Assembly: GCA_017519145.1 (NCBI GenBank) | Contig: JAFWTA010000058.1 | Coordinates: forward strand, 1-62,156 | DNA from: Ruminococcus sp. | Lineage (GTDB): Bacteria > Bacillota > Clostridia > Oscillospirales > Ruminococcaceae | Length of the DNA: 62,156 bases | Direction: 5' to 3' | Shown here: positions 1 to 62,156 of the stretch, piece by piece | Position numbering within the stretch: the first letter of the stretch is position 1 | Layout of the letters: every line of letters begins with the position of its first letter | Position numbers and translations under genes: made by a program | The notes under the pieces: generated by a model | Databases searched by the model: none | Seen by the model: only the letters and a program-made list of their open reading frames with translations | What the model was told of the DNA's origin: nothing

Positions 1-30
1 AAACAAAGCGCTCCGCAAGGGGTGAATCAA
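1..30. repeat. terminal direct repeat, left copy
   Basis: These 30 bases are identical, in the same orientation, to the last 30 bases of the window (62127-62156). They contain the string GCGCTCCGCAAGGGG and lie at the edge of a hairpin-rich intergenic repeat. No integrase or transposase is present, so I read them as a dispersed repeat at which an assembly ended, or as the overlap of a circular contig, not as attachment sites. Confidence 0.9.
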
Positions 31-87
31 AAAACAGTCCGGTGGACTGTTTTTTGAGAGGGGACGCCCTGCAAGTGAGGGCGTCCC
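29..87. repeat. paired perfect hairpins in the left intergenic repeat
   Basis: Two perfect inverted repeats follow each other. The first has 12-base arms (AAAAAACAGTCC at 29-40 and its complement at 44-55) around GGT, so it looks like a terminator on both strands. The second has 10-base arms, GGGACGCCCT at 61-70 and its complement at 78-87. No gene lies to the left, so this is part of a composite intergenic repeat. A short open frame running through it (42-227) has no codon logic or ribosome site and is not called. Confidence 0.75.
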
Positions 88-138
88 TTAATGGGCGGAT
101 GATATCCTCCCCTACAGTATGCTTTTTCGGAACGCCGA

Positions 139-182
139 GGGTGACTCCCTACAGTGTAGGGAGATGTCCGAAGGACAGAGGG
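139..182. repeat. REP-like double-hairpin repeat, copy 1
   Basis: This core contains a stem CTCCCTACA/TGTAGGGAG (145-163) followed by a stem GTCC/GGAC (166-176). A second copy lies at 32799-32844 with compensating changes in both stems. It is an intergenic palindromic element of the dispersed type that I recall as common in Clostridia genomes; its function is unknown. Confidence 0.75.
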
Positions 183-255
183 TCGCGGCTCCTGTTGGGA
201 GGCGTTCCCTACAAATATAAATTATGATTTATCTTACACTCGAATAAAACACAAT

Positions 256-279
256 GCCCCGAAGCATATGCTTCGGGGC
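256..279 (-). terminator. terminator after upp
   Basis: A perfect palindrome with arms GCCCCGAAGCA and TGCTTCGGGGC lies just past the upp stop codon. On the minus strand it is followed by a T-rich stretch. The same stem core recurs behind bioY at the other end of the window. Confidence 0.75.
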
Positions 280-294
280 TGCTTTATTTCACTA

Positions 295-924
295 TTACTT
301 TGTACCAAAGATACGGTCACCTGCGTCGCCTACACCGGGAACGATGTATTTGTCCTCATTAAGCTTCTCGTCCATAACACCTGCGTAGATATCTACATCG
401 GGGTGAGCCTTCTGGATAGCCTCAACGCCCTCGGGAGAGCAGATGATGCACATGAACTTGATGTGCTTTGCGCCGAGATTTTTCAGCTCTGTGATAGCTG
501 CAACTGCGGAATTACCTGTTGCCAGCATAGGGTCAACGATGATAGCGTCACGCTCGTTGATGTCGTCGGGCATCTTTGCGTAATACTTCACAGGCTCCTT
601 TGTAACAGGGTCACGGAAAAGTCCGATATGACCTATCTTTGCAGCAGGGACCAGTGTTGTTACGCCCTCTACCATTCCCAGACCTGCACGGAGGATAGGA
701 ATGAATGCAAGCTTTCTGCCTGAGATTATCTTGGTCTTCGCAACTGCAAGAGGCGTCTCAAGCTCGATCTCCTTCAGCGGGAGATCTCTTGTAGCCTCGT
801 AGCAGATGAACATAGCGATCTCGGATACCAGCTCGCGGAACTCCTTTGTACCTGTGTTCTTGTCTCTCAGCAGCGAGATCTTGTGCTGTACGAGAGGATG
901 ATCTATAATGTGTAATTCAGCCAT
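295..924 (-). CDS. upp: uracil phosphoribosyltransferase
   Basis: The 209-residue product catalyses uracil + PRPP to UMP + pyrophosphate in cytosolic pyrimidine salvage. The length is that of the family. The PRPP loop is visible as [14 protein letters not shown] near residue 130, and the uracil-binding C-terminus has the expected PGVGDAGDR motif. The N-terminal [13 protein letters not shown] stretch is also typical. It is the last gene of a minus-strand run fhs-tsaE-tsaB-rpiB-upp, 15 bases after rpiB, and ends at a strong hairpin terminator. Nothing is odd about it and the call is secure. Confidence 0.96.
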
Positions 925-939
925 AGTAATTTACTCCCT

Positions 940-1377
940 TCACTGTTTTTCTTCTATTGCTGTTATAAGGTCGATACGTCTCTGGTGACGTCCTCCCTCA
1001 AATTCAGTCGTCAGGAATATCTCAGCCAGCTCACAGGCAAGTCCGCAGCCGAGAGTTCTTGCGCCCATGCACATAACATTTGAGTTGTTATGCATACGGG
1101 TAAAGCGTGTGGAGAAAGAGTCCGCACAAAGAGCTGCTCTGATGCCCTTGAACTTGTTAGCGGCAATGGACATTCCGATGCCCGTACCGCAGATAAGTAT
1201 GCCCTTTTCACAGTTTCCCGCAAGCACCTCATGACAGAGCTTTTCAGCAACGTCAGGGTAATCACAGGGCTCTCCGTCGGTACCCAGATCCATAAACTCA
1301 AAGCCCTGAACCGACAGAGCCTCGATTATAGCCTTTTTCATTTCCACTCCTGCGTGGTCGCATCCGATAGCTATCAT
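940..1377 (-). CDS. rpiB: ribose-5-phosphate isomerase B
   Basis: The 145-residue protein interconverts ribose 5-phosphate and ribulose 5-phosphate in the pentose phosphate pathway. It has the RpiB/LacAB hallmarks: GCDHAG at the start, CGTGIGMSIAANK around residue 65 with the catalytic cysteine, NNSNVMCMG near residue 97, and a C-terminal GGRHQRRID phosphate-binding region. Length matches the family. It sits between tsaB and upp in the same minus-strand run, 22 bases after tsaB. A sugar-isomerase paralogue such as LacA/B is unlikely because no lactose or galactose genes are nearby. Confidence 0.93.
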   Translation of the reverse strand: MIAIGCDHAGVEMKKAIIEALSVQGFEFMDLGTDGEPCDYPDVAEKLCHEVLAGNCEKGILICGTGIGMSIAANKFKGIRAALCADSFSTRFTRMHNNSNVMCMGARTLGCGLACELAEIFLTTEFEGGRHQRRIDLITAIEEKQ

Positions 1378-1399
1378 ATCAACATCTCCGATCTGTTAA

Positions 1400-2104
1400 T
1401 TACGCTAAATTCTTGTTTTTTTCCTCTAAGTCCTTTTCAGCCTTTACCTTCTGGAGGTATGAGACCTCAAGGCTGTCGGGGTCGGTCAGCTTTCTTGAAA
1501 CCCCTGCAAGGCACACGCCCACAGCGCTCTGGAGCCTTCCCTGAGGGGGAGCTATAACGAAAGCAGGTGAGCTGTAGGTGTTGTAGAAATCAGCAGCACC
1601 GTCGCCGCAAAGCATTGCCTCGCCTACATTCAGCGCCAGATACTCCGCAAGCTCATCACGGGATATCATCTGCTCCTCTGTAACCTGCTCGACGCAGAAG
1701 CCGTCGCTCTTGTAGGTGCAGGTGTAGACCAGCTCTCCCCTCGCCTTCATGATGGAGCAGATATGCCCCTTATAGGCGAGATTGTTGCAGGCAAGTCCCA
1801 GAAGTGTGGAAACACCGCAGCATTTCACGCCAAGTCCGAAGCTGAGCGCCTTTACTGCCGCAACTCCGATACGCAGACCCGTATATGAGCCGGGACCGTT
1901 GGCAACGGCAATGCCACCAAGGTCTGAGAGCTCTTTCCCAGCCTGCGCCGTAATGTCCTTGACCATAGGCATGATGACCTGCGAGTGGGTCTTCTGGGTA
2001 TAAACTGTGCTCTGAGCAAGAAACAGCTCTGTCTCAGAATCAAAAAGCGCTGCGGAAGCTGTCTTTCCCGATGTATCAATCCCAAGCAGCAGCAAATCTT
2101 CCAC
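1400..2104 (-). CDS. tsaB: tRNA threonylcarbamoyladenosine biosynthesis protein TsaB
   Basis: TsaB is the ASKHA-fold partner of TsaD in making the t6A modification of ANN-decoding tRNAs. The product starts with LLLGIDTSGKTASAALFD and has the diagnostic GPGSYTGLRIG motif about 70 residues in. The gene overlaps the 3' end of tsaE. The start is uncertain: an upstream GTG at 2137 lacks a ribosome site and adds residues absent from family members, while GTG at 2104 follows a GAGG and TTG at 2095 is also possible. The chosen start gives 234 residues, close to the usual length. It is cotranscribed with tsaE, rpiB and upp. Confidence 0.9.
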   Translation of the reverse strand: MEDLLLLGIDTSGKTASAALFDSETELFLAQSTVYTQKTHSQVIMPMVKDITAQAGKELSDLGGIAVANGPGSYTGLRIGVAAVKALSFGLGVKCCGVSTLLGLACNNLAYKGHICSIMKARGELVYTCTYKSDGFCVEQVTEEQMISRDELAEYLALNVGEAMLCGDGAADFYNTYSSPAFVIAPPQGRLQSAVGVCLAGVSRKLTDPDSLEVSYLQKVKAEKDLEEKNKNLA

Positions 2105-2516
2105 CGTCCTCGATAATAATTTCTCTGTCGTTCTCACTGATGCTGTTTATAGTGATATAAATTGTGTCCTTCGGCAGGAACTCCGCGATATTCTCAGACC
2201 ACTCAACAGCCGCCACATTATCCTCAAAGGGGTAATCATAAAATCCTGTGGACTCCAGATCCTCCTCGGAGCTTATGCGGTACATATCAAAGTGGTAAAG
2301 AGTGATTTTCTCACCGCGGTACTCATTGACCAGTGCAAAGGTGGGAGAGGTAACGCTGTCTCCCAGCCCCATTCCAAGGGCAAGACCTCTGGTGAAGGTG
2401 GTCTTTCCCGCACCGAGTCCGCCTTTATATGCTATCATGTCCCCTGCTCTGAGCATAGCGCCAAGCTTTTCAGCGGCAGCTATGGTCTCCTGAGGAGAAT
2501 GAGTGATGATCTTCAT
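2076..2516 (-). CDS. tsaE: tRNA threonylcarbamoyladenosine biosynthesis ATPase TsaE
   Basis: TsaE is the small P-loop ATPase of the TsaB-TsaD-TsaE complex for tRNA t6A synthesis. The 146-residue product has Walker A GGLGAGKTTFTRGLA, then SPTFALVNEY, HFDMYR and AAVEWSENIAEFLP, in the family order and spacing. It starts 15 bases after fhs and overlaps tsaB. Next-door tsaE and tsaB are the normal arrangement in Firmicutes. Confidence 0.95.
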   Translation of the reverse strand: MKIITHSPQETIAAAEKLGAMLRAGDMIAYKGGLGAGKTTFTRGLALGMGLGDSVTSPTFALVNEYRGEKITLYHFDMYRISSEEDLESTGFYDYPFEDNVAAVEWSENIAEFLPKDTIYITINSISENDREIIIEDGGRFAAAWD

Positions 2517-2531
2517 AAATGCTCAGTCCTA

Positions 2532-4205
2532 TCAGAAAAGTCCTGTGATAGTGCCGTCCTTATCGCAGTCTATATTGAGTGCGGCAGGAGCCTTGGGAAG
2601 TCCCGGCATTGTCAGGATATCGCCTGTGTAGATAACAACGAAACCTGCACCCGAGGACAGTCTTGCGTCACGGACCGTTATCTTGAAGTTCTTGGGCTTA
2701 CCGAGAAGATTGGGATTATCGGAAAGCGAGTACTGAGTCTTTGCAACACAGATAGGCAGATCCCAGAAGCCGATGCTCTCGATCTCCTTGATCGCCTTTT
2801 CAGCCTGAGGAGTGAAGATGACTCCGTCAGCACGGTAGATCTCCTTAGCGATCTTTTCCACCTTATCCTTGATGGTAGCCTCTGTATCGTAAACGGGCTT
2901 GAAGTCGTTTCCGCTGACAAGGTCGATAGTCTCGCATACCTTCTGAGCCAGATCCTTGCCGCCTTCGCCGCCCTTTGCGAATACCTCGCACATTGATACC
3001 TCAACGCCCATATCAGCGCAGAAGTCCTGTACGAACTTTACTTCCTCGTCCGTATCTGTTGCAAATCTGTTGATGGCAACAACTACGGGAACGTGGAACT
3101 TATGCATATTCTCGATGTGAGTTCTCAGGTTCTCGATACCCTTCTCAAGAGCCCACATATTCTCCTTTGCCAGATCCTGCTTCTGAACTCCGCCGTTGTA
3201 CTTCAGAGCCTTGATGGTAGCTACGAGGACAACGCATGAGGGAGCAAGTCCGCCGATACGGCACTTGATGTCCATGAACTTCTCGGCACCGAGGTCAGAA
3301 CCGAAGCCAGCCTCGGTGACTGTATAGTCGCCAAGCTTGAGAGCAAGCTTTGTAGCTCTCAGCGAGTTGCAGCCGTGAGCGATATTGGCAAAGGGACCGC
3401 CGTGGATGAACGCGGGAGTATTCTCAAGAGTCTGCACAAGATTGGGCTTGAGAGCGTCCTTGAGGAGGGCTGTCATAGCGCCTGTGCAGCCGAGGTCCTT
3501 AGCGTATATAGGCTCGCCGCTGAGATTATATGCAACGAGGATATTTCCAAGTCTCTCCTTCAGGTCGGCAACATCGGAAGCAAGGCAGAGTATAGCCATT
3601 ACCTCGGATGCGACGGTGATGTTGAAGCCGTCCTCACGGGGGATGCCGTTGGCTCTTCCGCCAAGACCGATGAGGATGTTTCTGAGAGCGCGGTCATTCA
3701 TGTCCATGCAGCGCTTGAACATTATCCTGCGCTGATCTATCCTGAGCTCATTCCCCTGCTGGAGATGATTGTCTATCATTGCGCAGAGAAGATTGTTTGC
3801 AGCGGTAATAGCGTGCATATCGCCTGTGAAGTGGAGATTGATGTCCTCCATTGGAACTACCTGTGCGTATCCGCCGCCTGCTGCGCCGCCCTTCATACCG
3901 AAGACGGGTCCAAGTGAAGGCTCACGGAGCGCGAGAACGGTGTTCTTGCCGATCCTGCGCATAGCATCTGCAAGGCCTACACTGATGGTAGTCTTGCCCT
4001 CACCTGCGGGAGTAGGATTTATAGCGGTAACGAGAATGAGCTTGCCGTCCTCCTTATCTTCCAGCTTTGTAAAAAGCTCCTCGGAAAGCTTTGCCTTATA
4101 GTGACCGTATGGCTCGATGTCTTCCTCGGCGATACCGAGCTGTGCAGCGATCTCGGTGATGCGCTTCATATCGGCAGCCTGAGCGATTTCGATATCAGAT
4201 AACAT
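2532..4205 (-). CDS. fhs: formate-tetrahydrofolate ligase
   Basis: The enzyme activates formate with ATP and tetrahydrofolate to 10-formyl-tetrahydrofolate, feeding purine and one-carbon metabolism. The 557-residue length is that of the family. The ATP loop reads [20 protein letters not shown] near residue 65, followed by [19 protein letters not shown]; the C-terminus has [12 protein letters not shown] start it at ATG 4205, which has CGGAGGA eight bases upstream; a longer frame to 4370 runs through the promoter and has no ribosome site. It leads the fhs-tsaE-tsaB-rpiB-upp run. Confidence 0.96.
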
Positions 4206-4241
4206 AAAAAATATCCTCCGTGTCGTTGTAATAGTAATTTT

Positions 4242-4270
4242 ATTATACCACGTTTTTTCATTAATTGCAA
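4242..4270 (-). promoter_or_regulatory. sigma-A promoter of fhs operon
   Basis: On the minus strand TTGCAA (4265-4270) and TATAAT (4242-4247) are separated by exactly 17 bases, about 40 bases before the fhs start codon. Confidence 0.7.
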
Positions 4271-4287
4271 GGTCTGAGAGAATATTA

Positions 4288-4320
4288 TAGCAGGCTCCGG
4301 AAAAAATCCTAAGCCTGCTA
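4288..4320. terminator. inverted repeat with a T-rich flank upstream of fhs
   Basis: Arms TAGCAGGCT (4288-4296) and AGCCTGCTA (4312-4320) flank a 15-base loop, and TTTTTACC follows on the plus strand. It lies between the transport operon terminator and the fhs promoter. No plus-strand gene ends here, so it may be a residual or two-way terminator. Confidence 0.4.
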
Positions 4321-4342
4321 TTTTTACCATATAACTCAAAGA

Positions 4343-4366
4343 GGACTGTACCCGAAGGTACAGTCC
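4343..4366 (-). terminator. terminator of the xylo-oligosaccharide operon
   Basis: A 10-bp stem GGACTGTACC/GGTACAGTCC with a UUCG tetraloop on the minus-strand transcript follows the last permease gene. Confidence 0.75.
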
Positions 4367-4409
4367 CCAAAGATTTAAGAAAGAAAAATGTGATAACATT
4401 AAGAAAACA

Positions 4410-5261
4410 TCAGCCCTTGACGCCGCCCAGTGCAACACCTTCGATGATGTACTTAGACAACAGGAAGTATGCAATGAGGATCGGTATTACTGTCAAAAGC
4501 AGTCCCAGATAAACGGAACCGTACTCGGTCTTGTACGCGTCACCGTTGAGGAGGCTTACCATCATAGGCATTGTTCGCAGCTCAGGCCTTGTGATAAGGA
4601 TCTGAGGCATAAACAGCTGGTTCCAGCTGGTTACGAAGGAGAAAATTGCCTGTGTAGCCATAGCAGGCTTCATCATGGGAAGCACTATCTGGTTAAAGAT
4701 CCTGAATTCGCCTGCACCATCGATTCTCGCTGACTGGAGTATCTCCATAGGAAGCGAAGGTATCATATACTGCCTCATGAAGAAAACAGTAGTAGGTGCT
4801 GCGATCGAAGGAAGAATAAGAGGAAGGAAACTGTTTACCCATCCGATCTTGTACATGAGTGAATAGAAACCGATACTGGTTACCTGAGCAGGTATCATAA
4901 GAACTGCCATGATAACGGTGAAGAACGGTTTTCTCAGTTTCCAGTCATACGCAACGAGTGCGAATGCAGTCATTGTTGAGAAATAAACATTGCAGGCTGT
5001 TGAACCTACTGATACGATCAGTGAGTTCTTAAAGCCGTCCAGAGGATTGAATCCTCGTCCCATAAGGATATTCCAGTTTGTTCTGAAGTTATTTCCGGGG
5101 ATGAAAGATACAGCGTGGCTCTGGATCTCAGCAGTATTTCTTGTAGCATTAACGATCATGATAACGAACGGGAAAATACTGAGTACGGTAAGGAGTATAC
5201 AAAAAGCATAAGCAAATATCTTAAATGCATAGCTTGATGCCTTTTTGTTTACAACTGCCAT
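4410..5261 (-). CDS. sugar ABC transporter permease, MalG type
   Basis: This 283-residue inner-membrane protein is the second permease of a CUT1-type carbohydrate importer. It has about six hydrophobic segments, the first near residue 12, and the ATPase-contacting EAA loop near residue 180 (LQSARIDGAGEFRIF). Its start overlaps the end of the upstream permease gene by 13 bases, implying coupled translation. The locus has no ATPase gene, so it probably uses a shared MsmX-type ATPase encoded elsewhere. Placement after xylA and a GH3 xylosidase points to xylo-oligosaccharides as substrate; that is inference from context. Confidence 0.9.
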   Translation of the reverse strand: MAVVNKKASSYAFKIFAYAFCILLTVLSIFPFVIMIVNATRNTAEIQSHAVSFIPGNNFRTNWNILMGRGFNPLDGFKNSLIVSVGSTACNVYFSTMTAFALVAYDWKLRKPFFTVIMAVLMIPAQVTSIGFYSLMYKIGWVNSFLPLILPSIAAPTTVFFMRQYMIPSLPMEILQSARIDGAGEFRIFNQIVLPMMKPAMATQAIFSFVTSWNQLFMPQILITRPELRTMPMMVSLLNGDAYKTEYGSVYLGLLLTVIPILIAYFLLSKYIIEGVALGGVKG

Positions 5262-6238
5262 TGATTGACTCCTCCCTTCGCTGCTCTTTTAGCCTCTTTC
5301 TTGGCTCTCTTGATCTCCTTGTCGATCTTGATCTGATCCTTATCACGCATGATATAGAACAGGATAGCCGAGAAGAACGCTATTAACAGCCACATGATCA
5401 TACTTGCTGCAGCCGCTCTGTTGTAAATGTAGTTGCCCGAGAAGGCAAGATTGTAGATAAATACGCTTGTTGTAAGCGTAGCTCTGTCGGGTCCTCCTGA
5501 AAGGAAGAGGAAAGGAATATCGAACATATTCAGTCCGCCGACAAGGCTGGTAATAAGTGTATACAGTAAAACTGTCTTTAGATTAGGTATCGTAATACGG
5601 AAGAAGGTCTGAACACCGTTCGCTCCGTCGATCTCTGCCGCTTCATAGATATCAGGGCTGATTCCGAGTACACCCGAAATAAGCACTATCATTGTATTTC
5701 CGTACCATGTCCAGAACTGGATAAACGCAACGATAAGCCGTGACGCCATTTTATTGGTAAAGAAATAATAGGATGAATCCCTGAGTCCTGAGGAAACGAG
5801 GATGTCGTTCACAGGGCCTACAGGATAGTTAAACAGTGAATGGAAGAGGATCGCAACTGTTGCAGCCGTAATGATGTTAGGCATATAGAAAACGACTTTG
5901 AAGAAACCTTTTCCTCTGATCTCGTTGGAATGCGAGGTAAACCAAGCAGTCAGAAGAAGAGCAATTGATATCTGAGGAATAAAGTTCGCTATCCAGATAC
6001 CTATAGTATTCTTCAGAGATACACGGAATGAGTCATTCTTTAAGATCTCCTTGAAGTTTTCAAAGGGATGTTCAAGGAAATGGTAATTGTCGTTAAGTAC
6101 ACCTCTACAATCGGTAAAACCGAGGGTTGCTGTATAAATAGTTGGATACAGCGTGAATATCAAAAATGCAACAACAAAAGGAATACTAAAGAGATATCCG
6201 TATTTTGAATAACTAATACCCTTGAGCTTCGTTTTCAA
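5249..6238 (-). CDS. sugar ABC transporter permease, MalF type
   Basis: This 329-residue protein is the first permease of the importer. Hydrophobic segments begin at about residue 16 (YLFSIPFVVAFLIFTLYP, typical of MalF/LacF relatives), and the EAA loop reads YEAAEIDGANGVQTFFRI near residue 206. The C-terminal tail after the last membrane segment is very basic (KEIKRAKKEAKRAAK) and faces the cytoplasm. It lies 67 bases after the binding-protein gene and overlaps the next permease. Substrate is inferred from context as xylo-oligosaccharides. Confidence 0.9.
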   Translation of the reverse strand: MKTKLKGISYSKYGYLFSIPFVVAFLIFTLYPTIYTATLGFTDCRGVLNDNYHFLEHPFENFKEILKNDSFRVSLKNTIGIWIANFIPQISIALLLTAWFTSHSNEIRGKGFFKVVFYMPNIITAATVAILFHSLFNYPVGPVNDILVSSGLRDSSYYFFTNKMASRLIVAFIQFWTWYGNTMIVLISGVLGISPDIYEAAEIDGANGVQTFFRITIPNLKTVLLYTLITSLVGGLNMFDIPFLFLSGGPDRATLTTSVFIYNLAFSGNYIYNRAAAASMIMWLLIAFFSAILFYIMRDKDQIKIDKEIKRAKKEAKRAAKGGVNQWQL

Positions 6239-6305
6239 AGCCTAAAGCCTCCTTTTTATTTAGAGGGCTGTACCGCAGAAGCCTGCAGTACAGCGCTCAA
6301 GTTAC

Positions 6306-7715
6306 TTAGTGAATATCGAGCTCGTCTGCAACTTCCTGCTTGAAGTCCTTGATAGCATCTTCTCTGGACTTGTTGCCTGCAGTGTACTGACGAACCTGAC
6401 CACGCCACTTCTGGTTGATCTTCTCATCGTGCTGAGTGAGGTTCTTACCGTTTGCGTACTGGTTAGCGGGAACGAATACGTCGAACATATTCTGGCCGCC
6501 GAGGAAGTCCAGTGAACCGTCAGACATAGCCATAACTGTGCCTGAAGCTACTGAGTCCTTAGTACCGCCTTCACCGTTGAGAGTACCGTTAGCCCACATA
6601 TACTGGAGACCGTCCTTAGTGCAGTCGAGTGTGATCCAGTCGATGATCTGTCCAACAGCTTCCTTCTTTGTTGAATCCTTGTTAGCGATAAGCCATGTAC
6701 CGCCCCAGAAGAATCCGATAGGAGGCTCACAAACAGCCCAGTCGCCCCATGTACCGATAGAAGTATCGAGCTCCTGGATAGCTTCGCCGTTCTCATCCTT
6801 CTTGCCTGTATCTACCCAAGAACCGCAGTTCTTAGCGATTGTGTAGTTGATGAGCCAAGCAGGACCGAAGAATCCGAGAACTTCCTTATCGCCCTCGCCC
6901 TTCATATCAGCAAACCAAGCATCCTGCCAGTCCTCTGTGTCGTTGTGGTAGTTGTTGTCCTTGAGCTTCTTGGACAGGTCGAGGAATTCCTCACGCTTAG
7001 GATCGATGTAGAGTTTATCATCGACGATCCAGCCCTTGTCTGAGCTGTTCTCAACAGCGTGCCAGATATCACCGTCGCCTGATACGATTCCGTAGCCCTT
7101 CTTCTTGAGCTCTTCAGCTGCCTCGAAGAACTTATCCCAGCTGCCTGAGCCGCCGCCGATCTTAGCGGAAACTGTAGCAGGATCGTCGCTGCCGAAAGCA
7201 GCCTTAGCTACTGAACGTCTGTAGATGAAGGCACCGCCTGTAGCCTGGTATCCGAGACCAACTACATCACCGCTGGGGTTAGTACCGATATCTACTGAGT
7301 ACTGAGCAATGTCAGCAGCCTTGATCTCGTTGTCAATGTCGATTCCGAGATCCTTGTAAGGAGCAGCATAGCTTGACATATCGCCCTGTGTATACTTCAG
7401 AACGAAAGCAGCCTCTGCGCAGTAGAAGTCAGGAGCGTCCTTGCCGCCGGCCTGAAGAGCCTTGTTAAGAGCAGGCTGATAGTTACCGTCAGTTGTAGGA
7501 ATGATTGTTTCCTTTACTTCGTACTTAGCAGCGAAGTCAGGGTGTGTGCTCATGAACTTCTTGACCATGCCGGGAACTTCGTCTGTGAATGTCCACAGAT
7601 TGATAATGGTCTTGCCGTCCTTGGTAGTTGCTTCATCCTTCTTGCTGCAGCCTGTAGCAGCTACAGAAGATGCCAGAAGTGCGATTGCTGAGATGACCGA
7701 TAATGCTTTTTTCAT
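6306..7715 (-). CDS. carbohydrate-binding lipoprotein of the ABC importer
   Basis: This is the extracellular substrate-binding lipoprotein. The 469-residue precursor begins with a lysine-rich signal peptide and a lipobox ending AATGC, with Cys23 as the lipidated residue. The rest has the extracellular solute-binding family 1 look (INLWTFTDEVPGM at the start, many surface Trp and Asp). A good GGAGG lies 8 to 12 bases before the ATG. It is 46 bases downstream of xylA with no terminator between, so it belongs to the xylan operon. The ligand is probably xylo-oligosaccharide; another hemicellulose oligomer cannot be excluded. Confidence 0.9.
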   Translation of the reverse strand: MKKALSVISAIALLASSVAATGCSKKDEATTKDGKTIINLWTFTDEVPGMVKKFMSTHPDFAAKYEVKETIIPTTDGNYQPALNKALQAGGKDAPDFYCAEAAFVLKYTQGDMSSYAAPYKDLGIDIDNEIKAADIAQYSVDIGTNPSGDVVGLGYQATGGAFIYRRSVAKAAFGSDDPATVSAKIGGGSGSWDKFFEAAEELKKKGYGIVSGDGDIWHAVENSSDKGWIVDDKLYIDPKREEFLDLSKKLKDNNYHNDTEDWQDAWFADMKGEGDKEVLGFFGPAWLINYTIAKNCGSWVDTGKKDENGEAIQELDTSIGTWGDWAVCEPPIGFFWGGTWLIANKDSTKKEAVGQIIDWITLDCTKDGLQYMWANGTLNGEGGTKDSVASGTVMAMSDGSLDFLGGQNMFDVFVPANQYANGKNLTQHDEKINQKWRGQVRQYTAGNKSREDAIKDFKQEVADELDIH

Positions 7716-7761
7716 TTTTCTTGACCTCCAATTAAAAAATTGATATTATTTCAATCAGCCT

Positions 7762-9075
7762 TTACAGACTGAAAAGAACATTATTTAAGATAGACTCCAG
7801 CATTTCCTGTCTGCCGCTTGAGAGTGAATCTGTAACCTCACCCTTTTCAAGAGCATACTTCTCGAGAGATGCGAAATCTGCCTTGCCTGCAATGATGTCA
7901 GCACCGATGCCTGTCTTCCATGAAGCGTATCTGTCCTCTACGAACTTGTCGATACGTCCGTCCTCGATGAGCTTGAGAGCAGCTCTGAAGCCGAGTGCGA
8001 ATGCATCCATACCTGCGATGTAGCTGTAGAAGATATCCTCGGGAGTGAAGCTTCCTCTGCGAGCCTTAGCGTCGAAGTTGAGACCGCCGTTTGTGAAGCC
8101 GCCTGCCTTGATAACCTCGTACATACACATTGTTGTGTCGTAGATGTTTGTGGGGAACTGATCTGTATCCCATCCGAGAAGAACATCGCCCTGGTTAGCG
8201 TCGATAGAACCGAACACACCGTTGTCTCTTGCAACACGGAGCTCATGCTGGAATGTGTGCTGAGCAAGTGTAGCGTGGTTAGCTTCGATGTTCATCTTGA
8301 AGTCCTTGTCGAGACCGTACTTTCTGAGGAATCCCAGAACAGTAGCGGTATCGAAGTCGTACTGGTGCTTTGTGGGCTCCTTGGGCTTGGGCTCGATGTA
8401 GAAATCGCCTGTGAAGCCGATAGAACGTCCGTACTCAACAGCCATCTTCATAAGACGAGCCATGTTGTCAAGCTCAAGACCCATGTCTGTGTTGAGGAGA
8501 GTCTCATAACCCTCACGGCCGCCCCAGAATACATAGCCGTTACCGCCGAGCTTTACAGTAGACTCAAGAGCCTTCTTGATCTGAGCTGCTGAGAAAGCGA
8601 AAACGTCAGCGGAAGGAGATGTACCTGCACCGTGCATGAATCTGGGATGATCGAAGCACTTAGCTGTACCCCAGAGGCACTTCTTGTCGCCCATAACAGA
8701 CTTCATATAGTCTGTAACGATATCGAGCTGGTCGTTGGTAGCCTTGAGGCTGCCATACTCGGGAGAAAGGTCACGGTCGTGGAAGCAGTAGTAATCGATG
8801 GAAAGCTTATCCATGATCTCCTTAGCTGCATCTACCTTAGCCTTAGCTCTTGCAGCGGGATCTGACTGACCCCATGTCTTGTCTGCTGTTCCGCAGCCGA
8901 ACATATCTGTTCCGTCGCCGCCCATTGTGTGCCACCATGAAAGAGCGAACTTCAAGTGCTCGCGCATTTTCTTTCCGTTGATGACCTCATCGGGATTGTA
9001 GTACTTGAATGAGAGAGGATCAGTACTATCCTTGCCCTTATACTGAATTTTACCAATATTGCTGAAAAATTCCAT
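7762..9075 (-). CDS. xylA: xylose isomerase
   Basis: XylA converts D-xylose to D-xylulose in the cytosol and needs two divalent metals. The 437-residue length is that of the Firmicutes group. Catalytic and metal regions are visible: [14 protein letters not shown] near residue 180, [16 protein letters not shown] near 225, and [15 protein letters not shown] followed by GSIDANQGD and [13 protein letters not shown] 9075 is chosen because GGAGG lies five bases upstream; a longer frame to 9114 overlaps the GH3 gene. No xylulokinase gene is in the window. The gene sits 11 bases after the GH3 xylosidase. Confidence 0.97.
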
Positions 9076-9086
9076 TTTATCCTCCA

Positions 9087-11171
9087 TTAAGAATTTATTT
9101 TCAGAGATGTGCATTGTTTTCCTGTCAGCTTTGTGCTGAGTGAGTCGGGCTGAGAGGTGCCTGCGTAGAGGGTGAACTCACTGCCTTCCTTTACCCATTC
9201 GCCCTTTTCATTGACAGCCATGAAGGCTCTTTCGGGAAGAGTGATCTGTACGACCTTGCTCTCACCGGGGTCAAGTGCGACTCTGCTGAAGCCGCAAAGG
9301 CTATGGTTGGGAACTGCGTTCTCCGAATGACCTTTGATATAGAACTGGACTACGTCCTCAACAGCGCGGCTGCCTGTGTTGGTGATCTTCACCGAAGCCT
9401 TGCCGTCCGCATAGGACAGCTCCGAACACTCTGTTTCGGAGTAAGTAAGTCCGAAGCCGAAGGGATAAAGAATATTTCCCTCAGCGTATCTGTAAGTACG
9501 GTTCTTCATGCTGTAATCCGAGAAATCGGGCAGCTTTGAAGCGTCCTCATAGAATGTAACGGGAAGCTTTCCCGAGGGAGAAGTCTTGCCGAACAGGATG
9601 TTTGCAAGAGCTCTTCCGCCGAACTGACCGGGATACCACGCGTGTATGAGTGCATCGCAGTCTGCTTCTACATTTATTGCACTGCCTGCCGCAGTGACTA
9701 TGATGACGGGCTTACCTTTAGCCATTACCGTCTTGACAAGCTTTCTCTGTGACTCAGGGAGCCTGAGATCGTTTTTGTCTCCCGAGGAGAACTCGTTGCC
9801 TGTATCTCCCTCTTCGCCCTCGATAGTTGCATCAAGGCCTACGCACAGTACCACTATATCGGAGTGTTCTGTGATTATCTCAGCCTCAGCAAGTCTGTCG
9901 TCGGGAAGAGCAAGACCCATGCATCTGTCCTTATACAGGTGACATCCCTCGGAGTAGATGACTCTGCCTTCAAACGCCTCGCGGATACCGCTGAGGAAGG
10001 TCACATACTCATCAGCCTTGCCGTTGTAGTTGCCTTCCAGAGCAGGAACGCTGTCGGCATTGGGACCGATGACTCCGATGGTCTTGTATTTGCTGCCGTC
10101 CAGCGGCAGGATACCGTTGTTCTTCAGGAGCACCATGGAGCGCTCTGAACATTCAAGTGCGAACCTCTTGTGGTCGTCACATGAAACGATATCGTAATCA
10201 AGTCCGTCGTATTCGGTGGACTTGTCGAACATTCCAAGTCTTATCCTTGTTCTCATCAGCTTTACGCATGACTTTCTGAGGTCCTCATCTGTGATGAGCT
10301 TCTCGCCGTATGCAGCAAGCAGATGAAGGTATGTATTTCCGCAGTTCAAGTCGCAGCCCTTCTTGAGAGCAAGTGCTGCCGACTCGGGAGCGGTCTTGGT
10401 AACACCGTGATTGGTGTGGAAATCTCTTATTGCCCAGCAGTCTGAAACGAAATGACCGTCGAACCCCCATTCCTCAAGCTTTTTCATGAGGAAGGTATTT
10501 GCACAGGCGGGTTCGCCGTTGACTCTGTTGTATGCACCCATAACGCTTTCAACATGGGCTTCCTTTACGAGAGCCTCAAATGCAGCGATATAGGTCTCTG
10601 TCATGTCCTTCATGTTTGCCTTTGCATCAAACTCATGTCTGGTAGCCTCGGGACCGCTGTGAACTGCGAAATGCTTTGCACAGGCAGCAACTCTCAGAAC
10701 CTTTCCATCGCCCTGAAGTCCCTTGGTGTAAGCAACACCCAGACGAGTTGTCAGGAACGGGTCTTCGCCGTATGTCTCCTGACCTCTGCCCCATCTCGGA
10801 TCGCGGAATATATTGATATTCGGTGACCAGAGCGTAAGGCCTTTATAAATGTCACGATCATCGTGAGCGGAATATTCATTGTATTTAGCTCTTGCTTCTG
10901 TCGATGTGACTTCGCCTGCCCTGAAGACAGCCTCCTCATCGAACATTGCAGCCATTCCTATTGCCTGCGGGAACATTGTAGCTGTTCCTGCTCTTGCAAC
11001 TCCGTGCAATCCCTCGCTCCACCAATTGTAAGCGGATATCCCCAAGCGCTCCACAGCAGGAGCGTCATACTTGAGCTGTTCTGCCATTTCCTGAACGGAA
11101 AGCCTGTCCGTCAGGTCCTCAGCTCTCTCGATTGCGGATAATGCTTCGTCCATGTACTTCTCCATCAGCAT
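9087..11171 (-). CDS. GH3 beta-xylosidase, cytoplasmic
   Basis: A family 3 glycoside hydrolase that most likely releases xylose from imported xylo-oligosaccharides. The 694-residue protein has no signal peptide. The N-terminal barrel contains [20 protein letters not shown] near 116, [10 protein letters not shown] near 166 and the nucleophile Asp244 in FVSDCWAI; the C-terminal domain carries GEEGDTGNE and a fibronectin-III-like end. A second ATG at 11165 is better spaced from AAAGGA and may be the true start. Position between an epimerase-like gene and xylA supports xylosidase over beta-glucosidase; both activities occur in this family. Confidence 0.92.
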
Positions 11172-11183
11172 TTTCCTTTCTCT

Positions 11184-12074
11184 TTATATTTTGCTTATAA
11201 ACTCATCTATGACCTTTTCGGGTGACCATTCCGTAGTGGAAAGCTCCCATCTTTCCTTAATGCAGGCTGTCTCATTGGGCTGATAGCTTTTCAGCTCTCC
11301 GAGGAGCTCGCACTCGAGGAACAGGTCATTGGTGTAAGTTTCGTAATTACAGCAGAAATCAGGATAATTCACTTTTTCATATTCATCGAAGCACATTCTG
11401 AAAATGTTTCTTCCATTTATATATAGTACCTGTTTTCCTGTTACATTGAAGCCTGCCTTGAAAGCTTTCTTCTCCTTGGGATCCTGTCTCAGGAGAGCGT
11501 ACTTGTCAGCAAGCACAAAGCGATGGTCATTTATTGCGGAGTAGCTCCACAGTGCCATCGTTCTGTTTGGAAGGAAGCCCTTGTCATCTCTGCAAAGAGG
11601 GATTATTTCGGTGCCGCCCGCTGCCAGTCCCGTAACGGACCACGGAGCAAATTCCGAGGGCTTATCAGAGCAGTTGGTGATCCTGTTCTCGATGGTGACC
11701 GAGTTTTTGTCGTCCATAGAGATGACCATTTCAAACTGCTTTTCAAATTTTGTCATAGCAGGCGTAAGAGTGAGTACTCCGCCGTCAAAATGTGCCTCGA
11801 CCTTTGCGTTGTCGGGAAGATAGGTTTCGGGCATCACCTCAGGGGCGCTCCAGATCCTGTGGCCGCCGTAGGCGTACCAGACTCCGTACCCGTTGTTTAT
11901 CTCATAGAAGTTTCTGTCGATGTCTTCAAAAAGAACATTATCACCATCAGTAAAGCCGAAGAAAACTATCCTCGGTCCCACATCTATAGTAGCGATGAGC
12001 TTGATAATACCATTATCGAGGCAAAGACATTTTCCGTAGTTTTTGTAGTCGGTCTCATAGCACTTAACAGACAT
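11184..12074 (-). CDS. aldose-1-epimerase-fold protein (DUF4380-like)
   Basis: This 296-residue cytosolic protein resembles galactose-mutarotase-like proteins: it opens with a beta-rich region VGPRIVFFGFTDGDNVLFED, has a GGHRIWSAPE motif near residue 72 in place of the usual epimerase histidine region, and later WSVTGLAAGG. Mutarotases speed up anomer interconversion of free sugars. Being first in the xylosidase-xylA-transporter operon, it may equilibrate xylose anomers for XylA; this is inference. Start ATG 12074 follows AAAGGTG; a GTG directly upstream is possible. No signal peptide is seen. Confidence 0.7.
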   Translation of the reverse strand: MSVKCYETDYKNYGKCLCLDNGIIKLIATIDVGPRIVFFGFTDGDNVLFEDIDRNFYEINNGYGVWYAYGGHRIWSAPEVMPETYLPDNAKVEAHFDGGVLTLTPAMTKFEKQFEMVISMDDKNSVTIENRITNCSDKPSEFAPWSVTGLAAGGTEIIPLCRDDKGFLPNRTMALWSYSAINDHRFVLADKYALLRQDPKEKKAFKAGFNVTGKQVLYINGRNIFRMCFDEYEKVNYPDFCCNYETYTNDLFLECELLGELKSYQPNETACIKERWELSTTEWSPEKVIDEFISKI

Positions 12075-12194
12075 CACACATCACCTTTCGTAAGCTCTAA
12101 TGCTATTATATACTACTTCGGCAATTTATACTAATCAAATATTGCGGCTGTTTATTCAAGAATTGCTAACATTGCACAAATTCTTCAAACCCAC

Positions 12195-12224
12195 TTTACA
12201 AATACTATGATAATAGTGTATAAT
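12195..12224 (+). promoter_or_regulatory. promoter of the xylan-operon AraC regulator
   Basis: TTTACA (12195-12200) and TATAAT (12219-12224) are spaced by 18 bases, 73 bases before the regulator ATG. On the opposite strand a TATAAT (12105-12110) lies close to the epimerase gene without a good -35 hexamer, as expected for an activator-dependent promoter of the catabolic operon. Confidence 0.6.
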
Positions 12225-12297
12225 ATATCCAGATATTACGGTGAATTATGAATATTGACATAAATTTCACAACAATTTTTGGTTAAGGAGGCTAATC

Positions 12298-13164
12298 ATG
12301 ATTAAAAATCTATCGGGCGATTACGAGACCGTCGAGTACGAAAACCAAAGATTTGTCATGCTTTACGACAACGACCAGGTCGAAGAATATCCGACACACT
12401 GGCATAATGCGGTCGAAGTCATCATCCCCCTGCACAACGGTTTTACAGTAACTTCGGGCGGTGTGGACTACCACCTGAATGAAAAAGAAATAATAATCAT
12501 CCCCCCGGGAGAGCTCCATTCAATGCCTGCTCAGGAGGGCAGACGCATCATTTTCCAGTGCGACAACAGTATAATCAGCGATGTTCCGGCTCTTGAAGCC
12601 TTGGTACCTGTATTTTCCGAAGCCTTTCACATCACCCCTGCGGTCAGCAAGGAGCTGTATATACTTTCCAGAAAGAGCATTCTTGATATATATTCCGAGT
12701 ACTACTCAAAATCTGCGCTTGCAGACGTCAGGATCTATCTTTGCCTTATAAAAATGCTCACTGCCGTCAGGGAATACCAGCTCACTCAGGCAGCCGACGC
12801 ATTTACGGGCGATCCCTCAGGCAGGGACGATACCCGAAAGTTCAGCATGGTCATGAAGTACATCAACCAGAACTATATGTACGAGATACCGCTGGAGAAG
12901 ATCGCCTCCATCGCAGGCTACAGCAAGTACCATTTTTCGCGTATTTTCAAGAAGTACAACAATGTTTCCTACATACAGTATATAAATAGTAAGAGAATAA
13001 AGGCGGCAGAAAGGCTTCTTATCGACCCGAACCTGTCTGTGACAGAGGTAGCCATGAGGGCAGGATTTGCCAGTCTCACTACCTTTAACCGTGCCTTCAA
13101 GAAAGCCAAGAACTGCACCCCCACAGAGTTCAAGACTCTTTATAAAATATCAGATCAGACATAA
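12298..13164 (+). CDS. AraC-family regulator, divergent to the xylose operon
   Basis: This 288-residue cytosolic transcription factor has an N-terminal cupin-like sugar-sensing domain (HWHNAVEVIIPLHNGFTV near 40, then IIPPGELHSMP) and a C-terminal double helix-turn-helix of AraC type (IAGYSKYHFSRIFKKYNN near 205, VAMRAGFASLTTFNRAFKK near 250). AAGGAGG lies seven bases before the ATG. It is transcribed away from the epimerase-GH3-xylA-transporter operon across a 223-base region, so it is the likely activator of that operon. The effector is probably xylose or a xylo-oligosaccharide, by context only. Confidence 0.9.
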   Translation: MIKNLSGDYETVEYENQRFVMLYDNDQVEEYPTHWHNAVEVIIPLHNGFTVTSGGVDYHLNEKEIIIIPPGELHSMPAQEGRRIIFQCDNSIISDVPALEALVPVFSEAFHITPAVSKELYILSRKSILDIYSEYYSKSALADVRIYLCLIKMLTAVREYQLTQAADAFTGDPSGRDDTRKFSMVMKYINQNYMYEIPLEKIASIAGYSKYHFSRIFKKYNNVSYIQYINSKRIKAAERLLIDPNLSVTEVAMRAGFASLTTFNRAFKKAKNCTPTEFKTLYKISDQT

Positions 13165-13169
13165 AAATG

Positions 13170-13211
13170 GATCCCGAAAACAGTTATTACTACTGACTTC
13201 GGGATCTTTTT
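13170..13211 (+). terminator. terminator after AraC regulator
   Basis: Stem GATCCCGAA/TTCGGGATC (13170-13178 and 13198-13206) is followed directly by TTTTTAT on the plus strand. Confidence 0.85.
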
Positions 13212-13260
13212 ATCGCAATTTTTGGCACATCGGATCAACCACTTCACCTTCTGCGCAATA

Positions 13261-13297
13261 AATGAACAAGGGCAGTACTCATGTACTGCCCTGCTCA
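13261..13297 (-). terminator. terminator after the XynD-like gene
   Basis: A stem GGGCAGTAC/GTACTGCCC (13269-13290) with a four-base loop, extended by ATGA/TCAT, follows the gene on the minus strand; a TTGTTCATTT tail follows. Confidence 0.75.
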
Positions 13298-13330
13298 TTT
13301 TTAATGGAAGAAAACTATATAACACTGCAA

Positions 13331-15760
13331 TTACTGCTTGTTGTATGTTACCCACTGATAGTGTGCCTTGAGAGGTGTTCTGCCGTTGAATGCCTTCAGC
13401 CAGTCATCAACAGTTCTTCCGGGCCATGCGTTCATCATGATCTTTCCGGGAGTCTTGGGGATTTCCTGGTAAGCAGTGTAAACAGCCTTGCCGTCAACAT
13501 ACCATGTGATATGATCGGGCTGCCAGTCAAAGCCGTAGGTGTGGAATGCCTCAGATGAGTCAAATCCGAGATCATACATATACTCATGTTTGCCTACGCC
13601 GTTTGTGTAGTAGTTGAGCTGTACCTTTGTTGTGTCCTTGCCGAGGATCTCGATATCGATCTCATCCCATGGATTATCGTCAGAGGGACCTGTGTAGGTG
13701 AAGAAGGACGATACTACGCCGTCGTTCTTGATAGCCTGCATAGATGTCTCATAGTAACCGTAGTGATAGAAGTTGTTTGTACGGAACTCGCCGCCTGAGT
13801 ACTGGGGATTCCAGTCGGGATTGCTGTCGTTTGTCCACTTCTGGTCAACGCTGAGCTCAAGAGCTCCGCCGCCGATAACAGCATTGCGCTTGTACCACCA
13901 GCAGTCAAAGGGCTTGCCGTTCGTCCATCCGTCAGAAGCAAAGAAGTCGCCTGCATTGCCCGTACGGAAGTCAGATACCATAGTGGCATTCTTGTTCATG
14001 GGTGTGCCCTTGTCCTGCATTCCGCCGTAAACGGTAGGAGGAGCAGTTGTAGTTGTGGTCACGATAGTTGTTGTAGTTGTGGTTGTGGTAGTTGTTGTGC
14101 TTGTAGTTGTAGTTGTAGCGGGCTTTGTAGTTGTAGTCGTTGCAGCAGGCTGATGACCCTGTGCATAGGACTCGGGAAGGCTGGGAATAAGATTCAGCAG
14201 CTTCTTCTGGATAGCCAGTGCATCATTTGCAGTAAGTCCTTCGCCGCTCTCATAAACGTCGCCGTTGAGAGCACCCTGCTCTGTCATATGCTTGGACTCA
14301 GAACCTGTATAGCCGTACTTATTGGGGTTTGCAAGGAACTGCATGATAAGTATAGCATCGCTGAGCTCAACTGTATTATCGAGGTTTGCATCGCCCCACA
14401 TAGTTACGCCTGAAGGCTTGTAAGGATTGGGCTGTGTAGTAGTTGTTGTTATAACAGCGGGCTGCTGTGTAGTTGTAGTAATCACAACAGGCTCTGCATT
14501 CTTCACGCTGATAAGGGGACCGGTTCCCTTTACAGCAGCATATGCTCCGTCAACATAGAAATCAGTGAGGCTCTTGGGAGCTTCAACATAGAGCACAAGG
14601 TTTGTAGCACCATCGGGGATAGTGTAAGCAGAGTTTGAAAGGTCTACCCACTGACCCTTTGCAGCGGTTGCTGTCTTTACCTCTGCATAAGTCTCTGTGC
14701 CGGAAGCATCTGAATACTGGAGTGTGAGCTTGAACTCAACAGAATCCTCGGTATCCTGCATTACAGCAGCACCGAATGCGAAAGTCTCGCCGCCCTTGAA
14801 AGGATTGCTCGGGAGACTTATGGAAGCACCGTTCCAGTTGTCTGCACGGTCGGAAACATAGAGTCCCTTTGATCCGTCATAGCCTGACGAAGACTTTACC
14901 TTTGCGCTTCCGCGTCCTGTCCAGTCGCCTTCACCGGACTCGAAGCTCTCTGTAAGGTAATAGCCGTTTGCATCGGGCTCTACGGGCTTCTCGGGCTCAG
15001 GCTCCTTGCCGAGAGTGATAGTATTCTTCTTTACGTTAGCTTCACCGTTGCTCTCCCATCCTTCTACGTTGAAAGCAACCTCGTACATATTGCCCATCTG
15101 GAGTCCCTTGGACTCCCAAGCCTCGAAGTGCTTTGAAACGCTGATGGTACCGTTTGTTCTGCCGCTGCTGCGAACGCTGAAGTACTGTACGAAGGGCTTA
15201 TTACCCTCGATGGTATAGGAGTTGCGGTTTTCTTTATAGATGTAGTACTTTGCACCGTCAAGGTCAACCGAACCTAAAGGACTGCCTGCTCCGGGGGATC
15301 CGTTAGGAGGACACCAGTTCTTCCAGTCCTCAACGATGTAGTACTCTACCAGAGGATTCTGTGTCCAGCCGTAGATGCAAAGACGGGAGTTACCCTGACT
15401 GCTTGCAGACCAGTTTACATCGAAATCACAAGTGATTCCGCCGTAATCCTGAAACTTCTTTGTGCTGCCCATACCGATACCGCGGCGAGCGAGGAAGTTT
15501 CCGTTGGGTCCTGCACAGTTCCACTTTGTAGTGAAAGTACCGTTATCGCCCAGCGTCATTGATGACGGCTGGTTTGTGTCAGCAGCCCAGATCTCGTAGC
15601 TGTAGCCGTCGGGACCTGTACCCTTATGCTGTCCTGCACCGTTCAGAGTATAAGTCTGACCGGCTGCAACTGCTGTTACGCCTGCAAATGCGGAAGATGC
15701 AGCACAGATCATGCTTGCTGCCAGTCCCAGTGCAGTGATTTTCATGCCTTTCAGTTTCAT
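13331..15760 (-). CDS. xynD: bifunctional xylanase/lichenase, GH11-CBM22-dockerin-GH16
   Basis: A secreted 809-residue cellulosomal enzyme. Order: signal peptide (1 to about 32), GH11 endoxylanase (34-250; nucleophile Glu139 in PLVEYY, acid/base Glu233 in VEGWE), CBM22 (266-412), a TTTQQP linker, dockerin (453-531, with calcium loops starting GDANLDNT and NGDVYESG), a Thr-only linker (540-573), then GH16 beta-1,3-1,4-glucanase (580-809; catalytic DEIDIE, Glu700 and Glu704). This is the architecture of R. flavefaciens XynD. The dockerin sits inside the chain between two catalytic modules. The GH11 module is about 93 percent identical to that of the gene at 21219. It lies downstream of an AraC regulator gene on the same strand. 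Confidence 0.93.
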   Translation of the reverse strand: MKLKGMKITALGLAASMICAASSAFAGVTAVAAGQTYTLNGAGQHKGTGPDGYSYEIWAADTNQPSSMTLGDNGTFTTKWNCAGPNGNFLARRGIGMGSTKKFQDYGGITCDFDVNWSASSQGNSRLCIYGWTQNPLVEYYIVEDWKNWCPPNGSPGAGSPLGSVDLDGAKYYIYKENRNSYTIEGNKPFVQYFSVRSSGRTNGTISVSKHFEAWESKGLQMGNMYEVAFNVEGWESNGEANVKKNTITLGKEPEPEKPVEPDANGYYLTESFESGEGDWTGRGSAKVKSSSGYDGSKGLYVSDRADNWNGASISLPSNPFKGGETFAFGAAVMQDTEDSVEFKLTLQYSDASGTETYAEVKTATAAKGQWVDLSNSAYTIPDGATNLVLYVEAPKSLTDFYVDGAYAAVKGTGPLISVKNAEPVVITTTTQQPAVITTTTTQPNPYKPSGVTMWGDANLDNTVELSDAILIMQFLANPNKYGYTGSESKHMTEQGALNGDVYESGEGLTANDALAIQKKLLNLIPSLPESYAQGHQPAATTTTTKPATTTTTSTTTTTTTTTTTIVTTTTTAPPTVYGGMQDKGTPMNKNATMVSDFRTGNAGDFFASDGWTNGKPFDCWWYKRNAVIGGGALELSVDQKWTNDSNPDWNPQYSGGEFRTNNFYHYGYYETSMQAIKNDGVVSSFFTYTGPSDDNPWDEIDIEILGKDTTKVQLNYYTNGVGKHEYMYDLGFDSSEAFHTYGFDWQPDHITWYVDGKAVYTAYQEIPKTPGKIMMNAWPGRTVDDWLKAFNGRTPLKAHYQWVTYNKQ
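15011..15664 (-). repeat. GH11 coding segment, inverted copy A
   Basis: This segment encodes the GH11 module of the XynD-like protein and is the inverted counterpart of 21303-21956. By eye about 16 of 218 residues differ between the two products, and the DNA is also close to identical over long stretches. The adjoining CBM22 segments are much less alike, so the similarity ends sharply. Confidence 0.85.
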
Positions 15761-15782
15761 AATATATCAGCCCTCTCATTCC

Positions 15783-15835
15783 GTGACCTTAGTCACTGTT
15801 TTTATTTACATTTAAGCAACACAGACCGCGGTCAC
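15783..15835. promoter_or_regulatory. palindromic operator candidates upstream of the XynD-like gene
   Basis: The 90-base gap before the gene holds GTGACCTTAGTCAC (15783-15796) and the perfect palindrome GACCGCGGTC (15824-15833) flowing into GGTCACCG. GTGACC and GGTCAC thus recur as an inverted pair. An AraC gene lies directly upstream. These may be regulator sites or the first may be a weak hairpin; I cannot decide. Confidence 0.35.
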
Positions 15836-15850
15836 CGAAGGATGATGAGG

Positions 15851-16642
15851 TCATGTTGCATTTTGTGCTTTTTTGCGGTATTCAGAGGGAGTAAATCCCG
15901 TCTGTTCCTTGAACTGTCTTGCAAAATGGACATAGCTGTGATATCCGCTGCTTGCGGAGATATCATTGATGTTCATATTGGTGGTGGAGAGCAGCATTTT
16001 CGCATAGCTGACTCTGCTTCTCACCAGATCCTCGATAAAAGTCATACCGAAGTGCTTCTTGTAGGCGTGCTGAAAAGCCGAGCGGCTCATGCGCACCTCA
16101 TGGGCGGTACTGTCAACATTGCGCTGCTCATAAGGGCGGCTGTAGATCTTGTTGCGCACCGTAGAAATAAGCTCGAACTGAGTGCTCCTTCTGCCCGAAA
16201 CGCTGTTGAGGGAGCTCTCTCTTATTTTAATGAACATAAGCCTCATGAAGAGTTCAGCCGACTCTGCCTTGCACGGGTTGTCGGAATACTTCTCATAGGC
16301 GATGGATTTCACGCAGTAGCTGAGGAACTCAAGAGGCATTTCCATAGGGGTCTCCAGCGGTATGCCCATTCTGAGGAACTCCTCTTCTTCTCCCCTGTCG
16401 TCGAAATCAAAATGTACCCAGTCGTTCTCAAAAACGCTGCCGGCAGTACAGCGATATCGCTGAGCCCTGCCCTTGGGGTATATGAAAACAGTTCCCGCGG
16501 AGGTCACTGTTTCCCTGCCGCCGATGTCGAAGACAGCAGGAGTTCTAACCAGAAGCAGGAGGTAGTCTCCGCTCCCGTCGGGTCTGTCAATAAAAAAGTC
16601 TGCATCGTGGCAGTGATCGAAGCCAACATTATTAATTATCAT
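15851..16642 (-). CDS. AraC-family regulator of the xylanase cluster
   Basis: The 263-residue cytosolic protein has an N-terminal cupin arm (FDHCHDADFFIDRPDGSGDY with VFIYPKGRAQRYRCT, the pattern of sugar-sensing AraC proteins) and a C-terminal HTH pair (RMSRSAFQHAYKKHFGM and ASSGYHSYVHFARQFKE). ATG 16642 is used because GGAGAG lies six bases before it; a longer frame lacks a ribosome site. Placed between XynD-like and GH43 genes, on their strand, it is a probable local activator of cellulosomal xylanases. Confidence 0.88.
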   Translation of the reverse strand: MIINNVGFDHCHDADFFIDRPDGSGDYLLLLVRTPAVFDIGGRETVTSAGTVFIYPKGRAQRYRCTAGSVFENDWVHFDFDDRGEEEEFLRMGIPLETPMEMPLEFLSYCVKSIAYEKYSDNPCKAESAELFMRLMFIKIRESSLNSVSGRRSTQFELISTVRNKIYSRPYEQRNVDSTAHEVRMSRSAFQHAYKKHFGMTFIEDLVRSRVSYAKMLLSTTNMNINDISASSGYHSYVHFARQFKEQTGFTPSEYRKKAQNAT

Positions 16643-16799
16643 TGTTAACTCTCCATTTTCTGAAAAAATCGTTTTTGACAAATCCCTGATCCGAATATCT
16701 TTTCCATGTTATTTTCTATCCTGATTATACCACTTTCAAACCTATAAATATATTATTTTATTGTCAAAATTGGTAAATTTATGATATCTGCATAAAATG

Positions 16800-16825
16800 T
16801 TATCCCCTGCAGAAGCAGGGGATAA
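16800..16825 (-). terminator. terminator after the second AraC gene
   Basis: Stem TTATCCCCTGC/GCAGGGGATAA with an AGAA loop, followed by CATTTTATG on the minus strand. Confidence 0.8.
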
Positions 16826-16832
16826 TCTCAGA

Positions 16833-17585
16833 TCATTGATTTTCTTTACTGAAATCAGGGAATTTGTACCGTTTCTTGTATTCCTTCGGCGTAACACCAA
16901 GATATTTCTTGAATATCTTGATAAAATAGCTCTGAGAGCTGAAGCCGAGAAGATTACTTATTTCCGAATCGGTGTACTCCGAGAATGTGAGCAGATTAGC
17001 AGCTTCCTCAGCCTTTGTCTTACTGACATAGTTGCTGAAAGCGATGCCTGTTTCCGCCTTGAAAAGTCTCGAGAGATAAGCTGGGCTGATCTTCAGATAA
17101 GCCGCTGCATCCTCGATCATGATCTTTCCGTGAAGATGATCGCTGATATAATCCAGAGCGCGAACGATCTGCTTTGAGTAGATACCGCTGTTGCGGACTC
17201 TTCTCATATGCCTCGTATAGCCCTCGATCATTTCCTGATGGACCGCGTGGACTTCTGCTTCCGTGCGGCACTCGTCCGATTTCATTATATATATGTCGCT
17301 GAGGTTGTAAGCCTCCTCCAGAGTCATACCGCTGTTGATACAAAATCTTGCGATAAGAGCCGCGGAAATGGCAAAGTGGTATTTCAGGTTCCTGAGGGGA
17401 TCCTTGCTGAGGATACCGTAGCCCTCGCTGCACAGCGGAGTCGCAAACACCTTTACCAGCTCGATATTGCCCGAGCATATACTCTCATAGCAAGCTATCT
17501 CGCGGTCAAAGGGAGCGTGCTCAAAGCCTTCCTCACGCTTGAGGAAAAGATGGGAAGAAATATATTTCTCTGTATAGTCACTCAT
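16833..17585 (-). CDS. AraC-family regulator, second in the cluster
   Basis: The 250-residue protein has an N-terminal domain of unknown ligand (HAPFDREIACYESICSGNIE region, YesN/PocR-like pattern rather than a clear cupin) and a standard AraC C-terminus (AYLKISPAYLSRLFKAET near 165 and NLLGFSSQSYFIKIFKKYLG near 215). ATG 17585 follows AGAGGTG at seven bases; the longer frame to 17627 is unsupported. It ends at its own terminator and is flanked by secreted xylan-active enzymes. It may respond to a different signal than its neighbour. Confidence 0.87.
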   Translation of the reverse strand: MSDYTEKYISSHLFLKREEGFEHAPFDREIACYESICSGNIELVKVFATPLCSEGYGILSKDPLRNLKYHFAISAALIARFCINSGMTLEEAYNLSDIYIMKSDECRTEAEVHAVHQEMIEGYTRHMRRVRNSGIYSKQIVRALDYISDHLHGKIMIEDAAAYLKISPAYLSRLFKAETGIAFSNYVSKTKAEEAANLLTFSEYTDSEISNLLGFSSQSYFIKIFKKYLGVTPKEYKKRYKFPDFSKENQ

Positions 17586-17711
17586 GTCTAAACACCTCTC
17601 TGATATGATATGTACACCCTCGCACAAGGCTGAGCAAAGCCTGTGAGGGATAGTTTTCCCCTGTATACATATTATACCATATAAATATGAACTAATCTAC
17701 CATTTCATATG

Positions 17712-17743
17712 ACAGCTCACCGCAATATTTCGCGGTGAGCTGT
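17712..17743 (-). terminator. terminator hairpin after the GH43 gene
   Basis: A perfect 12-bp stem ACAGCTCACCGC/GCGGTGAGCTGT with an eight-base loop lies 14 bases past the GH43 stop. There is no clear T tract, so it may act as an mRNA 3' stabiliser as well. Confidence 0.6.
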
Positions 17744-17756
17744 TCATCATCAGTTA

Positions 17757-20720
17757 TCACTGACCCGATTCATGGAAGAAGTAAGGAAGTGCGTTGTATA
17801 CATAGTGTCTGACATGAGCCCACCAGTGATCGTTGCCCTGAGCCTCGAAGTAGTAGAAGTTGCCCTTTGAGAAATCAGATGTGAACCGGAACTCATCAAG
17901 CTTCTTCATTGCCTCTATCTGAGGGCCGATATTTGGCTGTGCCATATCCTTTGTACCTGTTGCTGCAAAGATGAAATACTGCCTCGGGGTAAATCCGAAC
18001 TCATGAACAGCATTAGCCAGATCCTGTGCCTTGCCGTCAGCGCTGTTGGGACCCCAGTGGTCGCCGCTGAGAGGCATGAAATAACCAACGATATCAAGGT
18101 CATTCTTGAACACAGCCCATGTGGAAACTGCGCCCATGGAGAAGCCGCCGTATGCTCTGTGCATTCTCGAAGCCTTCATACCCTCTGCTGTCGTGTTCTC
18201 CGCATAAGTGGAGTACTTGCTCTCCACAAAGGGGATAACGCTCTGGCGGAGCTCCTCATAGAAGTTCTGAGCCGAGCTTCCATTGCCGTTGAAGGTTGGA
18301 GTTACCACGATAAGGGGCTCCAGCTCTCCGTTCATTATCATGTGGTCAAGCATATTCTGTATCATAGTATCGTTATCGAAGAACAGCTTATTCTCGTTCT
18401 CGTTTCCGCCGTGCATGAGATAGAATATGTTGTACTTCTTGCTGGGATCGTAATTATAAGGAGTATAGACATACAGTGACTTGTTGCCTCTTATTCCGTT
18501 ATATGTCTCCTTCGTTACCTTGCCCTGCTGTGAGCATGAGTCAAAATAACTATTCCCGGGAGAGTCAGGAGCCGGAACATATCTCTTGTTCTCTTCATAA
18601 TTGAAATTGCTCGGAGGCGGCTCGGGAGTATTATCGGGGAACTCCTGTATCTTGCCAAGGATATACTGCTGGAGGAGCACAAGGTCGTTGACCTCATATT
18701 CCGTGCTTCTGTCAACGTCAGCCAGCTTCACAAGGTCTGCGGACTTATTTGACGAAAGGATAAGCTTTCTTGCAGCTATCATATCCATGGAGTTTATAAT
18801 GCCGTCGGAATTTACGTCGCCGAGTATGAACTGACCGCCCACAGCGCCCTCTATCTCGGTGCCTGCCGCAGCTATCTTAACATCGTCAACGTAGAAGCTT
18901 GTTGAGCCCTTGTCTGTCTCAACATATATGTATACATTCTCCGCGCCTGAGGGTATCCTGAAGCTTGTATTTGCAAGCTGAGTCCATTTGCCCTTCATTG
19001 GAGAAGCACTTGCTATTTTTTCGTACTTTGTAGTACCGTCAAGGTCGTACTGCATGGTGAAGTGGAACAGCTGACTGTCCGCGCCGCCCTCATCATACAT
19101 TACGTTTGCGCTGAAGCTGTAGCTCTCGCCTGCCCTGAAGCTGCTTCCCAGCTTGTAGGAAGCGCCCTGCCATTCATTGCTTCTGTCCGAGCAGCAGAGG
19201 GATTTGCTGCCCGTAAGAGAAGCCTTGGACGAAACCGCTACACTTGCGCCGGCTCTGCCCTCCCAGCCTTCAGCGCCGCTCTCAAAGGAGCAGCTGAGGA
19301 GGTAGTCTCCATCTGTTGTCACGGGAGGATCGGTAACTGCGGGAGTTCCCTCATCATCGCCGAATGTCCACCAGTCAACATTGAACAGATATCCGCTGCC
19401 GCCTGTGTATTTGAAGTAAAGGTCATGCTCGCCGCTTGCACCGCTGACGCTGCACGATACCTTCTCCCAATCCTGCCAGCCGCCTGTTGAGGGCACCTGA
19501 CAGGTACCTATCTTCTTGCCCGAAAGGCTGTCAAGATAGATCTCTATATCACCGCCGTCTGTTGCAGAGGCGATGTTAGCAGTAAATTTCTCCGCACCGC
19601 CGCCGAAGTCCACACCGCTGACCTTTACATAGTCGCCGTTTTCGATATTGGCAAGGTCAAGACCTCCGCTGCTGCAGCTCTCGGTCTTAACACCCTTAGA
19701 GAAACACATGGTCTCGCCCTCTACCCTCTTGAACGGATCAACGCTCTTCAGCTGCTGAGGACCTGTCTTGCTCGGAGATATAGTCGGTATGGAACCGTCC
19801 GCACCGTAGCTGAACTCCTCAACGCAGACGCTTCTGTCGAAGCTGCCGCCTCCGGGGAGACTGGCGTCATGGTAGAACAGATAGGAGTGTCCCTTGAAGT
19901 CAATGACTCCGGGGTGGTTTGTGAAGCAGTTGTGGGTCTTCATTACCTGACCGCGGTACGTCCACGGACCTGTGGGTGACGGAGCTGTGGAGTAGCCGAG
20001 GCTCTCTCCTCCGTCATTGCCGTAAAAGGCAGCAAACACCAGATAATAAAGGTCTCCGCGCTTGTAGAACCACGGTCCTTCGCCGTATGAGCTCTGCTTG
20101 CTTGATGGACCGAATGTATCCTTGTTCATGTCAAAATGCTTGATCTCGCCGTCAAGAGTGACCATGTCCTCCTTGAGCTTGACATAGTAGCAGGTTGGAT
20201 TTCCGAACATGAGCCAAGCCTGACCGTCGTCGTCAATGAAAACAGTCGGGTCGATGTAAGCCCAGTCGGGACCGCAGAGCGGTTTGCCCAGAGCGTCCTT
20301 GAAAGGACCTGTGGGAGAGTCTGCAACAGCAACGCCTATACCGCGTCCACCTCCCGATTTGTTTTCGAGAGTCACATAGTAATAGAATTTACCGTTGCGT
20401 TCGATGCACTGAGCCGCCCAAGCGGAGTCCTTTTTGCCCCATGAGAAGCTGTCCCAAGAGAGGATCATGCCGTGGTCGGTCCAGTTCTGCATATCCTGTG
20501 AGGAATAGCAGTGCCAGTCGGGCATATGGTAATTGTCGGAATTGTCCTCATCTCTGCCAGTGTACAGGTAGACCGTATCGCCGTAGACCATAGGCGCGGG
20601 ATCGGTGCTGTAAATGGTCTGGATGCAGGGATTGTCCGCACTAACATATGCAGACGGTGTGACAACTGCGGCAGGTATAGCCAGAGCTGCGGCAGTCACC
20701 ATTGAGAGGAATTTTTTCAT
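17757..20720 (-). CDS. cellulosomal GH43-CBM6-CBM22-dockerin-CE1 enzyme
   Basis: A secreted 987-residue multimodular enzyme for decorated xylan. Signal peptide to about residue 28; GH43 (about 32-318) with the acid triad visible as Asp40 (STDPAPMVYGD), Asp157 (IDPTVF) and Glu214 (GEGPWFYK); CBM6 (331-453); CBM22 (472-618); dockerin (633-694, loops GDVNSDGI and DVDRSTEY); and a C-terminal CE1 feruloyl/acetyl-xylan esterase (715-987) with nucleophile Ser861 in GGFSMG and His964 in GNDHWW. GH43 here is probably arabinofuranosidase or xylosidase. The dockerin lies between modules. A 498-base region separates it from the divergent GH11 gene. Confidence 0.92.
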   Translation of the reverse strand: MKKFLSMVTAAALAIPAAVVTPSAYVSADNPCIQTIYSTDPAPMVYGDTVYLYTGRDEDNSDNYHMPDWHCYSSQDMQNWTDHGMILSWDSFSWGKKDSAWAAQCIERNGKFYYYVTLENKSGGGRGIGVAVADSPTGPFKDALGKPLCGPDWAYIDPTVFIDDDGQAWLMFGNPTCYYVKLKEDMVTLDGEIKHFDMNKDTFGPSSKQSSYGEGPWFYKRGDLYYLVFAAFYGNDGGESLGYSTAPSPTGPWTYRGQVMKTHNCFTNHPGVIDFKGHSYLFYHDASLPGGGSFDRSVCVEEFSYGADGSIPTISPSKTGPQQLKSVDPFKRVEGETMCFSKGVKTESCSSGGLDLANIENGDYVKVSGVDFGGGAEKFTANIASATDGGDIEIYLDSLSGKKIGTCQVPSTGGWQDWEKVSCSVSGASGEHDLYFKYTGGSGYLFNVDWWTFGDDEGTPAVTDPPVTTDGDYLLSCSFESGAEGWEGRAGASVAVSSKASLTGSKSLCCSDRSNEWQGASYKLGSSFRAGESYSFSANVMYDEGGADSQLFHFTMQYDLDGTTKYEKIASASPMKGKWTQLANTSFRIPSGAENVYIYVETDKGSTSFYVDDVKIAAAGTEIEGAVGGQFILGDVNSDGIINSMDMIAARKLILSSNKSADLVKLADVDRSTEYEVNDLVLLQQYILGKIQEFPDNTPEPPPSNFNYEENKRYVPAPDSPGNSYFDSCSQQGKVTKETYNGIRGNKSLYVYTPYNYDPSKKYNIFYLMHGGNENENKLFFDNDTMIQNMLDHMIMNGELEPLIVVTPTFNGNGSSAQNFYEELRQSVIPFVESKYSTYAENTTAEGMKASRMHRAYGGFSMGAVSTWAVFKNDLDIVGYFMPLSGDHWGPNSADGKAQDLANAVHEFGFTPRQYFIFAATGTKDMAQPNIGPQIEAMKKLDEFRFTSDFSKGNFYYFEAQGNDHWWAHVRHYVYNALPYFFHESGQ

Positions 20721-21218
20721 AAGTCTGCCCCCGTTTTTTAATATTTAATTACCCTTCTTGCTGTGTTTTGTAAAAGATATACAAAATACACAGTTCTTTA
20801 TTTATTACCTCAATTATAATGGTGGAACATGACACGTTATATCATTATTATGATAAAAATAGCAATATTCCTACTTTAAATAGCATTTTTGCGCTATGAA
20901 TATCATGATTTTATCTTTAAACCAATTAATTTCAAAACTTTCATCATTTTGTCCACCTTTTCCCCAGAAAGTGGGTTGTCAAGTAAAGCTAAAAGAAGTA
21001 TTATATATAGTTACACTTTCGCTTTATTGCTATTAAACCGATATTTTCAATCTATCCGCAATTTTTAGTAACTTTTTACCAATACCACAAATTTTGACTT
21101 GTTATTTCACAGTTTATTAATATATAATAGTATCGAGATATAAAAAGAGGAGTTTGGGCACTCCTCAGGGGATTACTAAAATCATGACATTGCTTAATTA
21201 AACAAAGGAGTGATTTAA
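20721..21218. other. divergent intergenic region between two xylanolytic genes
   Basis: This 498-base AT-rich region holds no gene. It contains the plus-strand promoter at 20976-21004 and a minus-strand TATAAT (20813-20818) without a good -35 box, suggesting activator control of the GH43 gene. No strong hairpin was seen. Confidence 0.6.
20976..21004 (+). promoter_or_regulatory. promoter of the GH11-CE3-CE1 gene
   Basis: TTGTCA (20976-20981) and TATTAT (20999-21004) are 17 bases apart. The implied leader before the GTG start is about 205 bases long. A weaker TATAAT at 21123-21128 lacks a well-spaced -35 box. Confidence 0.5.
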
Positions 21219-24200
21219 GTGAAAGCAAACAAAATCATCAGCGGGATAGTCTCAGCTTTACTCATCGCTGCAAATATTCCCGCAGCCCTTCCTACAAATG
21301 CAGCAGGTCAGACATACAGTCTGAACGGTGCAGGACAGCATAAGGGCACAGGTCCCGACGGATACAGCTACGAGATCTGGGCAGCCGACACAAACCAGCC
21401 GTCATCAATGACTCTGGGTGACAACGGCACATTCACCACAAAGTGGAACTGCTCAGGTCAAAACGGAAACTTCCTCGCTCGCCGCGGTATCGACATGGGC
21501 AGTACCAAGACATTCCAGCAGTACGGCGCTATCTCTTGTGACTTTGACGTAAGCTGGTCAGCAAGCAGCTCAGGAAATTCCCGTCTTTGTATCTACGGCT
21601 GGACACAGAACCCTCTCGTAGAGTACTACATTGTTGAGGACTGGAAAAACTGGTGCCCCCCCAACGGACAGCCCGGAGCCGGAAGTCCTTTAGGTACAGT
21701 TGATCTTGACGGAGCAAAGTACTACATCTACAAGGAAAACCGCAATTCCTACACTATCGAAGGAAACAAGCCCTTCGTACAGTACTTCAGTGTCCGCAGC
21801 AGCGGCAGAACAAAGGGTACCATCAGCGTTTCCAAGCACTTCGAGGCTTGGGAGTCCAAGGGACTCCAGATGGGAAAGATGTATGAGGTCGCTTTCAACG
21901 TTGAGGGCTGGGAGAGCTCAGGAGAAGCCAACGTAAAGAAGAACACCATTTCCCTCGGAATGGCTCATGATGATCCTACACCTACTCCTTCTGTTTCCGT
22001 TGAGCCCGATGCAAACGGATATTACTTCAACACCGATTTTGAGTCAGGCAAGAACAACTGGACAGGACGCGGAAATGCCAGTGTCTCTGCTTCAACAGGC
22101 TACGACGGCTCAAAGGGCATCGTCGCTTCCGACAGAACCGAAAAGTGGCACGGTGCAGCTATCGAGCTCGATGAAAACGCTTTCAAAGCAGGCGAGACTT
22201 ACAGCTTCGGAGTAATGGCAATGCAGAATACAGATTCTTCTGCCACAATGAAGCTCTCTCTCCAGTACTCGGGCAGCTCGGGCGAAAGCTACGATGAAAT
22301 TGCTACAGCCAAGGCTTCCAAGGGGCAGTGGGTATCAGTGTCAAATCCCACCTACACCATTCCCGCAGGCGCTTCCGATCTCCTTCTTTACATCGAGACA
22401 ACAGACAGCCTTGCAGACATATATGTGGACAACGCTTTCGGTGCTGTAAGCGGCACAAAGCCCAGCGTTACACCTTCAACATCCACTCCCGTCACCGTTG
22501 ATCCCACTCCTGTCACATCCAAGACCGACAAGATAAAGATCATGCCCGCAGGCGACTCCATCACCTTCGGTATGGGCGATGACGGCGGATACAGAAAGTT
22601 CCTGGACTACTTCCTCAAGGAAAAGGGCTACACCAATGTGGATTTCGTAGGTCCCGAGGGTTCTAACAGCGCAACTTTCTCATACAACGGAAAGACCGTT
22701 ACTTATGACGACAACCACGCAGGCTACAGCGGCTACACCATCAAGCAGCACGCAGGCGGCTGGAGCAATAACAGCGGTCTTTATGAAACGCTCAAGAATA
22801 AAAACGCAGTCAAGAGTGCTGATCCCGATATCATCCTTCTCATCATCGGTACAAACGATATGACTGCTAACCGCTCAATGAGCGAGTGTGAGGACGACCT
22901 CCACACCCTCCTCGACTATATGCTGGGAGATATGTCCTCAGACGGCATGATCTTCCTCTCCACCATTCCGGAGCTCAGCGCTTTCGGCGGCGGAGACAAC
23001 ACCCAGAAGATAGCTAACTACAACAGCCTCGTGAAGAAGGTCGCTCAGGAGTACAGCAGCAGCGGCAAGCACGTTACATTTGCCGATATCCACGGCTGCC
23101 TCAACGGCACAGCCGATCTCGGCGACGGTATCCACCCCAGCAAGACAGGCTACGAGAAGATGGGCAAGTACTGGGCAGGCGTCATCGACGAATACATCTC
23201 AGCTTCACAGCCCTCAACTCCCGTGGTACAGCCCTCAACAGGTGTCCGCGGCGATACAAATTCCGACGGCGTAGTTGACTCATTCGACCTTATCCCTCTC
23301 AGAAAGAGCATTCTGGCAGTAATGGCAGGAAGCGGCAAGGCTGCTCCCAACTCAGATGTAAACGGCGACGGTGACGTTTCGGTTGCTGACCTTGTAACCC
23401 TCAAGCAGTTCCTCCTCGGCAAGATCAGCAAGTTCCCCGATGTTGTTACAACATCCACAACAACAGCTCCCAGAATAACCACTACCACCACAACTTCAAA
23501 GCCAATTTCGCAGGGACAGAACCTCAATGCACAGATCCGTCAGGATATGCCTACTTCAGTTCCCAGCGGCAATGAGCAGAGCAACAAGTGCAAGGTCGAG
23601 AAGAAAACTTATAACTGTAAATTCACAGGCGGACAGAAGAGCTGTAACGTCGTTCTTCCTCCCAACTATGATCCGAACAAGCAGTACCCCGTAATGTACG
23701 TTCTTCACGGTATCGGCGGCAACGAAGATTCCATGGTAAGCGGCATGGGCGTTCAGGAGCTTCTTGCAGGACTTATCAGCAACGGCAAGGCAGAAGAAAT
23801 GATCATTGTTCTTCCCAGCCAGTATACAAGCAAGAACGGCGCACAGGGCGGCTTCGGCATCAATCAGGAGGTATGCGAAGCTTATGATAACTTCCTCTAT
23901 GACATCTCAGACAGCCTTATCCCCTTCATCGAGGCTAACTACCCCGTAAAGACAGGCAGAGAGAACAGAGCTATCACAGGCTTCTCAATGGGCGGCCGTG
24001 AGGCTATCTACATCGGACTCATGCGTCCCGACCTTTTCGCTTATGTAGGCGGTGCGTGCCCTGCTCCCGGAATTACACCCGGCAGCGATATGTTCATGGA
24101 TCACCCCGGCTGTATGAGCGAGAGCGAGATGAAGTTCAGAGACGTAGGTCCCGAGCCTAACGTATTCTTCATCACAGGCGGAACAAACGATTCTGTTGTC

Positions 24201-24341
24201 GGCACATTCCCCAAGCAGTACAGTGACATTCTCACAAGAAACGGTGTTGACCATGTTTACCAGTCCATCCCCGGCGGCGGACACGGCGACAACTCAGTTA
24301 AACCCCACCTCTATACATTCTTCAGATACGCTTTCAAATAA
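21219..24341 (+). CDS. trifunctional cellulosomal GH11-CBM22-CE3-dockerin-CE1 enzyme
   Basis: A secreted 1040-residue enzyme combining xylan cleavage with two esterases. Signal peptide to about residue 28; GH11 (30-246; Glu135 and Glu229); CBM22 (267-412); SGNH acetyl-xylan esterase of CE3 type (437-665; Ser447 in AGDSITFG, GTND at 544, Asp636/His639 in DGIHP); dockerin (676-741, loops GDTNSDGV and DVNGDGDV); Thr linker; CE1 feruloyl-esterase-like domain (770-1040; Ser923 in GFSMGG, His1022). Start is GTG with AAAGGAG nine bases upstream. It resembles R. flavefaciens XynB (GH11 with a CE3 esterase) plus an extra CE1. Confidence 0.92.
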   Translation: MKANKIISGIVSALLIAANIPAALPTNAAGQTYSLNGAGQHKGTGPDGYSYEIWAADTNQPSSMTLGDNGTFTTKWNCSGQNGNFLARRGIDMGSTKTFQQYGAISCDFDVSWSASSSGNSRLCIYGWTQNPLVEYYIVEDWKNWCPPNGQPGAGSPLGTVDLDGAKYYIYKENRNSYTIEGNKPFVQYFSVRSSGRTKGTISVSKHFEAWESKGLQMGKMYEVAFNVEGWESSGEANVKKNTISLGMAHDDPTPTPSVSVEPDANGYYFNTDFESGKNNWTGRGNASVSASTGYDGSKGIVASDRTEKWHGAAIELDENAFKAGETYSFGVMAMQNTDSSATMKLSLQYSGSSGESYDEIATAKASKGQWVSVSNPTYTIPAGASDLLLYIETTDSLADIYVDNAFGAVSGTKPSVTPSTSTPVTVDPTPVTSKTDKIKIMPAGDSITFGMGDDGGYRKFLDYFLKEKGYTNVDFVGPEGSNSATFSYNGKTVTYDDNHAGYSGYTIKQHAGGWSNNSGLYETLKNKNAVKSADPDIILLIIGTNDMTANRSMSECEDDLHTLLDYMLGDMSSDGMIFLSTIPELSAFGGGDNTQKIANYNSLVKKVAQEYSSSGKHVTFADIHGCLNGTADLGDGIHPSKTGYEKMGKYWAGVIDEYISASQPSTPVVQPSTGVRGDTNSDGVVDSFDLIPLRKSILAVMAGSGKAAPNSDVNGDGDVSVADLVTLKQFLLGKISKFPDVVTTSTTTAPRITTTTTTSKPISQGQNLNAQIRQDMPTSVPSGNEQSNKCKVEKKTYNCKFTGGQKSCNVVLPPNYDPNKQYPVMYVLHGIGGNEDSMVSGMGVQELLAGLISNGKAEEMIIVLPSQYTSKNGAQGGFGINQEVCEAYDNFLYDISDSLIPFIEANYPVKTGRENRAITGFSMGGREAIYIGLMRPDLFAYVGGACPAPGITPGSDMFMDHPGCMSESEMKFRDVGPEPNVFFITGGTNDSVVGTFPKQYSDILTRNGVDHVYQSIPGGGHGDNSVKPHLYTFFRYAFK
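21303..21956 (+). repeat. GH11 coding segment, inverted copy B
   Basis: Inverted partner of 15011-15664. The pair flanks two AraC genes and the GH43 gene, so recombination between the copies would invert about 5.6 kb between them. Confidence 0.85.
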
Positions 24342-24370
24342 GTGTAGAGGACATGATATAGTAACATAAA

Positions 24371-24401
24371 AACAGCGCTCAGAGCAATTCTGAGCGCTGT
24401 T
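24371..24401. terminator. bidirectional terminator between convergent genes
   Basis: A perfect 13-bp stem AACAGCGCTCAGA/TCTGAGCGCTGTT with a five-base loop, T-rich on both sides, separates the GH11 enzyme gene from the converging uridine-kinase-like gene. Confidence 0.9.
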
Positions 24402-24409
24402 TGTTTTGT

Positions 24410-25015
24410 TTACAGTACCGTATCAGCCTTTTCGGCAGGGCTGTACTTCCCGGCGTAGAACCTCTCCGCAGGGAAATACCTGTTCTCATACTTCTCACGG
24501 ATAGCCCTTTCATCACCGATATAGCCGTCGCGGAGAAGAACTCTCCTGAGCCTCTCCTCCTCGGGAACGTCGAAATATATCATGTAATCAAAGGCGCCCT
24601 CAAGCTCCTCACGCTGGAGGAAAATGCCCTCTGTAAGAACCACGCTTCCCACAGGTATCTGTATGCTTTTCACTACATAAGTGTCATTGTCCTTGTCGTA
24701 AAGCTCCACGGGCGGGAGCTCTCTCCCCTGTCTTACGGGGCCTGCCACAGCCTCAAGGAAGTGGTCGTACCTCCACTGGAGGTAATAATACTGCTCCCAC
24801 TGAGGGTAATCGTCATTGTACCTGACAGCCTTGGGGTGTATAAAGTCATCGATGTGGAATATCTCGGCATTGACGCCTTTTTCCGCCAGAAGCTTCCTTA
24901 CCTCCTCTGCAACAGTGCTCTTACCTGCGCCGCCAAGTCCGTCAAGTCCAACCATAAATGTCTTGTCGGTGCTCCGTCTTTTCATTATCTCATCTGTGAT
25001 CTTTGCTGCGTTCAT
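24410..25015 (-). CDS. uridine kinase-like P-loop protein
   Basis: The 201-residue cytosolic protein has Walker A GLGGAGKSTVAEE at about 26, FHIDDF near 53, and late basic residues (LRRVLLRDG) as in the uridine kinase/phosphoribulokinase family. Those enzymes phosphorylate nucleosides or related small substrates. It lacks the full Udk motifs, so the substrate is unassigned. AAGGAG precedes the ATG. A terminator hairpin lies only 25 bases upstream, so transcription by read-through from the M23 peptidase gene or from an unseen promoter must be assumed. Confidence 0.8.
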   Translation of the reverse strand: MNAAKITDEIMKRRSTDKTFMVGLDGLGGAGKSTVAEEVRKLLAEKGVNAEIFHIDDFIHPKAVRYNDDYPQWEQYYYLQWRYDHFLEAVAGPVRQGRELPPVELYDKDNDTYVVKSIQIPVGSVVLTEGIFLQREELEGAFDYMIYFDVPEEERLRRVLLRDGYIGDERAIREKYENRYFPAERFYAGKYSPAEKADTVL

Positions 25016-25039
25016 ATTGTTCTCCTTATAAAAAATTAA

Positions 25040-25069
25040 AAGGCAGTACCACCGCAGTGATACTGCCTT
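25040..25069 (-). terminator. terminator after the M23-dockerin gene
   Basis: Stem AAGGCAGTA/TACTGCCTT with a 12-base loop; on the minus strand it is followed by TTAATTTTTT. Confidence 0.8.
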
Positions 25070-25077
25070 TTTTTGCG

Positions 25078-26448
25078 TTATGAAGTTGCCTTTACGACAG
25101 CCTGCTTCAGCTCGATGAGATCGAATACATCGACCGAGCCGTCATCATTCATGTCGGAAGCCTTGTACTGCTCCTCCGAGAATTCCTCTGAGCTCTTGAG
25201 CAGGTAGCTCTGGAGCACTACCGCATCCGAAACATTGAGGGAACCGTCACCGTTAAGGTCGCCCTTGGGCTTGTCCTCAGGGGGATCGTCCACGGGGGGA
25301 TCAGTTGTCGGAGGCTCGGAAGGCTTTACCTCACCGATAGTGAACTCTGTGTTCACCAGCTCATAGGACTTGCCGCTGTTATCCTCGGCAACGATCTTAT
25401 ATGTGTACTCTCCGTCATAGAGAGCGTTGAAGATTATGTTCTTGTCGAAATATGCTGCAAGGTCATACTTTGTAGCATTGGGAGCTGCCTCAGCCACCTG
25501 ACTTGTAGCCTCTCCCTCACGGAAGTAAACGCCGCCGTATACCTTGGTTATAGGCAGATTTGAAGTGATAACGCCCTTGAGGGAGAAAGCCTTGCCCTTG
25601 GGTATTGAGCCCTCGGGAGCAGCCACGTTCTCGATCTTCATATCGGACTCTATGGGCTCGTTTGCCTTTTTGAGCTGCATATAGTCCATGGATGCGTAGC
25701 CCTTGACACCGTTGTACTCAACGTGCGCCCACTTGCCGTCACCCTTGGTAACGGTAAACTCCGCATTTGCGGGTATTGAGCCCACAATGGAAGAATTAGT
25801 GCTGTGATCCGATCTTATATTGAGGTAGGTAACAACATTCTTGGTAGTGTAAAGACCTGCACAGTCCTCTGAACATGAGCACTCAGGCTCAGTTGAAGCA
25901 GGGGGCGTGGTAACGGTGGTACCGTCGTTGTCGGAATAAACGAAATAGGTAAGCGGATCGTAGTATGTACGGGCGGGATAAGCCCCCAGCAGGGTATTGC
26001 ATATACCGAAGTGGAGGTGGTTTCCGTAGGACTCGCCTGTACTTCCTACCTTGGCGATGATATCGCCCTGATTGACCTTTGCTCCCGCGCTGGTATTCAG
26101 CTGTGAAGCGTGTGCATAGAAGGTATAAACGCCCAGATCAGCATGGTAGATGATGACCATATTACCGTAAGCGCCCTTCCAGTCTGCGGAGATGACCTCT
26201 CCGCTGTAAGCGGCATAGATGTTGCTTCCTCCTGCCGCCTCGATATCAATGGCATTGTGATAGCCTGAAACGTCGTTGATATTTCTCTGTGGATCAAAAT
26301 ATGTTGTAATGTTCTTGTACTTAGGCTCTGTAGGCCATACCGCATATGGTGCAGCGTGGACTTTTCCGATGGGAGTACATATCTGTACTGTGAAGAGGAC
26401 CGCAAATGTCAGAAGGATCGCAGCCGCTCTTTTGATCACATTCTTCAT
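25078..26448 (-). CDS. secreted M23 peptidase with SH3 and dockerin domains
   Basis: The 456-residue precursor has a signal peptide (to about 32), a LytM/M23 endopeptidase domain (40-170) with zinc ligands His64 and Asp68 (YHNAID) and His144/His146 (NHLHFG), a Cys-rich linker, a bacterial SH3 domain (200-262), an Ig-like domain (about 270-375), a PPTTDPPVDDPP linker and a C-terminal dockerin (396-454, loops GDLNGDGS and DMNDDGSV). M23 enzymes cut peptidoglycan cross-bridges. A dockerin on a cell-wall hydrolase would place it in the cellulosome, or guide cohesin proteins to the wall. Promoter and ribosome site lie upstream. Confidence 0.92.
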   Translation of the reverse strand: MKNVIKRAAAILLTFAVLFTVQICTPIGKVHAAPYAVWPTEPKYKNITTYFDPQRNINDVSGYHNAIDIEAAGGSNIYAAYSGEVISADWKGAYGNMVIIYHADLGVYTFYAHASQLNTSAGAKVNQGDIIAKVGSTGESYGNHLHFGICNTLLGAYPARTYYDPLTYFVYSDNDGTTVTTPPASTEPECSCSEDCAGLYTTKNVVTYLNIRSDHSTNSSIVGSIPANAEFTVTKGDGKWAHVEYNGVKGYASMDYMQLKKANEPIESDMKIENVAAPEGSIPKGKAFSLKGVITSNLPITKVYGGVYFREGEATSQVAEAAPNATKYDLAAYFDKNIIFNALYDGEYTYKIVAEDNSGKSYELVNTEFTIGEVKPSEPPTTDPPVDDPPEDKPKGDLNGDGSLNVSDAVVLQSYLLKSSEEFSEEQYKASDMNDDGSVDVFDLIELKQAVVKATS

Positions 26449-26491
26449 AATATTTTCTCCTTACATAGTAAAAAGTAACTGAACAATATAT

Positions 26492-26520
26492 ATATTACCA
26501 TATTTTTGGCAAAAAGTCAA
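26492..26520 (-). promoter_or_regulatory. promoter of the M23-dockerin gene
   Basis: TTGACT (26515-26520) and TAATAT (26492-26497) are 17 bases apart on the minus strand. Confidence 0.65.
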
Positions 26521-26618
26521 TGCAAAACCGTAATTTCTGACAAAGGGAGCAATTTTTGCCTGTACTTGGATTTATTCTGTGACCATTTCATAAGGCGGCT
26601 CAGCATTGGCACTTCCAC

Positions 26619-26647
26619 TTGACATTTTGAGAAAAAAGGTTTAGAAT
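26619..26647 (+). promoter_or_regulatory. promoter of the HMA protein gene
   Basis: TTGACA (26619-26624) and TAGAAT (26642-26647), spacer 17, lie 39 bases before the start codon. Confidence 0.75.
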
Positions 26648-26686
26648 TATAGTGTCAGCATATACTAACCCAAAGGAGTGTATAAT

Positions 26687-26938
26687 ATGGTAAAAACAAT
26701 AATGAAGATCGACGGCATGATGTGCGGTATGTGCGAAGCACACGTTAACGACGCTATCCGCGCAGCAGTTTCACCTAAAAAGGTAAACTCCTCACACAGC
26801 AAGGGAATTACCGAAATAATCTCCGAGAGCGAGCTTGACAGCGCAGTTCTCCGGGAAGCAGTTGAGAAGGACGGCTACAAGGTGCTGGATATCACCTCCG
26901 AGCCTTACGAGAAAAAGGGACTTTTCGGCAGAAAGTGA
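26687..26938 (+). CDS. small heavy-metal-associated (HMA) domain protein
   Basis: An 83-residue cytosolic protein with the ferredoxin-like HMA fold. The metal-binding loop reads GMMCGMCEAHV (residues 10-20), a GMxCxxC motif typical of copper chaperones and P-type ATPase metal domains. ATG 26687 is chosen because AAAGGAG lies nine bases upstream; an in-frame GTG at 26678 overlaps that site. It is alone, with its own promoter and terminator, and no copper ATPase is adjacent; the ATPase at 58789 is not of the metal class. The loop before the second helix (SPKKVNSSHSKG) is unusually polar. Confidence 0.85.
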   Translation: MVKTIMKIDGMMCGMCEAHVNDAIRAAVSPKKVNSSHSKGITEIISESELDSAVLREAVEKDGYKVLDITSEPYEKKGLFGRK

Positions 26939-26968
26939 GCCATATCAGCGAAGCTCTGATAAAAGTTT

Positions 26969-27013
26969 AACGCCATAGTGCTTCTGACCTAACATCAGAA
27001 ATACTATGGCGTT
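26969..27013 (+). terminator. branched terminator after the HMA gene
   Basis: An outer stem AACGCCATAGT/ACTATGGCGTT encloses an inner stem TTCTGA/TCAGAA, followed by TATGTTT. It may also serve the converging leucine-rich-repeat gene. Confidence 0.75.
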
Positions 27014-27114
27014 TATGTTTGCAGCGGTGCTAAGGGTCAAAGCCCGGATTCAGCGGACAATTTCCACACCGACCCGTGCCTTTATGTTGATTTATCGGCT
27101 TATGGCAAACGGCT

Positions 27115-28986
27115 TTAATCTGCCTTTTTAAGGAATTCATCCATAGTCATTATCTCCTCCTCTGCTGTGGAAACATAGGCGTAGTATGACAGGATAGATG
27201 AAGCGTCAACAGCATTGACCGAGCCGTCATGATCCACGTCTGCCGCAAGCTTCTGACGCGGTGAAAATCCGCCGTCATGATCGGTGGAGATAAGGGCATA
27301 ATAGGACAGCACCGCCGATGCATCGACTGCGTCTACTGCTCCGCTGCCGTCTGTATCTCCTTTTGTTACGGCAAATCCTTCAGGCGATCGGAAGTTGTAG
27401 ATGTACAGTTCCGCGTATGCCTGTGCAGTGGATCCTTCATAACCGTATATGGTGCCGCTGAAATCTATATTTCCATTATCGTAGTCAACGATATTGCATA
27501 TAGTATCATAACTGTCATATATCTCGCAGAACGGATTATTTATCGTGATCGATCTTAACGACTCACAGCCGAAAAAAGCCTCATAGTCGATCTGAGTTAT
27601 ATTCTCGGGCAGATCTACTTCTTCCAGTGAGCTGCATGAGCTGAAAACTGATGCTTCTATTGCCGTCAGCGATGTGGGGATATGGATGCTTTTAAGACTT
27701 GTACAGCAAGTAAAAGCACTGTTGGCCAACCTGTTGACAGAATCAGGGAGATTTATCTCCGTCAGATTCCGGCAGTCAAAGAATGCCTCCTGTCCGATAT
27801 ACTCAAGACCCTCGGGAAGCACCACCTTTACAAGATTCTTGTCTCCGCCTACGCCGTATCCGTATTTGTTCTCCTCAGTGCAGAAGGCATACTCGCCTAT
27901 GCCCTTTGTGCCCTCTTTTACAACTATTGTCGAATTTGAAGGCAGCTTTCCCTTTATCTTGTAAAGGTAATTGCCGCAGTAAACGGGTCCGTCCTTCTGA
28001 CCGTCCCACCATGGTGTTCCATAGAATACGTTTCCGCCGTATTCTCTTGTATTATCGCTGAATGTTATATCCGAAAGGGATGAGCAGTTTTCAAAGGCAT
28101 AGCTCTCCACTCTCACGATATTATCGGGGATAACCACATGGTCCAGCTTGTCACAGCCTTCAAAGGTGCTGTAATTTATACTCTCTGCCATCTTGGAAAG
28201 CTGAATCGTTTCAAGATTGTCACAGTTCTGGAAAGCATAGTCCCGCACAACTTCAACAGTATCGGGGATTATGAAGCTCTTATCGCCCCTGCCGGCAGGA
28301 TATCTGCACAGCACATTCTTCTGAGCATTGTACAGGATGCCGTCTATGTCGGAATACTCTTTATTCCCCTCAGCCACATTTATGCTTTTGAGTGAACCGC
28401 AGTTGTTGAACAGGTCTGAAGCAATCCACTCAACAGATGCCGGGATAGTGACCGAAGTCAGCTCCTGACAGTTGTCGAACGCACCGCTTACAATGAAGTC
28501 CACTGTATCGGGAACGATGACATCTCCCTTTGTGCGGGAAGGCAGACACCTTACAAGGTCTGTCCTGTCGGCGGTATAAACAGCTCCGTCTTCGTATACA
28601 TAGTTTTTATTTGCCGGATCTATCTCAACAGTGTCCAGCGCACGGCAATAGCTCAGTGCCATACCGATATCCGTGACTGCGGCAGGTATACGCACATATT
28701 CAACGGGATCATCGACCCAAAAGAAAGTCTCATCAGTGACTGCTGTCACGGGAAGTTCTTCGATGGTATCGGGGATCTCCACTCTCGTCTTATCGCCGTG
28801 ATACTCATTGATGACGATGTGGTCTCCGAAATTGAGCCATCTCCACGCTTCATCGGCGCACTCGGTATGCTCACCGCTGAAATCAAATACCGACTTAGCG
28901 CCTGCATTCAGACTTACGCTCAATGACGCGCTGTATGTCACTCCCATAGCTAAAGATACAGCGGCAGAAATTACCCTTTTTTTCAT
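27115..28986 (-). CDS. secreted leucine-rich-repeat (BspA/LRR_5) dockerin protein
   Basis: A 623-residue secreted protein. After a signal peptide (to about 30) it has many 22-24-residue repeats of the BspA/LRR_5 kind (pattern YAFxNCxxLxxIxLP...), broken by insert segments, then a C-terminal dockerin of about 75 residues (loops GDTDGSGAVDAVDAS and DVDHDGSVNAVDAS, each followed by SYYA). Such repeats are protein- or glycan-binding surfaces. The dockerin is of the same kind as that in the gene at 32961. ATG 28986 follows AAGGGGTG. Function in the cellulosome is unknown; a structural or adhesive subunit is plausible. Confidence 0.9.
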   Translation of the reverse strand: MKKRVISAAVSLAMGVTYSASLSVSLNAGAKSVFDFSGEHTECADEAWRWLNFGDHIVINEYHGDKTRVEIPDTIEELPVTAVTDETFFWVDDPVEYVRIPAAVTDIGMALSYCRALDTVEIDPANKNYVYEDGAVYTADRTDLVRCLPSRTKGDVIVPDTVDFIVSGAFDNCQELTSVTIPASVEWIASDLFNNCGSLKSINVAEGNKEYSDIDGILYNAQKNVLCRYPAGRGDKSFIIPDTVEVVRDYAFQNCDNLETIQLSKMAESINYSTFEGCDKLDHVVIPDNIVRVESYAFENCSSLSDITFSDNTREYGGNVFYGTPWWDGQKDGPVYCGNYLYKIKGKLPSNSTIVVKEGTKGIGEYAFCTEENKYGYGVGGDKNLVKVVLPEGLEYIGQEAFFDCRNLTEINLPDSVNRLANSAFTCCTSLKSIHIPTSLTAIEASVFSSCSSLEEVDLPENITQIDYEAFFGCESLRSITINNPFCEIYDSYDTICNIVDYDNGNIDFSGTIYGYEGSTAQAYAELYIYNFRSPEGFAVTKGDTDGSGAVDAVDASAVLSYYALISTDHDGGFSPRQKLAADVDHDGSVNAVDASSILSYYAYVSTAEEEIMTMDEFLKKAD

Positions 28987-29423
28987 ATCATACACCCCTT
29001 TATTATGTTTGTCTGGCCTCAGGCTGACAATCTTAACATTATTATTTTAACACCTTCGTCGGCAGGACTTCAAGATTATGCCTGATTGTTAATTTTTTGG
29101 TAATAAAAACCGTCATTCATCACAAATAGCAGCAAAGCCGACTGTACATAATATATAAATAACAGGCATTGTACTATGCCGAAGCGTTTTCATCGGCATT
29201 TTCTTCCTTATCTGTCCGAAATTCAGGGCAAGACCATTCTCCCTGCATTTTTTGCTGTCTGTATGAACAAACTATTACCTTTTGCATGATATTGTTGACT
29301 TATTCTGCAATATATGGTATACTGATTGGTAGGAACTGCGTCCGCAGTCACTTTGTAACAGGTTAAACTGCCTTACATGACAGGCAGATATAAAAAGCAT
29401 CATATTAACAGGAGGGGTTAATA
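28987..29423. other. divergent intergenic region between two LRR-dockerin genes
   Basis: This 437-base region has no gene. It contains the plus-strand promoter at 29295-29323 and a stem ATGCCGA/TCGGCAT (29176-29199) followed by TTTTCTTCC. A possible minus-strand promoter (TTGAAG, 18 bases, TAAAAT, near 29045-29075) precedes the gene at 27115. Confidence 0.5.
29295..29323 (+). promoter_or_regulatory. promoter of the short LRR-dockerin gene
   Basis: TTGACT (29295-29300) and TATACT (29318-29323) have a 17-base spacer, about 100 bases before the start. Confidence 0.7.
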
Positions 29424-30563
29424 ATGAAGTCAAAGAGAATAGCACTGAAGGCTGCATCCTTTATTGCAGCTGCAACACTGTCTGCTGCAATGCCGCTTTC
29501 CACTATCGGAAGCACATTCATGCAGTCTGCACTTACCGCATACGCTGCGGAAACTTCCGGCAGTCTCACATATGAGAAGTACGATGACCATGTTGAGATC
29601 GTAGGAAGCGATTACAAGGCAACATCCATCGAGATACCGTCTTCTATCTCAGGACTGCCGGTTACTGCCATCGGTGATTACGCATTCAACGGCTGCTCAC
29701 TTTCAAGCGTGACCATCCCGGATACAGTCAAGACCATCGGCAAATACGCATTCGCCATGAGTTCAAATCTTAAATCCGTAACCATCCCCGAAAGCGTTGA
29801 GTTCATTGATCTCCGCGCATTCGATCTGTGTAAGCAGCTTTCCGAGGTGAACTTGCCCGATAAGATGATCGAGATGTCCGCAAGGGTATTTGACAATACT
29901 CCTTGGATCGACGCTCAGCGCCAGAAGAATGATCTCGTCATCATCAACGGCAACCTCATCGACGGTGAAAAAGCCAAGGGCGATGTGGTGATCCCTTCGG
30001 ACGTAAAGTACGTTTCGGCAGGCGCTTTTGAGAGAAACGAGGATATCACCTCCGTTGTATTCCCCTCAAGCGTTACCAAGATCAACGACAACGTATTCTT
30101 CTACTGCTCAAATCTGAAGTCAGTTGACGCAAAAAGCTGTACATTCATCGACAGCATGGCTTTTGCTTACTGCAATAAGCTCACCGATCTCAAGGTATCC
30201 GGCAAGATGACAAAGATCGACTATATGGCATTCTCAGACGTTACTGCTCAGGCTACCATCACTGTATACGGCACTAAGGCAGACTGGGATCAGGCTGACA
30301 AGCCCACAGACGACAAGTTCCTTAACAATGCAAAATATATCTTCGATGAGAGCTATGTAGCTCCTCCCGAGGAGATCGAGGGCGACCTCAATGCAGACGG
30401 CTCATTCAACACAGCCGATCTGATACTCATGAACAAGTGGCTCCTCAATGTTCCCGGCACTGAGCTCGCAAACTGGAAGGCAGGCGACTTCATCAAGGAC
30501 GAGCAGCTTGACGTTTACGATCTCGTTCTCATGAGAAAGGCTCTTATCGCAAAGGGTCAATAA
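29424..30563 (+). CDS. secreted LRR_5-dockerin protein, short
   Basis: A 379-residue secreted protein: signal peptide (to about 40, ending AYAAE), roughly eight BspA/LRR_5 repeats (for example YAFNGCSLSSVTIPDTV), and a C-terminal dockerin (about 318-376, loops GDLNADGSFNTADL and DFIKDEQLDVYDL). AGGAGG lies before the ATG. It is divergent from a longer relative at 27115, but the dockerins differ in sequence type, so the two may dock on different cohesins. No catalytic motif is present. Confidence 0.9.
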   Translation: MKSKRIALKAASFIAAATLSAAMPLSTIGSTFMQSALTAYAAETSGSLTYEKYDDHVEIVGSDYKATSIEIPSSISGLPVTAIGDYAFNGCSLSSVTIPDTVKTIGKYAFAMSSNLKSVTIPESVEFIDLRAFDLCKQLSEVNLPDKMIEMSARVFDNTPWIDAQRQKNDLVIINGNLIDGEKAKGDVVIPSDVKYVSAGAFERNEDITSVVFPSSVTKINDNVFFYCSNLKSVDAKSCTFIDSMAFAYCNKLTDLKVSGKMTKIDYMAFSDVTAQATITVYGTKADWDQADKPTDDKFLNNAKYIFDESYVAPPEEIEGDLNADGSFNTADLILMNKWLLNVPGTELANWKAGDFIKDEQLDVYDLVLMRKALIAKGQ

Positions 30564-30620
30564 TATCATAACTATCCGAAACAGCTGCTTTTAGTCAGCT
30601 TCCTTAACGAAAAATGTGGA

Positions 30621-30656
30621 TTACCGAGCCTGAAATTCCGGGCTCGGTAATTTTAT
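30621..30656 (+). terminator. terminator after the short LRR-dockerin gene
   Basis: Stem TTACCGAGCC/GGCTCGGTAA with a ten-base loop, followed by TTTTAT. Confidence 0.8.
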
Positions 30657-30734
30657 GCCACGTTCCGCCGGAGGTGGGCTCCCCTCAGCGGCTGTTTTTT
30701 GTCCCTGCTGATTGTTTCGCGCCTGCTGTTGCAC

Positions 30735-30763
30735 TTACATTCTCTCCTGCGTATGTGTATAAT
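30735..30763 (+). promoter_or_regulatory. promoter of the first sigma/anti-sigma pair
   Basis: TTACAT (30735-30740) and TATAAT (30758-30763) are 17 bases apart, 32 bases before the sigma gene. Confidence 0.5.
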
Positions 30764-30795
30764 GAAAGCAGATCTGCCGAAGAAGGAGGAGCACA

Positions 30796-31347
30796 ATGAA
30801 CGACTCGGAAATACTTGAACTGCTGCATCAGTCACCGCAAAAAGGACACCGCGCCCTGTTCGATGAATACTACAGCTATGTCTACGCAATATCCGTGAAT
30901 ATCCTCAGGGACTTCGGCTCTCGCGAGGACATCGAGGAGTGCGTCATCGACACCTTTACTTCCGTCATAAACAAGCTTGACGAAAGCGCTGTGGGCTCTG
31001 TTAAGCCCTTTGTAGGCACAGTTGCCAAGCATAAGGCAATAAGTATGCGTAGGTCTCTTATGTCAAGGGCAGGAAAATGCATATCCATGGACAGCGATGA
31101 GCTGGACGAGCTCCGCTCTGAGGAACGTGTGGACAGGAACGCCGAAAGATCCGACATGACAAGGCAGCTGCTTCAGAAGATAAAAGAGCTGGGCGAGCCT
31201 GACTCCGCCATCATCATACAGAAATATTTCTACGGACAAAACGCAAATGAGATAGGCAGAATGCTGGACATGAAGCCCGCAACAGTGCGTATGCGCTGTA
31301 CAAGGGCGATAAAAAAGCTCCGCAGCCTGCTCAGTGACTTCTTTTAA
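30796..31347 (+). CDS. ECF-like RNA polymerase sigma factor 1
   Basis: A 183-residue sigma factor with region 2 (about 20-85; DEYYSYVYAISVNILRDFG then EDIEECV) and region 4 (about 120-180; ending VRMRCTRAIKKLRSLL). It is a clear paralogue of the product at 35545: both have EDIEECV, GEPDS and an R-C-RA--KLR signature in region 4. Regions 1 and 3 are missing, as in extracytoplasmic-function sigma factors. It is followed 13 bases later by a single-pass membrane protein that is its likely anti-sigma. GGAGG precedes the ATG. Confidence 0.88.
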   Translation: MNDSEILELLHQSPQKGHRALFDEYYSYVYAISVNILRDFGSREDIEECVIDTFTSVINKLDESAVGSVKPFVGTVAKHKAISMRRSLMSRAGKCISMDSDELDELRSEERVDRNAERSDMTRQLLQKIKELGEPDSAIIIQKYFYGQNANEIGRMLDMKPATVRMRCTRAIKKLRSLLSDFF

Positions 31348-31360
31348 AGGAGAGATAGTT

Positions 31361-32566
31361 ATGAAAAAGGATACAGATAAGCTTTTCGGCAATATCAGCG
31401 ATGAGGAAGCCGAGAGGATAGCCGCCGATTATCCCACGGGAGATAAGGAACAGCGTGACCGCATTTTCAATGAGATAGAACGCCGCGTTGAAGGCAGAAC
31501 GACCTCAGATGACATGGACGTCAGCGGTGTTGAGACCTACCGTCCCAGAATATATATGAAGGTCATATCCGCTGCGGCAGCCTTGGTGCTCGCAGCAGGT
31601 GCGGCAGTGGGCGGAAGTTACCTGCTCCGCGGCAGAGACAAAAATCTGACAGTGGAGCCATCCTCAGATGTAATTGAGGAGACTGCCGAGACAACAGCTG
31701 CTCCCACTACCGAGGAGCAGACCACAGAGCCAGAGGTACCTACAGAGGAACAGCTCCTTGAACTGCTGAACAGCCGCTCCTACGACGATTATCCGCAGCT
31801 CAATATAGGCTACACTATGGTCAGCGACAATGGAGTATCAACAGAACGAGGCCTCGCCAAGAGGGATATGGTCACAGGAAACGAGTCCATGGTGAAGAAA
31901 TGGAGCCATAATGCCGAATATTACAAGAACTTCAGCGATGAAGATCTCGCTGACTGGGGAATAGACCTTGACAACGTCGAGAGCATCTATACCTCAAACG
32001 AAATGTTCATGTACAAGGATCTGTATATCTGTGTATACGGAAGCAGCGACAAAAACTTTATAGAACAGTATGAGGTAACAGACCGTAAGGACAGCGTGTT
32101 CGATACGCCCAATGTTTTCGCAAGCCCCTGCAATTTTTATTCCGAGGTCGTTCTCGAGGAGATAAACACGGGCAAATATGAGATACAGGAGATAAGCGGA
32201 GAAGCCACCTTTCTCGGCAGAGACTGCACCTCAGCACGCCTTTTCTGCCCCAGTGTGACAGAATATGAGCAAAAAATGGGACGAGGCGGAGTACGCATTT
32301 TTGACGAGGAGTATGTTGATGAGGTACAGCTGGACATTCTCGTGGATAACGAGACAGGCTTAATTCTCTGGTTCAAGGATACTCAGGGAGAATACACCGA
32401 GGAATACTCAGTGGATACTCTCCTGTTCAACGAGGACGCAGAGCTTCCCGAGGACGGCGCTGACATCAAAGAGCGTCTGTCGGGCTGTGCTCCCAACACT
32501 GAAGAGACTGCTTCTTACGACCTCAGCATACTTGATGAAACTCCCGACAGCGAAAATATAGGATAA
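31361..32566 (+). CDS. membrane anti-sigma-like protein with extracellular sensor
   Basis: The 401-residue protein has a cytoplasmic N-terminus of about 64 residues, one membrane helix (about 65-89), a Thr/Glu-rich stalk and an extracellular domain of about 260 residues. The juxtamembrane motif DVSGVE (53-58) also occurs, in the same place, in the membrane protein at 34155. The outer domain has late pieces (GEATFLGRDCTSARLF, then DILVDNETGLILWFKD) that recall LolA/RseB-like folds; this is a guess from pattern. ATG 31361 follows AAAGGAGAG; a longer frame overlaps the sigma gene. Role as anti-sigma is inferred from topology and gene order. Confidence 0.75.
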   Translation: MKKDTDKLFGNISDEEAERIAADYPTGDKEQRDRIFNEIERRVEGRTTSDDMDVSGVETYRPRIYMKVISAAAALVLAAGAAVGGSYLLRGRDKNLTVEPSSDVIEETAETTAAPTTEEQTTEPEVPTEEQLLELLNSRSYDDYPQLNIGYTMVSDNGVSTERGLAKRDMVTGNESMVKKWSHNAEYYKNFSDEDLADWGIDLDNVESIYTSNEMFMYKDLYICVYGSSDKNFIEQYEVTDRKDSVFDTPNVFASPCNFYSEVVLEEINTGKYEIQEISGEATFLGRDCTSARLFCPSVTEYEQKMGRGGVRIFDEEYVDEVQLDILVDNETGLILWFKDTQGEYTEEYSVDTLLFNEDAELPEDGADIKERLSGCAPNTEETASYDLSILDETPDSENIG

Positions 32567-32632
32567 AGCATTATACAGCAAAAAGCACCTCCACATTAAG
32601 GACGGTGCTCTTACGGAAGTTTTACGCGTGAT

Positions 32633-32678
32633 ATTGAGGGAAGCCCTTTTGTAAAAGTGCTTCCTTCAATTCTTTTTT
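32633..32678 (+). terminator. terminator of the first sigma/anti-sigma pair
   Basis: A 12-bp stem (32633-32644 with 32659-32670, one G-T pair) is followed by TCTTTTTTC. Confidence 0.85.
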
Positions 32679-32798
32679 CGCAGGCTCTGTTTTAGTTTTT
32701 CTATGGACAAGGCGATTGATAATATATGCCTTTTTATTATATTTAAGGCGCCCTGTCCTGATAAAAACCAGCCAAAAGTCTTTGGAAAAGGGGGTATG

Positions 32799-32844
32799 GG
32801 GTGACTCCCCACAGTGTGGGGAGATGTCACGCAGTGACAGAGGG
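32799..32844. repeat. REP-like double-hairpin repeat, copy 2
   Basis: Counterpart of 139-182. Stem 1 is CTCCCCACA/TGTGGGGAG (805-823 of 32 kb) where copy 1 has a T-A pair in place of the C-G pair; stem 2 is GTCAC/GTGAC where copy 1 has GTCC/GGAC. Both changes keep pairing. Confidence 0.8.
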
Positions 32845-32960
32845 GACCGCCTCCGTCAGAGGAAGAACCTTTCCTCAGAAAGGTTTTTCCACCATGATTT
32901 CGTGTAAACTTCTATAAGAGTATCGCTCTTATTCTGCGGAGGTGCTGTATTTATATCAGC

Positions 32961-33983
32961 TCAGCCTTCATTGAAAGCTGTGAGGTACTTTTCAAATGAA
33001 ACAGCCTGTGTCTTTACTGTCGAATTGTAAGCGTAGTAGGAAAGTACGCAGGAAGCGTCAACGGAATTTACTGCGCCGTCGCCGTTTACGTCTGCTGACT
33101 TTATCTGTGCCTCGGTGAAGCTGCCGCCCTTGCTGGTGGAGCTCATAGCATAGTGGGAAAGGATATTAGAAGCGTCGATAGCGTTGATAACATTGTCGTT
33201 GTTCACATCGCCCAGTGAGTATGCTGTTGTCTCAGTTTCCTTTACAAAGCGAGCCAGACCGCCGTTGCCAAGGCTGAGCACGTCTGTTCCTGCGAGGCTG
33301 TATGCTGTGTACTTCAGTGCCGAGCCCTCATAGAAGCTGAGAACTGTAAATTCTGTTTCTTCGATCTTGTCGGTACCGAGCTTTACTGTGCCTGCGGAGG
33401 TCTTGCCCTCTGCGTCTGTGTACTTGTATGTAAAATCTGCATTTATCTCAACAGTGCCTACATTCTTTGCACTCTTATCTACTGTGTTATTTCCCTCTGA
33501 TACCTGATGTGTCCACTTGCCTGCGAAGCTGGTGATGCTTGCTGTTGTCTCAGCTTCCTTTACGAAGCGAGCCAGACCGCCGTTGCCAAGGCTGAGCACG
33601 TCTGTTCCTGCGAGGCTGTATGCTGTGTACTTCAGTGCCGAGCCCTCATAGAAGCTGAGAACTGTAAATTCTGTTCCTTCGATCTTGTCGGTACCGAGCT
33701 TTATTGTGCCTGCGGAGGTCTTGCCCTCTGCGTCTGTGTACTTGTATGTGGAATCTGCATTTATCTCAACAGTGCCTACATTCTTTGCACTCTTATCTAC
33801 TGTGTTATTTCCCTCTGATACCTGATGTATCCACTCGCCTGTGAAAGCCTTGATATCTGTAACGCTGTTGTCAGCAGCTGCTGATACTGAAGCAGAAGCT
33901 GTATCTGCTGCGCAAAGTGCATTTACGGGAGCTGCCGAGAACATAAGGCTGAGAGCCGCAATAAAAGTAACCATATTTTTCAT
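32961..33983 (-). CDS. secreted dockerin protein with two copies of an undescribed domain
   Basis: A 340-residue secreted protein: signal peptide (to about 25), two near-identical 106-residue repeats (47-147 and 153-253) and a C-terminal dockerin (257-325; loops GDVNNDNV and DVNGDGAV, with SHYA/SYYA). Each repeat has the pattern F-G-W--Q-S-GN-TVD...GTVEI--D-TY-YT...GNGGL-R-V. The same domain is in the extracellular part of the membrane protein at 34155. ATG 33983 follows AGGAGG; a longer frame runs through the promoter. The ECF-type promoter upstream matches that of the sigma gene at 35545. The domain looks like a small beta-barrel; function is unknown. Confidence 0.88.
   Translation of the reverse strand: MKNMVTFIAALSLMFSAAPVNALCAADTASASVSAAADNSVTDIKAFTGEWIHQVSEGNNTVDKSAKNVGTVEINADSTYKYTDAEGKTSAGTIKLGTDKIEGTEFTVLSFYEGSALKYTAYSLAGTDVLSLGNGGLARFVKEAETTASITSFAGKWTHQVSEGNNTVDKSAKNVGTVEINADFTYKYTDAEGKTSAGTVKLGTDKIEETEFTVLSFYEGSALKYTAYSLAGTDVLSLGNGGLARFVKETETTAYSLGDVNNDNVINAIDASNILSHYAMSSTSKGGSFTEAQIKSADVNGDGAVNSVDASCVLSYYAYNSTVKTQAVSFEKYLTAFNEG
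33231..33866 (-). repeat. 318-bp tandem duplication inside the dockerin gene
   Basis: Two adjacent copies with a 318-base period differ at about nine positions by eye count. This is a recent in-frame duplication of one domain unit. Confidence 0.9.
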
Positions 33984-34045
33984 AATAAATTCCTCCTGGA
34001 TCATCTTTGTTTTTTTAATCTTTAAGATCGACCTTTCATAAACAG

Positions 34046-34074
34046 TAATCGGAGTTCCCACAGGAGGTGTTACA
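34046..34074 (-). promoter_or_regulatory. putative ECF-type promoter of the dockerin gene
   Basis: On the minus strand TGTAAC (34069-34074) and CGATTA (34046-34051) are spaced by 17 bases. The 52 bases from 34074 to 34023 align without gaps to 36192-36141 upstream of the sigma gene, with 36 identities including TGTAACACCT, CCGATT and TGAAAGG-CGA-CTTA. Confidence 0.65.
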
Positions 34075-34112
34075 AAAATTCAAAAAAAATTTCAGAATTA
34101 TTTTGAAAAGCA

Positions 34113-34139
34113 AAAACCACCCGTTTTCAGGGTGGTTTT
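34113..34139 (-). terminator. terminator of the second sigma/anti-sigma pair
   Basis: Stem AAAACCACCC/GGGTGGTTTT, with TTGCTTTTC following on the minus strand. Confidence 0.85.
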
Positions 34140-34154
34140 CAGTGTTTATTCAGT

Positions 34155-35531
34155 TCAGCTGAGGGGAGAAAAGTCACCAAAGGTATACTGTCTGCCGACC
34201 TCTGTCCAGTTTTTGGAATTGAAGTTGTTTGCTGCGGCGTTATATTCTTCTTCACTGACATAGTTATTGTCAACGTCATAGTAGTATAACTGCGGATCCT
34301 CGGGATAAGAGAATTTACTCATTATTTTTCTCTGCTGTACAGAATTATCCCGGAATTCACCTATAAACGCAGAATAATAATCTGCAAAGTACTCCCCTTC
34401 ATCGTCATCAGCAAAGCCAACAAGATTTTCATCATTGCAGAGCAAGAACGTTCCGTATCTGCCGAGTTCAAAAATTACTATCTGACCGACTATTTTTGCA
34501 GAGCCGTTCTCATAATAGTATATCCTGCAGCCTGAATTATGGTCTGAGCCCATTGATATAAGGAGCTCGGGAACACCGTCGTTATCGATGTCCCTGACAT
34601 CCCACATTGACTCGGAAGAGTATTCCGATGTATTCATAAAGTCTGTAAGCACCTGCTTATAAGCTGTTTTCCAGCTTGCGGTCACGCTTGGAGCAGAAGC
34701 TTCAGCGCTGCCCGCGCGGACAAGTCTCTCAAGACCGCCGTTGCCAATGCCGAGCTGGTCCAGTCCCTCATTATAAGTTGCAGCGAACTTTATCGCAGTG
34801 CCATCGTAGAACACGAGTGTTACTAACTGAGTACCTGCTATTTCATCGACTGTTCTCTCTACCCTGTCTGTGGTAACATTTCCGCTGTTTTCGGTATATG
34901 TGTATGTGCCGTCGCCGCGTATCTCAACAGTACCTATATTGTTTGCGCCCTGATCAACGGTATAGTTTCCGCTTGACGCCTGATATACCCATGTGCCTGC
35001 AAAGGGCTTCAGAAGTGCATTCTCGGCTGTTTCCTCCGCAGTATCCCCGCTGCCCAGCACCAATGATGTTACTGCCGAAGCATTTGCCGTGGTGGTAGTA
35101 GTCCCTGTGACAGACCCCTTCGGACCTGTTGATGAGGGTGTAGTACCTGTTCCCGAAGTTGTTGTTACTGTTACGGCAGGAGTCACTACTCCTCCGCCGC
35201 CTCCGGGCTTGTGGTTCCTGTTCAGCATAGCTGTACTGCCGATAGCGATGCCTGCGATGAGCACTATTGAAGCAGCTGTGGCAAGAGGTGTCAGCCATGC
35301 AGGTCTCTTTGCGACCTCAACACCGCTTACATCATCGTTTTTAGTCATTTTGATAGCAGATCCTCTTTCTGTTCCTTCAGCCTGTGCCATCTGCTTTCTG
35401 AATTTCTTCTCACTCATGGCAAGTATCCTGTCAAGCTCTTCGTCTGAGATCTCGGGGCACTTATCTATAAGTCTCTCCATTGAATCATTCTCCGCATTTT
35501 CAAGAATGTCGAATAAATCCTTTTCTCTCAT
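34155..35531 (-). CDS. membrane anti-sigma-like protein sharing the dockerin-protein domain
   Basis: A 458-residue single-pass protein. N-terminal cytoplasmic part (1-79) with the juxtamembrane motif DVSGVE (67-72) also found in the protein at 31361; membrane helix about 81-103; a Gly and Thr-rich stalk (107-160); one copy of the undescribed domain (177-275; GTWVYQ, TVEIRGDGTYTYT, GNGGLERLV); and a C-terminal domain (287-450) with DIDNDGVPELLIS, a calcium-loop-like motif seen in clostridial surface proteins. It starts 13 bases after the sigma gene. The likely role is to hold the sigma factor until an outside signal is sensed; the pair-wise arrangement is the evidence. Confidence 0.78.
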   Translation of the reverse strand: MREKDLFDILENAENDSMERLIDKCPEISDEELDRILAMSEKKFRKQMAQAEGTERGSAIKMTKNDDVSGVEVAKRPAWLTPLATAASIVLIAGIAIGSTAMLNRNHKPGGGGGVVTPAVTVTTTSGTGTTPSSTGPKGSVTGTTTTTANASAVTSLVLGSGDTAEETAENALLKPFAGTWVYQASSGNYTVDQGANNIGTVEIRGDGTYTYTENSGNVTTDRVERTVDEIAGTQLVTLVFYDGTAIKFAATYNEGLDQLGIGNGGLERLVRAGSAEASAPSVTASWKTAYKQVLTDFMNTSEYSSESMWDVRDIDNDGVPELLISMGSDHNSGCRIYYYENGSAKIVGQIVIFELGRYGTFLLCNDENLVGFADDDEGEYFADYYSAFIGEFRDNSVQQRKIMSKFSYPEDPQLYYYDVDNNYVSEEEYNAAANNFNSKNWTEVGRQYTFGDFSPLS

Positions 35532-35544
35532 TTCTGCTCCCCCC

Positions 35545-36111
35545 TTATCTTTCTATTCCGACTTCAACAAGCTTCGCGCGCAGCTTGTCCATAGCCCTTG
35601 AGCATCTCTGCCTTACCGCTACCGCAGTCATGGAGAGATACGATGCAATTTCACTTGAATTTTTGTTATAATAGAATTTCTGTATAAGTATAGTCGAATC
35701 AGGTTCACCCAGCTCGTCTATCTTATCAAGGAGCACGCGGCGGAGTTCTGTTCGGTCAACGTGCTCGTCAACACTGAAGTCCGAGGCAAGCTCTGTCATA
35801 TCATCGTCATCCGTGTCTGTTATATGCTTTGATTTTGCGCACAGGCTTCGGAAACGATCTATAGACTTTCTCTGAGCGATGGTGCCTATAAGGCTCTTGA
35901 TATCATTTTCCGATGACAGGTCAAACTGACACTTCATAAAAAGGTCTGCAAAGACGTCACTGACGCACTCTTCGATATCCTCTTTTGTGCCGCATCCTCT
36001 GAGCCTGTTGAAAACGATAGCATATACATATCTGCCGTATTCCCTGACCAGCGCTTTGTGGCAGTCCGCAGGTGATCTCTGCATCATTTCTGCCAGTTCT
36101 CTGCTTGTCAT
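35545..36111 (-). CDS. ECF-like RNA polymerase sigma factor 2
   Basis: A 189-residue sigma factor with region 2 (about 20-90; REYGRYVYAIVFNRLRGCG, then EDIEECV) and region 4 (about 125-180; GEPDSTILIQKFYYN, VRQRCSRAMDKLRAKL). It is a paralogue of the product at 30796. ATG 36111 is preferred over ATG 36117 since AGGAGG is seven bases away from the former and abuts the latter. It is cotranscribed with the membrane protein at 34155. Two promoters precede it: a perfect sigma-A promoter and an ECF-type element shared with the dockerin gene, suggesting self-activation. Confidence 0.88.
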   Translation of the reverse strand: MTSRELAEMMQRSPADCHKALVREYGRYVYAIVFNRLRGCGTKEDIEECVSDVFADLFMKCQFDLSSENDIKSLIGTIAQRKSIDRFRSLCAKSKHITDTDDDDMTELASDFSVDEHVDRTELRRVLLDKIDELGEPDSTILIQKFYYNKNSSEIASYLSMTAVAVRQRCSRAMDKLRAKLVEVGIER

Positions 36112-36163
36112 TTTCATTCCTCCTCGCGATCTGTAAATAATAAGGTCGGCCTTTCAATAAGAA

Positions 36164-36192
36164 CAATCGGGTCACGAGCCGCAGGTGTTACA
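36164..36192 (-). promoter_or_regulatory. putative ECF-type promoter of the sigma gene
   Basis: TGTAAC (36187-36192), 17 bases, CGATTG (36164-36169) on the minus strand, followed by TTGAAAGGCCGACCTTA. It matches the element at 34023-34074 in sequence and spacing. Confidence 0.65.
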
Positions 36193-36323
36193 TTTAAGCC
36201 GATCTGTTATAAAAAAAGCACAAAAGTCAGAGTATTATCGTAGTTTATAAAGCGAAGCGCAAAGGGCTTATCGCTGATTTTCCGAAAAAGCAGCACCCTT
36301 TCCCCGACTTATCCGTTTTTCAC

Positions 36324-36352
36324 ATTATAACTCTTACATCAACCGTTGTCAA
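36324..36352 (-). promoter_or_regulatory. consensus sigma-A promoter upstream of the sigma gene
   Basis: Perfect TTGACA (36347-36352) and TATAAT (36324-36329) with a 17-base spacer. It would give basal transcription with a leader of about 205 bases. Confidence 0.85.
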
Positions 36353-36375
36353 TATCAGAACAACGCAGATACGGG

Positions 36376-36412
36376 AAAAAGTCCCGTGGGAGCTCAGCCT
36401 CCTGCACGGGAC
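36376..36412 (-). terminator. terminator after the acetyltransferase gene
   Basis: Stem GTCCCGTG/CACGGGAC with TTTTTC following on the minus strand. Confidence 0.85.
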
Positions 36413-36505
36413 ACATTCATGATATTTCTGCGGAAAAACCGCTTTTTGATCTGCCCTTCTATTATGATGTATATGCCACACAGCCGCCGCCCTTACGGTA
36501 CTGCT

Positions 36506-37081
36506 TCATTTGCTTTCCCATACCGAACCTGTGACTTTGGCAGGGTCTCCCACCGCTATCATGCCCTCGGGTACGTCCTTGGTCACCACCGAGCCTGCTC
36601 CGATAACAGCGTTGTCCCCGATAGTAACTCCGGGGAGGATAATGCTTCCAGAGCCTATCCACACGCCGTTTCCGATATGAACGGGCTTGGGGATGAGGTC
36701 GCCGCGCTCCTCCGGGAGCATACCGTGGTTAAGGGTAGCAATGACCGTATTATGTCCGATGAGGCAGTTGTCGCCGATATATATGCCGCCCTGATCCTGA
36801 AACTTGCAGCCTGCATTGATGAAAACTCCCCTGCCAATGTGAGTATTTATGCCACAGTCGGTGTAAAAAGGCGGAAACAGCCCGAAGCTCTCATCGAGCT
36901 CCTGACCGATAAGCTGCCCCATGAGCCTTCTCAGCTCCGCAGGCTCATGATAGCTGCCGTTTATCTCCGCTGTAAGACGCAGAGCTCTCTGGCTGAGCTC
37001 ATGCATTTTCAGATGTACCTCTCCGCCGCACTTAGTCTGAGCGGAAGTATTCATAGCCTCAATAAATCCCCTGTCTGTCAT
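36506..37081 (-). CDS. sugar O-acetyltransferase, LacA/Maa/NodL family
   Basis: The 191-residue cytosolic enzyme transfers acetyl from acetyl-CoA to sugar hydroxyls. An N-terminal alpha domain (24-75) is followed by a left-handed beta-helix of hexapeptide repeats (INTHIGRGVFINAGCKF, then VHIGNGVWIGSGSIILPGVTIGDNAVIGAGSVVTKD). The catalytic histidine is in TLNHGM near residue 118. Length fits the maltose/galactoside acetyltransferase group. It is a single gene with an AGGAGG ribosome site and its own terminator, divergent from the glycan operon. The acceptor could be an imported oligosaccharide or a surface-glycan sugar. Confidence 0.88.
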   Translation of the reverse strand: MTDRGFIEAMNTSAQTKCGGEVHLKMHELSQRALRLTAEINGSYHEPAELRRLMGQLIGQELDESFGLFPPFYTDCGINTHIGRGVFINAGCKFQDQGGIYIGDNCLIGHNTVIATLNHGMLPEERGDLIPKPVHIGNGVWIGSGSIILPGVTIGDNAVIGAGSVVTKDVPEGMIAVGDPAKVTGSVWESK

Positions 37082-37269
37082 AATATTACCTCCTGTGCCG
37101 TTTTCTATATTATACCATTATCCGCGGCATATAACAAATACCTTTTTTGTATCGTATGATATTCATTCTGCGCATATCACTTACTGCCCTATAAGCCATC
37201 AACTTATCCAATGTTCGTCACCGATTTTTGTACAGTATTCGGAAATGAACTGAAAAGCAGTACTTTAAT

Positions 37270-37298
37270 TTGACAAATATGAACATATATTGTATAAT
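37270..37298 (+). promoter_or_regulatory. consensus promoter of the glycan operon
   Basis: TTGACA (37270-37275), 17 bases, TATAAT (37293-37298), with an extended -10 TG. Confidence 0.85.
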
Positions 37299-37348
37299 AT
37301 ATAATGATTAGTTATACAATTCTTTCTGATAAAGGAACCGTGATACTT

Positions 37349-38455
37349 ATGAAAAAAGTAATGTGCGTTTTTGGCACACGACCCGAAGCTATCAAAATGT
37401 CGCTGCTCGTTTTTGCTCTGAAAAAATACAGCGATATTGAGACAGTCACCTGTGTCAGCGGACAGCATCGTGAGCTTCTCACAAATACCCTCGCAAGCTT
37501 TGGTCTGCACCCCGAATATAACCTGAATATTATGAAGGAACATCAGGACCTTTTTGACATAACTATAAATATCCTCAAAGAGATAAAAGCCGTCCTTGAA
37601 AAGGAAAAGCCCGATATCGTACTTGTTCACGGCGATACCTCAACGGCTTTTATAACCTCTCTCGCCTGCTTCTATCTCCGCATACCCGTAGGTCACGTTG
37701 AAGCGGGACTCCGCACCTATGACCTCCATGCGCCTTTTCCCGAGGAGATGAACCGTCAGGGAATCGACATCATTGCTGACTATTACTACGCTCCCACTGA
37801 GATAGCCCGTCAGAATCTTATCTCCGAGGGCAAGAAGTCTGATAATATAATCATTACGGGAAATACTGCCATAGATGTACTGGGCACCACTGTCTCTGAT
37901 TCATTCACTCACCCCATACTTGAATGGGCAGGAAAAGACACACGGCTCATAGTTCTGACAGTTCACCGCAGAGAAAATCTCGGCGGTCCCATGAGGGAGA
38001 TATTCGAGGGTATCCGTATGCTGGCTGAGGCTTATCCCGATGTAAGGATAGTTTATCCCATGCACCCCAATGTAAGGGCTGTGGCACAGGAATGCCTCGG
38101 TGAATGCAGTCAGGTATACCTCAGCGATCCGCTGGACGTTATCCCTTTCCATAATATCATGTCCCGAAGCTATTTCATACTCACCGACAGCGGCGGAATA
38201 CAAGAGGAGGCTTCATTCCTCGAAAAGCCCGTTCTGGTGCTCCGCGATGCGACAGAGCGTCCCGAGAATCTGAAATACGGCGTTTCAAAGCTTGTGGGCA
38301 CCGACAAGACCTCTCTCCTCAGAGAAAGCGGAAAGCTTCTTGACGATCCCGAGGCTTACAAAGCCATGACAGGTCATCCGCACATATACGGGGACGGTCA
38401 CGCCTCAGAACGTATTGCCGCTCATATCCACGATGTTTTCTATGGCAAAGAATGA
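37349..38455 (+). CDS. wecB: UDP-N-acetylglucosamine 2-epimerase
   Basis: The 368-residue cytosolic enzyme interconverts UDP-GlcNAc and UDP-ManNAc for surface polysaccharides. Family motifs are clear: VFGTRPEAIKMS at the start, GDTSTAF near 95, GHVEAGLRT near 115, PFPEEMNRQ, TVHRREN near 213 and DSGGIQEEASFL near 284. Length is that of non-hydrolysing epimerases. ATG 37349 is used; AAAGGA is 12 bases away. It is first of four genes (epimerase, GtrA-like, GT2, GT-C-like) that end at a strong terminator. Confidence 0.95.
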   Translation: MKKVMCVFGTRPEAIKMSLLVFALKKYSDIETVTCVSGQHRELLTNTLASFGLHPEYNLNIMKEHQDLFDITINILKEIKAVLEKEKPDIVLVHGDTSTAFITSLACFYLRIPVGHVEAGLRTYDLHAPFPEEMNRQGIDIIADYYYAPTEIARQNLISEGKKSDNIIITGNTAIDVLGTTVSDSFTHPILEWAGKDTRLIVLTVHRRENLGGPMREIFEGIRMLAEAYPDVRIVYPMHPNVRAVAQECLGECSQVYLSDPLDVIPFHNIMSRSYFILTDSGGIQEEASFLEKPVLVLRDATERPENLKYGVSKLVGTDKTSLLRESGKLLDDPEAYKAMTGHPHIYGDGHASERIAAHIHDVFYGKE

Positions 38456-38882
38456 TAACATGGAAAAGCTGATACAAAAATTCCTGCCGCTGATCAAGTA
38501 CATACTGTTCTCGGTAATGACAGCGGTGATCGAAAGCATCATCGGTCTTATACTTATAAACCTGTGCGGTCTCGGAGAGGTCACAGCAAATACCATAGGA
38601 ATAATCATAGGTGCAGGCGTCCATTACCTGTGCGTGACAAGAAAGGTGTTCAACAGCAGCGTCAACTGGAAGACTGTTACGGTATACGTCACCACATTCC
38701 TCATGGGAATGCTTCTCCAGAACTTCGTGGTATGGGCTGCGGTGCATATCATCGGAGATATGCTCAGCGAGAGCATACGCTATCTGGCAGCGAAGTTCTG
38801 CTCTCTCGTAATATCATTCTTTATAATGTATTTTATAAGGAAGCTGGGATACCGTCTCGCAGGCGAAAACAAAGAGGTGTAA
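38442..38882 (+). CDS. GtrA-like membrane protein
   Basis: A small four-helix membrane protein (about 146 residues) of the GtrA/DPMS family, thought to flip or assist lipid-linked sugars. Hydrophobic segments are near IKYILFSVMTAVIESIIG, ANTIGIIIGAGVHYL, VYVTTFLMGMLLQNFV and FCSLVISFFIMYFIRKLGY. It overlaps the end of wecB by 14 bases; ATG 38460 is an alternative start. It precedes a dolichol-phosphate-mannose-synthase-like GT2, the usual partner of GtrA proteins. Confidence 0.85.
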   Translation: MAKNDNMEKLIQKFLPLIKYILFSVMTAVIESIIGLILINLCGLGEVTANTIGIIIGAGVHYLCVTRKVFNSSVNWKTVTVYVTTFLMGMLLQNFVVWAAVHIIGDMLSESIRYLAAKFCSLVISFFIMYFIRKLGYRLAGENKEV

Positions 38883-38886
38883 ATAT

Positions 38887-39639
38887 ATGAAAAAAATATT
38901 CGTATTCCTGCCCTGTTACAATGAATCGGGCAATATAGGAGCACTCATGGACGAGTGGCTCGCTCTTGAAGACAAGCTGAAGGAAAGAGGCTATCTCCTC
39001 AATATCTGCGGCATCGACGACAAGAGCACCGACAATACCAAGGAGATAATCGGCAGCTATGCTGCAAAATACAGGAATGTTAGACTTCTCGCTCACAAGC
39101 GGAACATGAATCTTGGCGGCGGTCTCAGGACAGCTTTCTGCTGGTTCGACGCAAAGGGCTGCAGCGATGATCTCTGCGTCATCATGGACGGCGACAACAC
39201 TCAGGATCCCGTATATATTACAGATATGCTGGACCGCATCGAAAACGGCGCAGACTGCGTTATCGCATCACGCTACCGCAGCGGTGCAGAGGTACACGGA
39301 GTTCCTGCTCACCGCCGCCTGCTCAGCGACGGAGCAAGATTATTCTATACCCTGCTGCTCCATGTGCCAAATGTACGCGATTATACCTGCGGCTACAGAG
39401 TATACCGCTATGATATCATACACAGAGCCCGTCAGCACTACGGCAGACGTTTTGTTGAAATGAAGACCTTCTCGTGTATGCTTGAAGTTCTCTACAAGCT
39501 CTATCTCAACGGAGCCACATTCGACGAGGTGCCTTTCTCGCTGAGATACGACAACAAGCAGGGCGCAAGCAAGATGCGTGTTTTCAAGACAATTTACGAC
39601 AGCTTCAAAACTGCATTCAGACTGAGGTGCAGTAAATGA
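38887..39639 (+). CDS. polyprenyl-phosphate glycosyltransferase, GT2
   Basis: The 250-residue protein is a GT2 enzyme of the dolichol-phosphate mannose synthase type, which loads a sugar onto undecaprenyl phosphate at the inner face of the membrane. It has FVFLPCYNESGNI at the start, IDDKSTDNT near 43, the metal-binding DGDNTQDP near 100 and SRYRSGAEV near 126. It shows no C-terminal membrane helices, so it would rely on the GtrA-like neighbour. Its stop overlaps the next start (ATGA). Confidence 0.9.
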   Translation: MKKIFVFLPCYNESGNIGALMDEWLALEDKLKERGYLLNICGIDDKSTDNTKEIIGSYAAKYRNVRLLAHKRNMNLGGGLRTAFCWFDAKGCSDDLCVIMDGDNTQDPVYITDMLDRIENGADCVIASRYRSGAEVHGVPAHRRLLSDGARLFYTLLLHVPNVRDYTCGYRVYRYDIIHRARQHYGRRFVEMKTFSCMLEVLYKLYLNGATFDEVPFSLRYDNKQGASKMRVFKTIYDSFKTAFRLRCSK

Positions 39640-41507
39640 AAGAAAAGAAAAAGAAGCTTCGCAGTGAGCATATAATACTTGCTGTTATCATCCTGCTTCA
39701 GCTGGTAACGCTGGTATATCTGTTCACTGCAAAAAAGAATATTTACGACTGCGATGAATACTATTCATACGGTCTTTCCAACAGCTACAAGCGCCCCTTC
39801 ATCTCTCCGTTCTCATACGAGCGAGGAGTAGAAGGACAACTGACATTCAACTACACAGGGGATGATTTCAAGTACTATCTGCGCACATCTCCCGACACCA
39901 GATTCAGGTATGATTCGGTATATTACAATCAGGCGCATGATACCATTCCGCCGCTGTATTACGCCATAATCCATACAATCTGTTCTGTCAGGACAGGACA
40001 TTTCTCATGGTATTACGCATTCGTGATCAATCTTCTCTGCTTTATACCGACGCAGATATTCATATATCTTATCGGTCTCAAGGTCACCAGAAGCAAGTTC
40101 CTTTCACTGCTTACGGTAGCATTCTGGGGCTTTACATTGGGCGGTATCAGCTGCTTTATCTTCCTGAGGATGTATGCGATGCTCACCATGTTCGGAGCAA
40201 TGTTCACCTACTACTCCATCAACGCCCAGACCGAGAAAAAGCTTTCAAAAAAGACCTGCATAATGCTGGCGCTCTCAGCCTTCCTCGGAGCTCTTACCCA
40301 TCATAATTTCCTTATATTCGCATTTTTCCTCACACTGTTCTCATGCTTGTTCATACTCATACAGAAGTCGTTCAAAAAGATGTTCATCTACGGTCTTTCC
40401 GTACTTATCGGAACCGCCCTTTCATTTGCAGCATTCCCCGCAACCGTAAAGCATCTGACAATGAAGATGCCGTGGGCAGATAAGCTTGACCTATTCACAT
40501 CACTGAGATTTTACACTGTCTCTCTGAAAGACAATCTTACCGGATCCAAGACTCTGTACACCGGCTGGCTTCTGTATGTAAGAGTGGCGCTCGTTTTCAT
40601 TGTTGCATTTTCTATCCCCATTATTTTCCTTTTCAGAAAGAGCGCATTTATACAGAAAGCCTTCAAGGCAACAAAAACCGGTCTCAAAGCCATAAAGCGC
40701 AAGCTCTCCGATCCAAATGAGATGAACCCGGGAGGTATCATCCTGCTGCTGACAATTATCAGCTTCATGGCAGTAATAGCTCACATGACATACTTCCTTG
40801 AGCTTCTTGAAAAATCTATCAGATACCTGTACATAATCCTTCCGTATACAGTAATGCTGATAACCGGCTTGATCGGACTTTTCTTCAGAAAGGCTAAAAA
40901 GCCCGTTAAAATAGGGACCTCTGCTGTATGCTCACTGCTGCTCGCAGGTCTGCTCATTTATCAGAACAGCGTTAATTCCCCTGCATACCTTACAATGGAG
41001 CCCTCCAACAAAACTCCTGTAAGCGACTTTACCAAGGATACAGACTGTATACTGATGATCGATGATATGCGTGCTGTTATCAATACATCTCTTATGCTGA
41101 GCGATGCAAATGATATTCTTCTGACACGCACAAATCATAAAGTTATTGAGAAAGACGTCGTCAAAGACGAGATGCAGAAGGTCTTCGACAAAAACAAACC
41201 ATTCATACTGCTCATAGATAATATATCCTTTTACAGCGAAGCAGATAAGGAAGAGTATTATCGCAACAAAGAAGCCATTGATGCTGCTATAAAAGAAAAA
41301 ATAGACGATGATTCCTTCACTCTGGAGGGAAGCGCTGATTTGGAAAGCTACGCTGTCAAATACAGACAGTACAACGATCTCAGAACAGAGTCCGGAGTTG
41401 TGGAATACTTTGAAAAGCTCTCGGGCTACAGCAGTGAATACTGCACAGAAGAAACATCCACAAACTGCTGCATAGCAGCATACAGATTTACTCCCCCTGA
41501 GAAATAA
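39636..41507 (+). CDS. integral membrane glycosyltransferase, GT-C type
   Basis: A 623-residue protein with about ten hydrophobic segments in the first 450 residues and a soluble C-terminal domain of about 170 residues. The first outer loop holds DCDEYYSYGLS, the Asp-Glu motif of GT39/ArnT-like enzymes that use lipid-linked sugar donors. It is the last gene of the operon, so it is the probable acceptor of the sugar made by the GT2/GtrA pair, transferring it to a surface glycan or protein outside the cell. The C-terminal domain is not one I recognise. Confidence 0.82.
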   Translation: MKEKKKKLRSEHIILAVIILLQLVTLVYLFTAKKNIYDCDEYYSYGLSNSYKRPFISPFSYERGVEGQLTFNYTGDDFKYYLRTSPDTRFRYDSVYYNQAHDTIPPLYYAIIHTICSVRTGHFSWYYAFVINLLCFIPTQIFIYLIGLKVTRSKFLSLLTVAFWGFTLGGISCFIFLRMYAMLTMFGAMFTYYSINAQTEKKLSKKTCIMLALSAFLGALTHHNFLIFAFFLTLFSCLFILIQKSFKKMFIYGLSVLIGTALSFAAFPATVKHLTMKMPWADKLDLFTSLRFYTVSLKDNLTGSKTLYTGWLLYVRVALVFIVAFSIPIIFLFRKSAFIQKAFKATKTGLKAIKRKLSDPNEMNPGGIILLLTIISFMAVIAHMTYFLELLEKSIRYLYIILPYTVMLITGLIGLFFRKAKKPVKIGTSAVCSLLLAGLLIYQNSVNSPAYLTMEPSNKTPVSDFTKDTDCILMIDDMRAVINTSLMLSDANDILLTRTNHKVIEKDVVKDEMQKVFDKNKPFILLIDNISFYSEADKEEYYRNKEAIDAAIKEKIDDDSFTLEGSADLESYAVKYRQYNDLRTESGVVEYFEKLSGYSSEYCTEETSTNCCIAAYRFTPPEK

Positions 41508-41513
41508 TACCAT

Positions 41514-41548
41514 AAGGACAGTGTATACCACTGTCCTTTTTCTTTTTG
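41514..41548 (+). terminator. terminator of the glycan operon
   Basis: Stem AAGGACAGTG/CACTGTCCTT with loop TATAC, followed by TTTCTTTTTG. Confidence 0.9.
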
Positions 41549-41556
41549 TGCTGTTA

Positions 41557-41585
41557 TTGACTTTGCGGCTGTAATATGTTACAAT
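41557..41585 (+). promoter_or_regulatory. promoter of the MORN-repeat gene
   Basis: TTGACT (41557-41562), 17 bases, TACAAT (41580-41585), about 98 bases before the start. Confidence 0.7.
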
Positions 41586-41682
41586 ATAGCAGATGAATCG
41601 AGCTTTAATTGCATAAAGCTTTTAACAATTTTGCTTCAGGCGCCTTTTTATAGCCTGAAGACGGCGATAAGGAAATGATATT

Positions 41683-42807
41683 ATGGGAATGTTGGATTTT
41701 TTCAAAGTCAGCAACGGTATCGCTAACAATATCCGCTTTGAAAGCGATAACCTCGGCACAGGTCTGTATTCGGGCCATGTAGGAGCTTCGAGACTGCCGG
41801 AAGGACACGGTGTCTTCATCAACAGCCTCGAGATCGAATACGACGGCGAATGGCAGCGCGGCAAGCTCTGCGGCTTCGGCAGAAAATACGCCAAGGGCTA
41901 CTACGACATCACTCAGGGGGAAGATGATGACGCAAGCAAGTCTCTGGTATATGCGGGAGAATTCAAGGACAACAGATTTAACGGCAAGGGAAAGCAGTAC
42001 CGCCAGACAGGCAAGATAGCCTATGACGGCGACTGGCTGGACGGCTGGAAATGCGGTGAGGGTACCGAGTACTATGAAAACGGCAGAGTAAAGTATATAG
42101 GCACATGGAACAGGGACAGATACCACGGCAAGGGTGTCTATACAGCTGAGAACGGCGATGTCATCGAAGGGGAATGGACAGATGGTCTTCTCAACGGCGA
42201 GGCAGTCCTGAAGACCCGTGACGACTGCGTATACAACAGAGTGTATAAGGACGGCGAGGTGGTAAGCGAAAAGCTTATCAGCGGAACTCCCAAGCCATCA
42301 CACGACGCAGGCAGAGTCATTGTATTCGACAACGGTACCTATAAGGGCGATGTCGACTTCAACGGAAAAATGAGCGGTAAGGGAGTCTATACCTATACCA
42401 ACGGAAATGTTTACGAGGGCCGCTTCAAGGACGGCGTAAAGCAGGGCGAGGGCGTCTTCACATGGGCTGACGGAAATGTTTACGACGGTCAGTGGGAAGA
42501 CGATATGCGCAATGGCAAGGGCGAGTACCGCTACAAAAACGGCAACAGATATGTCGGCGACTGGAAGGATAATGTCAAGAATGGCGTCGGCGAGTTCTTC
42601 TACAGCAGCGGCGAAAAGTACGAGGGCAGCTTTGAGAACAGTCTCAGACACGGTCACGGAGTTTTCTATTACAGGAACGGAGCCGTTTTTGAGGGCGAAT
42701 GGCAGAACGATATGCTCAGCGGCGAGGGCATCCTTACCGCTAAGGACGGCAGCCGCAAGCGCCAGAAATGGGAGAACAACAAGCTTGTCAGCGAAGAAGC
42801 TCTCTGA
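41683..42807 (+). CDS. MORN-repeat protein
   Basis: The 374-residue protein has no signal peptide and about ten MORN repeats of about 23 residues, such as YAGEFKDNRFNGKGKQY, YEGRFKDGVKQGEGVF, YDGQWEDDMRNGKGEY and YEGSFENSLRHGHGVF. A non-repeat segment (about 195-220) splits the repeats into two blocks. MORN repeats in eukaryotes bind lipids or scaffold proteins; in bacteria their role is mostly unknown. It is monocistronic, with its own promoter and terminator, between the glycan operon and a BspA-like gene. Confidence 0.9.
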   Translation: MGMLDFFKVSNGIANNIRFESDNLGTGLYSGHVGASRLPEGHGVFINSLEIEYDGEWQRGKLCGFGRKYAKGYYDITQGEDDDASKSLVYAGEFKDNRFNGKGKQYRQTGKIAYDGDWLDGWKCGEGTEYYENGRVKYIGTWNRDRYHGKGVYTAENGDVIEGEWTDGLLNGEAVLKTRDDCVYNRVYKDGEVVSEKLISGTPKPSHDAGRVIVFDNGTYKGDVDFNGKMSGKGVYTYTNGNVYEGRFKDGVKQGEGVFTWADGNVYDGQWEDDMRNGKGEYRYKNGNRYVGDWKDNVKNGVGEFFYSSGEKYEGSFENSLRHGHGVFYYRNGAVFEGEWQNDMLSGEGILTAKDGSRKRQKWENNKLVSEEAL

Positions 42808-42842
42808 GCCCTGACAGACGGATCTCATAACAGAATATTCAC

Positions 42843-42868
42843 AAAAGGCAGTCTCAGGGCTGCCTTTT
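42843..42868 (+). terminator. terminator after the MORN gene
   Basis: Stem AAAAGGCAG/CTGCCTTTT followed by TC. Confidence 0.8.
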
Positions 42869-42927
42869 TCATATGTGGGAGCAAATAATGCAGAGGGCTG
42901 TTTTTCGGCAAAATCGCAATAAAAGTA

Positions 42928-42956
42928 TTGACATTTAATAAATAATATGATAAAAT
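42928..42956 (+). promoter_or_regulatory. promoter of the BspA-like gene and peptide
   Basis: TTGACA (42928-42933), 17 bases, TAAAAT (42951-42956). Confidence 0.75.
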
Positions 42957-43087
42957 ATACATCCAGTAGTGCAATGATATAACATCTTATCTTAATGTTT
43001 TAATTGATAGGACAACCTTGCACTTTTCCTGTCCCTAAGCCGCAGTGACGGGATATTATCTGAAGCGGCAGAAAAGGAGTGTTTAAC

Positions 43088-45307
43088 ATGGATACCAGAC
43101 ACATCAGAAGAGCAGCGGCAGCCATTCTTGCTGTTGCGCTCATAGGCGGTGCGCTGCCATATAACGGCGGTTATCCCCTGTTCGGAACAGCTGTTGTTGC
43201 CCACGCCGAAAGCAATGTCACATTTGACGAGGAAACAGGCTTGCTCACACTCAGCGGAACCATCACCAAGGACGACCTCAAAAGCTACAAGTACAGCAGC
43301 AAGGTCAAGAAGATAGTCGCCCTGGAAGGCACTGTTCTCCCCGATGATTGCAGTGATCTTTTCTCATTCTTCAAAGCAGAAAGCATTGACCTTTCAATAG
43401 CTTACACCGGCAGAGTACACAATATGCGCCGTATGTTTTACAGCTGTGAGCAGCTTACCGAGCTTGATATAAGCGGTTTTGATACATCTCATGTAATTGA
43501 TATGAGCTCTATGTTCCAGTATTGCAGCAAGCTCACTTCGCTGGACGTAAGCAGCTTTGATACAAATAATGTAACCACTATGGAATGGATGTTTAATAGC
43601 TGCCGTTTACTCACTGAGCTTGACGTTTCAAGCTTCGATACAGTTCACGTCACATCATTTGAACATATGTTCAGCGGCTGTTCAGGACTCACTTCTCTCG
43701 ATGTAACAGAATTCCAGACCCGTGATGCAAAGACCTTTGCCCATATGTTTGATTCCTGTTCAGGGCTTACCTCTATTGATGTCAACAGATTTGACACATC
43801 ATCTGCCACAAATTTGTACGGTATGTTCCATAACTGCACAAAGCTCGAATCATTGGATATATCCAATTTCAATACCTCAAAGGTAACAAATATGACCCAT
43901 TTGTTCTCTGGCTCCAAAAATCTCAAGTGGATCGAATTCGGAGAATTTGACACCTCAGCTGTCACCTCCATGGCTTATATGTTCAACAATTGCAGCAGCC
44001 TTGAGCGTCTTGACCTGCGCTTCAATACATCGAACGTTACAAACATGGGAGATATGTTCAGCGAATGCAGCGATCTGAAGCAGCTTTACCTCCACTCATT
44101 CGATACCTCAAATGTTACGGATATGGGCTATATGTTCAGCGGCTGTTCTGGTCTTCATGAACTTGATCTGAATAATTTCAATACCGAAAAGGTCGTGGAT
44201 ATGGATCGTATGTTCAACGGATGCTCACAGCTCTTTAAGCTTGATCTCAGCGGATTCAGCACTGGATCAGTTACATTAATGGACTATATGTTCAACGACT
44301 GCACTAATCTTGAAGAACTTGATATAAGCAGCTTTGACACTTCCAATGTCAAAAGCACGAATTCCATGTTCAAAAACTGTAAGAAACTGGGATATACAGA
44401 TTTTTCAGGATTTGACCTGAGCAATGTTACCAACAATAAGGAAATGTTTACAGGCTGTGATGCTATGAAGCCTTACATCGTTACTGCCGCGGCAAATAAT
44501 GCCACACTGAACAGCAGTATCGGACTCAACTTCTACATAACACGCCCCGAACGCCTTGACAAGATAGTCATCAGCGGTCCCAACGGAGATATGGAAACTG
44601 ATCTCAGTGACTGCGAGATGATAAATAACTATTACAAGATCACCTATCCCCTTAATGCTTCACAGGGCAACTCGGATGTTACTATGAAGGCATACGATTA
44701 CGATGGCAACAGACTTATCGTGGCAAACACATCCAACGGTCTCCTTGACCATTCTCAGTCCACAACGACACTTGATAATTATCTCGCAGCTGTTTTTTCA
44801 AATGAAACCCTTTCAGAGGAAGTCCGCAATCTTACAAAACATCTCAGACACCTCTGCACTGCTGCTGACGGATACTTCAACGGCACAGCTGCTTTCTATC
44901 CTCCTGCCCAGTTATCCGAAGCGGATAAGGACTTCATAAACAGCAAAAAGCTGAAGAACGGTGCAGAAAAATACAAGATATCAGTAGTGCTCAACTCCGA
45001 TACCGCTATAAGATTCTACTATGACGGCGAGGAGAATACCGCTGATTTCGGCGGCAAGACTATCACCGCAAAGACAGGCAAATACGGCAAGTACTTCGAG
45101 ATACCCGATATTGCCGCACATCAGCTCTTTAACGACTACACCATACGCATAGGCAACAAGGATTATGTATTGAATACCCTGTCCTATGTTCAGCGCGTTT
45201 TTGAAAACGGAGATCTCGGAAGCAAGCTCTACGGAGTATGCGAAATGTTCTACGCTTACGGCAAGGCTGCTTATGACTACAACAATTCTTTAAAGGAGAC
45301 CACATGA
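43088..45307 (+). CDS. BspA-like surface protein with DUF285 repeats
   Basis: A 739-residue secreted protein. Signal peptide to about 42 (ending VVAHAES), then about fifteen 24-residue DUF285 repeats (pattern FDTSNVTDMGYMFSGCSGLHELDLNN split over repeats) to about residue 460, then a C-terminal region beginning AANNATLNSSIGLNFYI that I know only as a recurrent uncharacterised domain of ruminococcal surface proteins. There is no dockerin, LPXTG or membrane anchor, so attachment is unclear. ATG 43088 follows AAAGGAG at nine bases. Its stop codon overlaps the start of a 32-residue peptide gene. Confidence 0.88.
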   Translation: MDTRHIRRAAAAILAVALIGGALPYNGGYPLFGTAVVAHAESNVTFDEETGLLTLSGTITKDDLKSYKYSSKVKKIVALEGTVLPDDCSDLFSFFKAESIDLSIAYTGRVHNMRRMFYSCEQLTELDISGFDTSHVIDMSSMFQYCSKLTSLDVSSFDTNNVTTMEWMFNSCRLLTELDVSSFDTVHVTSFEHMFSGCSGLTSLDVTEFQTRDAKTFAHMFDSCSGLTSIDVNRFDTSSATNLYGMFHNCTKLESLDISNFNTSKVTNMTHLFSGSKNLKWIEFGEFDTSAVTSMAYMFNNCSSLERLDLRFNTSNVTNMGDMFSECSDLKQLYLHSFDTSNVTDMGYMFSGCSGLHELDLNNFNTEKVVDMDRMFNGCSQLFKLDLSGFSTGSVTLMDYMFNDCTNLEELDISSFDTSNVKSTNSMFKNCKKLGYTDFSGFDLSNVTNNKEMFTGCDAMKPYIVTAAANNATLNSSIGLNFYITRPERLDKIVISGPNGDMETDLSDCEMINNYYKITYPLNASQGNSDVTMKAYDYDGNRLIVANTSNGLLDHSQSTTTLDNYLAAVFSNETLSEEVRNLTKHLRHLCTAADGYFNGTAAFYPPAQLSEADKDFINSKKLKNGAEKYKISVVLNSDTAIRFYYDGEENTADFGGKTITAKTGKYGKYFEIPDIAAHQLFNDYTIRIGNKDYVLNTLSYVQRVFENGDLGSKLYGVCEMFYAYGKAAYDYNNSLKETT

Positions 45308-45402
45308 TGAAGGAAAAATACACTGCTCCCGATATGGAGCTCATAGAGTTTGAGAGCGAAGACGTTATCACTACCAGTGATCCCGAGCTTCCTCCTCAGT
45401 AA
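45304..45402 (+). CDS. short acidic peptide, RiPP-precursor-like
   Basis: A 32-codon frame with an excellent ribosome site (AAAGGAG, 5 or 8 bases before tandem ATGs). It overlaps the upstream stop (ATGA) and is followed by a strong terminator. The product is Lys-rich at residues 3-5, then has YTAP, an acidic-hydrophobic block MELIEFE, the motif EDVITTS and the short tail DPELPPQ. The YxxPxMExxEFExEDVI pattern is one I associate with short orphan peptides of Clostridia next to PqqD-type clusters. If it is a precursor, the core would be the TTSDPELPPQ end. A functional role is inference. Confidence 0.6.
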   Translation: MMKEKYTAPDMELIEFESEDVITTSDPELPPQ

Positions 45403-45411
45403 GTACCACAG

Positions 45412-45442
45412 ACAGGCAGTCCTTATGGGCTGCCTGTTTTTT
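45412..45442 (+). terminator. terminator after the short peptide gene
   Basis: Stem ACAGGCAG/CTGCCTGT followed by TTTTTAC. Confidence 0.88.
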
Positions 45443-45530
45443 ACGCTTTCCCTGTTTTATTATAAATTGGGAGCTGCGCAGAAGATTTCGCGGCAAAGTG
45501 TATAAAAAATGAACTTTAACGCTGCGCCAC

Positions 45531-45559
45531 TTGCCTTTTTAAAGCTTTCATGCTATAAT
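45531..45559 (+). promoter_or_regulatory. promoter of the lipoprotein-PqqD operon
   Basis: TTGCCT (45531-45536), 17 bases, TATAAT (45554-45559) with an extended TG -10. Confidence 0.65.
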
Positions 45560-45636
45560 TGATTTGTCTGCAATAACCGCCTGAACGCAGTTATTGTAAC
45601 GAAATGAATTATAATATCAATTTCAAGGAGTTCATT

Positions 45637-46026
45637 ATGAAAAAGATATTACCGATATTACTTGTCTCAGCTCTCGTGCTGTCAGGCTGTAACGGCGGAA
45701 AGGGCGGAAGCTCCGCAAAAAGCTCTTCATCGGAAGCTTCCTCAACTGCTGCTGCCGCAGATACAACTGCCGAAAACACCACCTCCGCAGGTGCAGATAC
45801 CACAACAACAGCCGCAGAGACCACATCGGCAGTCACAGCTGCCACTGCCGCAGCCGCCGAAAACAGCACTGCCGCTCTGTCCACTGACCCCGACACAGCA
45901 GCTCTCCTCGAGGCAGGGATAGTTCCGCCCGAGGCTGATGAGCCGGCACAGACCGATATCGCTCCGACTCCGGATAGTCCCGATGATAACGGTCCCATTG
46001 AGCTGCCTATCATACCCATTACCTGA
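45637..46026 (+). CDS. small low-complexity lipoprotein
   Basis: A 129-residue precursor with a signal peptide ending in the lipobox LSGC (Cys19), a GGKGGSS spacer, about 65 residues made almost only of Ala, Thr, Ser and Glu, then a distinct Pro/Asp-rich end (VPPEADEPAQTDIAPTPDSP ... PIELPIIPIT). I start it at ATG 45637, with AAGGAG six bases before. It leads the operon with the PqqD-like, nucleotidyltransferase, HPr-kinase-like and ABC genes. The conserved-looking tail after a mucin-like spacer could be a functional part displayed at the surface. No known family. Confidence 0.78.
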   Translation: MKKILPILLVSALVLSGCNGGKGGSSAKSSSSEASSTAAAADTTAENTTSAGADTTTTAAETTSAVTAATAAAAENSTAALSTDPDTAALLEAGIVPPEADEPAQTDIAPTPDSPDDNGPIELPIIPIT

Positions 46027-46044
46027 CCTAAAGGAGAATATATC

Positions 46045-46305
46045 ATGAAACTTAACTCCGGATTTCTCACCCATGTCTCAAAGGGTGAACACATAACCGT
46101 ATCAACAGGCGGTACCGACTGGAACGGACTCATCCGCAGCAACCCCACAGCCGCTTTCATTATCGAGTGCCTCAAGACCGACACCACAGAAAGCGCCATC
46201 GTTGACAAGCTTCTGGAGAAATACGACGTTGAGCGCTCTGTCGCTGAAAAAGACACAGCCGCTGCCATCGCAAAGCTCCGCTCCATCGGCGCAATAGACG
46301 AATGA
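46045..46305 (+). CDS. PqqD-like peptide-binding protein
   Basis: An 86-residue protein with the PqqD/RRE winged-helix look: an N-terminal beta hairpin (FLTHVSKGEHITVSTGG), a middle NPTAAFIIECL helix and a C-terminal helical end (VEKDTAAAIAKLRSIGAID type). PqqD and other RiPP recognition elements bind leader peptides. The start follows AAAGGAG. Its stop overlaps the nucleotidyltransferase start by four bases (ATGA). In lasso-peptide clusters such a protein (B1) works with a B2 protease and a cyclase; neither is present here. Confidence 0.82.
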   Translation: MKLNSGFLTHVSKGEHITVSTGGTDWNGLIRSNPTAAFIIECLKTDTTESAIVDKLLEKYDVERSVAEKDTAAAIAKLRSIGAIDE

Positions 46306-47435
46306 ACGATACAAAAAAGGATCTGATATACCTGCTTGCCTGTGCTGCAAACAGCTTGCCTGCCGATGCTGCTAAGGTCAGTGCTATGGATACAGACAGC
46401 CTCTACGCCCTCGCGAAGAGCCAGTCTCTCAGGGCTGCTGTATATTTTCCCCTTGAACAGGCAGGAGCAGCCGATGAGCGTTTTGTGCAGGCGTACAACA
46501 AGTCGGTCAGGAAGATCATTATCCTCGACAGCGAGCGCAAAGCCATCTCCGCAGAGCTCGAAGCCCGCGGCATATGGCATATGCCGCTGAAAGGCGCTAT
46601 ACTGAAGGAGCTCTACCCCTCCATGGGTATGCGCGAAATGGCGGATAACGATATCATCTACGATCCCACACGGCAGGATGAGGTCAGGGAGATCATGCTC
46701 TCGCGGGGCTATAAAGCCCAGAGCGTGGGAGAGTCCCATCAGGACGTTTATCTGAAGCCTCCCGTGCTGAACTTCGAGATGCACACCTCACTGTTTGAAT
46801 ACGGTCCCGAGCAGAAGCTGTACACCTACTACGAGGACGTCAGAAGGCTGATGAAGCCCGATGAGGACAGCTCCTTCGGATTTCACCTTTCCGACGAGGA
46901 CTTCTACGTCTATATGACTGCCCATGAGTACAAGCACTACAACGAGGGCGGAACAGGTATACGCTCTCTGCTGGACTGCTACATCTTCATGAAGGAAAAG
47001 GAACATAGCCTCGACCTCGGATATGTGTCGGATCAGCTTGAACAGCTGGGCATAGCAGATTTTGAACAGGCAAGGCTCCGACTTGCAAAGAAGCTGTTTT
47101 CCTCGCAGGAAACTGCCGATATGACAGATACCGAGGCTGAGATGCTGGAGGTGTATCTGGACAACGGCACCTACGGCACAGCACAGAAGGCTGCCGAGAA
47201 CAAGATGAAAAAGTATCTTGAGTCCTCGGAAACAGGCTCAAAGTCGGGATTTCTGCTGAAAAGGCTGTTCCCCGACACGGATTTCATGAAGCATCACTAC
47301 CCCATACTTCAAAAGCACATCATACTGCTCCCTGCGGTCCATGTATGGCGCTGGATAAGAGGCGTGAAGAAGAACCGAAAAAAGCTTGGAGCAGAGGTAA
47401 AGGCGCTGAAAGAACATGATAACAAAAAATTATAG
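46302..47435 (+). CDS. nucleotidyltransferase-family protein (NTP_transf_5-like)
   Basis: A 377-residue cytosolic protein. The signature is at about 95-125: MPLKGAILKELYPSMGMREM followed by ADNDIIYD, matching the LKG...YP...R...D-D pattern of the uncharacterised nucleotidyltransferase family found beside PqqD and HPr-kinase-like genes. The C-terminal half is helical, with an unusually basic end (RWIRGVKKNRKKLG). It overlaps PqqD (4 bases) and the HPr-kinase-like gene (20 bases), so all three are translationally coupled. In paeninodin-type lasso clusters a relative accompanies a peptide kinase; its chemistry is not settled. Confidence 0.8.
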   Translation: MNDTKKDLIYLLACAANSLPADAAKVSAMDTDSLYALAKSQSLRAAVYFPLEQAGAADERFVQAYNKSVRKIIILDSERKAISAELEARGIWHMPLKGAILKELYPSMGMREMADNDIIYDPTRQDEVREIMLSRGYKAQSVGESHQDVYLKPPVLNFEMHTSLFEYGPEQKLYTYYEDVRRLMKPDEDSSFGFHLSDEDFYVYMTAHEYKHYNEGGTGIRSLLDCYIFMKEKEHSLDLGYVSDQLEQLGIADFEQARLRLAKKLFSSQETADMTDTEAEMLEVYLDNGTYGTAQKAAENKMKKYLESSETGSKSGFLLKRLFPDTDFMKHHYPILQKHIILLPAVHVWRWIRGVKKNRKKLGAEVKALKEHDNKKL

Positions 47436-48177
47436 GATAGCTGACAGAGTAGTTTCTGTCAGCTCCATATATGACGAGGTACATAGCTATTGCAGCGAAT
47501 ACCTCACCGATGAGGAGGCGGAATACGCCGTAGTCACCTCTCGGGAGGATATAGACTATGAGCGCAGAAAGTCTGCCCGTGAAAATGAGCTGGAGGGTCT
47601 CCCCGTCCGCGAATACAGGGACAGCTATCTCGAAGAGCTGGCTGTATACCGCAAGATAGCCGAGAAAATGCCGGACTATGACACCGTGCTCTTCCACGGC
47701 TCGGTCATTGCTGTTGACGGTGAGGGCTATCTTTTTACCGCAAAATCGGGCACAGGCAAGTCCACCCACACACAACTGTGGAGGGAGTATTTCGGCAGCC
47801 GCGCCGTTATGGTCAATGACGACAAGCCCCTGCTGAGGATAGGCAGCGGCGGAGTCACCGCCTACGGAACTCCATATAACGGAAAGCACAGACTTGGCAG
47901 CAATATTTCCGTGCCGCTGAAAGCCATATGCATACTCACAAGGGCTGAGGAGAACCGTATCGTTCCCATATCGCGCGAACAGGCTTACACCATGCTGATA
48001 AAGCAGATATACCGTCCCACCGACGCGGTGAAGATGCAGAAAACTCTCGCTCTGGCAGATGAACTTGCAGACAGCGTGAAGCTTTTCCGCCTCGGCTGCA
48101 ATATGGACATATCCGCTGCAAGAACCGCTTACGAGGGAATGAACGCTCTCACAAAAACCAATTTCAAGGCTGAATAA
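47416..48177 (+). CDS. HPr-kinase/PEPCK-fold protein
   Basis: The 253-residue cytosolic protein has a P-loop FTAKSGTGKSTHTQLW near 108-123 and MVNDDKPLLR near 133-142, which are the HPr kinase and PEP-carboxykinase-like motifs. The true HprK C-terminal signature and hexamer tail are missing, and length is shorter than HprK. Relatives in RiPP clusters phosphorylate a peptide serine. It overlaps the upstream gene by 20 bases. Peptide phosphorylation here is a hypothesis from gene order. Confidence 0.82.
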   Translation: MITKNYRIADRVVSVSSIYDEVHSYCSEYLTDEEAEYAVVTSREDIDYERRKSARENELEGLPVREYRDSYLEELAVYRKIAEKMPDYDTVLFHGSVIAVDGEGYLFTAKSGTGKSTHTQLWREYFGSRAVMVNDDKPLLRIGSGGVTAYGTPYNGKHRLGSNISVPLKAICILTRAEENRIVPISREQAYTMLIKQIYRPTDAVKMQKTLALADELADSVKLFRLGCNMDISAARTAYEGMNALTKTNFKAE

Positions 48178-48180
48178 ATA

Positions 48181-49890
48181 ATGAAGAATAACGCGACAAA
48201 ATGGCTTTATTCCGTACCAAAAGGAAAAAAGCTCTATATACTTGCCCTGATGATAATACAGGGGCTCCACGGTGCCAGCGGTGTTCTGTACGCTCTGCTG
48301 CTGCGGAATATCGTGGACTGCGCCGCCGCACATAACAGGGACGGCTTCCTGCGGTATGTGATATCCACCATCATACTCGTGGCTGTGCAGATAGGTCTGC
48401 GAGCCATGGTGCGATGGCTGACGGAGCTTTCAAAGGCGACCTTCGAGAACCTGTTCAAAGCCCGTCTTATGCGGAATATACTGCGGAAGGACTTCGCCAG
48501 CGTCAACGCCGTGCATTCGGGAGAATGGCTCAACCGCCTCACCAGCGACACCGTGGTGGTGGCTGACAGCTACGTTGAGATACTTCCGGGGCTTGCTGGC
48601 ATGATAGTGAAAATGGTCAGCGCCGTTATCATGATGGTGGTGCTGGACCGACGGTTCGCCTGCATACTTCTCCCCTGCGCCATAGTAATGCTGCTGCTCA
48701 CCTACGGCTTCCGTAAGGTGCTGAAGCGGCTCCACAAACAGGTACAGGAGCGCGACGGCAGACTGAGAGTATTCCTTCAGGAACGCATAGGCAGCATGAT
48801 GATGATACGCTCATTCGCTGCCGAAGAGCAGACCGAGCAGGAAGCCGCGAACAGGATGAATGCTCACAAGTCCGCAAGGATGAAGAAGAACTGCTTCTCC
48901 AACCTGTGCAATGTGGGATTTCAGGCAGCTATGAACGGTATGTACCTCTTCGGTATCTGCTACTGCGGCTACGGTATACTCATAGGCACTATCAGCTACG
49001 GAACCCTTACTGCAATGACTCAGCTCATTACGCAGATACAGGCTCCCTTTGCAAATATCACGGGATATCTGCCGAAATACTATGCCATGACCGCAAGTGC
49101 GGAAAGACTTATGGAGATCGAGGAGTTCACCGATGACAGTGACACTGCTCCCCTCAGCATCGGCGAGATCAGCAGGTACTACTCTGAGGAGCTGAGCTCC
49201 TTCGGCATACGAAATGCCTGCTTTACATATTATCCTGCCGCTGACAGCATCAGAAAGCTGTCCAAGGCGGATATGCCCGAGGTGATAAAGAACGTCAGCG
49301 TTGACATCAGAAAGGGCGAATATGTAGCATTTACAGGACACAGCGGCTGCGGCAAGTCCACGGTGCTGAAGCTCCTTATGAGCATATACAGGCTGGACAG
49401 CGGAGAGCGGTATCTCATCAGCAGCGACGGCATAGAAACTCCGCTGACTCCGCAGTGGCACAGGCTTTTCGCCTATGTGCCTCAGGGCAACCAGCTCATG
49501 AGCGGTACTATCCGCGAGGTGGTCTCCTTTGCAGGGCGCTCAGAGGACAGTGCCGAACGCGTGGAAAGAGCGCTGAAAATAGCCTGTGCCGAGGAATTCG
49601 TATCCGCACTTGAAAACGGTGCAGATACGCTTCTGGGTGAGCGCGGAACCGGTCTCTCCGAGGGACAGATGCAGAGGATAGCCATTGCAAGGGCGATATA
49701 TTCCGACAGTCCCGTACTGCTTCTGGACGAAGCTACAAGCGCACTGGACGAGAGAACGGAAAAGCAGCTCCTTGAAAACCTCCGCAGCATGACCGACAAG
49801 ACCGTGGTCATAGTAACACACAGACCTGCGGCTCTGGAGATATGCGACAGAACAATAGATTTTACGGATAATAAAGGCGGCTCACAGTGA
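48181..49890 (+). CDS. ABC exporter, fused membrane and ATPase domains
   Basis: A 569-residue type-I exporter half-transporter: membrane domain (about 15-315) and a nucleotide-binding domain with Walker A GHSGCGKST (about 385), signature LSEGQMQRIAIARAI, Walker B VLLLDEATSALD and switch VTHRP. It has no N-terminal C39 peptidase, so leader removal would need another enzyme. It begins three bases after the HPr-kinase-like gene. The stop codon lies in the loop of the terminator hairpin. Export of the peptide or a modified product is inferred from the operon. Confidence 0.88.
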   Translation: MKNNATKWLYSVPKGKKLYILALMIIQGLHGASGVLYALLLRNIVDCAAAHNRDGFLRYVISTIILVAVQIGLRAMVRWLTELSKATFENLFKARLMRNILRKDFASVNAVHSGEWLNRLTSDTVVVADSYVEILPGLAGMIVKMVSAVIMMVVLDRRFACILLPCAIVMLLLTYGFRKVLKRLHKQVQERDGRLRVFLQERIGSMMMIRSFAAEEQTEQEAANRMNAHKSARMKKNCFSNLCNVGFQAAMNGMYLFGICYCGYGILIGTISYGTLTAMTQLITQIQAPFANITGYLPKYYAMTASAERLMEIEEFTDDSDTAPLSIGEISRYYSEELSSFGIRNACFTYYPAADSIRKLSKADMPEVIKNVSVDIRKGEYVAFTGHSGCGKSTVLKLLMSIYRLDSGERYLISSDGIETPLTPQWHRLFAYVPQGNQLMSGTIREVVSFAGRSEDSAERVERALKIACAEEFVSALENGADTLLGERGTGLSEGQMQRIAIARAIYSDSPVLLLDEATSALDERTEKQLLENLRSMTDKTVVIVTHRPAALEICDRTIDFTDNKGGSQ

Positions 49891-49903
49891 TACTGTGAGC
49901 CGC
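49877..49903. terminator. bidirectional terminator between the exporter and the Lgt-like gene
   Basis: Perfect 11-bp stem GCGGCTCACAG/CTGTGAGCCGC with a five-base loop that contains the exporter's TGA stop; TTTTC follows. Confidence 0.85.
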
Positions 49904-49906
49904 TTT

Positions 49907-50632
49907 TCAGTTATATGCCCTTTCGGAAAGGCTATGGTTCCTGTGCGCCTGTACTGCCATGACAGCGATGCATCCCGCCGCCGCTGCCGCACAGAGCAGC
50001 TGATTGGAGGATATCACCTTTCCCGTATGTGAGACCCTGAGGAAGTCCAGCGCGAATTTGGCTGCCGCTGACATGAGAAATACCATGATCTCAGCGTTTT
50101 TTCTGCCCCTCGCGTACAATATCATACCGATGATGAATATGACGAGAAATGCTGCGGACTCCGCTATCTGTACGGGAAATGCACTGAGATTTCCCATGCG
50201 CTCGCCGCTGTACTCAACGCACATAACGCCGCTGTAATCCACACCGCGGCAGCAGCCTCCAAGCAGGCAGCCTATCTTGGATATGCTGTACATGATGGGG
50301 AGCGAAAGTGTGCAGCTGCGGAGCATTATCCCGAAGCTCTCCCGTCTGCGGGAGATGGCAGCCATTGTAAGTGCGCTTGCGTACATACCCACCGCTCCGC
50401 CGATGGAGGATAAACCCAGAGCCTTGCCCCCTGAAGCTATCTGAGTGTGCAGAAGTGCGAAAAAGCCTGTCATGGCAGGTGCAAGGAGTATACCGTAGGC
50501 AGCGATATTCCGCTTGATGCCCTCCCTGCGATTGAGCACGAACTGCACTCCCAGTCCTGACGCAAGGGAAAGCATGAGCATTACCGCATAGGGTGGTATG
50601 AGCCCGTGGTCTGTACAGATATGTATATTCAT
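49907..50632 (-). CDS. prolipoprotein diacylglyceryl transferase-like membrane protein
   Basis: A 241-residue protein with six to seven membrane segments and the Lgt-family loop SKIGCLLGGCCRGVDYSGVM near residue 118, with FPVQIAESAAF after it. Lgt adds a diacylglycerol to lipobox cysteines. The canonical Lgt signature arginine/glycine block (GRxGNFxNxE) is replaced by this GCxxGGCC block, so it is an Lgt-like paralogue and may have a different role. The ATG at 50632 is chosen since AGGAGG abuts the earlier ATG. It converges on the RiPP-like operon that starts with a lipoprotein gene. Confidence 0.75.
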   Translation of the reverse strand: MNIHICTDHGLIPPYAVMLMLSLASGLGVQFVLNRREGIKRNIAAYGILLAPAMTGFFALLHTQIASGGKALGLSSIGGAVGMYASALTMAAISRRRESFGIMLRSCTLSLPIMYSISKIGCLLGGCCRGVDYSGVMCVEYSGERMGNLSAFPVQIAESAAFLVIFIIGMILYARGRKNAEIMVFLMSAAAKFALDFLRVSHTGKVISSNQLLCAAAAAGCIAVMAVQAHRNHSLSERAYN

Positions 50633-50648
50633 AGTCATCCTCCTCTCA

Positions 50649-51194
50649 TCAAAGGTTAGAGCACTGCCTCATTATATCATAACAGGCTGCCATGACCAAC
50701 AGAGCACTGATAAGAATAACTGCAACAGCTACGATATGAAGTATCATCAGCACCAGACCGAATACGTTCTTCGGATATGTAGCTCTGACGATTATCATAA
50801 GCACCAGTGAGGCTATCCAGCCCAGCATTCCCAGTGTAGGCAGCTCGAATAACAGAAACGGACTTACCACCAGCAGTATCAGGCTGATGATGCACATTAC
50901 AGTCCCGCCGTTTGAACGGTTCACAAACGGTGTCGGCGCATACTGCGACCGGTAATACTGCACTATCTTATCATGGGTGCTCTGATCGAACACAACTATC
51001 CCCGCACTTTCATTGGAAACTATATGATAGTACTCCTGCTGGTCGAGGAAATGGATATATCTTCCGTCGGGAAGCAGTGTGAAGCCGTATGCCGCCAGCA
51101 TAGCCATATCTGTGCCCTCGGGAGAAAACAGCGCAGGTCTGCCGAAGTACATCTCATAGGTACAATCGGGCATATCGTAATAATCAACTCTCAT
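50649..51194 (-). CDS. hypothetical membrane protein
   Basis: A 181-residue protein I do not recognise. Residues 1-92 are soluble and rich in aromatic residues (DMPDCTYEMYFGRPALFSPEG); then three hydrophobic segments follow (about 97-116, 120-137, 145-170). AAGGGGGATCACT precedes the ATG. It is upstream of the Lgt-like gene by 16 bases on the same strand, so the two are probably cotranscribed. No catalytic motif is evident. Confidence 0.7.
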   Translation of the reverse strand: MRVDYYDMPDCTYEMYFGRPALFSPEGTDMAMLAAYGFTLLPDGRYIHFLDQQEYYHIVSNESAGIVVFDQSTHDKIVQYYRSQYAPTPFVNRSNGGTVMCIISLILLVVSPFLLFELPTLGMLGWIASLVLMIIVRATYPKNVFGLVLMILHIVAVAVILISALLVMAACYDIMRQCSNL

Positions 51195-51296
51195 AGTGAT
51201 CCCCCTTCCGTGTTTCTATGCTCTGATTATACAGTAAGATGCGCCGAAATACAAGATGACAGAAATAACTTCCGCAGTGACATTTGTAACAAAAAA

Positions 51297-51325
51297 CGGA
51301 GAAGGCTCACTCATTGCCTTCTCCG
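51297..51325 (-). terminator. terminator of the NAD salvage operon
   Basis: Stem CGGAGAAGGC/GCCTTCTCCG followed by TTTTTTG on the minus strand. Confidence 0.9.
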
Positions 51326-51335
51326 TACGGTATAC

Positions 51336-52538
51336 TTATTTTTTATCGGCTTCTCTTTTCAGTCTGAAGTCCACCGAGCGCTTGAGGTACTCAAGGTACT
51401 CCTCATCGCGGCACATTGCCTTGCCCGCAGCGTCGGACAGCTTCGCAACGGGTCTGTCGTTTACATACTGGAGCTTGATAACGATGTTGAGAGCCTCCTC
51501 CTCGGTATCGTTGGAGCAGAATGTTCCGATGCCGAAGGAAACCTTTGTCTTGCCGCAGAAGTGATCGTAGAGCTTCTGTGCGCGGTCAAAATCAAGGCTG
51601 TCGCTGAACAGCAGCAGCTTAGTCTTGGGATCAACGCCGTACTTTTTGTAGTGAGCGATCATCTTCTCGCCCCACTCATAGGGATCGCCGCTGTCGTGGC
51701 GGACGCCTGTGTAGTTGTTTACCATTGAGCGGTTGAAGTCCAGCAGGAACAGGTCCGTGGTGATAGTATCCGTAAGTGCAGTACCGTTATCGCCGTCGTA
51801 CTCGTCATACCAGTCCTTCATGGCGTAGTGGTTCGTGTATGCAAGTGGAATGGAGTCTATTCCCTGATACATCTGCACGAACTCATGAGCGTAAGTGCCT
51901 ATGGGAGTAACATTGTACTTCATGGCAAGGTAAACATTTGAAGTACCCACGCACTTGTCTGTCTCGGTGCAGAGGCGCCTTACAACAACGTCCTCCCACT
52001 CACGGGAAAGCCTTCTGCGGCAGCCGAACTCTGCGAACTTAAATGTATAAGTGCCGTCGTTCAACGCCTTTATCTTGGCGTCAAGGCGCTCCTCCGCAGA
52101 CTTCCTCAGCCTGTCGTAGTCGTACTTCATGCGGAAGTATACCTCGTTGACTATCTCAAGGAGATATATCTCGAACTGCATTGCCGAGAACAGAGGACCG
52201 TCCACAACTATCTCCAGCTCACCGTCAGCATTGAGCCCTGCGGTAACGTAGTCCCTGATGGGGTGCCAGAGTCTGAGGAACTCAACATAGTCGTCCTTGA
52301 TGAAGCGGATGGAACGGAGATAATCCAGCTCATCCTTCTTAAAGCTCAGTGAGCAGAGGTGGTCGATCTGGTCGTTTATCTCCTGCACCATTTCGGCAGT
52401 GAATACAATGCCCTTATTGCGGCACTTGAAGTAGTATTTTCCACAGAGGTCTGTGTGCTTGTGGAAAATGACCTGATCCATATTGAACTTGTACAGGTCA
52501 GTATCAAGGAGGGAAACAACGATGGGGTCAAGCTTCAT
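51336..52538 (-). CDS. pncB: nicotinate phosphoribosyltransferase
   Basis: The 400-residue cytosolic enzyme converts nicotinate and PRPP to nicotinate mononucleotide in NAD salvage. Motifs are LLDTDLYKFNMDQ at the start (phosphorylated His region later), SREWEDVVVRR, YAHEFVQMYQG and VRHDSGDPYEWG near residue 275. It is the last gene of the nrtR-pncA-pncB operon, 18 bases after pncA, and supplies the product of the nicotinamidase step. Confidence 0.95.
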   Translation of the reverse strand: MKLDPIVVSLLDTDLYKFNMDQVIFHKHTDLCGKYYFKCRNKGIVFTAEMVQEINDQIDHLCSLSFKKDELDYLRSIRFIKDDYVEFLRLWHPIRDYVTAGLNADGELEIVVDGPLFSAMQFEIYLLEIVNEVYFRMKYDYDRLRKSAEERLDAKIKALNDGTYTFKFAEFGCRRRLSREWEDVVVRRLCTETDKCVGTSNVYLAMKYNVTPIGTYAHEFVQMYQGIDSIPLAYTNHYAMKDWYDEYDGDNGTALTDTITTDLFLLDFNRSMVNNYTGVRHDSGDPYEWGEKMIAHYKKYGVDPKTKLLLFSDSLDFDRAQKLYDHFCGKTKVSFGIGTFCSNDTEEEALNIVIKLQYVNDRPVAKLSDAAGKAMCRDEEYLEYLKRSVDFRLKREADKK

Positions 52539-52556
52539 AATATCATATCCTTTCTG

Positions 52557-53081
52557 TTAAATTACGTCTATCTGGCAGCTTCTCATGGTCTCAAGAGCTG
52601 CATCATGCTTAACGGGTGTAACTCCTGCACAGCAGGCAGCATCAACTGCAATGGGAGCCTCAGGGAAGTTTGCCTTTATGAGCAGAGCATTGCTGACAAC
52701 ACATATATCGGTGCAGAGACCGATGAGCTCAACGGTAAATTTCTCATTGCCCACTGCCTTTTTTATAAGCTTTGGAAGATCAACAGAGCCGAAAGTATTC
52801 TTTTCCACAGGAGTATACTTCTTTCCCTTGAGGGCCTCAGCTATGTCCTTGTTCAGCTCCCAGCCCTCTGTGCCCTTTATGCAGTGAGGAACGGGAAGCT
52901 TCTTTCCCTCGGCGGTGTCCATATAATTCTCAAAGTGGGTGTCATAGGTAACGAAAATGTCACCCTCAAATGCGGCTATCTTCCTTGCAGCCGCAGGAAC
53001 GATCGCGCAGGCCTCCGCAGAGCCGAGAGCTCCGTCCACGAAGTCCTTCTGCATATCAACAACTACCAGAATATTTTTCAT
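52557..53081 (-). CDS. pncA: nicotinamidase
   Basis: A 174-residue isochorismatase-fold hydrolase that deaminates nicotinamide to nicotinate. The catalytic triad is visible: Asp9 (VDMQKDF), Lys94 (VEKNTFGS) and Cys127 (GLCTDICV). Metal-site residues Asp47 and His49 (YDTHFENY) are present. ATG 53081 follows AAGGAG at eight bases. It is 12 bases after the regulator gene and feeds pncB. Confidence 0.93.
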   Translation of the reverse strand: MKNILVVVDMQKDFVDGALGSAEACAIVPAAARKIAAFEGDIFVTYDTHFENYMDTAEGKKLPVPHCIKGTEGWELNKDIAEALKGKKYTPVEKNTFGSVDLPKLIKKAVGNEKFTVELIGLCTDICVVSNALLIKANFPEAPIAVDAACCAGVTPVKHDAALETMRSCQIDVI

Positions 53082-53093
53082 GATGATCACTCC

Positions 53094-53915
53094 TTAATCA
53101 ATGATTTTGCGTCTGTACAGCTTGGCGGGACGATGTCCCTCACCTCTTACTACCTCCCCTGTCTCCTCCACATACTTGCTGACCATTCGTCTGAAGTTTG
53201 CAGGCAGGAAGGAAACATTGAGTATGGTCTCCTGAACCTTCTGAAAGGCTGTAAGAGTGAATTTCTCAGGAAGGAAATCGAAGATAGTGTCATAGCTTTT
53301 TGCCGCTCTCCTGAGAGCCGAGACAGCTGAAGCTATCATGGCGGCGTGGTCAAATGCCAGTGAACCGCTGTCCTTTATGGCGAAAGATGTGCGCCCGAAG
53401 CCCGAACTCTCCTCGGTGAGGACTGCCTTCAGCACCACATCTCCGTAGCTGAGGGTCAGACGGTATTCGCCGCCTGAGTCCCTGACAAAGTCCACATCGA
53501 ACCACTGTGCATCGGAGGCGTCGTCCATAGCCGCCTGCTTCACCGACTCGTCCCCTATGATGGAAACATAGGCGTGTGAGATTATCCATCCTCTGGGATC
53601 GCGTCCGGGAGCACTGAAAACTCCCACAGGCATGATGGAAACGGGCAGAACGTCAGTCTCCTCCTTTATCTCCCTGAGGGCACACTCCTCAACAGTCTCG
53701 TTGGAGTTGAGAAATCCGCCGGGCAGCGCCCACATACCCTTATAGGGATGACCGCCCCTCTTTATCAGCAGCAGCGAGAGTCTGTTCTCGGGATTGCGGC
53801 GGTAGCTGGTCTTTTCCTCGGACCTTATCATGAACGCTGCCACATCGGCTGTGACAGAAGGTCTCTCATAATCACTGAGCCTGTATTCCGACAAAAACTC
53901 CTTTTCTGTTGCCAT
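53094..53915 (-). CDS. nrtR: NrtR-type Nudix regulator of NAD metabolism
   Basis: The 273-residue protein has an N-terminal Nudix-like domain (box GGFLNSNETVEECALREIKEE at about 66-86, where the usual glycine after EE is Asp) and a C-terminal winged-helix region ending in basic residues (PAKLYRRKIID). NrtR proteins repress NAD genes and sense ADP-ribose. Being first in an operon with pncA and pncB fits a regulator more than a housekeeping hydrolase, though plain ADP-ribose pyrophosphatase is possible. ATG 53915 is used because the longer frame includes the promoter and AGAGGAGG is eight bases upstream. Confidence 0.8.
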   Translation of the reverse strand: MATEKEFLSEYRLSDYERPSVTADVAAFMIRSEEKTSYRRNPENRLSLLLIKRGGHPYKGMWALPGGFLNSNETVEECALREIKEETDVLPVSIMPVGVFSAPGRDPRGWIISHAYVSIIGDESVKQAAMDDASDAQWFDVDFVRDSGGEYRLTLSYGDVVLKAVLTEESSGFGRTSFAIKDSGSLAFDHAAMIASAVSALRRAAKSYDTIFDFLPEKFTLTAFQKVQETILNVSFLPANFRRMVSKYVEETGEVVRGEGHRPAKLYRRKIID

Positions 53916-53946
53916 TGACATCGCCTCCTCTGTTATTTCTATTATG

Positions 53947-53975
53947 ATAATATCACAAAAATAATAAGATGTCAA
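53947..53975 (-). promoter_or_regulatory. promoter of nrtR-pncA-pncB
   Basis: TTGACA (53970-53975), 17 bases, TATTAT (53947-53952) on the minus strand. Confidence 0.8.
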
Positions 53976-54211
53976 GTAGTTTTCCCAAAAATTTTTTCAT
54001 TATACAAATATTTCTTGATTTTCTGCATTTTTCACAAGCAAAGCTCACTCTGTTTGTACGTTATTACAAATAGTTGCCTGAATTGTTAATAATTCACAGA
54101 ATATTATCAATTCAAACACCGATATATGTTATCATATATATAAAGATAAAGCAACTCCGCAAACTATGCGGTGATGCCGCACTATGTTATTACAGCTTAG
54201 GGGGGCTGAAA

Positions 54212-55519
54212 GTGAATACCGACAACATCAACGATATAACTCTTGAAGACGTAATGAGTTATGCGAGGGAAAATACCGACGCCATTATCGTAGCTGACGG
54301 AAGAACAGACACATACAAAGCGCTTGCAAGGCGCGGAATGTTCGCAGAGTTTCTTGACAAGACAGGAAGCTACCACGACCTTATAGAAAAGCTCTGGTAC
54401 CACTTCAACAACAGCTCTGACACCGTGATCGAGGACTACCGCGTATTTATCCCTACTGCGGGAAAATTTTCGGGCAAGTACAGCCGAAGGATAAACGTGA
54501 GCTTTGAGGGCGTCACTCATGTAGTTCAGATGACCGTTTACCCCATGGTAAGCGAGGAGGTCTATATCCTTGTGCTGGACGAGCTGGACGGCAGCCAGTA
54601 TGTGGACGAGACCCTGACATCCAAAAAGGTAACCACCATCCAGAACACCTACCTTTTCTCAATGTATGTGGATCTCATAAAGGATACGACCAACAGCATC
54701 AGTATCACGGAGCTGTCCGAGGATGTCCAGAATCAGAAGCTGAAATACTCGGAATGGCGCATGATGATAGTGAATATGATAGGTCCCGACGATCAGGATA
54801 TCTTCCTCGAAAGAACAGACCCCGAGTACCTGAAAAAGAACCTCGCTGTCGGACGCACCTCCTCCTACGACTGCCTTATGATGAATCTTGAGGGAAAATA
54901 CATATGGGTCAAGCTCATTTTCAGACGCGCCGAGACCAACAATCCCGACGACTTCCGATTTGTGTTCATGGTGCAGGATATACACGAAAGCGCCGAGGAG
55001 CTTATGACGGCTCTCAAAACCTATGAATATCTGGCGCTGAAGGATCCTCTCACGGGTATATACAACCACAGACAGCTTGAGACCGAAATGGAAAATGCCA
55101 TTAAGGGCATCATAAGCGATCAGCTCATCGCTTCCATGATGATACTGGATATCGACTACTTCAAGCGCGTAAATGACGTCTACGGCCACGCCGCAGGCGA
55201 CGATGCTCTCAAACATTTTGCAGAGGTCATCACCGCATTCATCGCCGGCAAGAATGCTGTTGCGGGACGCTGGGGCGGCGAGGAATTCGTGGTAATATGC
55301 TACGATACCGACAAGGACGCCGCCATAAGCACCGCAGACGCTCTCCGCCGGCGCATAGAGGACGAGCCCTTTGACAAGATCGGTCATATAACCTGCAGTA
55401 TCGGCGTTACCCTTATTACTGCGGAGGATCAGATCAATACAGCCTTTGAACGTATGGACAAGGCGGTCTATGAAGCAAAATCCGCGGGAAGGAACTGTGT
55501 TAGGGCAGTATTTCGCTGA
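54212..55519 (+). CDS. diguanylate cyclase (GGDEF)
   Basis: A 436-residue cytosolic protein with an N-terminal region of about 265 residues (two alpha/beta parts, possibly PAS-like) and a C-terminal GGDEF domain. LTGIYNHRQLE opens it, ILDIDYFKRVNDVYGHAAGD is the metal-binding part, and the catalytic motif is GGEEF. The residues expected at the inhibitory I-site (RxxD five before GGEEF) are AVAG, so product inhibition there is unlikely. Start is GTG 54212, with AGGGGGG upstream; a TTG frame further 5' is not supported. No phosphodiesterase or PilZ gene is near. Confidence 0.9.
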   Translation: MNTDNINDITLEDVMSYARENTDAIIVADGRTDTYKALARRGMFAEFLDKTGSYHDLIEKLWYHFNNSSDTVIEDYRVFIPTAGKFSGKYSRRINVSFEGVTHVVQMTVYPMVSEEVYILVLDELDGSQYVDETLTSKKVTTIQNTYLFSMYVDLIKDTTNSISITELSEDVQNQKLKYSEWRMMIVNMIGPDDQDIFLERTDPEYLKKNLAVGRTSSYDCLMMNLEGKYIWVKLIFRRAETNNPDDFRFVFMVQDIHESAEELMTALKTYEYLALKDPLTGIYNHRQLETEMENAIKGIISDQLIASMMILDIDYFKRVNDVYGHAAGDDALKHFAEVITAFIAGKNAVAGRWGGEEFVVICYDTDKDAAISTADALRRRIEDEPFDKIGHITCSIGVTLITAEDQINTAFERMDKAVYEAKSAGRNCVRAVFR

Positions 55520-55560
55520 AATATGATATTTTGTGTTGCTTTTGTAAAGCCTCTCTTGAT

Positions 55561-55598
55561 AAAGCCGCTCCCGAAAATTCGTCGGGAGCGGCTTTTTT
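55561..55598 (+). terminator. terminator after the GGDEF gene
   Basis: A 14-bp stem with arms AAAGCCGCTCCCGA and TCGGGAGCGGCTTT, T-tailed. Confidence 0.92.
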
Positions 55599-55601
55599 AC
55601 C

Positions 55602-55630
55602 TTGACTAATTCTGCATAATAGTATATAAT
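55602..55630 (+). promoter_or_regulatory. promoter of the GH9-dockerin gene
   Basis: TTGACT (55602-55607), 17 bases, TATAAT (55625-55630). It gives a leader of about 110 bases. Confidence 0.8.
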
Positions 55631-55640
55631 GGATATATAT

Positions 55641-55725
55641 TCGCGGCAGTCAACAAATAAGTTTGTTATTATTTACAACCAAATCGCCGCGATTATGATT
55701 AATGAGATTGCCGCAAAAGCGGCAA
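55641..55725 (+). promoter_or_regulatory. structured 5' leader of the GH9 mRNA
   Basis: TCGCGGC (55641-55647) pairs with GCCGCGA (55686-55692), enclosing AACAAA/TTTGTT (55652-55667). TTGCCGC (55708-55714) pairs with GCGGCAA (55719-55725), eight bases before the ribosome site, and could instead pair with GCGGCA in the first stem, so two folds exclude each other. Confidence 0.4.
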
Positions 55726-55746
55726 AACATCAGGGAGGGAACAATC

Positions 55747-58695
55747 ATGAAACACAGGTCAACCACAAAATTCATCCAGAGACTAATGGCAGCTTCTGTA
55801 GCTGCGGTAAGCACTGCCGCATTCGCACCTATTACAGCTAATGCCGATTGTCTCGGACAGAACAACTTCGACAACGGGATAGTACTGCCATGGACTGTAT
55901 TTGCCAATAATCCGGCGGAGCAGAGCTTCAATACCGATGGCGGCAGCTTTAACATCACTATCCTCAATCCCGGCGGAAAGAAACGCGGCGGCGAGTCCAG
56001 ATGGGATCTGGGAATACGCCACAGAAATCTCCATATTGAGCAGGGCCACAAGTACAAGGTACACTGGGAGTTAGAGTCCTCTGCCAACGGAGAGCTGCAC
56101 ACTCATATCGCAGGTACTGACGATAACGGCGTAGGCGTATGGCAGAACAATTCCGGCAGCTGGGATCAGGGCTGGAACAATGTCATAATAGAAAAGGGCA
56201 AGAACAGCTTCGACAGTGAATTTACCGCAACCAAAACTATCGAGGTCGCATCATGGGTATTTCACTACGGCGGCGAAGGCTCTTATCAGCCTCAGGACTG
56301 CTTCCCCGAGGGAACAGTGCTGAAGTTCGACAATCTCAAACTTGAGTGTACGGACTGCGGCGAAGAATACAAGAATGCAAAATCCACCCCATGCCTCTGG
56401 GATCCTTCAAATGAAATGGGTATCATTACTCCAAGAAGTGATGTAAGAGTTAACCAGATGGGCTATTATACCTTGCTTGACAAGAAGGCTACATACGCCA
56501 CAAGCAAGGAGATCACCGAGCCCGTCAGCTTCACCGTCAAGAAGAACGGCGAGCCCGTATTCACAGGCAAGGGTACTCCCATAGGATATGACGAGGCAGC
56601 AGGCGATTACTGCCAGATACTTGATTTCTCAACTGTGACCGATCCGGGTACATACACCATTGAGGTGGATGACAAGGATAACGTATTTACAAATCCCATC
56701 ACAGGCGAGGTCTATAATAAGTATATCAGCCATGAGTTCCGTATAGGCAATGACGTATACAGGGGCATCCTCACCGACGCCATGAACTACTACTACCAGA
56801 GCCGTTCGGACGAGGACATCACAGAAGATAAGATAACTTCATTCAACCCCAAGGACGATAAAGCCAAGCTTGCTCATGCTGCACAGCACAAGAGATACAC
56901 CGCATTTATCCAGTCACAGTGGATAAAAACCTACGGTAACGAATTTGACGGTGACAAGAGGAACTCCATCGACGCAGCAGGCGGCTGGTACACAGGCTCA
57001 GACAATACAAAGAACGTGATCGTCGGCGCAAACTCAGTGTGGCTCCTCCAGAATATGTATGAAATGGAGAAGTCAAAGGGCGATGCCTCTGAGGAAGCTC
57101 TCAGAGAAGCAAGGTATGAGCTTGAGTGGATGTTCAAGATGATCGTTGATCCGGAGAATGACCCTGTATGGGGCAAGGACTGCGCAAACTTTGTATATCA
57201 TCAGGCAAATGACCACAAACAACTCTCTTTTGAAGGAAAAACCTACATATACGACGAAGCCTATATGCCTACCCATATCGTCAGACCTCCAACGTATGCA
57301 GCTACATTCAACATGATAGCCTGCGCGGCTCAGGCTGCACGTCTCTGGGAGGGCATAGATGATGAGTTCGCCCATGAATGCCTCCAACACGCAGAGGATT
57401 CATGGAAGGCTGTAATGGCATACAAGGAAAAATGGGATACCGACCTCGGACAATATGAGAGGGATCCTCAGTTCGCTCCCGAAAGCTCATTTGTGGGTAC
57501 AGGCATATACGAGGACCGCAGCGTCAAGGACGAAGCATACTGGGCTGCCTGCGAGCTCTTCGCTACCACAGGTGCTGAAGAGTATTATAACGAGCTGAAG
57601 GGCTATGAGAACGAGCACAGCGCGTCAGGTATCGCAAAGGCATTTGAAATAGCTCTGCCCGAGAGTGACGATCTCACCTACTCCGCCTTCAATAACAGCG
57701 ATACTACCACTATGGGAACACTTTCACTTTACCTCAGTGATATGACAGCTGCAAAGGACAAGGAGACAATCGGGAAAAGCATCTTACAGGCCGCAGATTC
57801 TATGCTTGAAATGGAAAACAGCGCCTCAAACGGAATGGGTATACCTTACAGAGAAGCCAAGGATACCGATTGGATCGGTATCCCCGGGGATGATTATCAT
57901 GCAGGATATGAACCTGCTTCAAATGCTTGTATAACTCGTAACGCTATGATCATGGCATATGCTTATGACGCATCAAACAGCAATAGTAAGTATCTCAACG
58001 GCATGACTCAGGCTATGGACTATATCTTCGGCAGAAACGGTCTCGGCATATCCTACGTCACAGGCTACGGCACATACCACTCAAATAATCCCTCACACAG
58101 ATTCTGGATATATGAGCTGGACAGCAGTTTCCCCATGGCTCCGAGCGGAATAATGGTCAGCGGCCCCTGCTCAGGTCTTATGGATGAATATGTAAAGAGT
58201 ATGGGAATGAAGCGCGGCAAGGTACCTGCTCAGAAGTGTTACGCCGATTCCGTAGCCTCATGGAGCACCAACGATATAGCTCCCGACTTTCAGGCTTCCT
58301 TTGCATGGAACATCAGCTTTGTCGAGAGCGCACTCAATACACCCGGACCGCTGCCTCCGATCACTACAACATCAACTTCAACAAATACTACTACCACTAC
58401 AACTACTACCACAACATCCGCAGTACCGCCCGTAACGACCTCCACACAGGATATAGTTCCCACAAAGAAAGGCGATACAAACTGTGACGACACAGTAGAG
58501 CTGGCAGACGCTATACTCATTATGCAATCACTGGCTAATCCCAACAAATACGGTGTAGGCGGCTCCGACGCCCACGCTCTCACCGAGCAGGGCAGAGCAA
58601 ATGCCGATGTTGACAAGTCCGTAAAGGGTCTCACATCAGGTGACGCTCTCCGCATACAGGAGTATCTCCTTCACCTTGCAGATTCACTGGACTGA
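55747..58695 (+). CDS. cellulosomal GH9 with CBM4, Ig-like domain and dockerin
   Basis: A secreted 982-residue protein: signal peptide (to about 33), CBM4 (35-200), Ig-like domain (230-333), GH9 domain (340-865), Thr linker (873-891), dockerin (908-980; the same type as in the XynD-like protein, with LANPNKYG). GH9 enzymes cut cellulose. The active site is unusual: the family WYDAGD motif reads WYTGSD (414-419), so the first Asp is Thr, and the catalytic-acid NE in the C-terminal motif reads ND (Asp843). Start ATG 55747 follows AGGGAGGGA; a GTG/ATG upstream is not supported. Confidence 0.9.
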   Translation: MKHRSTTKFIQRLMAASVAAVSTAAFAPITANADCLGQNNFDNGIVLPWTVFANNPAEQSFNTDGGSFNITILNPGGKKRGGESRWDLGIRHRNLHIEQGHKYKVHWELESSANGELHTHIAGTDDNGVGVWQNNSGSWDQGWNNVIIEKGKNSFDSEFTATKTIEVASWVFHYGGEGSYQPQDCFPEGTVLKFDNLKLECTDCGEEYKNAKSTPCLWDPSNEMGIITPRSDVRVNQMGYYTLLDKKATYATSKEITEPVSFTVKKNGEPVFTGKGTPIGYDEAAGDYCQILDFSTVTDPGTYTIEVDDKDNVFTNPITGEVYNKYISHEFRIGNDVYRGILTDAMNYYYQSRSDEDITEDKITSFNPKDDKAKLAHAAQHKRYTAFIQSQWIKTYGNEFDGDKRNSIDAAGGWYTGSDNTKNVIVGANSVWLLQNMYEMEKSKGDASEEALREARYELEWMFKMIVDPENDPVWGKDCANFVYHQANDHKQLSFEGKTYIYDEAYMPTHIVRPPTYAATFNMIACAAQAARLWEGIDDEFAHECLQHAEDSWKAVMAYKEKWDTDLGQYERDPQFAPESSFVGTGIYEDRSVKDEAYWAACELFATTGAEEYYNELKGYENEHSASGIAKAFEIALPESDDLTYSAFNNSDTTTMGTLSLYLSDMTAAKDKETIGKSILQAADSMLEMENSASNGMGIPYREAKDTDWIGIPGDDYHAGYEPASNACITRNAMIMAYAYDASNSNSKYLNGMTQAMDYIFGRNGLGISYVTGYGTYHSNNPSHRFWIYELDSSFPMAPSGIMVSGPCSGLMDEYVKSMGMKRGKVPAQKCYADSVASWSTNDIAPDFQASFAWNISFVESALNTPGPLPPITTTSTSTNTTTTTTTTTTSAVPPVTTSTQDIVPTKKGDTNCDDTVELADAILIMQSLANPNKYGVGGSDAHALTEQGRANADVDKSVKGLTSGDALRIQEYLLHLADSLD

Positions 58696-58715
58696 TAACT
58701 GACAACCCTAATCAA

Positions 58716-58749
58716 AAGCCCCCGAGTGCTTTGCAGCACTCAGGGGCTT
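58716..58749. terminator. terminator between the GH9 and P-type ATPase genes
   Basis: An interrupted stem AAGCCCC..GAGTGCT with AGCACTC..GGGGCTT separates two convergent genes. Confidence 0.8.
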
Positions 58750-58788
58750 AACTTGTTTATGGGTATCTGTCTTGCCTAAGGAAGCTTT

Positions 58789-61173
58789 TTATACGCTGTC
58801 CTTCATAAAGAAGTCCTGAACCTTTTTGGTTATGAGAGTCATATATCTCAGACAGGGCTCTGCGATGATAGAGAAGTTCACGCAGAGGAGGATACAGCGG
58901 TTTGACATCGAGGTGATAGCGAACAGGTTGCTGACGAATATCATACAGCAGGCAAGTCCAACACCGCAGAATATCCATATACCAAGCTTGTACACATCAA
59001 GGGGCTTGGAGATCTGGTAAACGATCATCATGCCGACGATACTCATGAGTATGGTGGAAGCCGTAGCTATATCCGTGGGCGCAACACTGAAAATGTTGCC
59101 GAAGTATATCATGGCACCTACCACCAGAACATCGGTCAGCGCCGCAGGCAGAGCCTTCAGCAGGATATTGGTGATAAATCTTCCGCGGATAAGGTCACGG
59201 TTTGGCATGAATGACAGGAAAAACGCAGGGAGTCCGATAGTGAAAACGCTTATGAGTGATATCTGTGAGGGCATGAGAGGATACTTCATGCCGAAGCAGA
59301 TTGACAGTATAGCGATTATCAGCGAGAATATGTTCTTTACGATGAAAAGGCTTCCCGAGCGTTCAAGGTTGTTTACCACCTTGCGTCCCTCGGCAACAAC
59401 GTCGGGCATCTTGGAGAAGTCTGACTCAAGGAGCACCAGCTGTGCAGCCTGAGCGGCAACATCGCTTCCCGAAGCCATAGCTACGGAGCAGTCCGCGTCC
59501 TTGAGGGCGAGAACATCATTTACACCGTCACCTGTCATGGCAACGGTCTTGCCTGCCTTTTTGAGAGCTCTTACGAACTTTCGCTTCTGTTCGGGAGTAA
59601 CTCGTCCGAAGACGGTATATTTTCTCACGGCATCCTTTATTGCGTCATCGGTGGTGAGGGTAGTAGCATCAACGTACTCACCTGCATTCCTGATGCCTGC
59701 CTGCTTGGCGACTTCAGAAACGGTCACAGGATTATCGCCCGAGATGACCTTTATCTCCACGCCCTGCTCGGCGAAGTATTTGAAGGTCTCTGGAGCATTC
59801 TCACGGATGGGATTGGACATCATCACGAAGCACACAGGCTCAACGGGAGCGGTGAGCGCCTTTCCGTCGGGTATGCCTCTGTATCTGCCGAAAACAAGGA
59901 CACGGTAGCCCTTGCGGCTGTAGCTGTCGATAACGCTCTTGAACTCCCTGATATCTTCTTTGAGGACAAACTCGGGAGCGCCGAGAACGAAAGCATCGCG
60001 CTCGAATGTCACACTGCTGTATTTGAACTCGGAGGAGAAGCCTGTAGTAGATATGGCAGTTCTTCCCGCGGGACGGTGGAAATGTCCCTTCATGGCAGTC
60101 ATGGTCTGGTTATCGGACTCCTGTGCGGCGGCAAAGTCGCTGAGCAGTCCCTGTATCATATCGTCCGCATACTCATCGGAAGCCGAAACAACGTCCGCAA
60201 CAGTCATCTCGTTCTGTGTAATGGTACCGGTCTTGTCCACGCAAAGCACATCTACACGTGCAAGAGTCTCGATACATTTCATGTCGTGAACGAGTACCTT
60301 GTTTATAGCAAGCTTCATTGCGCTTATAACAAGTGAAACGCTGGCGAGAAGGAAGAGTCCCTCGGGTATCATGCCTATGACAGCCGCAACCATTGACTGT
60401 ACACTTTCTTTGACGTTATAGTGATTCACATAGTAAGCCTGATAGAAAAGGATTATACCGATGGGGATTATAGCCACGCCTGCGAACTTGACTATCTTGT
60501 TGAGTGAGCGTATCATCTCGGACTGCTCGCCCTTCTTGGACTTCTTTGCCTGAAGTGTCAGTCTTGAGATATAGGAGTGTCTGCCCACCTTTTCAAGCCT
60601 TGCGCGGCAGCTTCCTGAAACTATATAGCTTCCCGACATGAGAGTGTCGCCCGGTTTCTTTGATATTTCGTCGGACTCACCTGTAAGCAGCGATTCGTTT
60701 ACGGAAACATTTCCGTCCACCACGATGGCATCGGCGCATATCTGATTGCCCGCCTTGAAGATGACGATATCGTCCAGCACAAGTTCTTTTGAGGGAACGC
60801 TTATGACCTGTCCGTCGCGGACCGCTGTACTTACGGGAGCATTGAGCACCGTGATCTTGTCCAGAACGGATTTTGAGCGAAGCTCCTGAATGATACCAAT
60901 GAGAGCATTAGCAATGATAACAGGCATGAATGTCAGGTCTCTGTACGAGCCCACCACAATGAGGAGTACAGAGAGGATAACGAATATAAGGTTGAAGTAG
61001 GTAAAGATATTGTCAGCGAGAATTTCCTTCACCGTTTTAGAGGGCGACTCAACAGGCTTGTTGTCGAGTCCCTCAGCGATACGCTGTCTGACCTGAGAGG
61101 CGGAAAGTCCCTCATCGGGATCAGCCTTGAAGCGTTCGGGGTCGGACACCTCGCGGAATTCACTGGTTTTCAT
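58789..61173 (-). CDS. cation-translocating P-type ATPase
   Basis: A 794-residue membrane pump. Motifs: TGES (LLTGESDE near 165), phosphorylation site DKTGTITQNEM near 310, and hinge TGDGVNDVLALKDADCSVAMA near 560. The fourth membrane helix reads MIPEGLFLLASVSLV, a PEGL motif like Ca2+/Mg2+ pumps, with no CPC, so it is not a heavy-metal pump. The C-terminus has about six membrane segments. ATG 61173 is used. Ca2+ or Mg2+ is the likely ion, but substrate is not settled. The gene has its own promoter. Confidence 0.92.
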   Translation of the reverse strand: MKTSEFREVSDPERFKADPDEGLSASQVRQRIAEGLDNKPVESPSKTVKEILADNIFTYFNLIFVILSVLLIVVGSYRDLTFMPVIIANALIGIIQELRSKSVLDKITVLNAPVSTAVRDGQVISVPSKELVLDDIVIFKAGNQICADAIVVDGNVSVNESLLTGESDEISKKPGDTLMSGSYIVSGSCRARLEKVGRHSYISRLTLQAKKSKKGEQSEMIRSLNKIVKFAGVAIIPIGIILFYQAYYVNHYNVKESVQSMVAAVIGMIPEGLFLLASVSLVISAMKLAINKVLVHDMKCIETLARVDVLCVDKTGTITQNEMTVADVVSASDEYADDMIQGLLSDFAAAQESDNQTMTAMKGHFHRPAGRTAISTTGFSSEFKYSSVTFERDAFVLGAPEFVLKEDIREFKSVIDSYSRKGYRVLVFGRYRGIPDGKALTAPVEPVCFVMMSNPIRENAPETFKYFAEQGVEIKVISGDNPVTVSEVAKQAGIRNAGEYVDATTLTTDDAIKDAVRKYTVFGRVTPEQKRKFVRALKKAGKTVAMTGDGVNDVLALKDADCSVAMASGSDVAAQAAQLVLLESDFSKMPDVVAEGRKVVNNLERSGSLFIVKNIFSLIIAILSICFGMKYPLMPSQISLISVFTIGLPAFFLSFMPNRDLIRGRFITNILLKALPAALTDVLVVGAMIYFGNIFSVAPTDIATASTILMSIVGMMIVYQISKPLDVYKLGIWIFCGVGLACCMIFVSNLFAITSMSNRCILLCVNFSIIAEPCLRYMTLITKKVQDFFMKDSV

Positions 61174-61209
61174 TACGTCGATAAACACCTCACAAAATAT
61201 ACTTTTTTA

Positions 61210-61238
61210 ATTATAACACATTATTAAAAATAAAGCAA
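61210..61238 (-). promoter_or_regulatory. promoter of the P-type ATPase gene
   Basis: TTGCTT (61233-61238), 17 bases, TATAAT (61210-61215). Confidence 0.6.
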
Positions 61239-61295
61239 CACTTGAAAAGAAAAATATTGCGCCTATCAATAATTCATGAAACGGAGTTTCAATTC

Positions 61296-61325
61296 TGTCA
61301 CCTCCGGTCAGGAAAGTGGTTGACA
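61296..61325. promoter_or_regulatory. possible BirA operator overlapping the bioY promoter
   Basis: An inverted pair TGTCA...TGACA (61296-61300, 61321-61325) with flanks CACC and GGTTGACA overlaps the -35 box. Firmicutes BirA sites look like TTGTTAAC and complement with a 14-16-base gap; this one is a poor match. Confidence 0.25.
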
Positions 61326-61348
61326 AAGTGGTTATCCCGTGCTATAAT
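61320..61348 (+). promoter_or_regulatory. promoter of bioY
   Basis: Perfect TTGACA (61320-61325), 17 bases, TATAAT (61343-61348), close before GAAAGGAG and the start. Confidence 0.88.
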
Positions 61349-61377
61349 AAGACATATCCCGAAAGGAGCTATGAACT

Positions 61378-61950
61378 ATGAACAGCACTGTTTCCGTAAA
61401 GGAACCCCATAGACCATTCACCACAAAGGAGCTTGTACTCACTGCCATGTTTACGGCACTTATCGCTGTATGCTCCATAATCTCCATACCCATTGGTGAG
61501 ATATCCTTTACTCTCCAGACCTTCGCGGTATTCTGTGCGCTGAACATTATCGGCGGCAGAAACGGGCTTTTCTCCGTACTGGTGTACATACTTCTGGGCT
61601 GTATCGGACTTCCCGTATTCTCTAAAATGCAAAGCGGCGTGGGAGTCATTACAGGTCCCACAGGCGGCTATATACTTGGATTTGTCCTGATGGCGCTGGT
61701 ATACTGGGGCGGCACCAAGCTTCTCGGCAGGAGCCTTCCCGTAAGGGTAGCCCTCATGGTCGTTGGACTTATCCTTTGCTACACATTCGGCACTATCTGG
61801 TTCGTATTCGGCTATACCAAGTCGGGCAGTAACATGACATTCATCCACGCCATGGAGCTGTGTGTACTTCCCTATATCCCGGGAGATGTAGTGAAGCTGA
61901 TACTTGCGCTTGTCATCACCGAGCGCATAAAGAAACACGCGGATATATAA
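61378..61950 (+). CDS. bioY: biotin transporter substrate-binding protein BioY
   Basis: A 190-residue membrane protein, the S component of an ECF vitamin importer. It has about six membrane segments and the BioY hallmark GVGVITGPTGGYILGFV near 97-113. It needs EcfA/EcfA'/EcfT subunits that are not encoded here and may be shared. The gene is monocistronic, with an ideal promoter and terminator. Start follows AAAGGAG. Confidence 0.95.
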   Translation: MNSTVSVKEPHRPFTTKELVLTAMFTALIAVCSIISIPIGEISFTLQTFAVFCALNIIGGRNGLFSVLVYILLGCIGLPVFSKMQSGVGVITGPTGGYILGFVLMALVYWGGTKLLGRSLPVRVALMVVGLILCYTFGTIWFVFGYTKSGSNMTFIHAMELCVLPYIPGDVVKLILALVITERIKKHADI

Positions 61951-61955
61951 AAGGA

Positions 61956-61987
61956 TCCCCGAAGCTTAAATGCTTCGGGGACTTTTT
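61956..61987 (+). terminator. terminator after bioY
   Basis: Stem TCCCCGAAGC/GCTTCGGGGA followed by CTTTTTC. The stem core matches the terminator of upp at the other end of the window. Confidence 0.92.
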
Positions 61988-62046
61988 CATTGCTGTATTA
62001 AATCAAAATTTATCATAATAACTTTGCTGAACGCCTGTAAGGGATT

Positions 62047-62094
62047 CCAAAGGGACTGTGTTCCTTTGGCGGAGTCCAGAGGCAGCGCCTCTGG
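62047..62094. repeat. right-end intergenic hairpin repeat
   Basis: Two stems in a row: CCAAAGGGA/TTCCTTTGG (62047-62069) and CCAGAGGC/GCCTCTGG with AGC loop (62076-62094). This is a composite intergenic repeat of the type I recall from Clostridia (GGTTCC...CCAG blocks). Confidence 0.7.
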
Positions 62095-62126
62095 TCGTCG
62101 CTTTCAGCTTTTAAGGCGACGAAATA

Positions 62127-62156
62127 AAACAAAGCGCTCCGCAAGGGGTGAATCAA
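62127..62156. repeat. terminal direct repeat, right copy
   Basis: Identical to positions 1-30. Read across the join, the end and start give a continuous-looking hairpin repeat. Confidence 0.9.

Follow-up and report, generated by a model that had tools for sequence, protein, structure and literature searches.

In the window (the whole stretch of 62,156 nucleotides from a Ruminococcus sp. that was analysed), a sigma factor gene, a gene for a single-pass membrane protein and a gene for a secreted dockerin protein lie next to a second sigma/anti-sigma-like pair. The features are:

30796..31347, plus strand: second ECF sigma factor gene, same paralogue family (44% identical)
31334..32566, plus strand: anti-sigma-like partner of the sigma factor at 30796, with a different ectodomain (from paralogue comparison)
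32961..33983, minus strand: secreted dockerin protein gene (340 aa, corrected start; two domain copies and a dockerin)
33045..33215, minus strand: type I dockerin module, the best among 84 Dockerin_1 matches listed genome-wide
33234..33536, minus strand: domain copy 2 of the dockerin protein (residues 150-250)
33552..33854, minus strand: domain copy 1 of the dockerin protein (residues 44-144)
34023..34074, minus strand: predicted ECF-type promoter ahead of the dockerin gene, repeating the block at 36141-36192
34113..34139, no strand assigned: terminator-like hairpin (10 pairs; reported on the plus strand) between the anti-sigma-like gene and the dockerin promoter
34155..35531, minus strand: single-pass anti-sigma-like membrane protein gene (458 aa; from position and topology)
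34710..35012, minus strand: shared extracellular domain of the anti-sigma-like protein (residues 174-274)
35545..36117, minus strand: ECF sigma factor gene (190 aa; Pfam and NCBIfam matches)
36141..36192, minus strand: predicted ECF-type promoter of the sigma/anti-sigma operon, TGTAACACCT-N12-CCGATTG...TTGAAAGGCCGACCTTA, a block common to relatives
36324..36352, minus strand: TTGACA-17-TATAAT, consensus vegetative promoter upstream of the sigma gene (12/12 hexamer matches)

The sigma factor encoded at 35545-36117 consists of regions 2 and 4 only in about 190 aa and belongs to the ECF type; Sigma70_r2 and Sigma70_r4_2 (Sigma70_r4 too) scored above the Pfam cut-offs and NCBIfam sigma70-ECF was matched with 3.7e-19. 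Its true start may be the second ATG at 36111. As is typical of ECF factors, an AAC-type -35 / CG-type -10 promoter is predicted ahead of its own operon, and the consensus site at 36324-36352 is a probable basal promoter of the gene. Promoter-like sites numbered 11 in the whole window (shuffle mean 5.2).

The anti-sigma-like gene starts 13 bases after the sigma gene. Its product contains one hydrophobic stretch, a putative transmembrane segment at about residue 80, and is laid out as a predicted cytoplasmic N-terminal region, the transmembrane segment, a Thr-rich linker, the shared domain and a C-terminal region that is FG-GAP-like, but far below the cut-off. N-terminal regions are related across the 12 paralogous anti-sigma-like proteins. 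Pfam and NCBIfam searches gave no known anti-sigma domain in this region, and the best PDB match of its 12-row profile was an unrelated viral protein (E 0.026). Anti-sigma factors of the ZAS type (class I) carry a zinc-binding HxxxCxxC anti-sigma domain; no such domain was matched in Pfam or NCBIfam, and by eye HxxxCxxC was absent from the N-terminal sequences of the paralogues. Judged from gene position and topology, the protein is probably a membrane anti-sigma factor that holds back the sigma factor.

As listed, the dockerin reading frame begins with a GTG (34061) that falls inside the promoter block; the likely start is therefore ATG 33983. The resulting N terminus, MKNMVTFIAALSLMFSAAP, is signal-peptide-like as judged by eye and hydropathy. 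The protein has a Dockerin_1 match of 4e-13 (Pfam) and no recognised catalytic domain. With a dockerin, a putative secretion signal and cohesins in the genome it qualifies as a cellulosome subunit that would bind a cohesin. Two terminator-like hairpins were found in the stretch against a shuffle mean of 3.5, i.e. no excess.

The shared outer domain and its distribution

In BLASTP, the membrane-protein domain matched the two copies in the dockerin protein with 8e-29 and 4e-26 (43-44% identity; 45% over the domain alone, about 100 aa), and 92/101 residues are the same in these two copies. This bears out the sequence-only reading, which had described a sigma gene followed by a single-pass protein with one copy of a domain that occurs twice in the dockerin neighbour. 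No Pfam or NCBIfam family was found above cut-off for the domain, no CBM family was among the Pfam/NCBIfam matches listed for it, and a 62-row profile gave nothing better than E 0.16 (chance level) in the PDB. A weak likeness to TIGR03067 (0.00022 for the dockerin protein; 2 of the 62 domain copies, best 0.0016) and to calycin-like small beta proteins (10-row profile against a fatty-acid-binding protein, E 0.68) lies far below cut-offs, and fatty-acid-binding proteins were gone from the list obtained with the 62-row profile.

The unnamed domain of about 100 aa delimited here is present in 50 of 125 genomes of the genus. The earlier suggestion to search for its co-location with this sigma family was followed, and the arrangement recurs: 37 domain proteins in 32 genomes are encoded directly behind a sigma gene of this ECF family. 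The paired sigma factor is in 34 of these 37 cases nearest to the window's sigma factor among its 12 paralogues (67-93% identical, the window's own row left out). The concern that the domain might be a generic one without such neighbours holds in part: 52 of 102 domain proteins are neither anti-sigma nor dockerin type. Some of these other proteins adjoin a response regulator gene, and among the carriers of the domain are LPXTG and lipoprotein-like proteins whose genes lack the promoter described below.

The anti-sigma type is present in each of the 12 genomes that encode a dockerin-type domain protein. R. flavefaciens strain ND2009 has both genes. In 20 of the 32 sensor genomes, some of which are incomplete, the dockerin type was not found; G022, the closest by these genes, has the sensor copy only. 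Since cohesins occur in 124 of the 125 genomes, the patchy distribution of the circuit is not explained by the presence of a cellulosome, and cohesin presence was discarded as an uninformative covariate. In a tree of 127 domain copies (topology without branch support) the dockerin copies fall in several places. A second outer region of about 150 aa occurs likewise in both anti-sigmas (G015, G059, G105) and dockerin proteins (G010, G014, G067), with 38-50% identity and no genome in common.

The host is a cellulosome-bearing, R. flavefaciens-like Ruminococcus, a fibre degrader of the rumen type, whose genome of 3.17 Mb has 11 cohesin matches (10 above cut-off) and at least 84 dockerin matches. 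The window's sigma factor is one of 12 close paralogues in this genome, which holds about 12 paralogous ECF sigma/anti-sigma-like pairs, the others with other outer domains. With so many dockerin matches, it is no surprise if some of the 12 sigma pairs lie near one; gene adjacency was therefore dropped as evidence and replaced by the shared promoter and domain.

The promoter block in the window and in the genus

The pattern TGTAACACCT-N12-CCGATT-N4-TTWWTGAAAGGYCGAYCTTA matched the window at 36141-36192 and 34023-34074 without mismatch and was found in none of 100 window shuffles, the 52-base pattern having been drawn from the same two sites. The near-identity of the ECF-like promoters of the dockerin and sigma genes, claimed earlier, was thereby reproduced. 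When a pattern derived from relatives was searched in the host genome with up to three mismatches, three sites were obtained, the window pair and one before the closest sigma paralogue. The -35/-10 core alone occurs exactly at three sites genome-wide, two of them the window promoters; with one mismatch, 17+13 sites were little above the 10+11 of the reversed-pattern control. The visible regulon in this genome is tiny, comprising the sigma operon and one gene.

Across the genus, the fixed-spacing promoter with up to three mismatches was found at 64 sites in 32 of 125 genomes, compared to none in all 125 for the reversed pattern and 6e-5 sites expected under uniform bases. It lies ahead of 33 of the 37 sigma/domain-anti-sigma operons and ahead of 10 of the 13 dockerin-type domain genes (3/13 lack the motif), but of just 2 of the 52 other domain genes, a dockerin-domain remnant being one of them (Fisher 1e-7 for dockerin-type against other domain genes, kinship ignored). 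Eight of the 10 promoter-bearing dockerin genes sit away from the cognate sigma locus; the coupling thus holds in trans, and local duplication alone does not explain it. The proposal that the sigma factor controls both the operon it belongs to and the dockerin gene is, by these promoter counts, probably right. In the nearest paralogue group, all 12 sigma genes retrieved (out of 14 such sites) have the -35 element TGCAGCA in front of them, which would fit each sigma factor reading a promoter of its own.

Two further candidates were rejected. Agreement between sigma and dockerin gene in the -10 variant (CGATT or CGAAT) was seen by eye in 8 of 10 genomes, which was too weak (p ~0.07). Past the putative start site, the 5'-leader contains AAGG-UCGA-CCUU, an inverted repeat in which some changes are paired, for instance AAGATCGATCTT. 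A leader hairpin was dropped, as 53 of 1000 dinucleotide shuffles reached as low a folding energy (11 of 12 family leaders) and the stem test gave p < 0.05 in just 3 of 11 leaders.

Proposed circuit and alternatives

We consider it probable that the locus encodes an autoregulated ECF sigma/membrane anti-sigma sensor circuit that co-induces a dockerin-borne copy of its own sensing module. The N-terminal cytoplasmic region of the anti-sigma protein would keep the sigma factor at the membrane until the outer domain binds a ligand, for which a surface polymer of plants or microbes is the likeliest candidate. The freed sigma factor would then boost its own operon and, as the promoters suggest, turn on the dockerin gene. 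The dockerin protein would bring the sensing module to the cellulosome; its most likely role there is that of a non-catalytic subunit that serves to bind or target the newly sensed ligand. LRR and CAP dockerin proteins of the same genome likewise look secreted and lack a recognised enzyme domain; unlike these, the window protein consists of the sensor's own outer domain under the sensor's promoter. A wider scheme, in which the suite of about 12 ECF sensors sets the make-up of surface and cellulosome and at least one member makes a sensor-domain twin that resets or steers the sensor, is put forward tentatively and is rather unlikely as a whole.

Use of the dockerin twin as a decoy, which absorbs the ligand or ties it down in the cellulosome at a distance from the membrane sensor, so that the circuit resets, appears unlikely. 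Same domain, same promoter and the lack of a recognised catalytic module would suit it, as would the two domain copies usual in dockerin-type proteins (11/13; 9/10 of those with the motif). However, a pure decoy needs no dockerin, which targets the protein to the cellulosome, and the domain is also part of a protein that is anchored to the cell wall and encoded next to another regulator, which suggests a general role in ligand binding.

It is distinctly unlikely that another sigma factor of the 12-member family reads these promoters in place of the local one. Leaders of the family are alike past the -10 (by eye, WTGA in 11/12 and WTGAAAG in 7/12), three of the 37 paired sigma factors are nearer to the closest paralogue C48, and in G011 a different family sigma gene (C52-like, 59%) is situated 0.3 kb from the in-trans dockerin gene and could therefore be its driver there. 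Against this, promoters of the C48 group have TGCAGCA at -35, and TGTAACA tracks the domain-type pairs.

Shared domains and co-regulation as judged from sequence would also fit a sensor that counts nearby cellulosome subunits, its outer domain and those of the dockerin protein binding each other; the sequence-only reading had raised this possibility, beside that of a shared ligand, as a way to report cellulosome state to the cell. We regard this as very unlikely, because the many sensor genomes that show no dockerin partner indicate that the sensor seems not to require one. Least plausible is a gene-family accident, in which the dockerin gene acquired its neighbour's promoter by local duplication: the many domain proteins of neither type would suit a surface module of generic nature, and the dockerin gene does lie next to the cognate pair in two genomes only (G000, G008), but in eight genomes the promoter is kept at dockerin-domain genes that are not beside the cognate sigma gene, the dockerin-domain proteins include two visibly different dockerin types, and 50 of the 52 other domain genes lack the promoter.

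Comparison with known systems

The favoured circuit of sensor and co-induced dockerin protein resembles, as the sequence-only reading had pointed out, SigI/RsgI of Clostridium thermocellum (Acetivibrio) in logic, with another domain and sigma family. According to the excerpts available of PMC4711584 and PMC6056542, that system likewise has many paralogous pairs of a sigma factor and a single-pass anti-sigma with varied outer modules. Autoregulation is probable there too, the promoter is shared by cellulosomal genes, and the sensing modules match the regulated function. SigI is described there as having a SigI-C domain in place of region 4 (PMC6056542) and a -35 element with AAA (PMC4711584), whereas the window's sigma factor is of ECF type with region 4 and its promoter has TGTAACA at -35. 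RsgI_N gave no match in the host genome (94% complete), while the Bacillus subtilis control was positive. A further difference is that the dockerin target in the window repeats the sensing domain and has no recognised catalytic module.

ECF sigma/membrane anti-sigma pairs in general share with this locus the two-gene layout, the AAC-type -35 / CG-type -10 promoter and a single-pass regulator. Here, by comparison, the anti-sigma region has no Pfam or NCBIfam domain, 12 close paralogues occur in one genome, and the outer domain recurs in a dockerin protein whose gene has the same promoter. Within ECF262, the excerpt of PMC8999054 places an R. albus example under 'Others'; the part available of the source cited on significance names no sensor for Ruminococcus. 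The 12 pairs in one genome, with a recognisable promoter for two members, would provide a candidate sensor suite for Ruminococcus and, in the dockerin protein made up of the sensor's domain, a concrete target. The pairing of sensor and dockerin twin may help to explain cellulosome control in this genus, and on the best reading the roughly 12 pairs would represent an ECF-based counterpart of the C. thermocellum SigI/RsgI suite.

Organization of the sigma/anti-sigma locus

The window belongs to a Ruminococcus genome of 3.17 Mb (94% complete), with R. flavefaciens SAb67 and ND2009 as the nearest named relatives, judged by the shared domain. The locus is composed as follows:

35545-36117 (-): ECF sigma gene
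34155-35531 (-): gene of an anti-sigma-like protein of 458 aa that has a single hydrophobic stretch at about residue 80, starting 13 bases after the sigma gene
34113-34139: terminator-like hairpin between the anti-sigma-like gene and the dockerin promoter block, from a hairpin scan that overall was not above shuffles (2 found, shuffle mean 3.5)
34023-34074 (-): promoter block of the dockerin gene
32961-33983 (-): secreted-looking dockerin protein

The dockerin gene likely starts with the ATG at 33983, because the listed GTG falls within the gene's own promoter block. The sequence-only reading of a sigma gene followed by a single-pass membrane protein, which shares a domain with the neighbouring dockerin protein, was confirmed by the 13-base gap, the single hydrophobic stretch and a domain of ~100 aa present once in the membrane protein (residues 174-274) and twice in the dockerin protein (44-144 and 150-250). 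The latter two copies agree in 92 of 101 residues and match the membrane copy by ~45%. The near-identity of the dockerin and sigma promoters also held, as the block TGTAACACCT-N12-CCGATT-N4-TTWWTGAAAGGYCGAYCTTA is located upstream of both genes and had 0 matches in 100 shuffles. A perfect vegetative-type promoter lies farther upstream of the sigma gene, making basal plus self-driven sigma expression plausible.

Elsewhere in the window, two secreted multidomain proteins (13331-15760 (-) and 21219-24341 (+)) have nearly identical N-terminal modules of ~200 aa, which we take to be GH11-like, followed by differing dockerin and catalytic-looking parts. An apparent xylan/xylose cluster (4410-20720) is situated close to the sensor circuit; presumably it comprises a transporter, a xylose-isomerase-like gene (7762-9114), GH3- and GH43-like genes and AraC-type regulators.

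The shared domain and its promoter within the genus

A domain search matched 50 of 125 genus genomes. Loci were fetched around all listed matches except three in short frames (G001:C7, G002:C9, G008:C8) and contained 102 ORFs with the domain (E of 1e-3 or lower). Repeated co-location with this sigma family was found when checked: 37 ORFs from 32 genomes are located directly behind a sigma gene, which in 34 cases has the window's sigma, out of the 12 paralogues, as its closest relative and in three (G001, G014, G020) is nearer to paralogue C48. A dockerin motif was present in 13 ORFs (12 genomes, each with a sigma-linked ORF as well), a C-terminal hydrophobic segment in 27 (24 genomes), and 25 (20 genomes) were of other kinds. 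Among 297 sampled family genomes the domain was detected in 7, five of them outside the genus. Curated families (Pfam/NCBIfam) gave no match above cut-off, and no solved structure matched the 62-row domain profile better than E 0.16.

In the anti-sigma proteins of G059, G105 and G015 the domain is followed by a second outer region of ~150 aa, which also follows it in the dockerin proteins of G010, G014 and G067 (38-50% identity); no genome in this comparison had the region in both kinds of protein. By eye, the dockerins of the dockerin-domain proteins are of two distinct types.

From these leaders a pattern with fixed spacing was derived and run on the 125 genomes with at most 3 mismatches, yielding 64 sites in 32 genomes and 0 in all reversed-pattern controls. 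Half of the sites (32) precede domain-type sigma genes, one of them in G096, where the contig stops short of the anti-sigma gene; 14 are of TGCAGCA type, 11 precede dockerin-domain genes, one a remnant (G021), and of the remaining 7, six lie upstream of other genes and one has no ORF close by. For 12 of the 14 TGCAGCA sites the surroundings were retrieved, and in every case the site precedes a sigma gene, either C48 or one with C48 as its nearest paralogue.

When up to 5 mismatches were allowed, the promoter was present upstream of 33/37 anti-sigma operons and 10/13 dockerin-type domain genes, compared with 0/27 of the C-terminal-hydrophobic and 2/25 of the other class, these two being the G021 remnant (L069) and an anti-sigma-like fragment (L043). 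The operons missed were L053 (6 mismatches), L057 and L068 (block minus one base, by eye) and L070 (degenerate, by eye); the dockerin-type misses were L035 (7 mismatches) and L077 of G070 and L085 of G104. Fisher's test of 10/13 dockerin-type against 2/52 remaining domain genes, ignoring kinship of the genomes, gave 1e-7. Among the 10 motif-bearing genomes, the cognate sigma adjoins the dockerin gene in just two, the window's own and G008, and in 7 of the 8 others no sigma of the family was found near it within the fetched 13 kb. In G011, another family sigma (C52-like, 59%) lies 0.3 kb downstream of the dockerin twin (L105:5168-7044). Of the proposal that the sigma factor drives its own operon and the dockerin gene, the common promoter stands and is kept in trans; its use as a regulon promoter is what we infer.

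At L158-L162 and L106:9910 the promoter was also seen upstream of a secreted-looking protein of 123-125 aa in G015, G067 and G105, of a lipoprotein-like protein of 270-300 aa in G015 and G067, and of an M4-peptidase dockerin protein in G015; these genes may be further regulon members. An inverted repeat occurs right after the putative start site in leaders, e.g. at 36141-36160 of the window; its sequence differs among members and the statistics are indecisive.

A suite of sigma paralogues

Eleven other sigma factors of this genome are close paralogues of the window's sigma (E below 1e-37), and six further sigma matches had E between 7e-8 and 6e-4. The proteins encoded after the 12 sigma genes all have a hydrophobic stretch and are related in their N-terminal region, but their outer parts differ. 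RsgI_N, the domain of the C. thermocellum anti-sigma proteins, was absent when sought in this genome, which has 11 cohesin matches, 10 of them above cut-off, and, with 150 of the 192 candidates scored, no fewer than 84 dockerin matches. The N-terminal region was found at E below 1e-9 in at least 12 of 297 sampled family genomes, with up to 15 candidates scored per genome; many weaker matches covered mainly the membrane segment.

A second pair of the same family (window 30796-32566) lies beside an LRR dockerin gene (29424-30563), and its anti-sigma-like protein had no Pfam match. The closest sigma paralogue (66%; G000:C48, L153:5758-7374) has the TGCAGCA -35 promoter and comes after a CAP-domain dockerin protein; at L154 and L166 the sigma gene is also preceded by a dockerin-motif protein of similar size. 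A second family sigma ORF (L122:11361-11912) was seen near the G008 pair.

Possible functions and relation to known sensors

Gene order, topology, shared domains, shared promoter and conservation in trans are established at the sequence level. The anti-sigma-like protein would sequester the sigma factor, a putative ligand would release it, and the released sigma would use the regulon promoters. We favour one binding module with two uses, namely sensing and, via the dockerin, targeting to the cellulosome. Two observations count against the overall reading. A dockerin twin was missing from 20 of the 32 sensor genomes, some of the 20 being incomplete; they include G021, with its twin remnant, and G022 (SAb67), which by these genes is the nearest genome. 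Moreover, the domain is used elsewhere: at locus L072, a lipoprotein-like protein of 270 aa and a protein with an LPXTG anchor both contain it, beside an OmpR-type response regulator, and such loci are a second, two-component route to the domain. That the secreted twin, with its two domain copies, serves as a decoy is improbable, and mutual binding of the sensor and dockerin-protein domains we consider still less probable than that.

The L072 arrangement (3090-7829), with the domain in the lipoprotein-like protein and its larger neighbour, was similar at L073, L075, L080, L081 and L083, and a GATTACAAATTTGTAATT-like palindrome lies upstream of several genes of this class.

No report linking ECF sensor pairs of Ruminococcus to dockerin proteins was recognised in the open full-text literature, mostly judged by title and start of abstract. 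According to PMC11557425, a dedicated RsgI suite is used only by Acetivibrio-type makers. SigI features for the comparison came from PMC6056542 and PMC4711584; as described in the latter for C. thermocellum, the RsgI3 module binds pectin, and genes for pectin degradation are driven by SigI3. In its logic, the Ruminococcus circuit parallels this SigI3/RsgI3 system.
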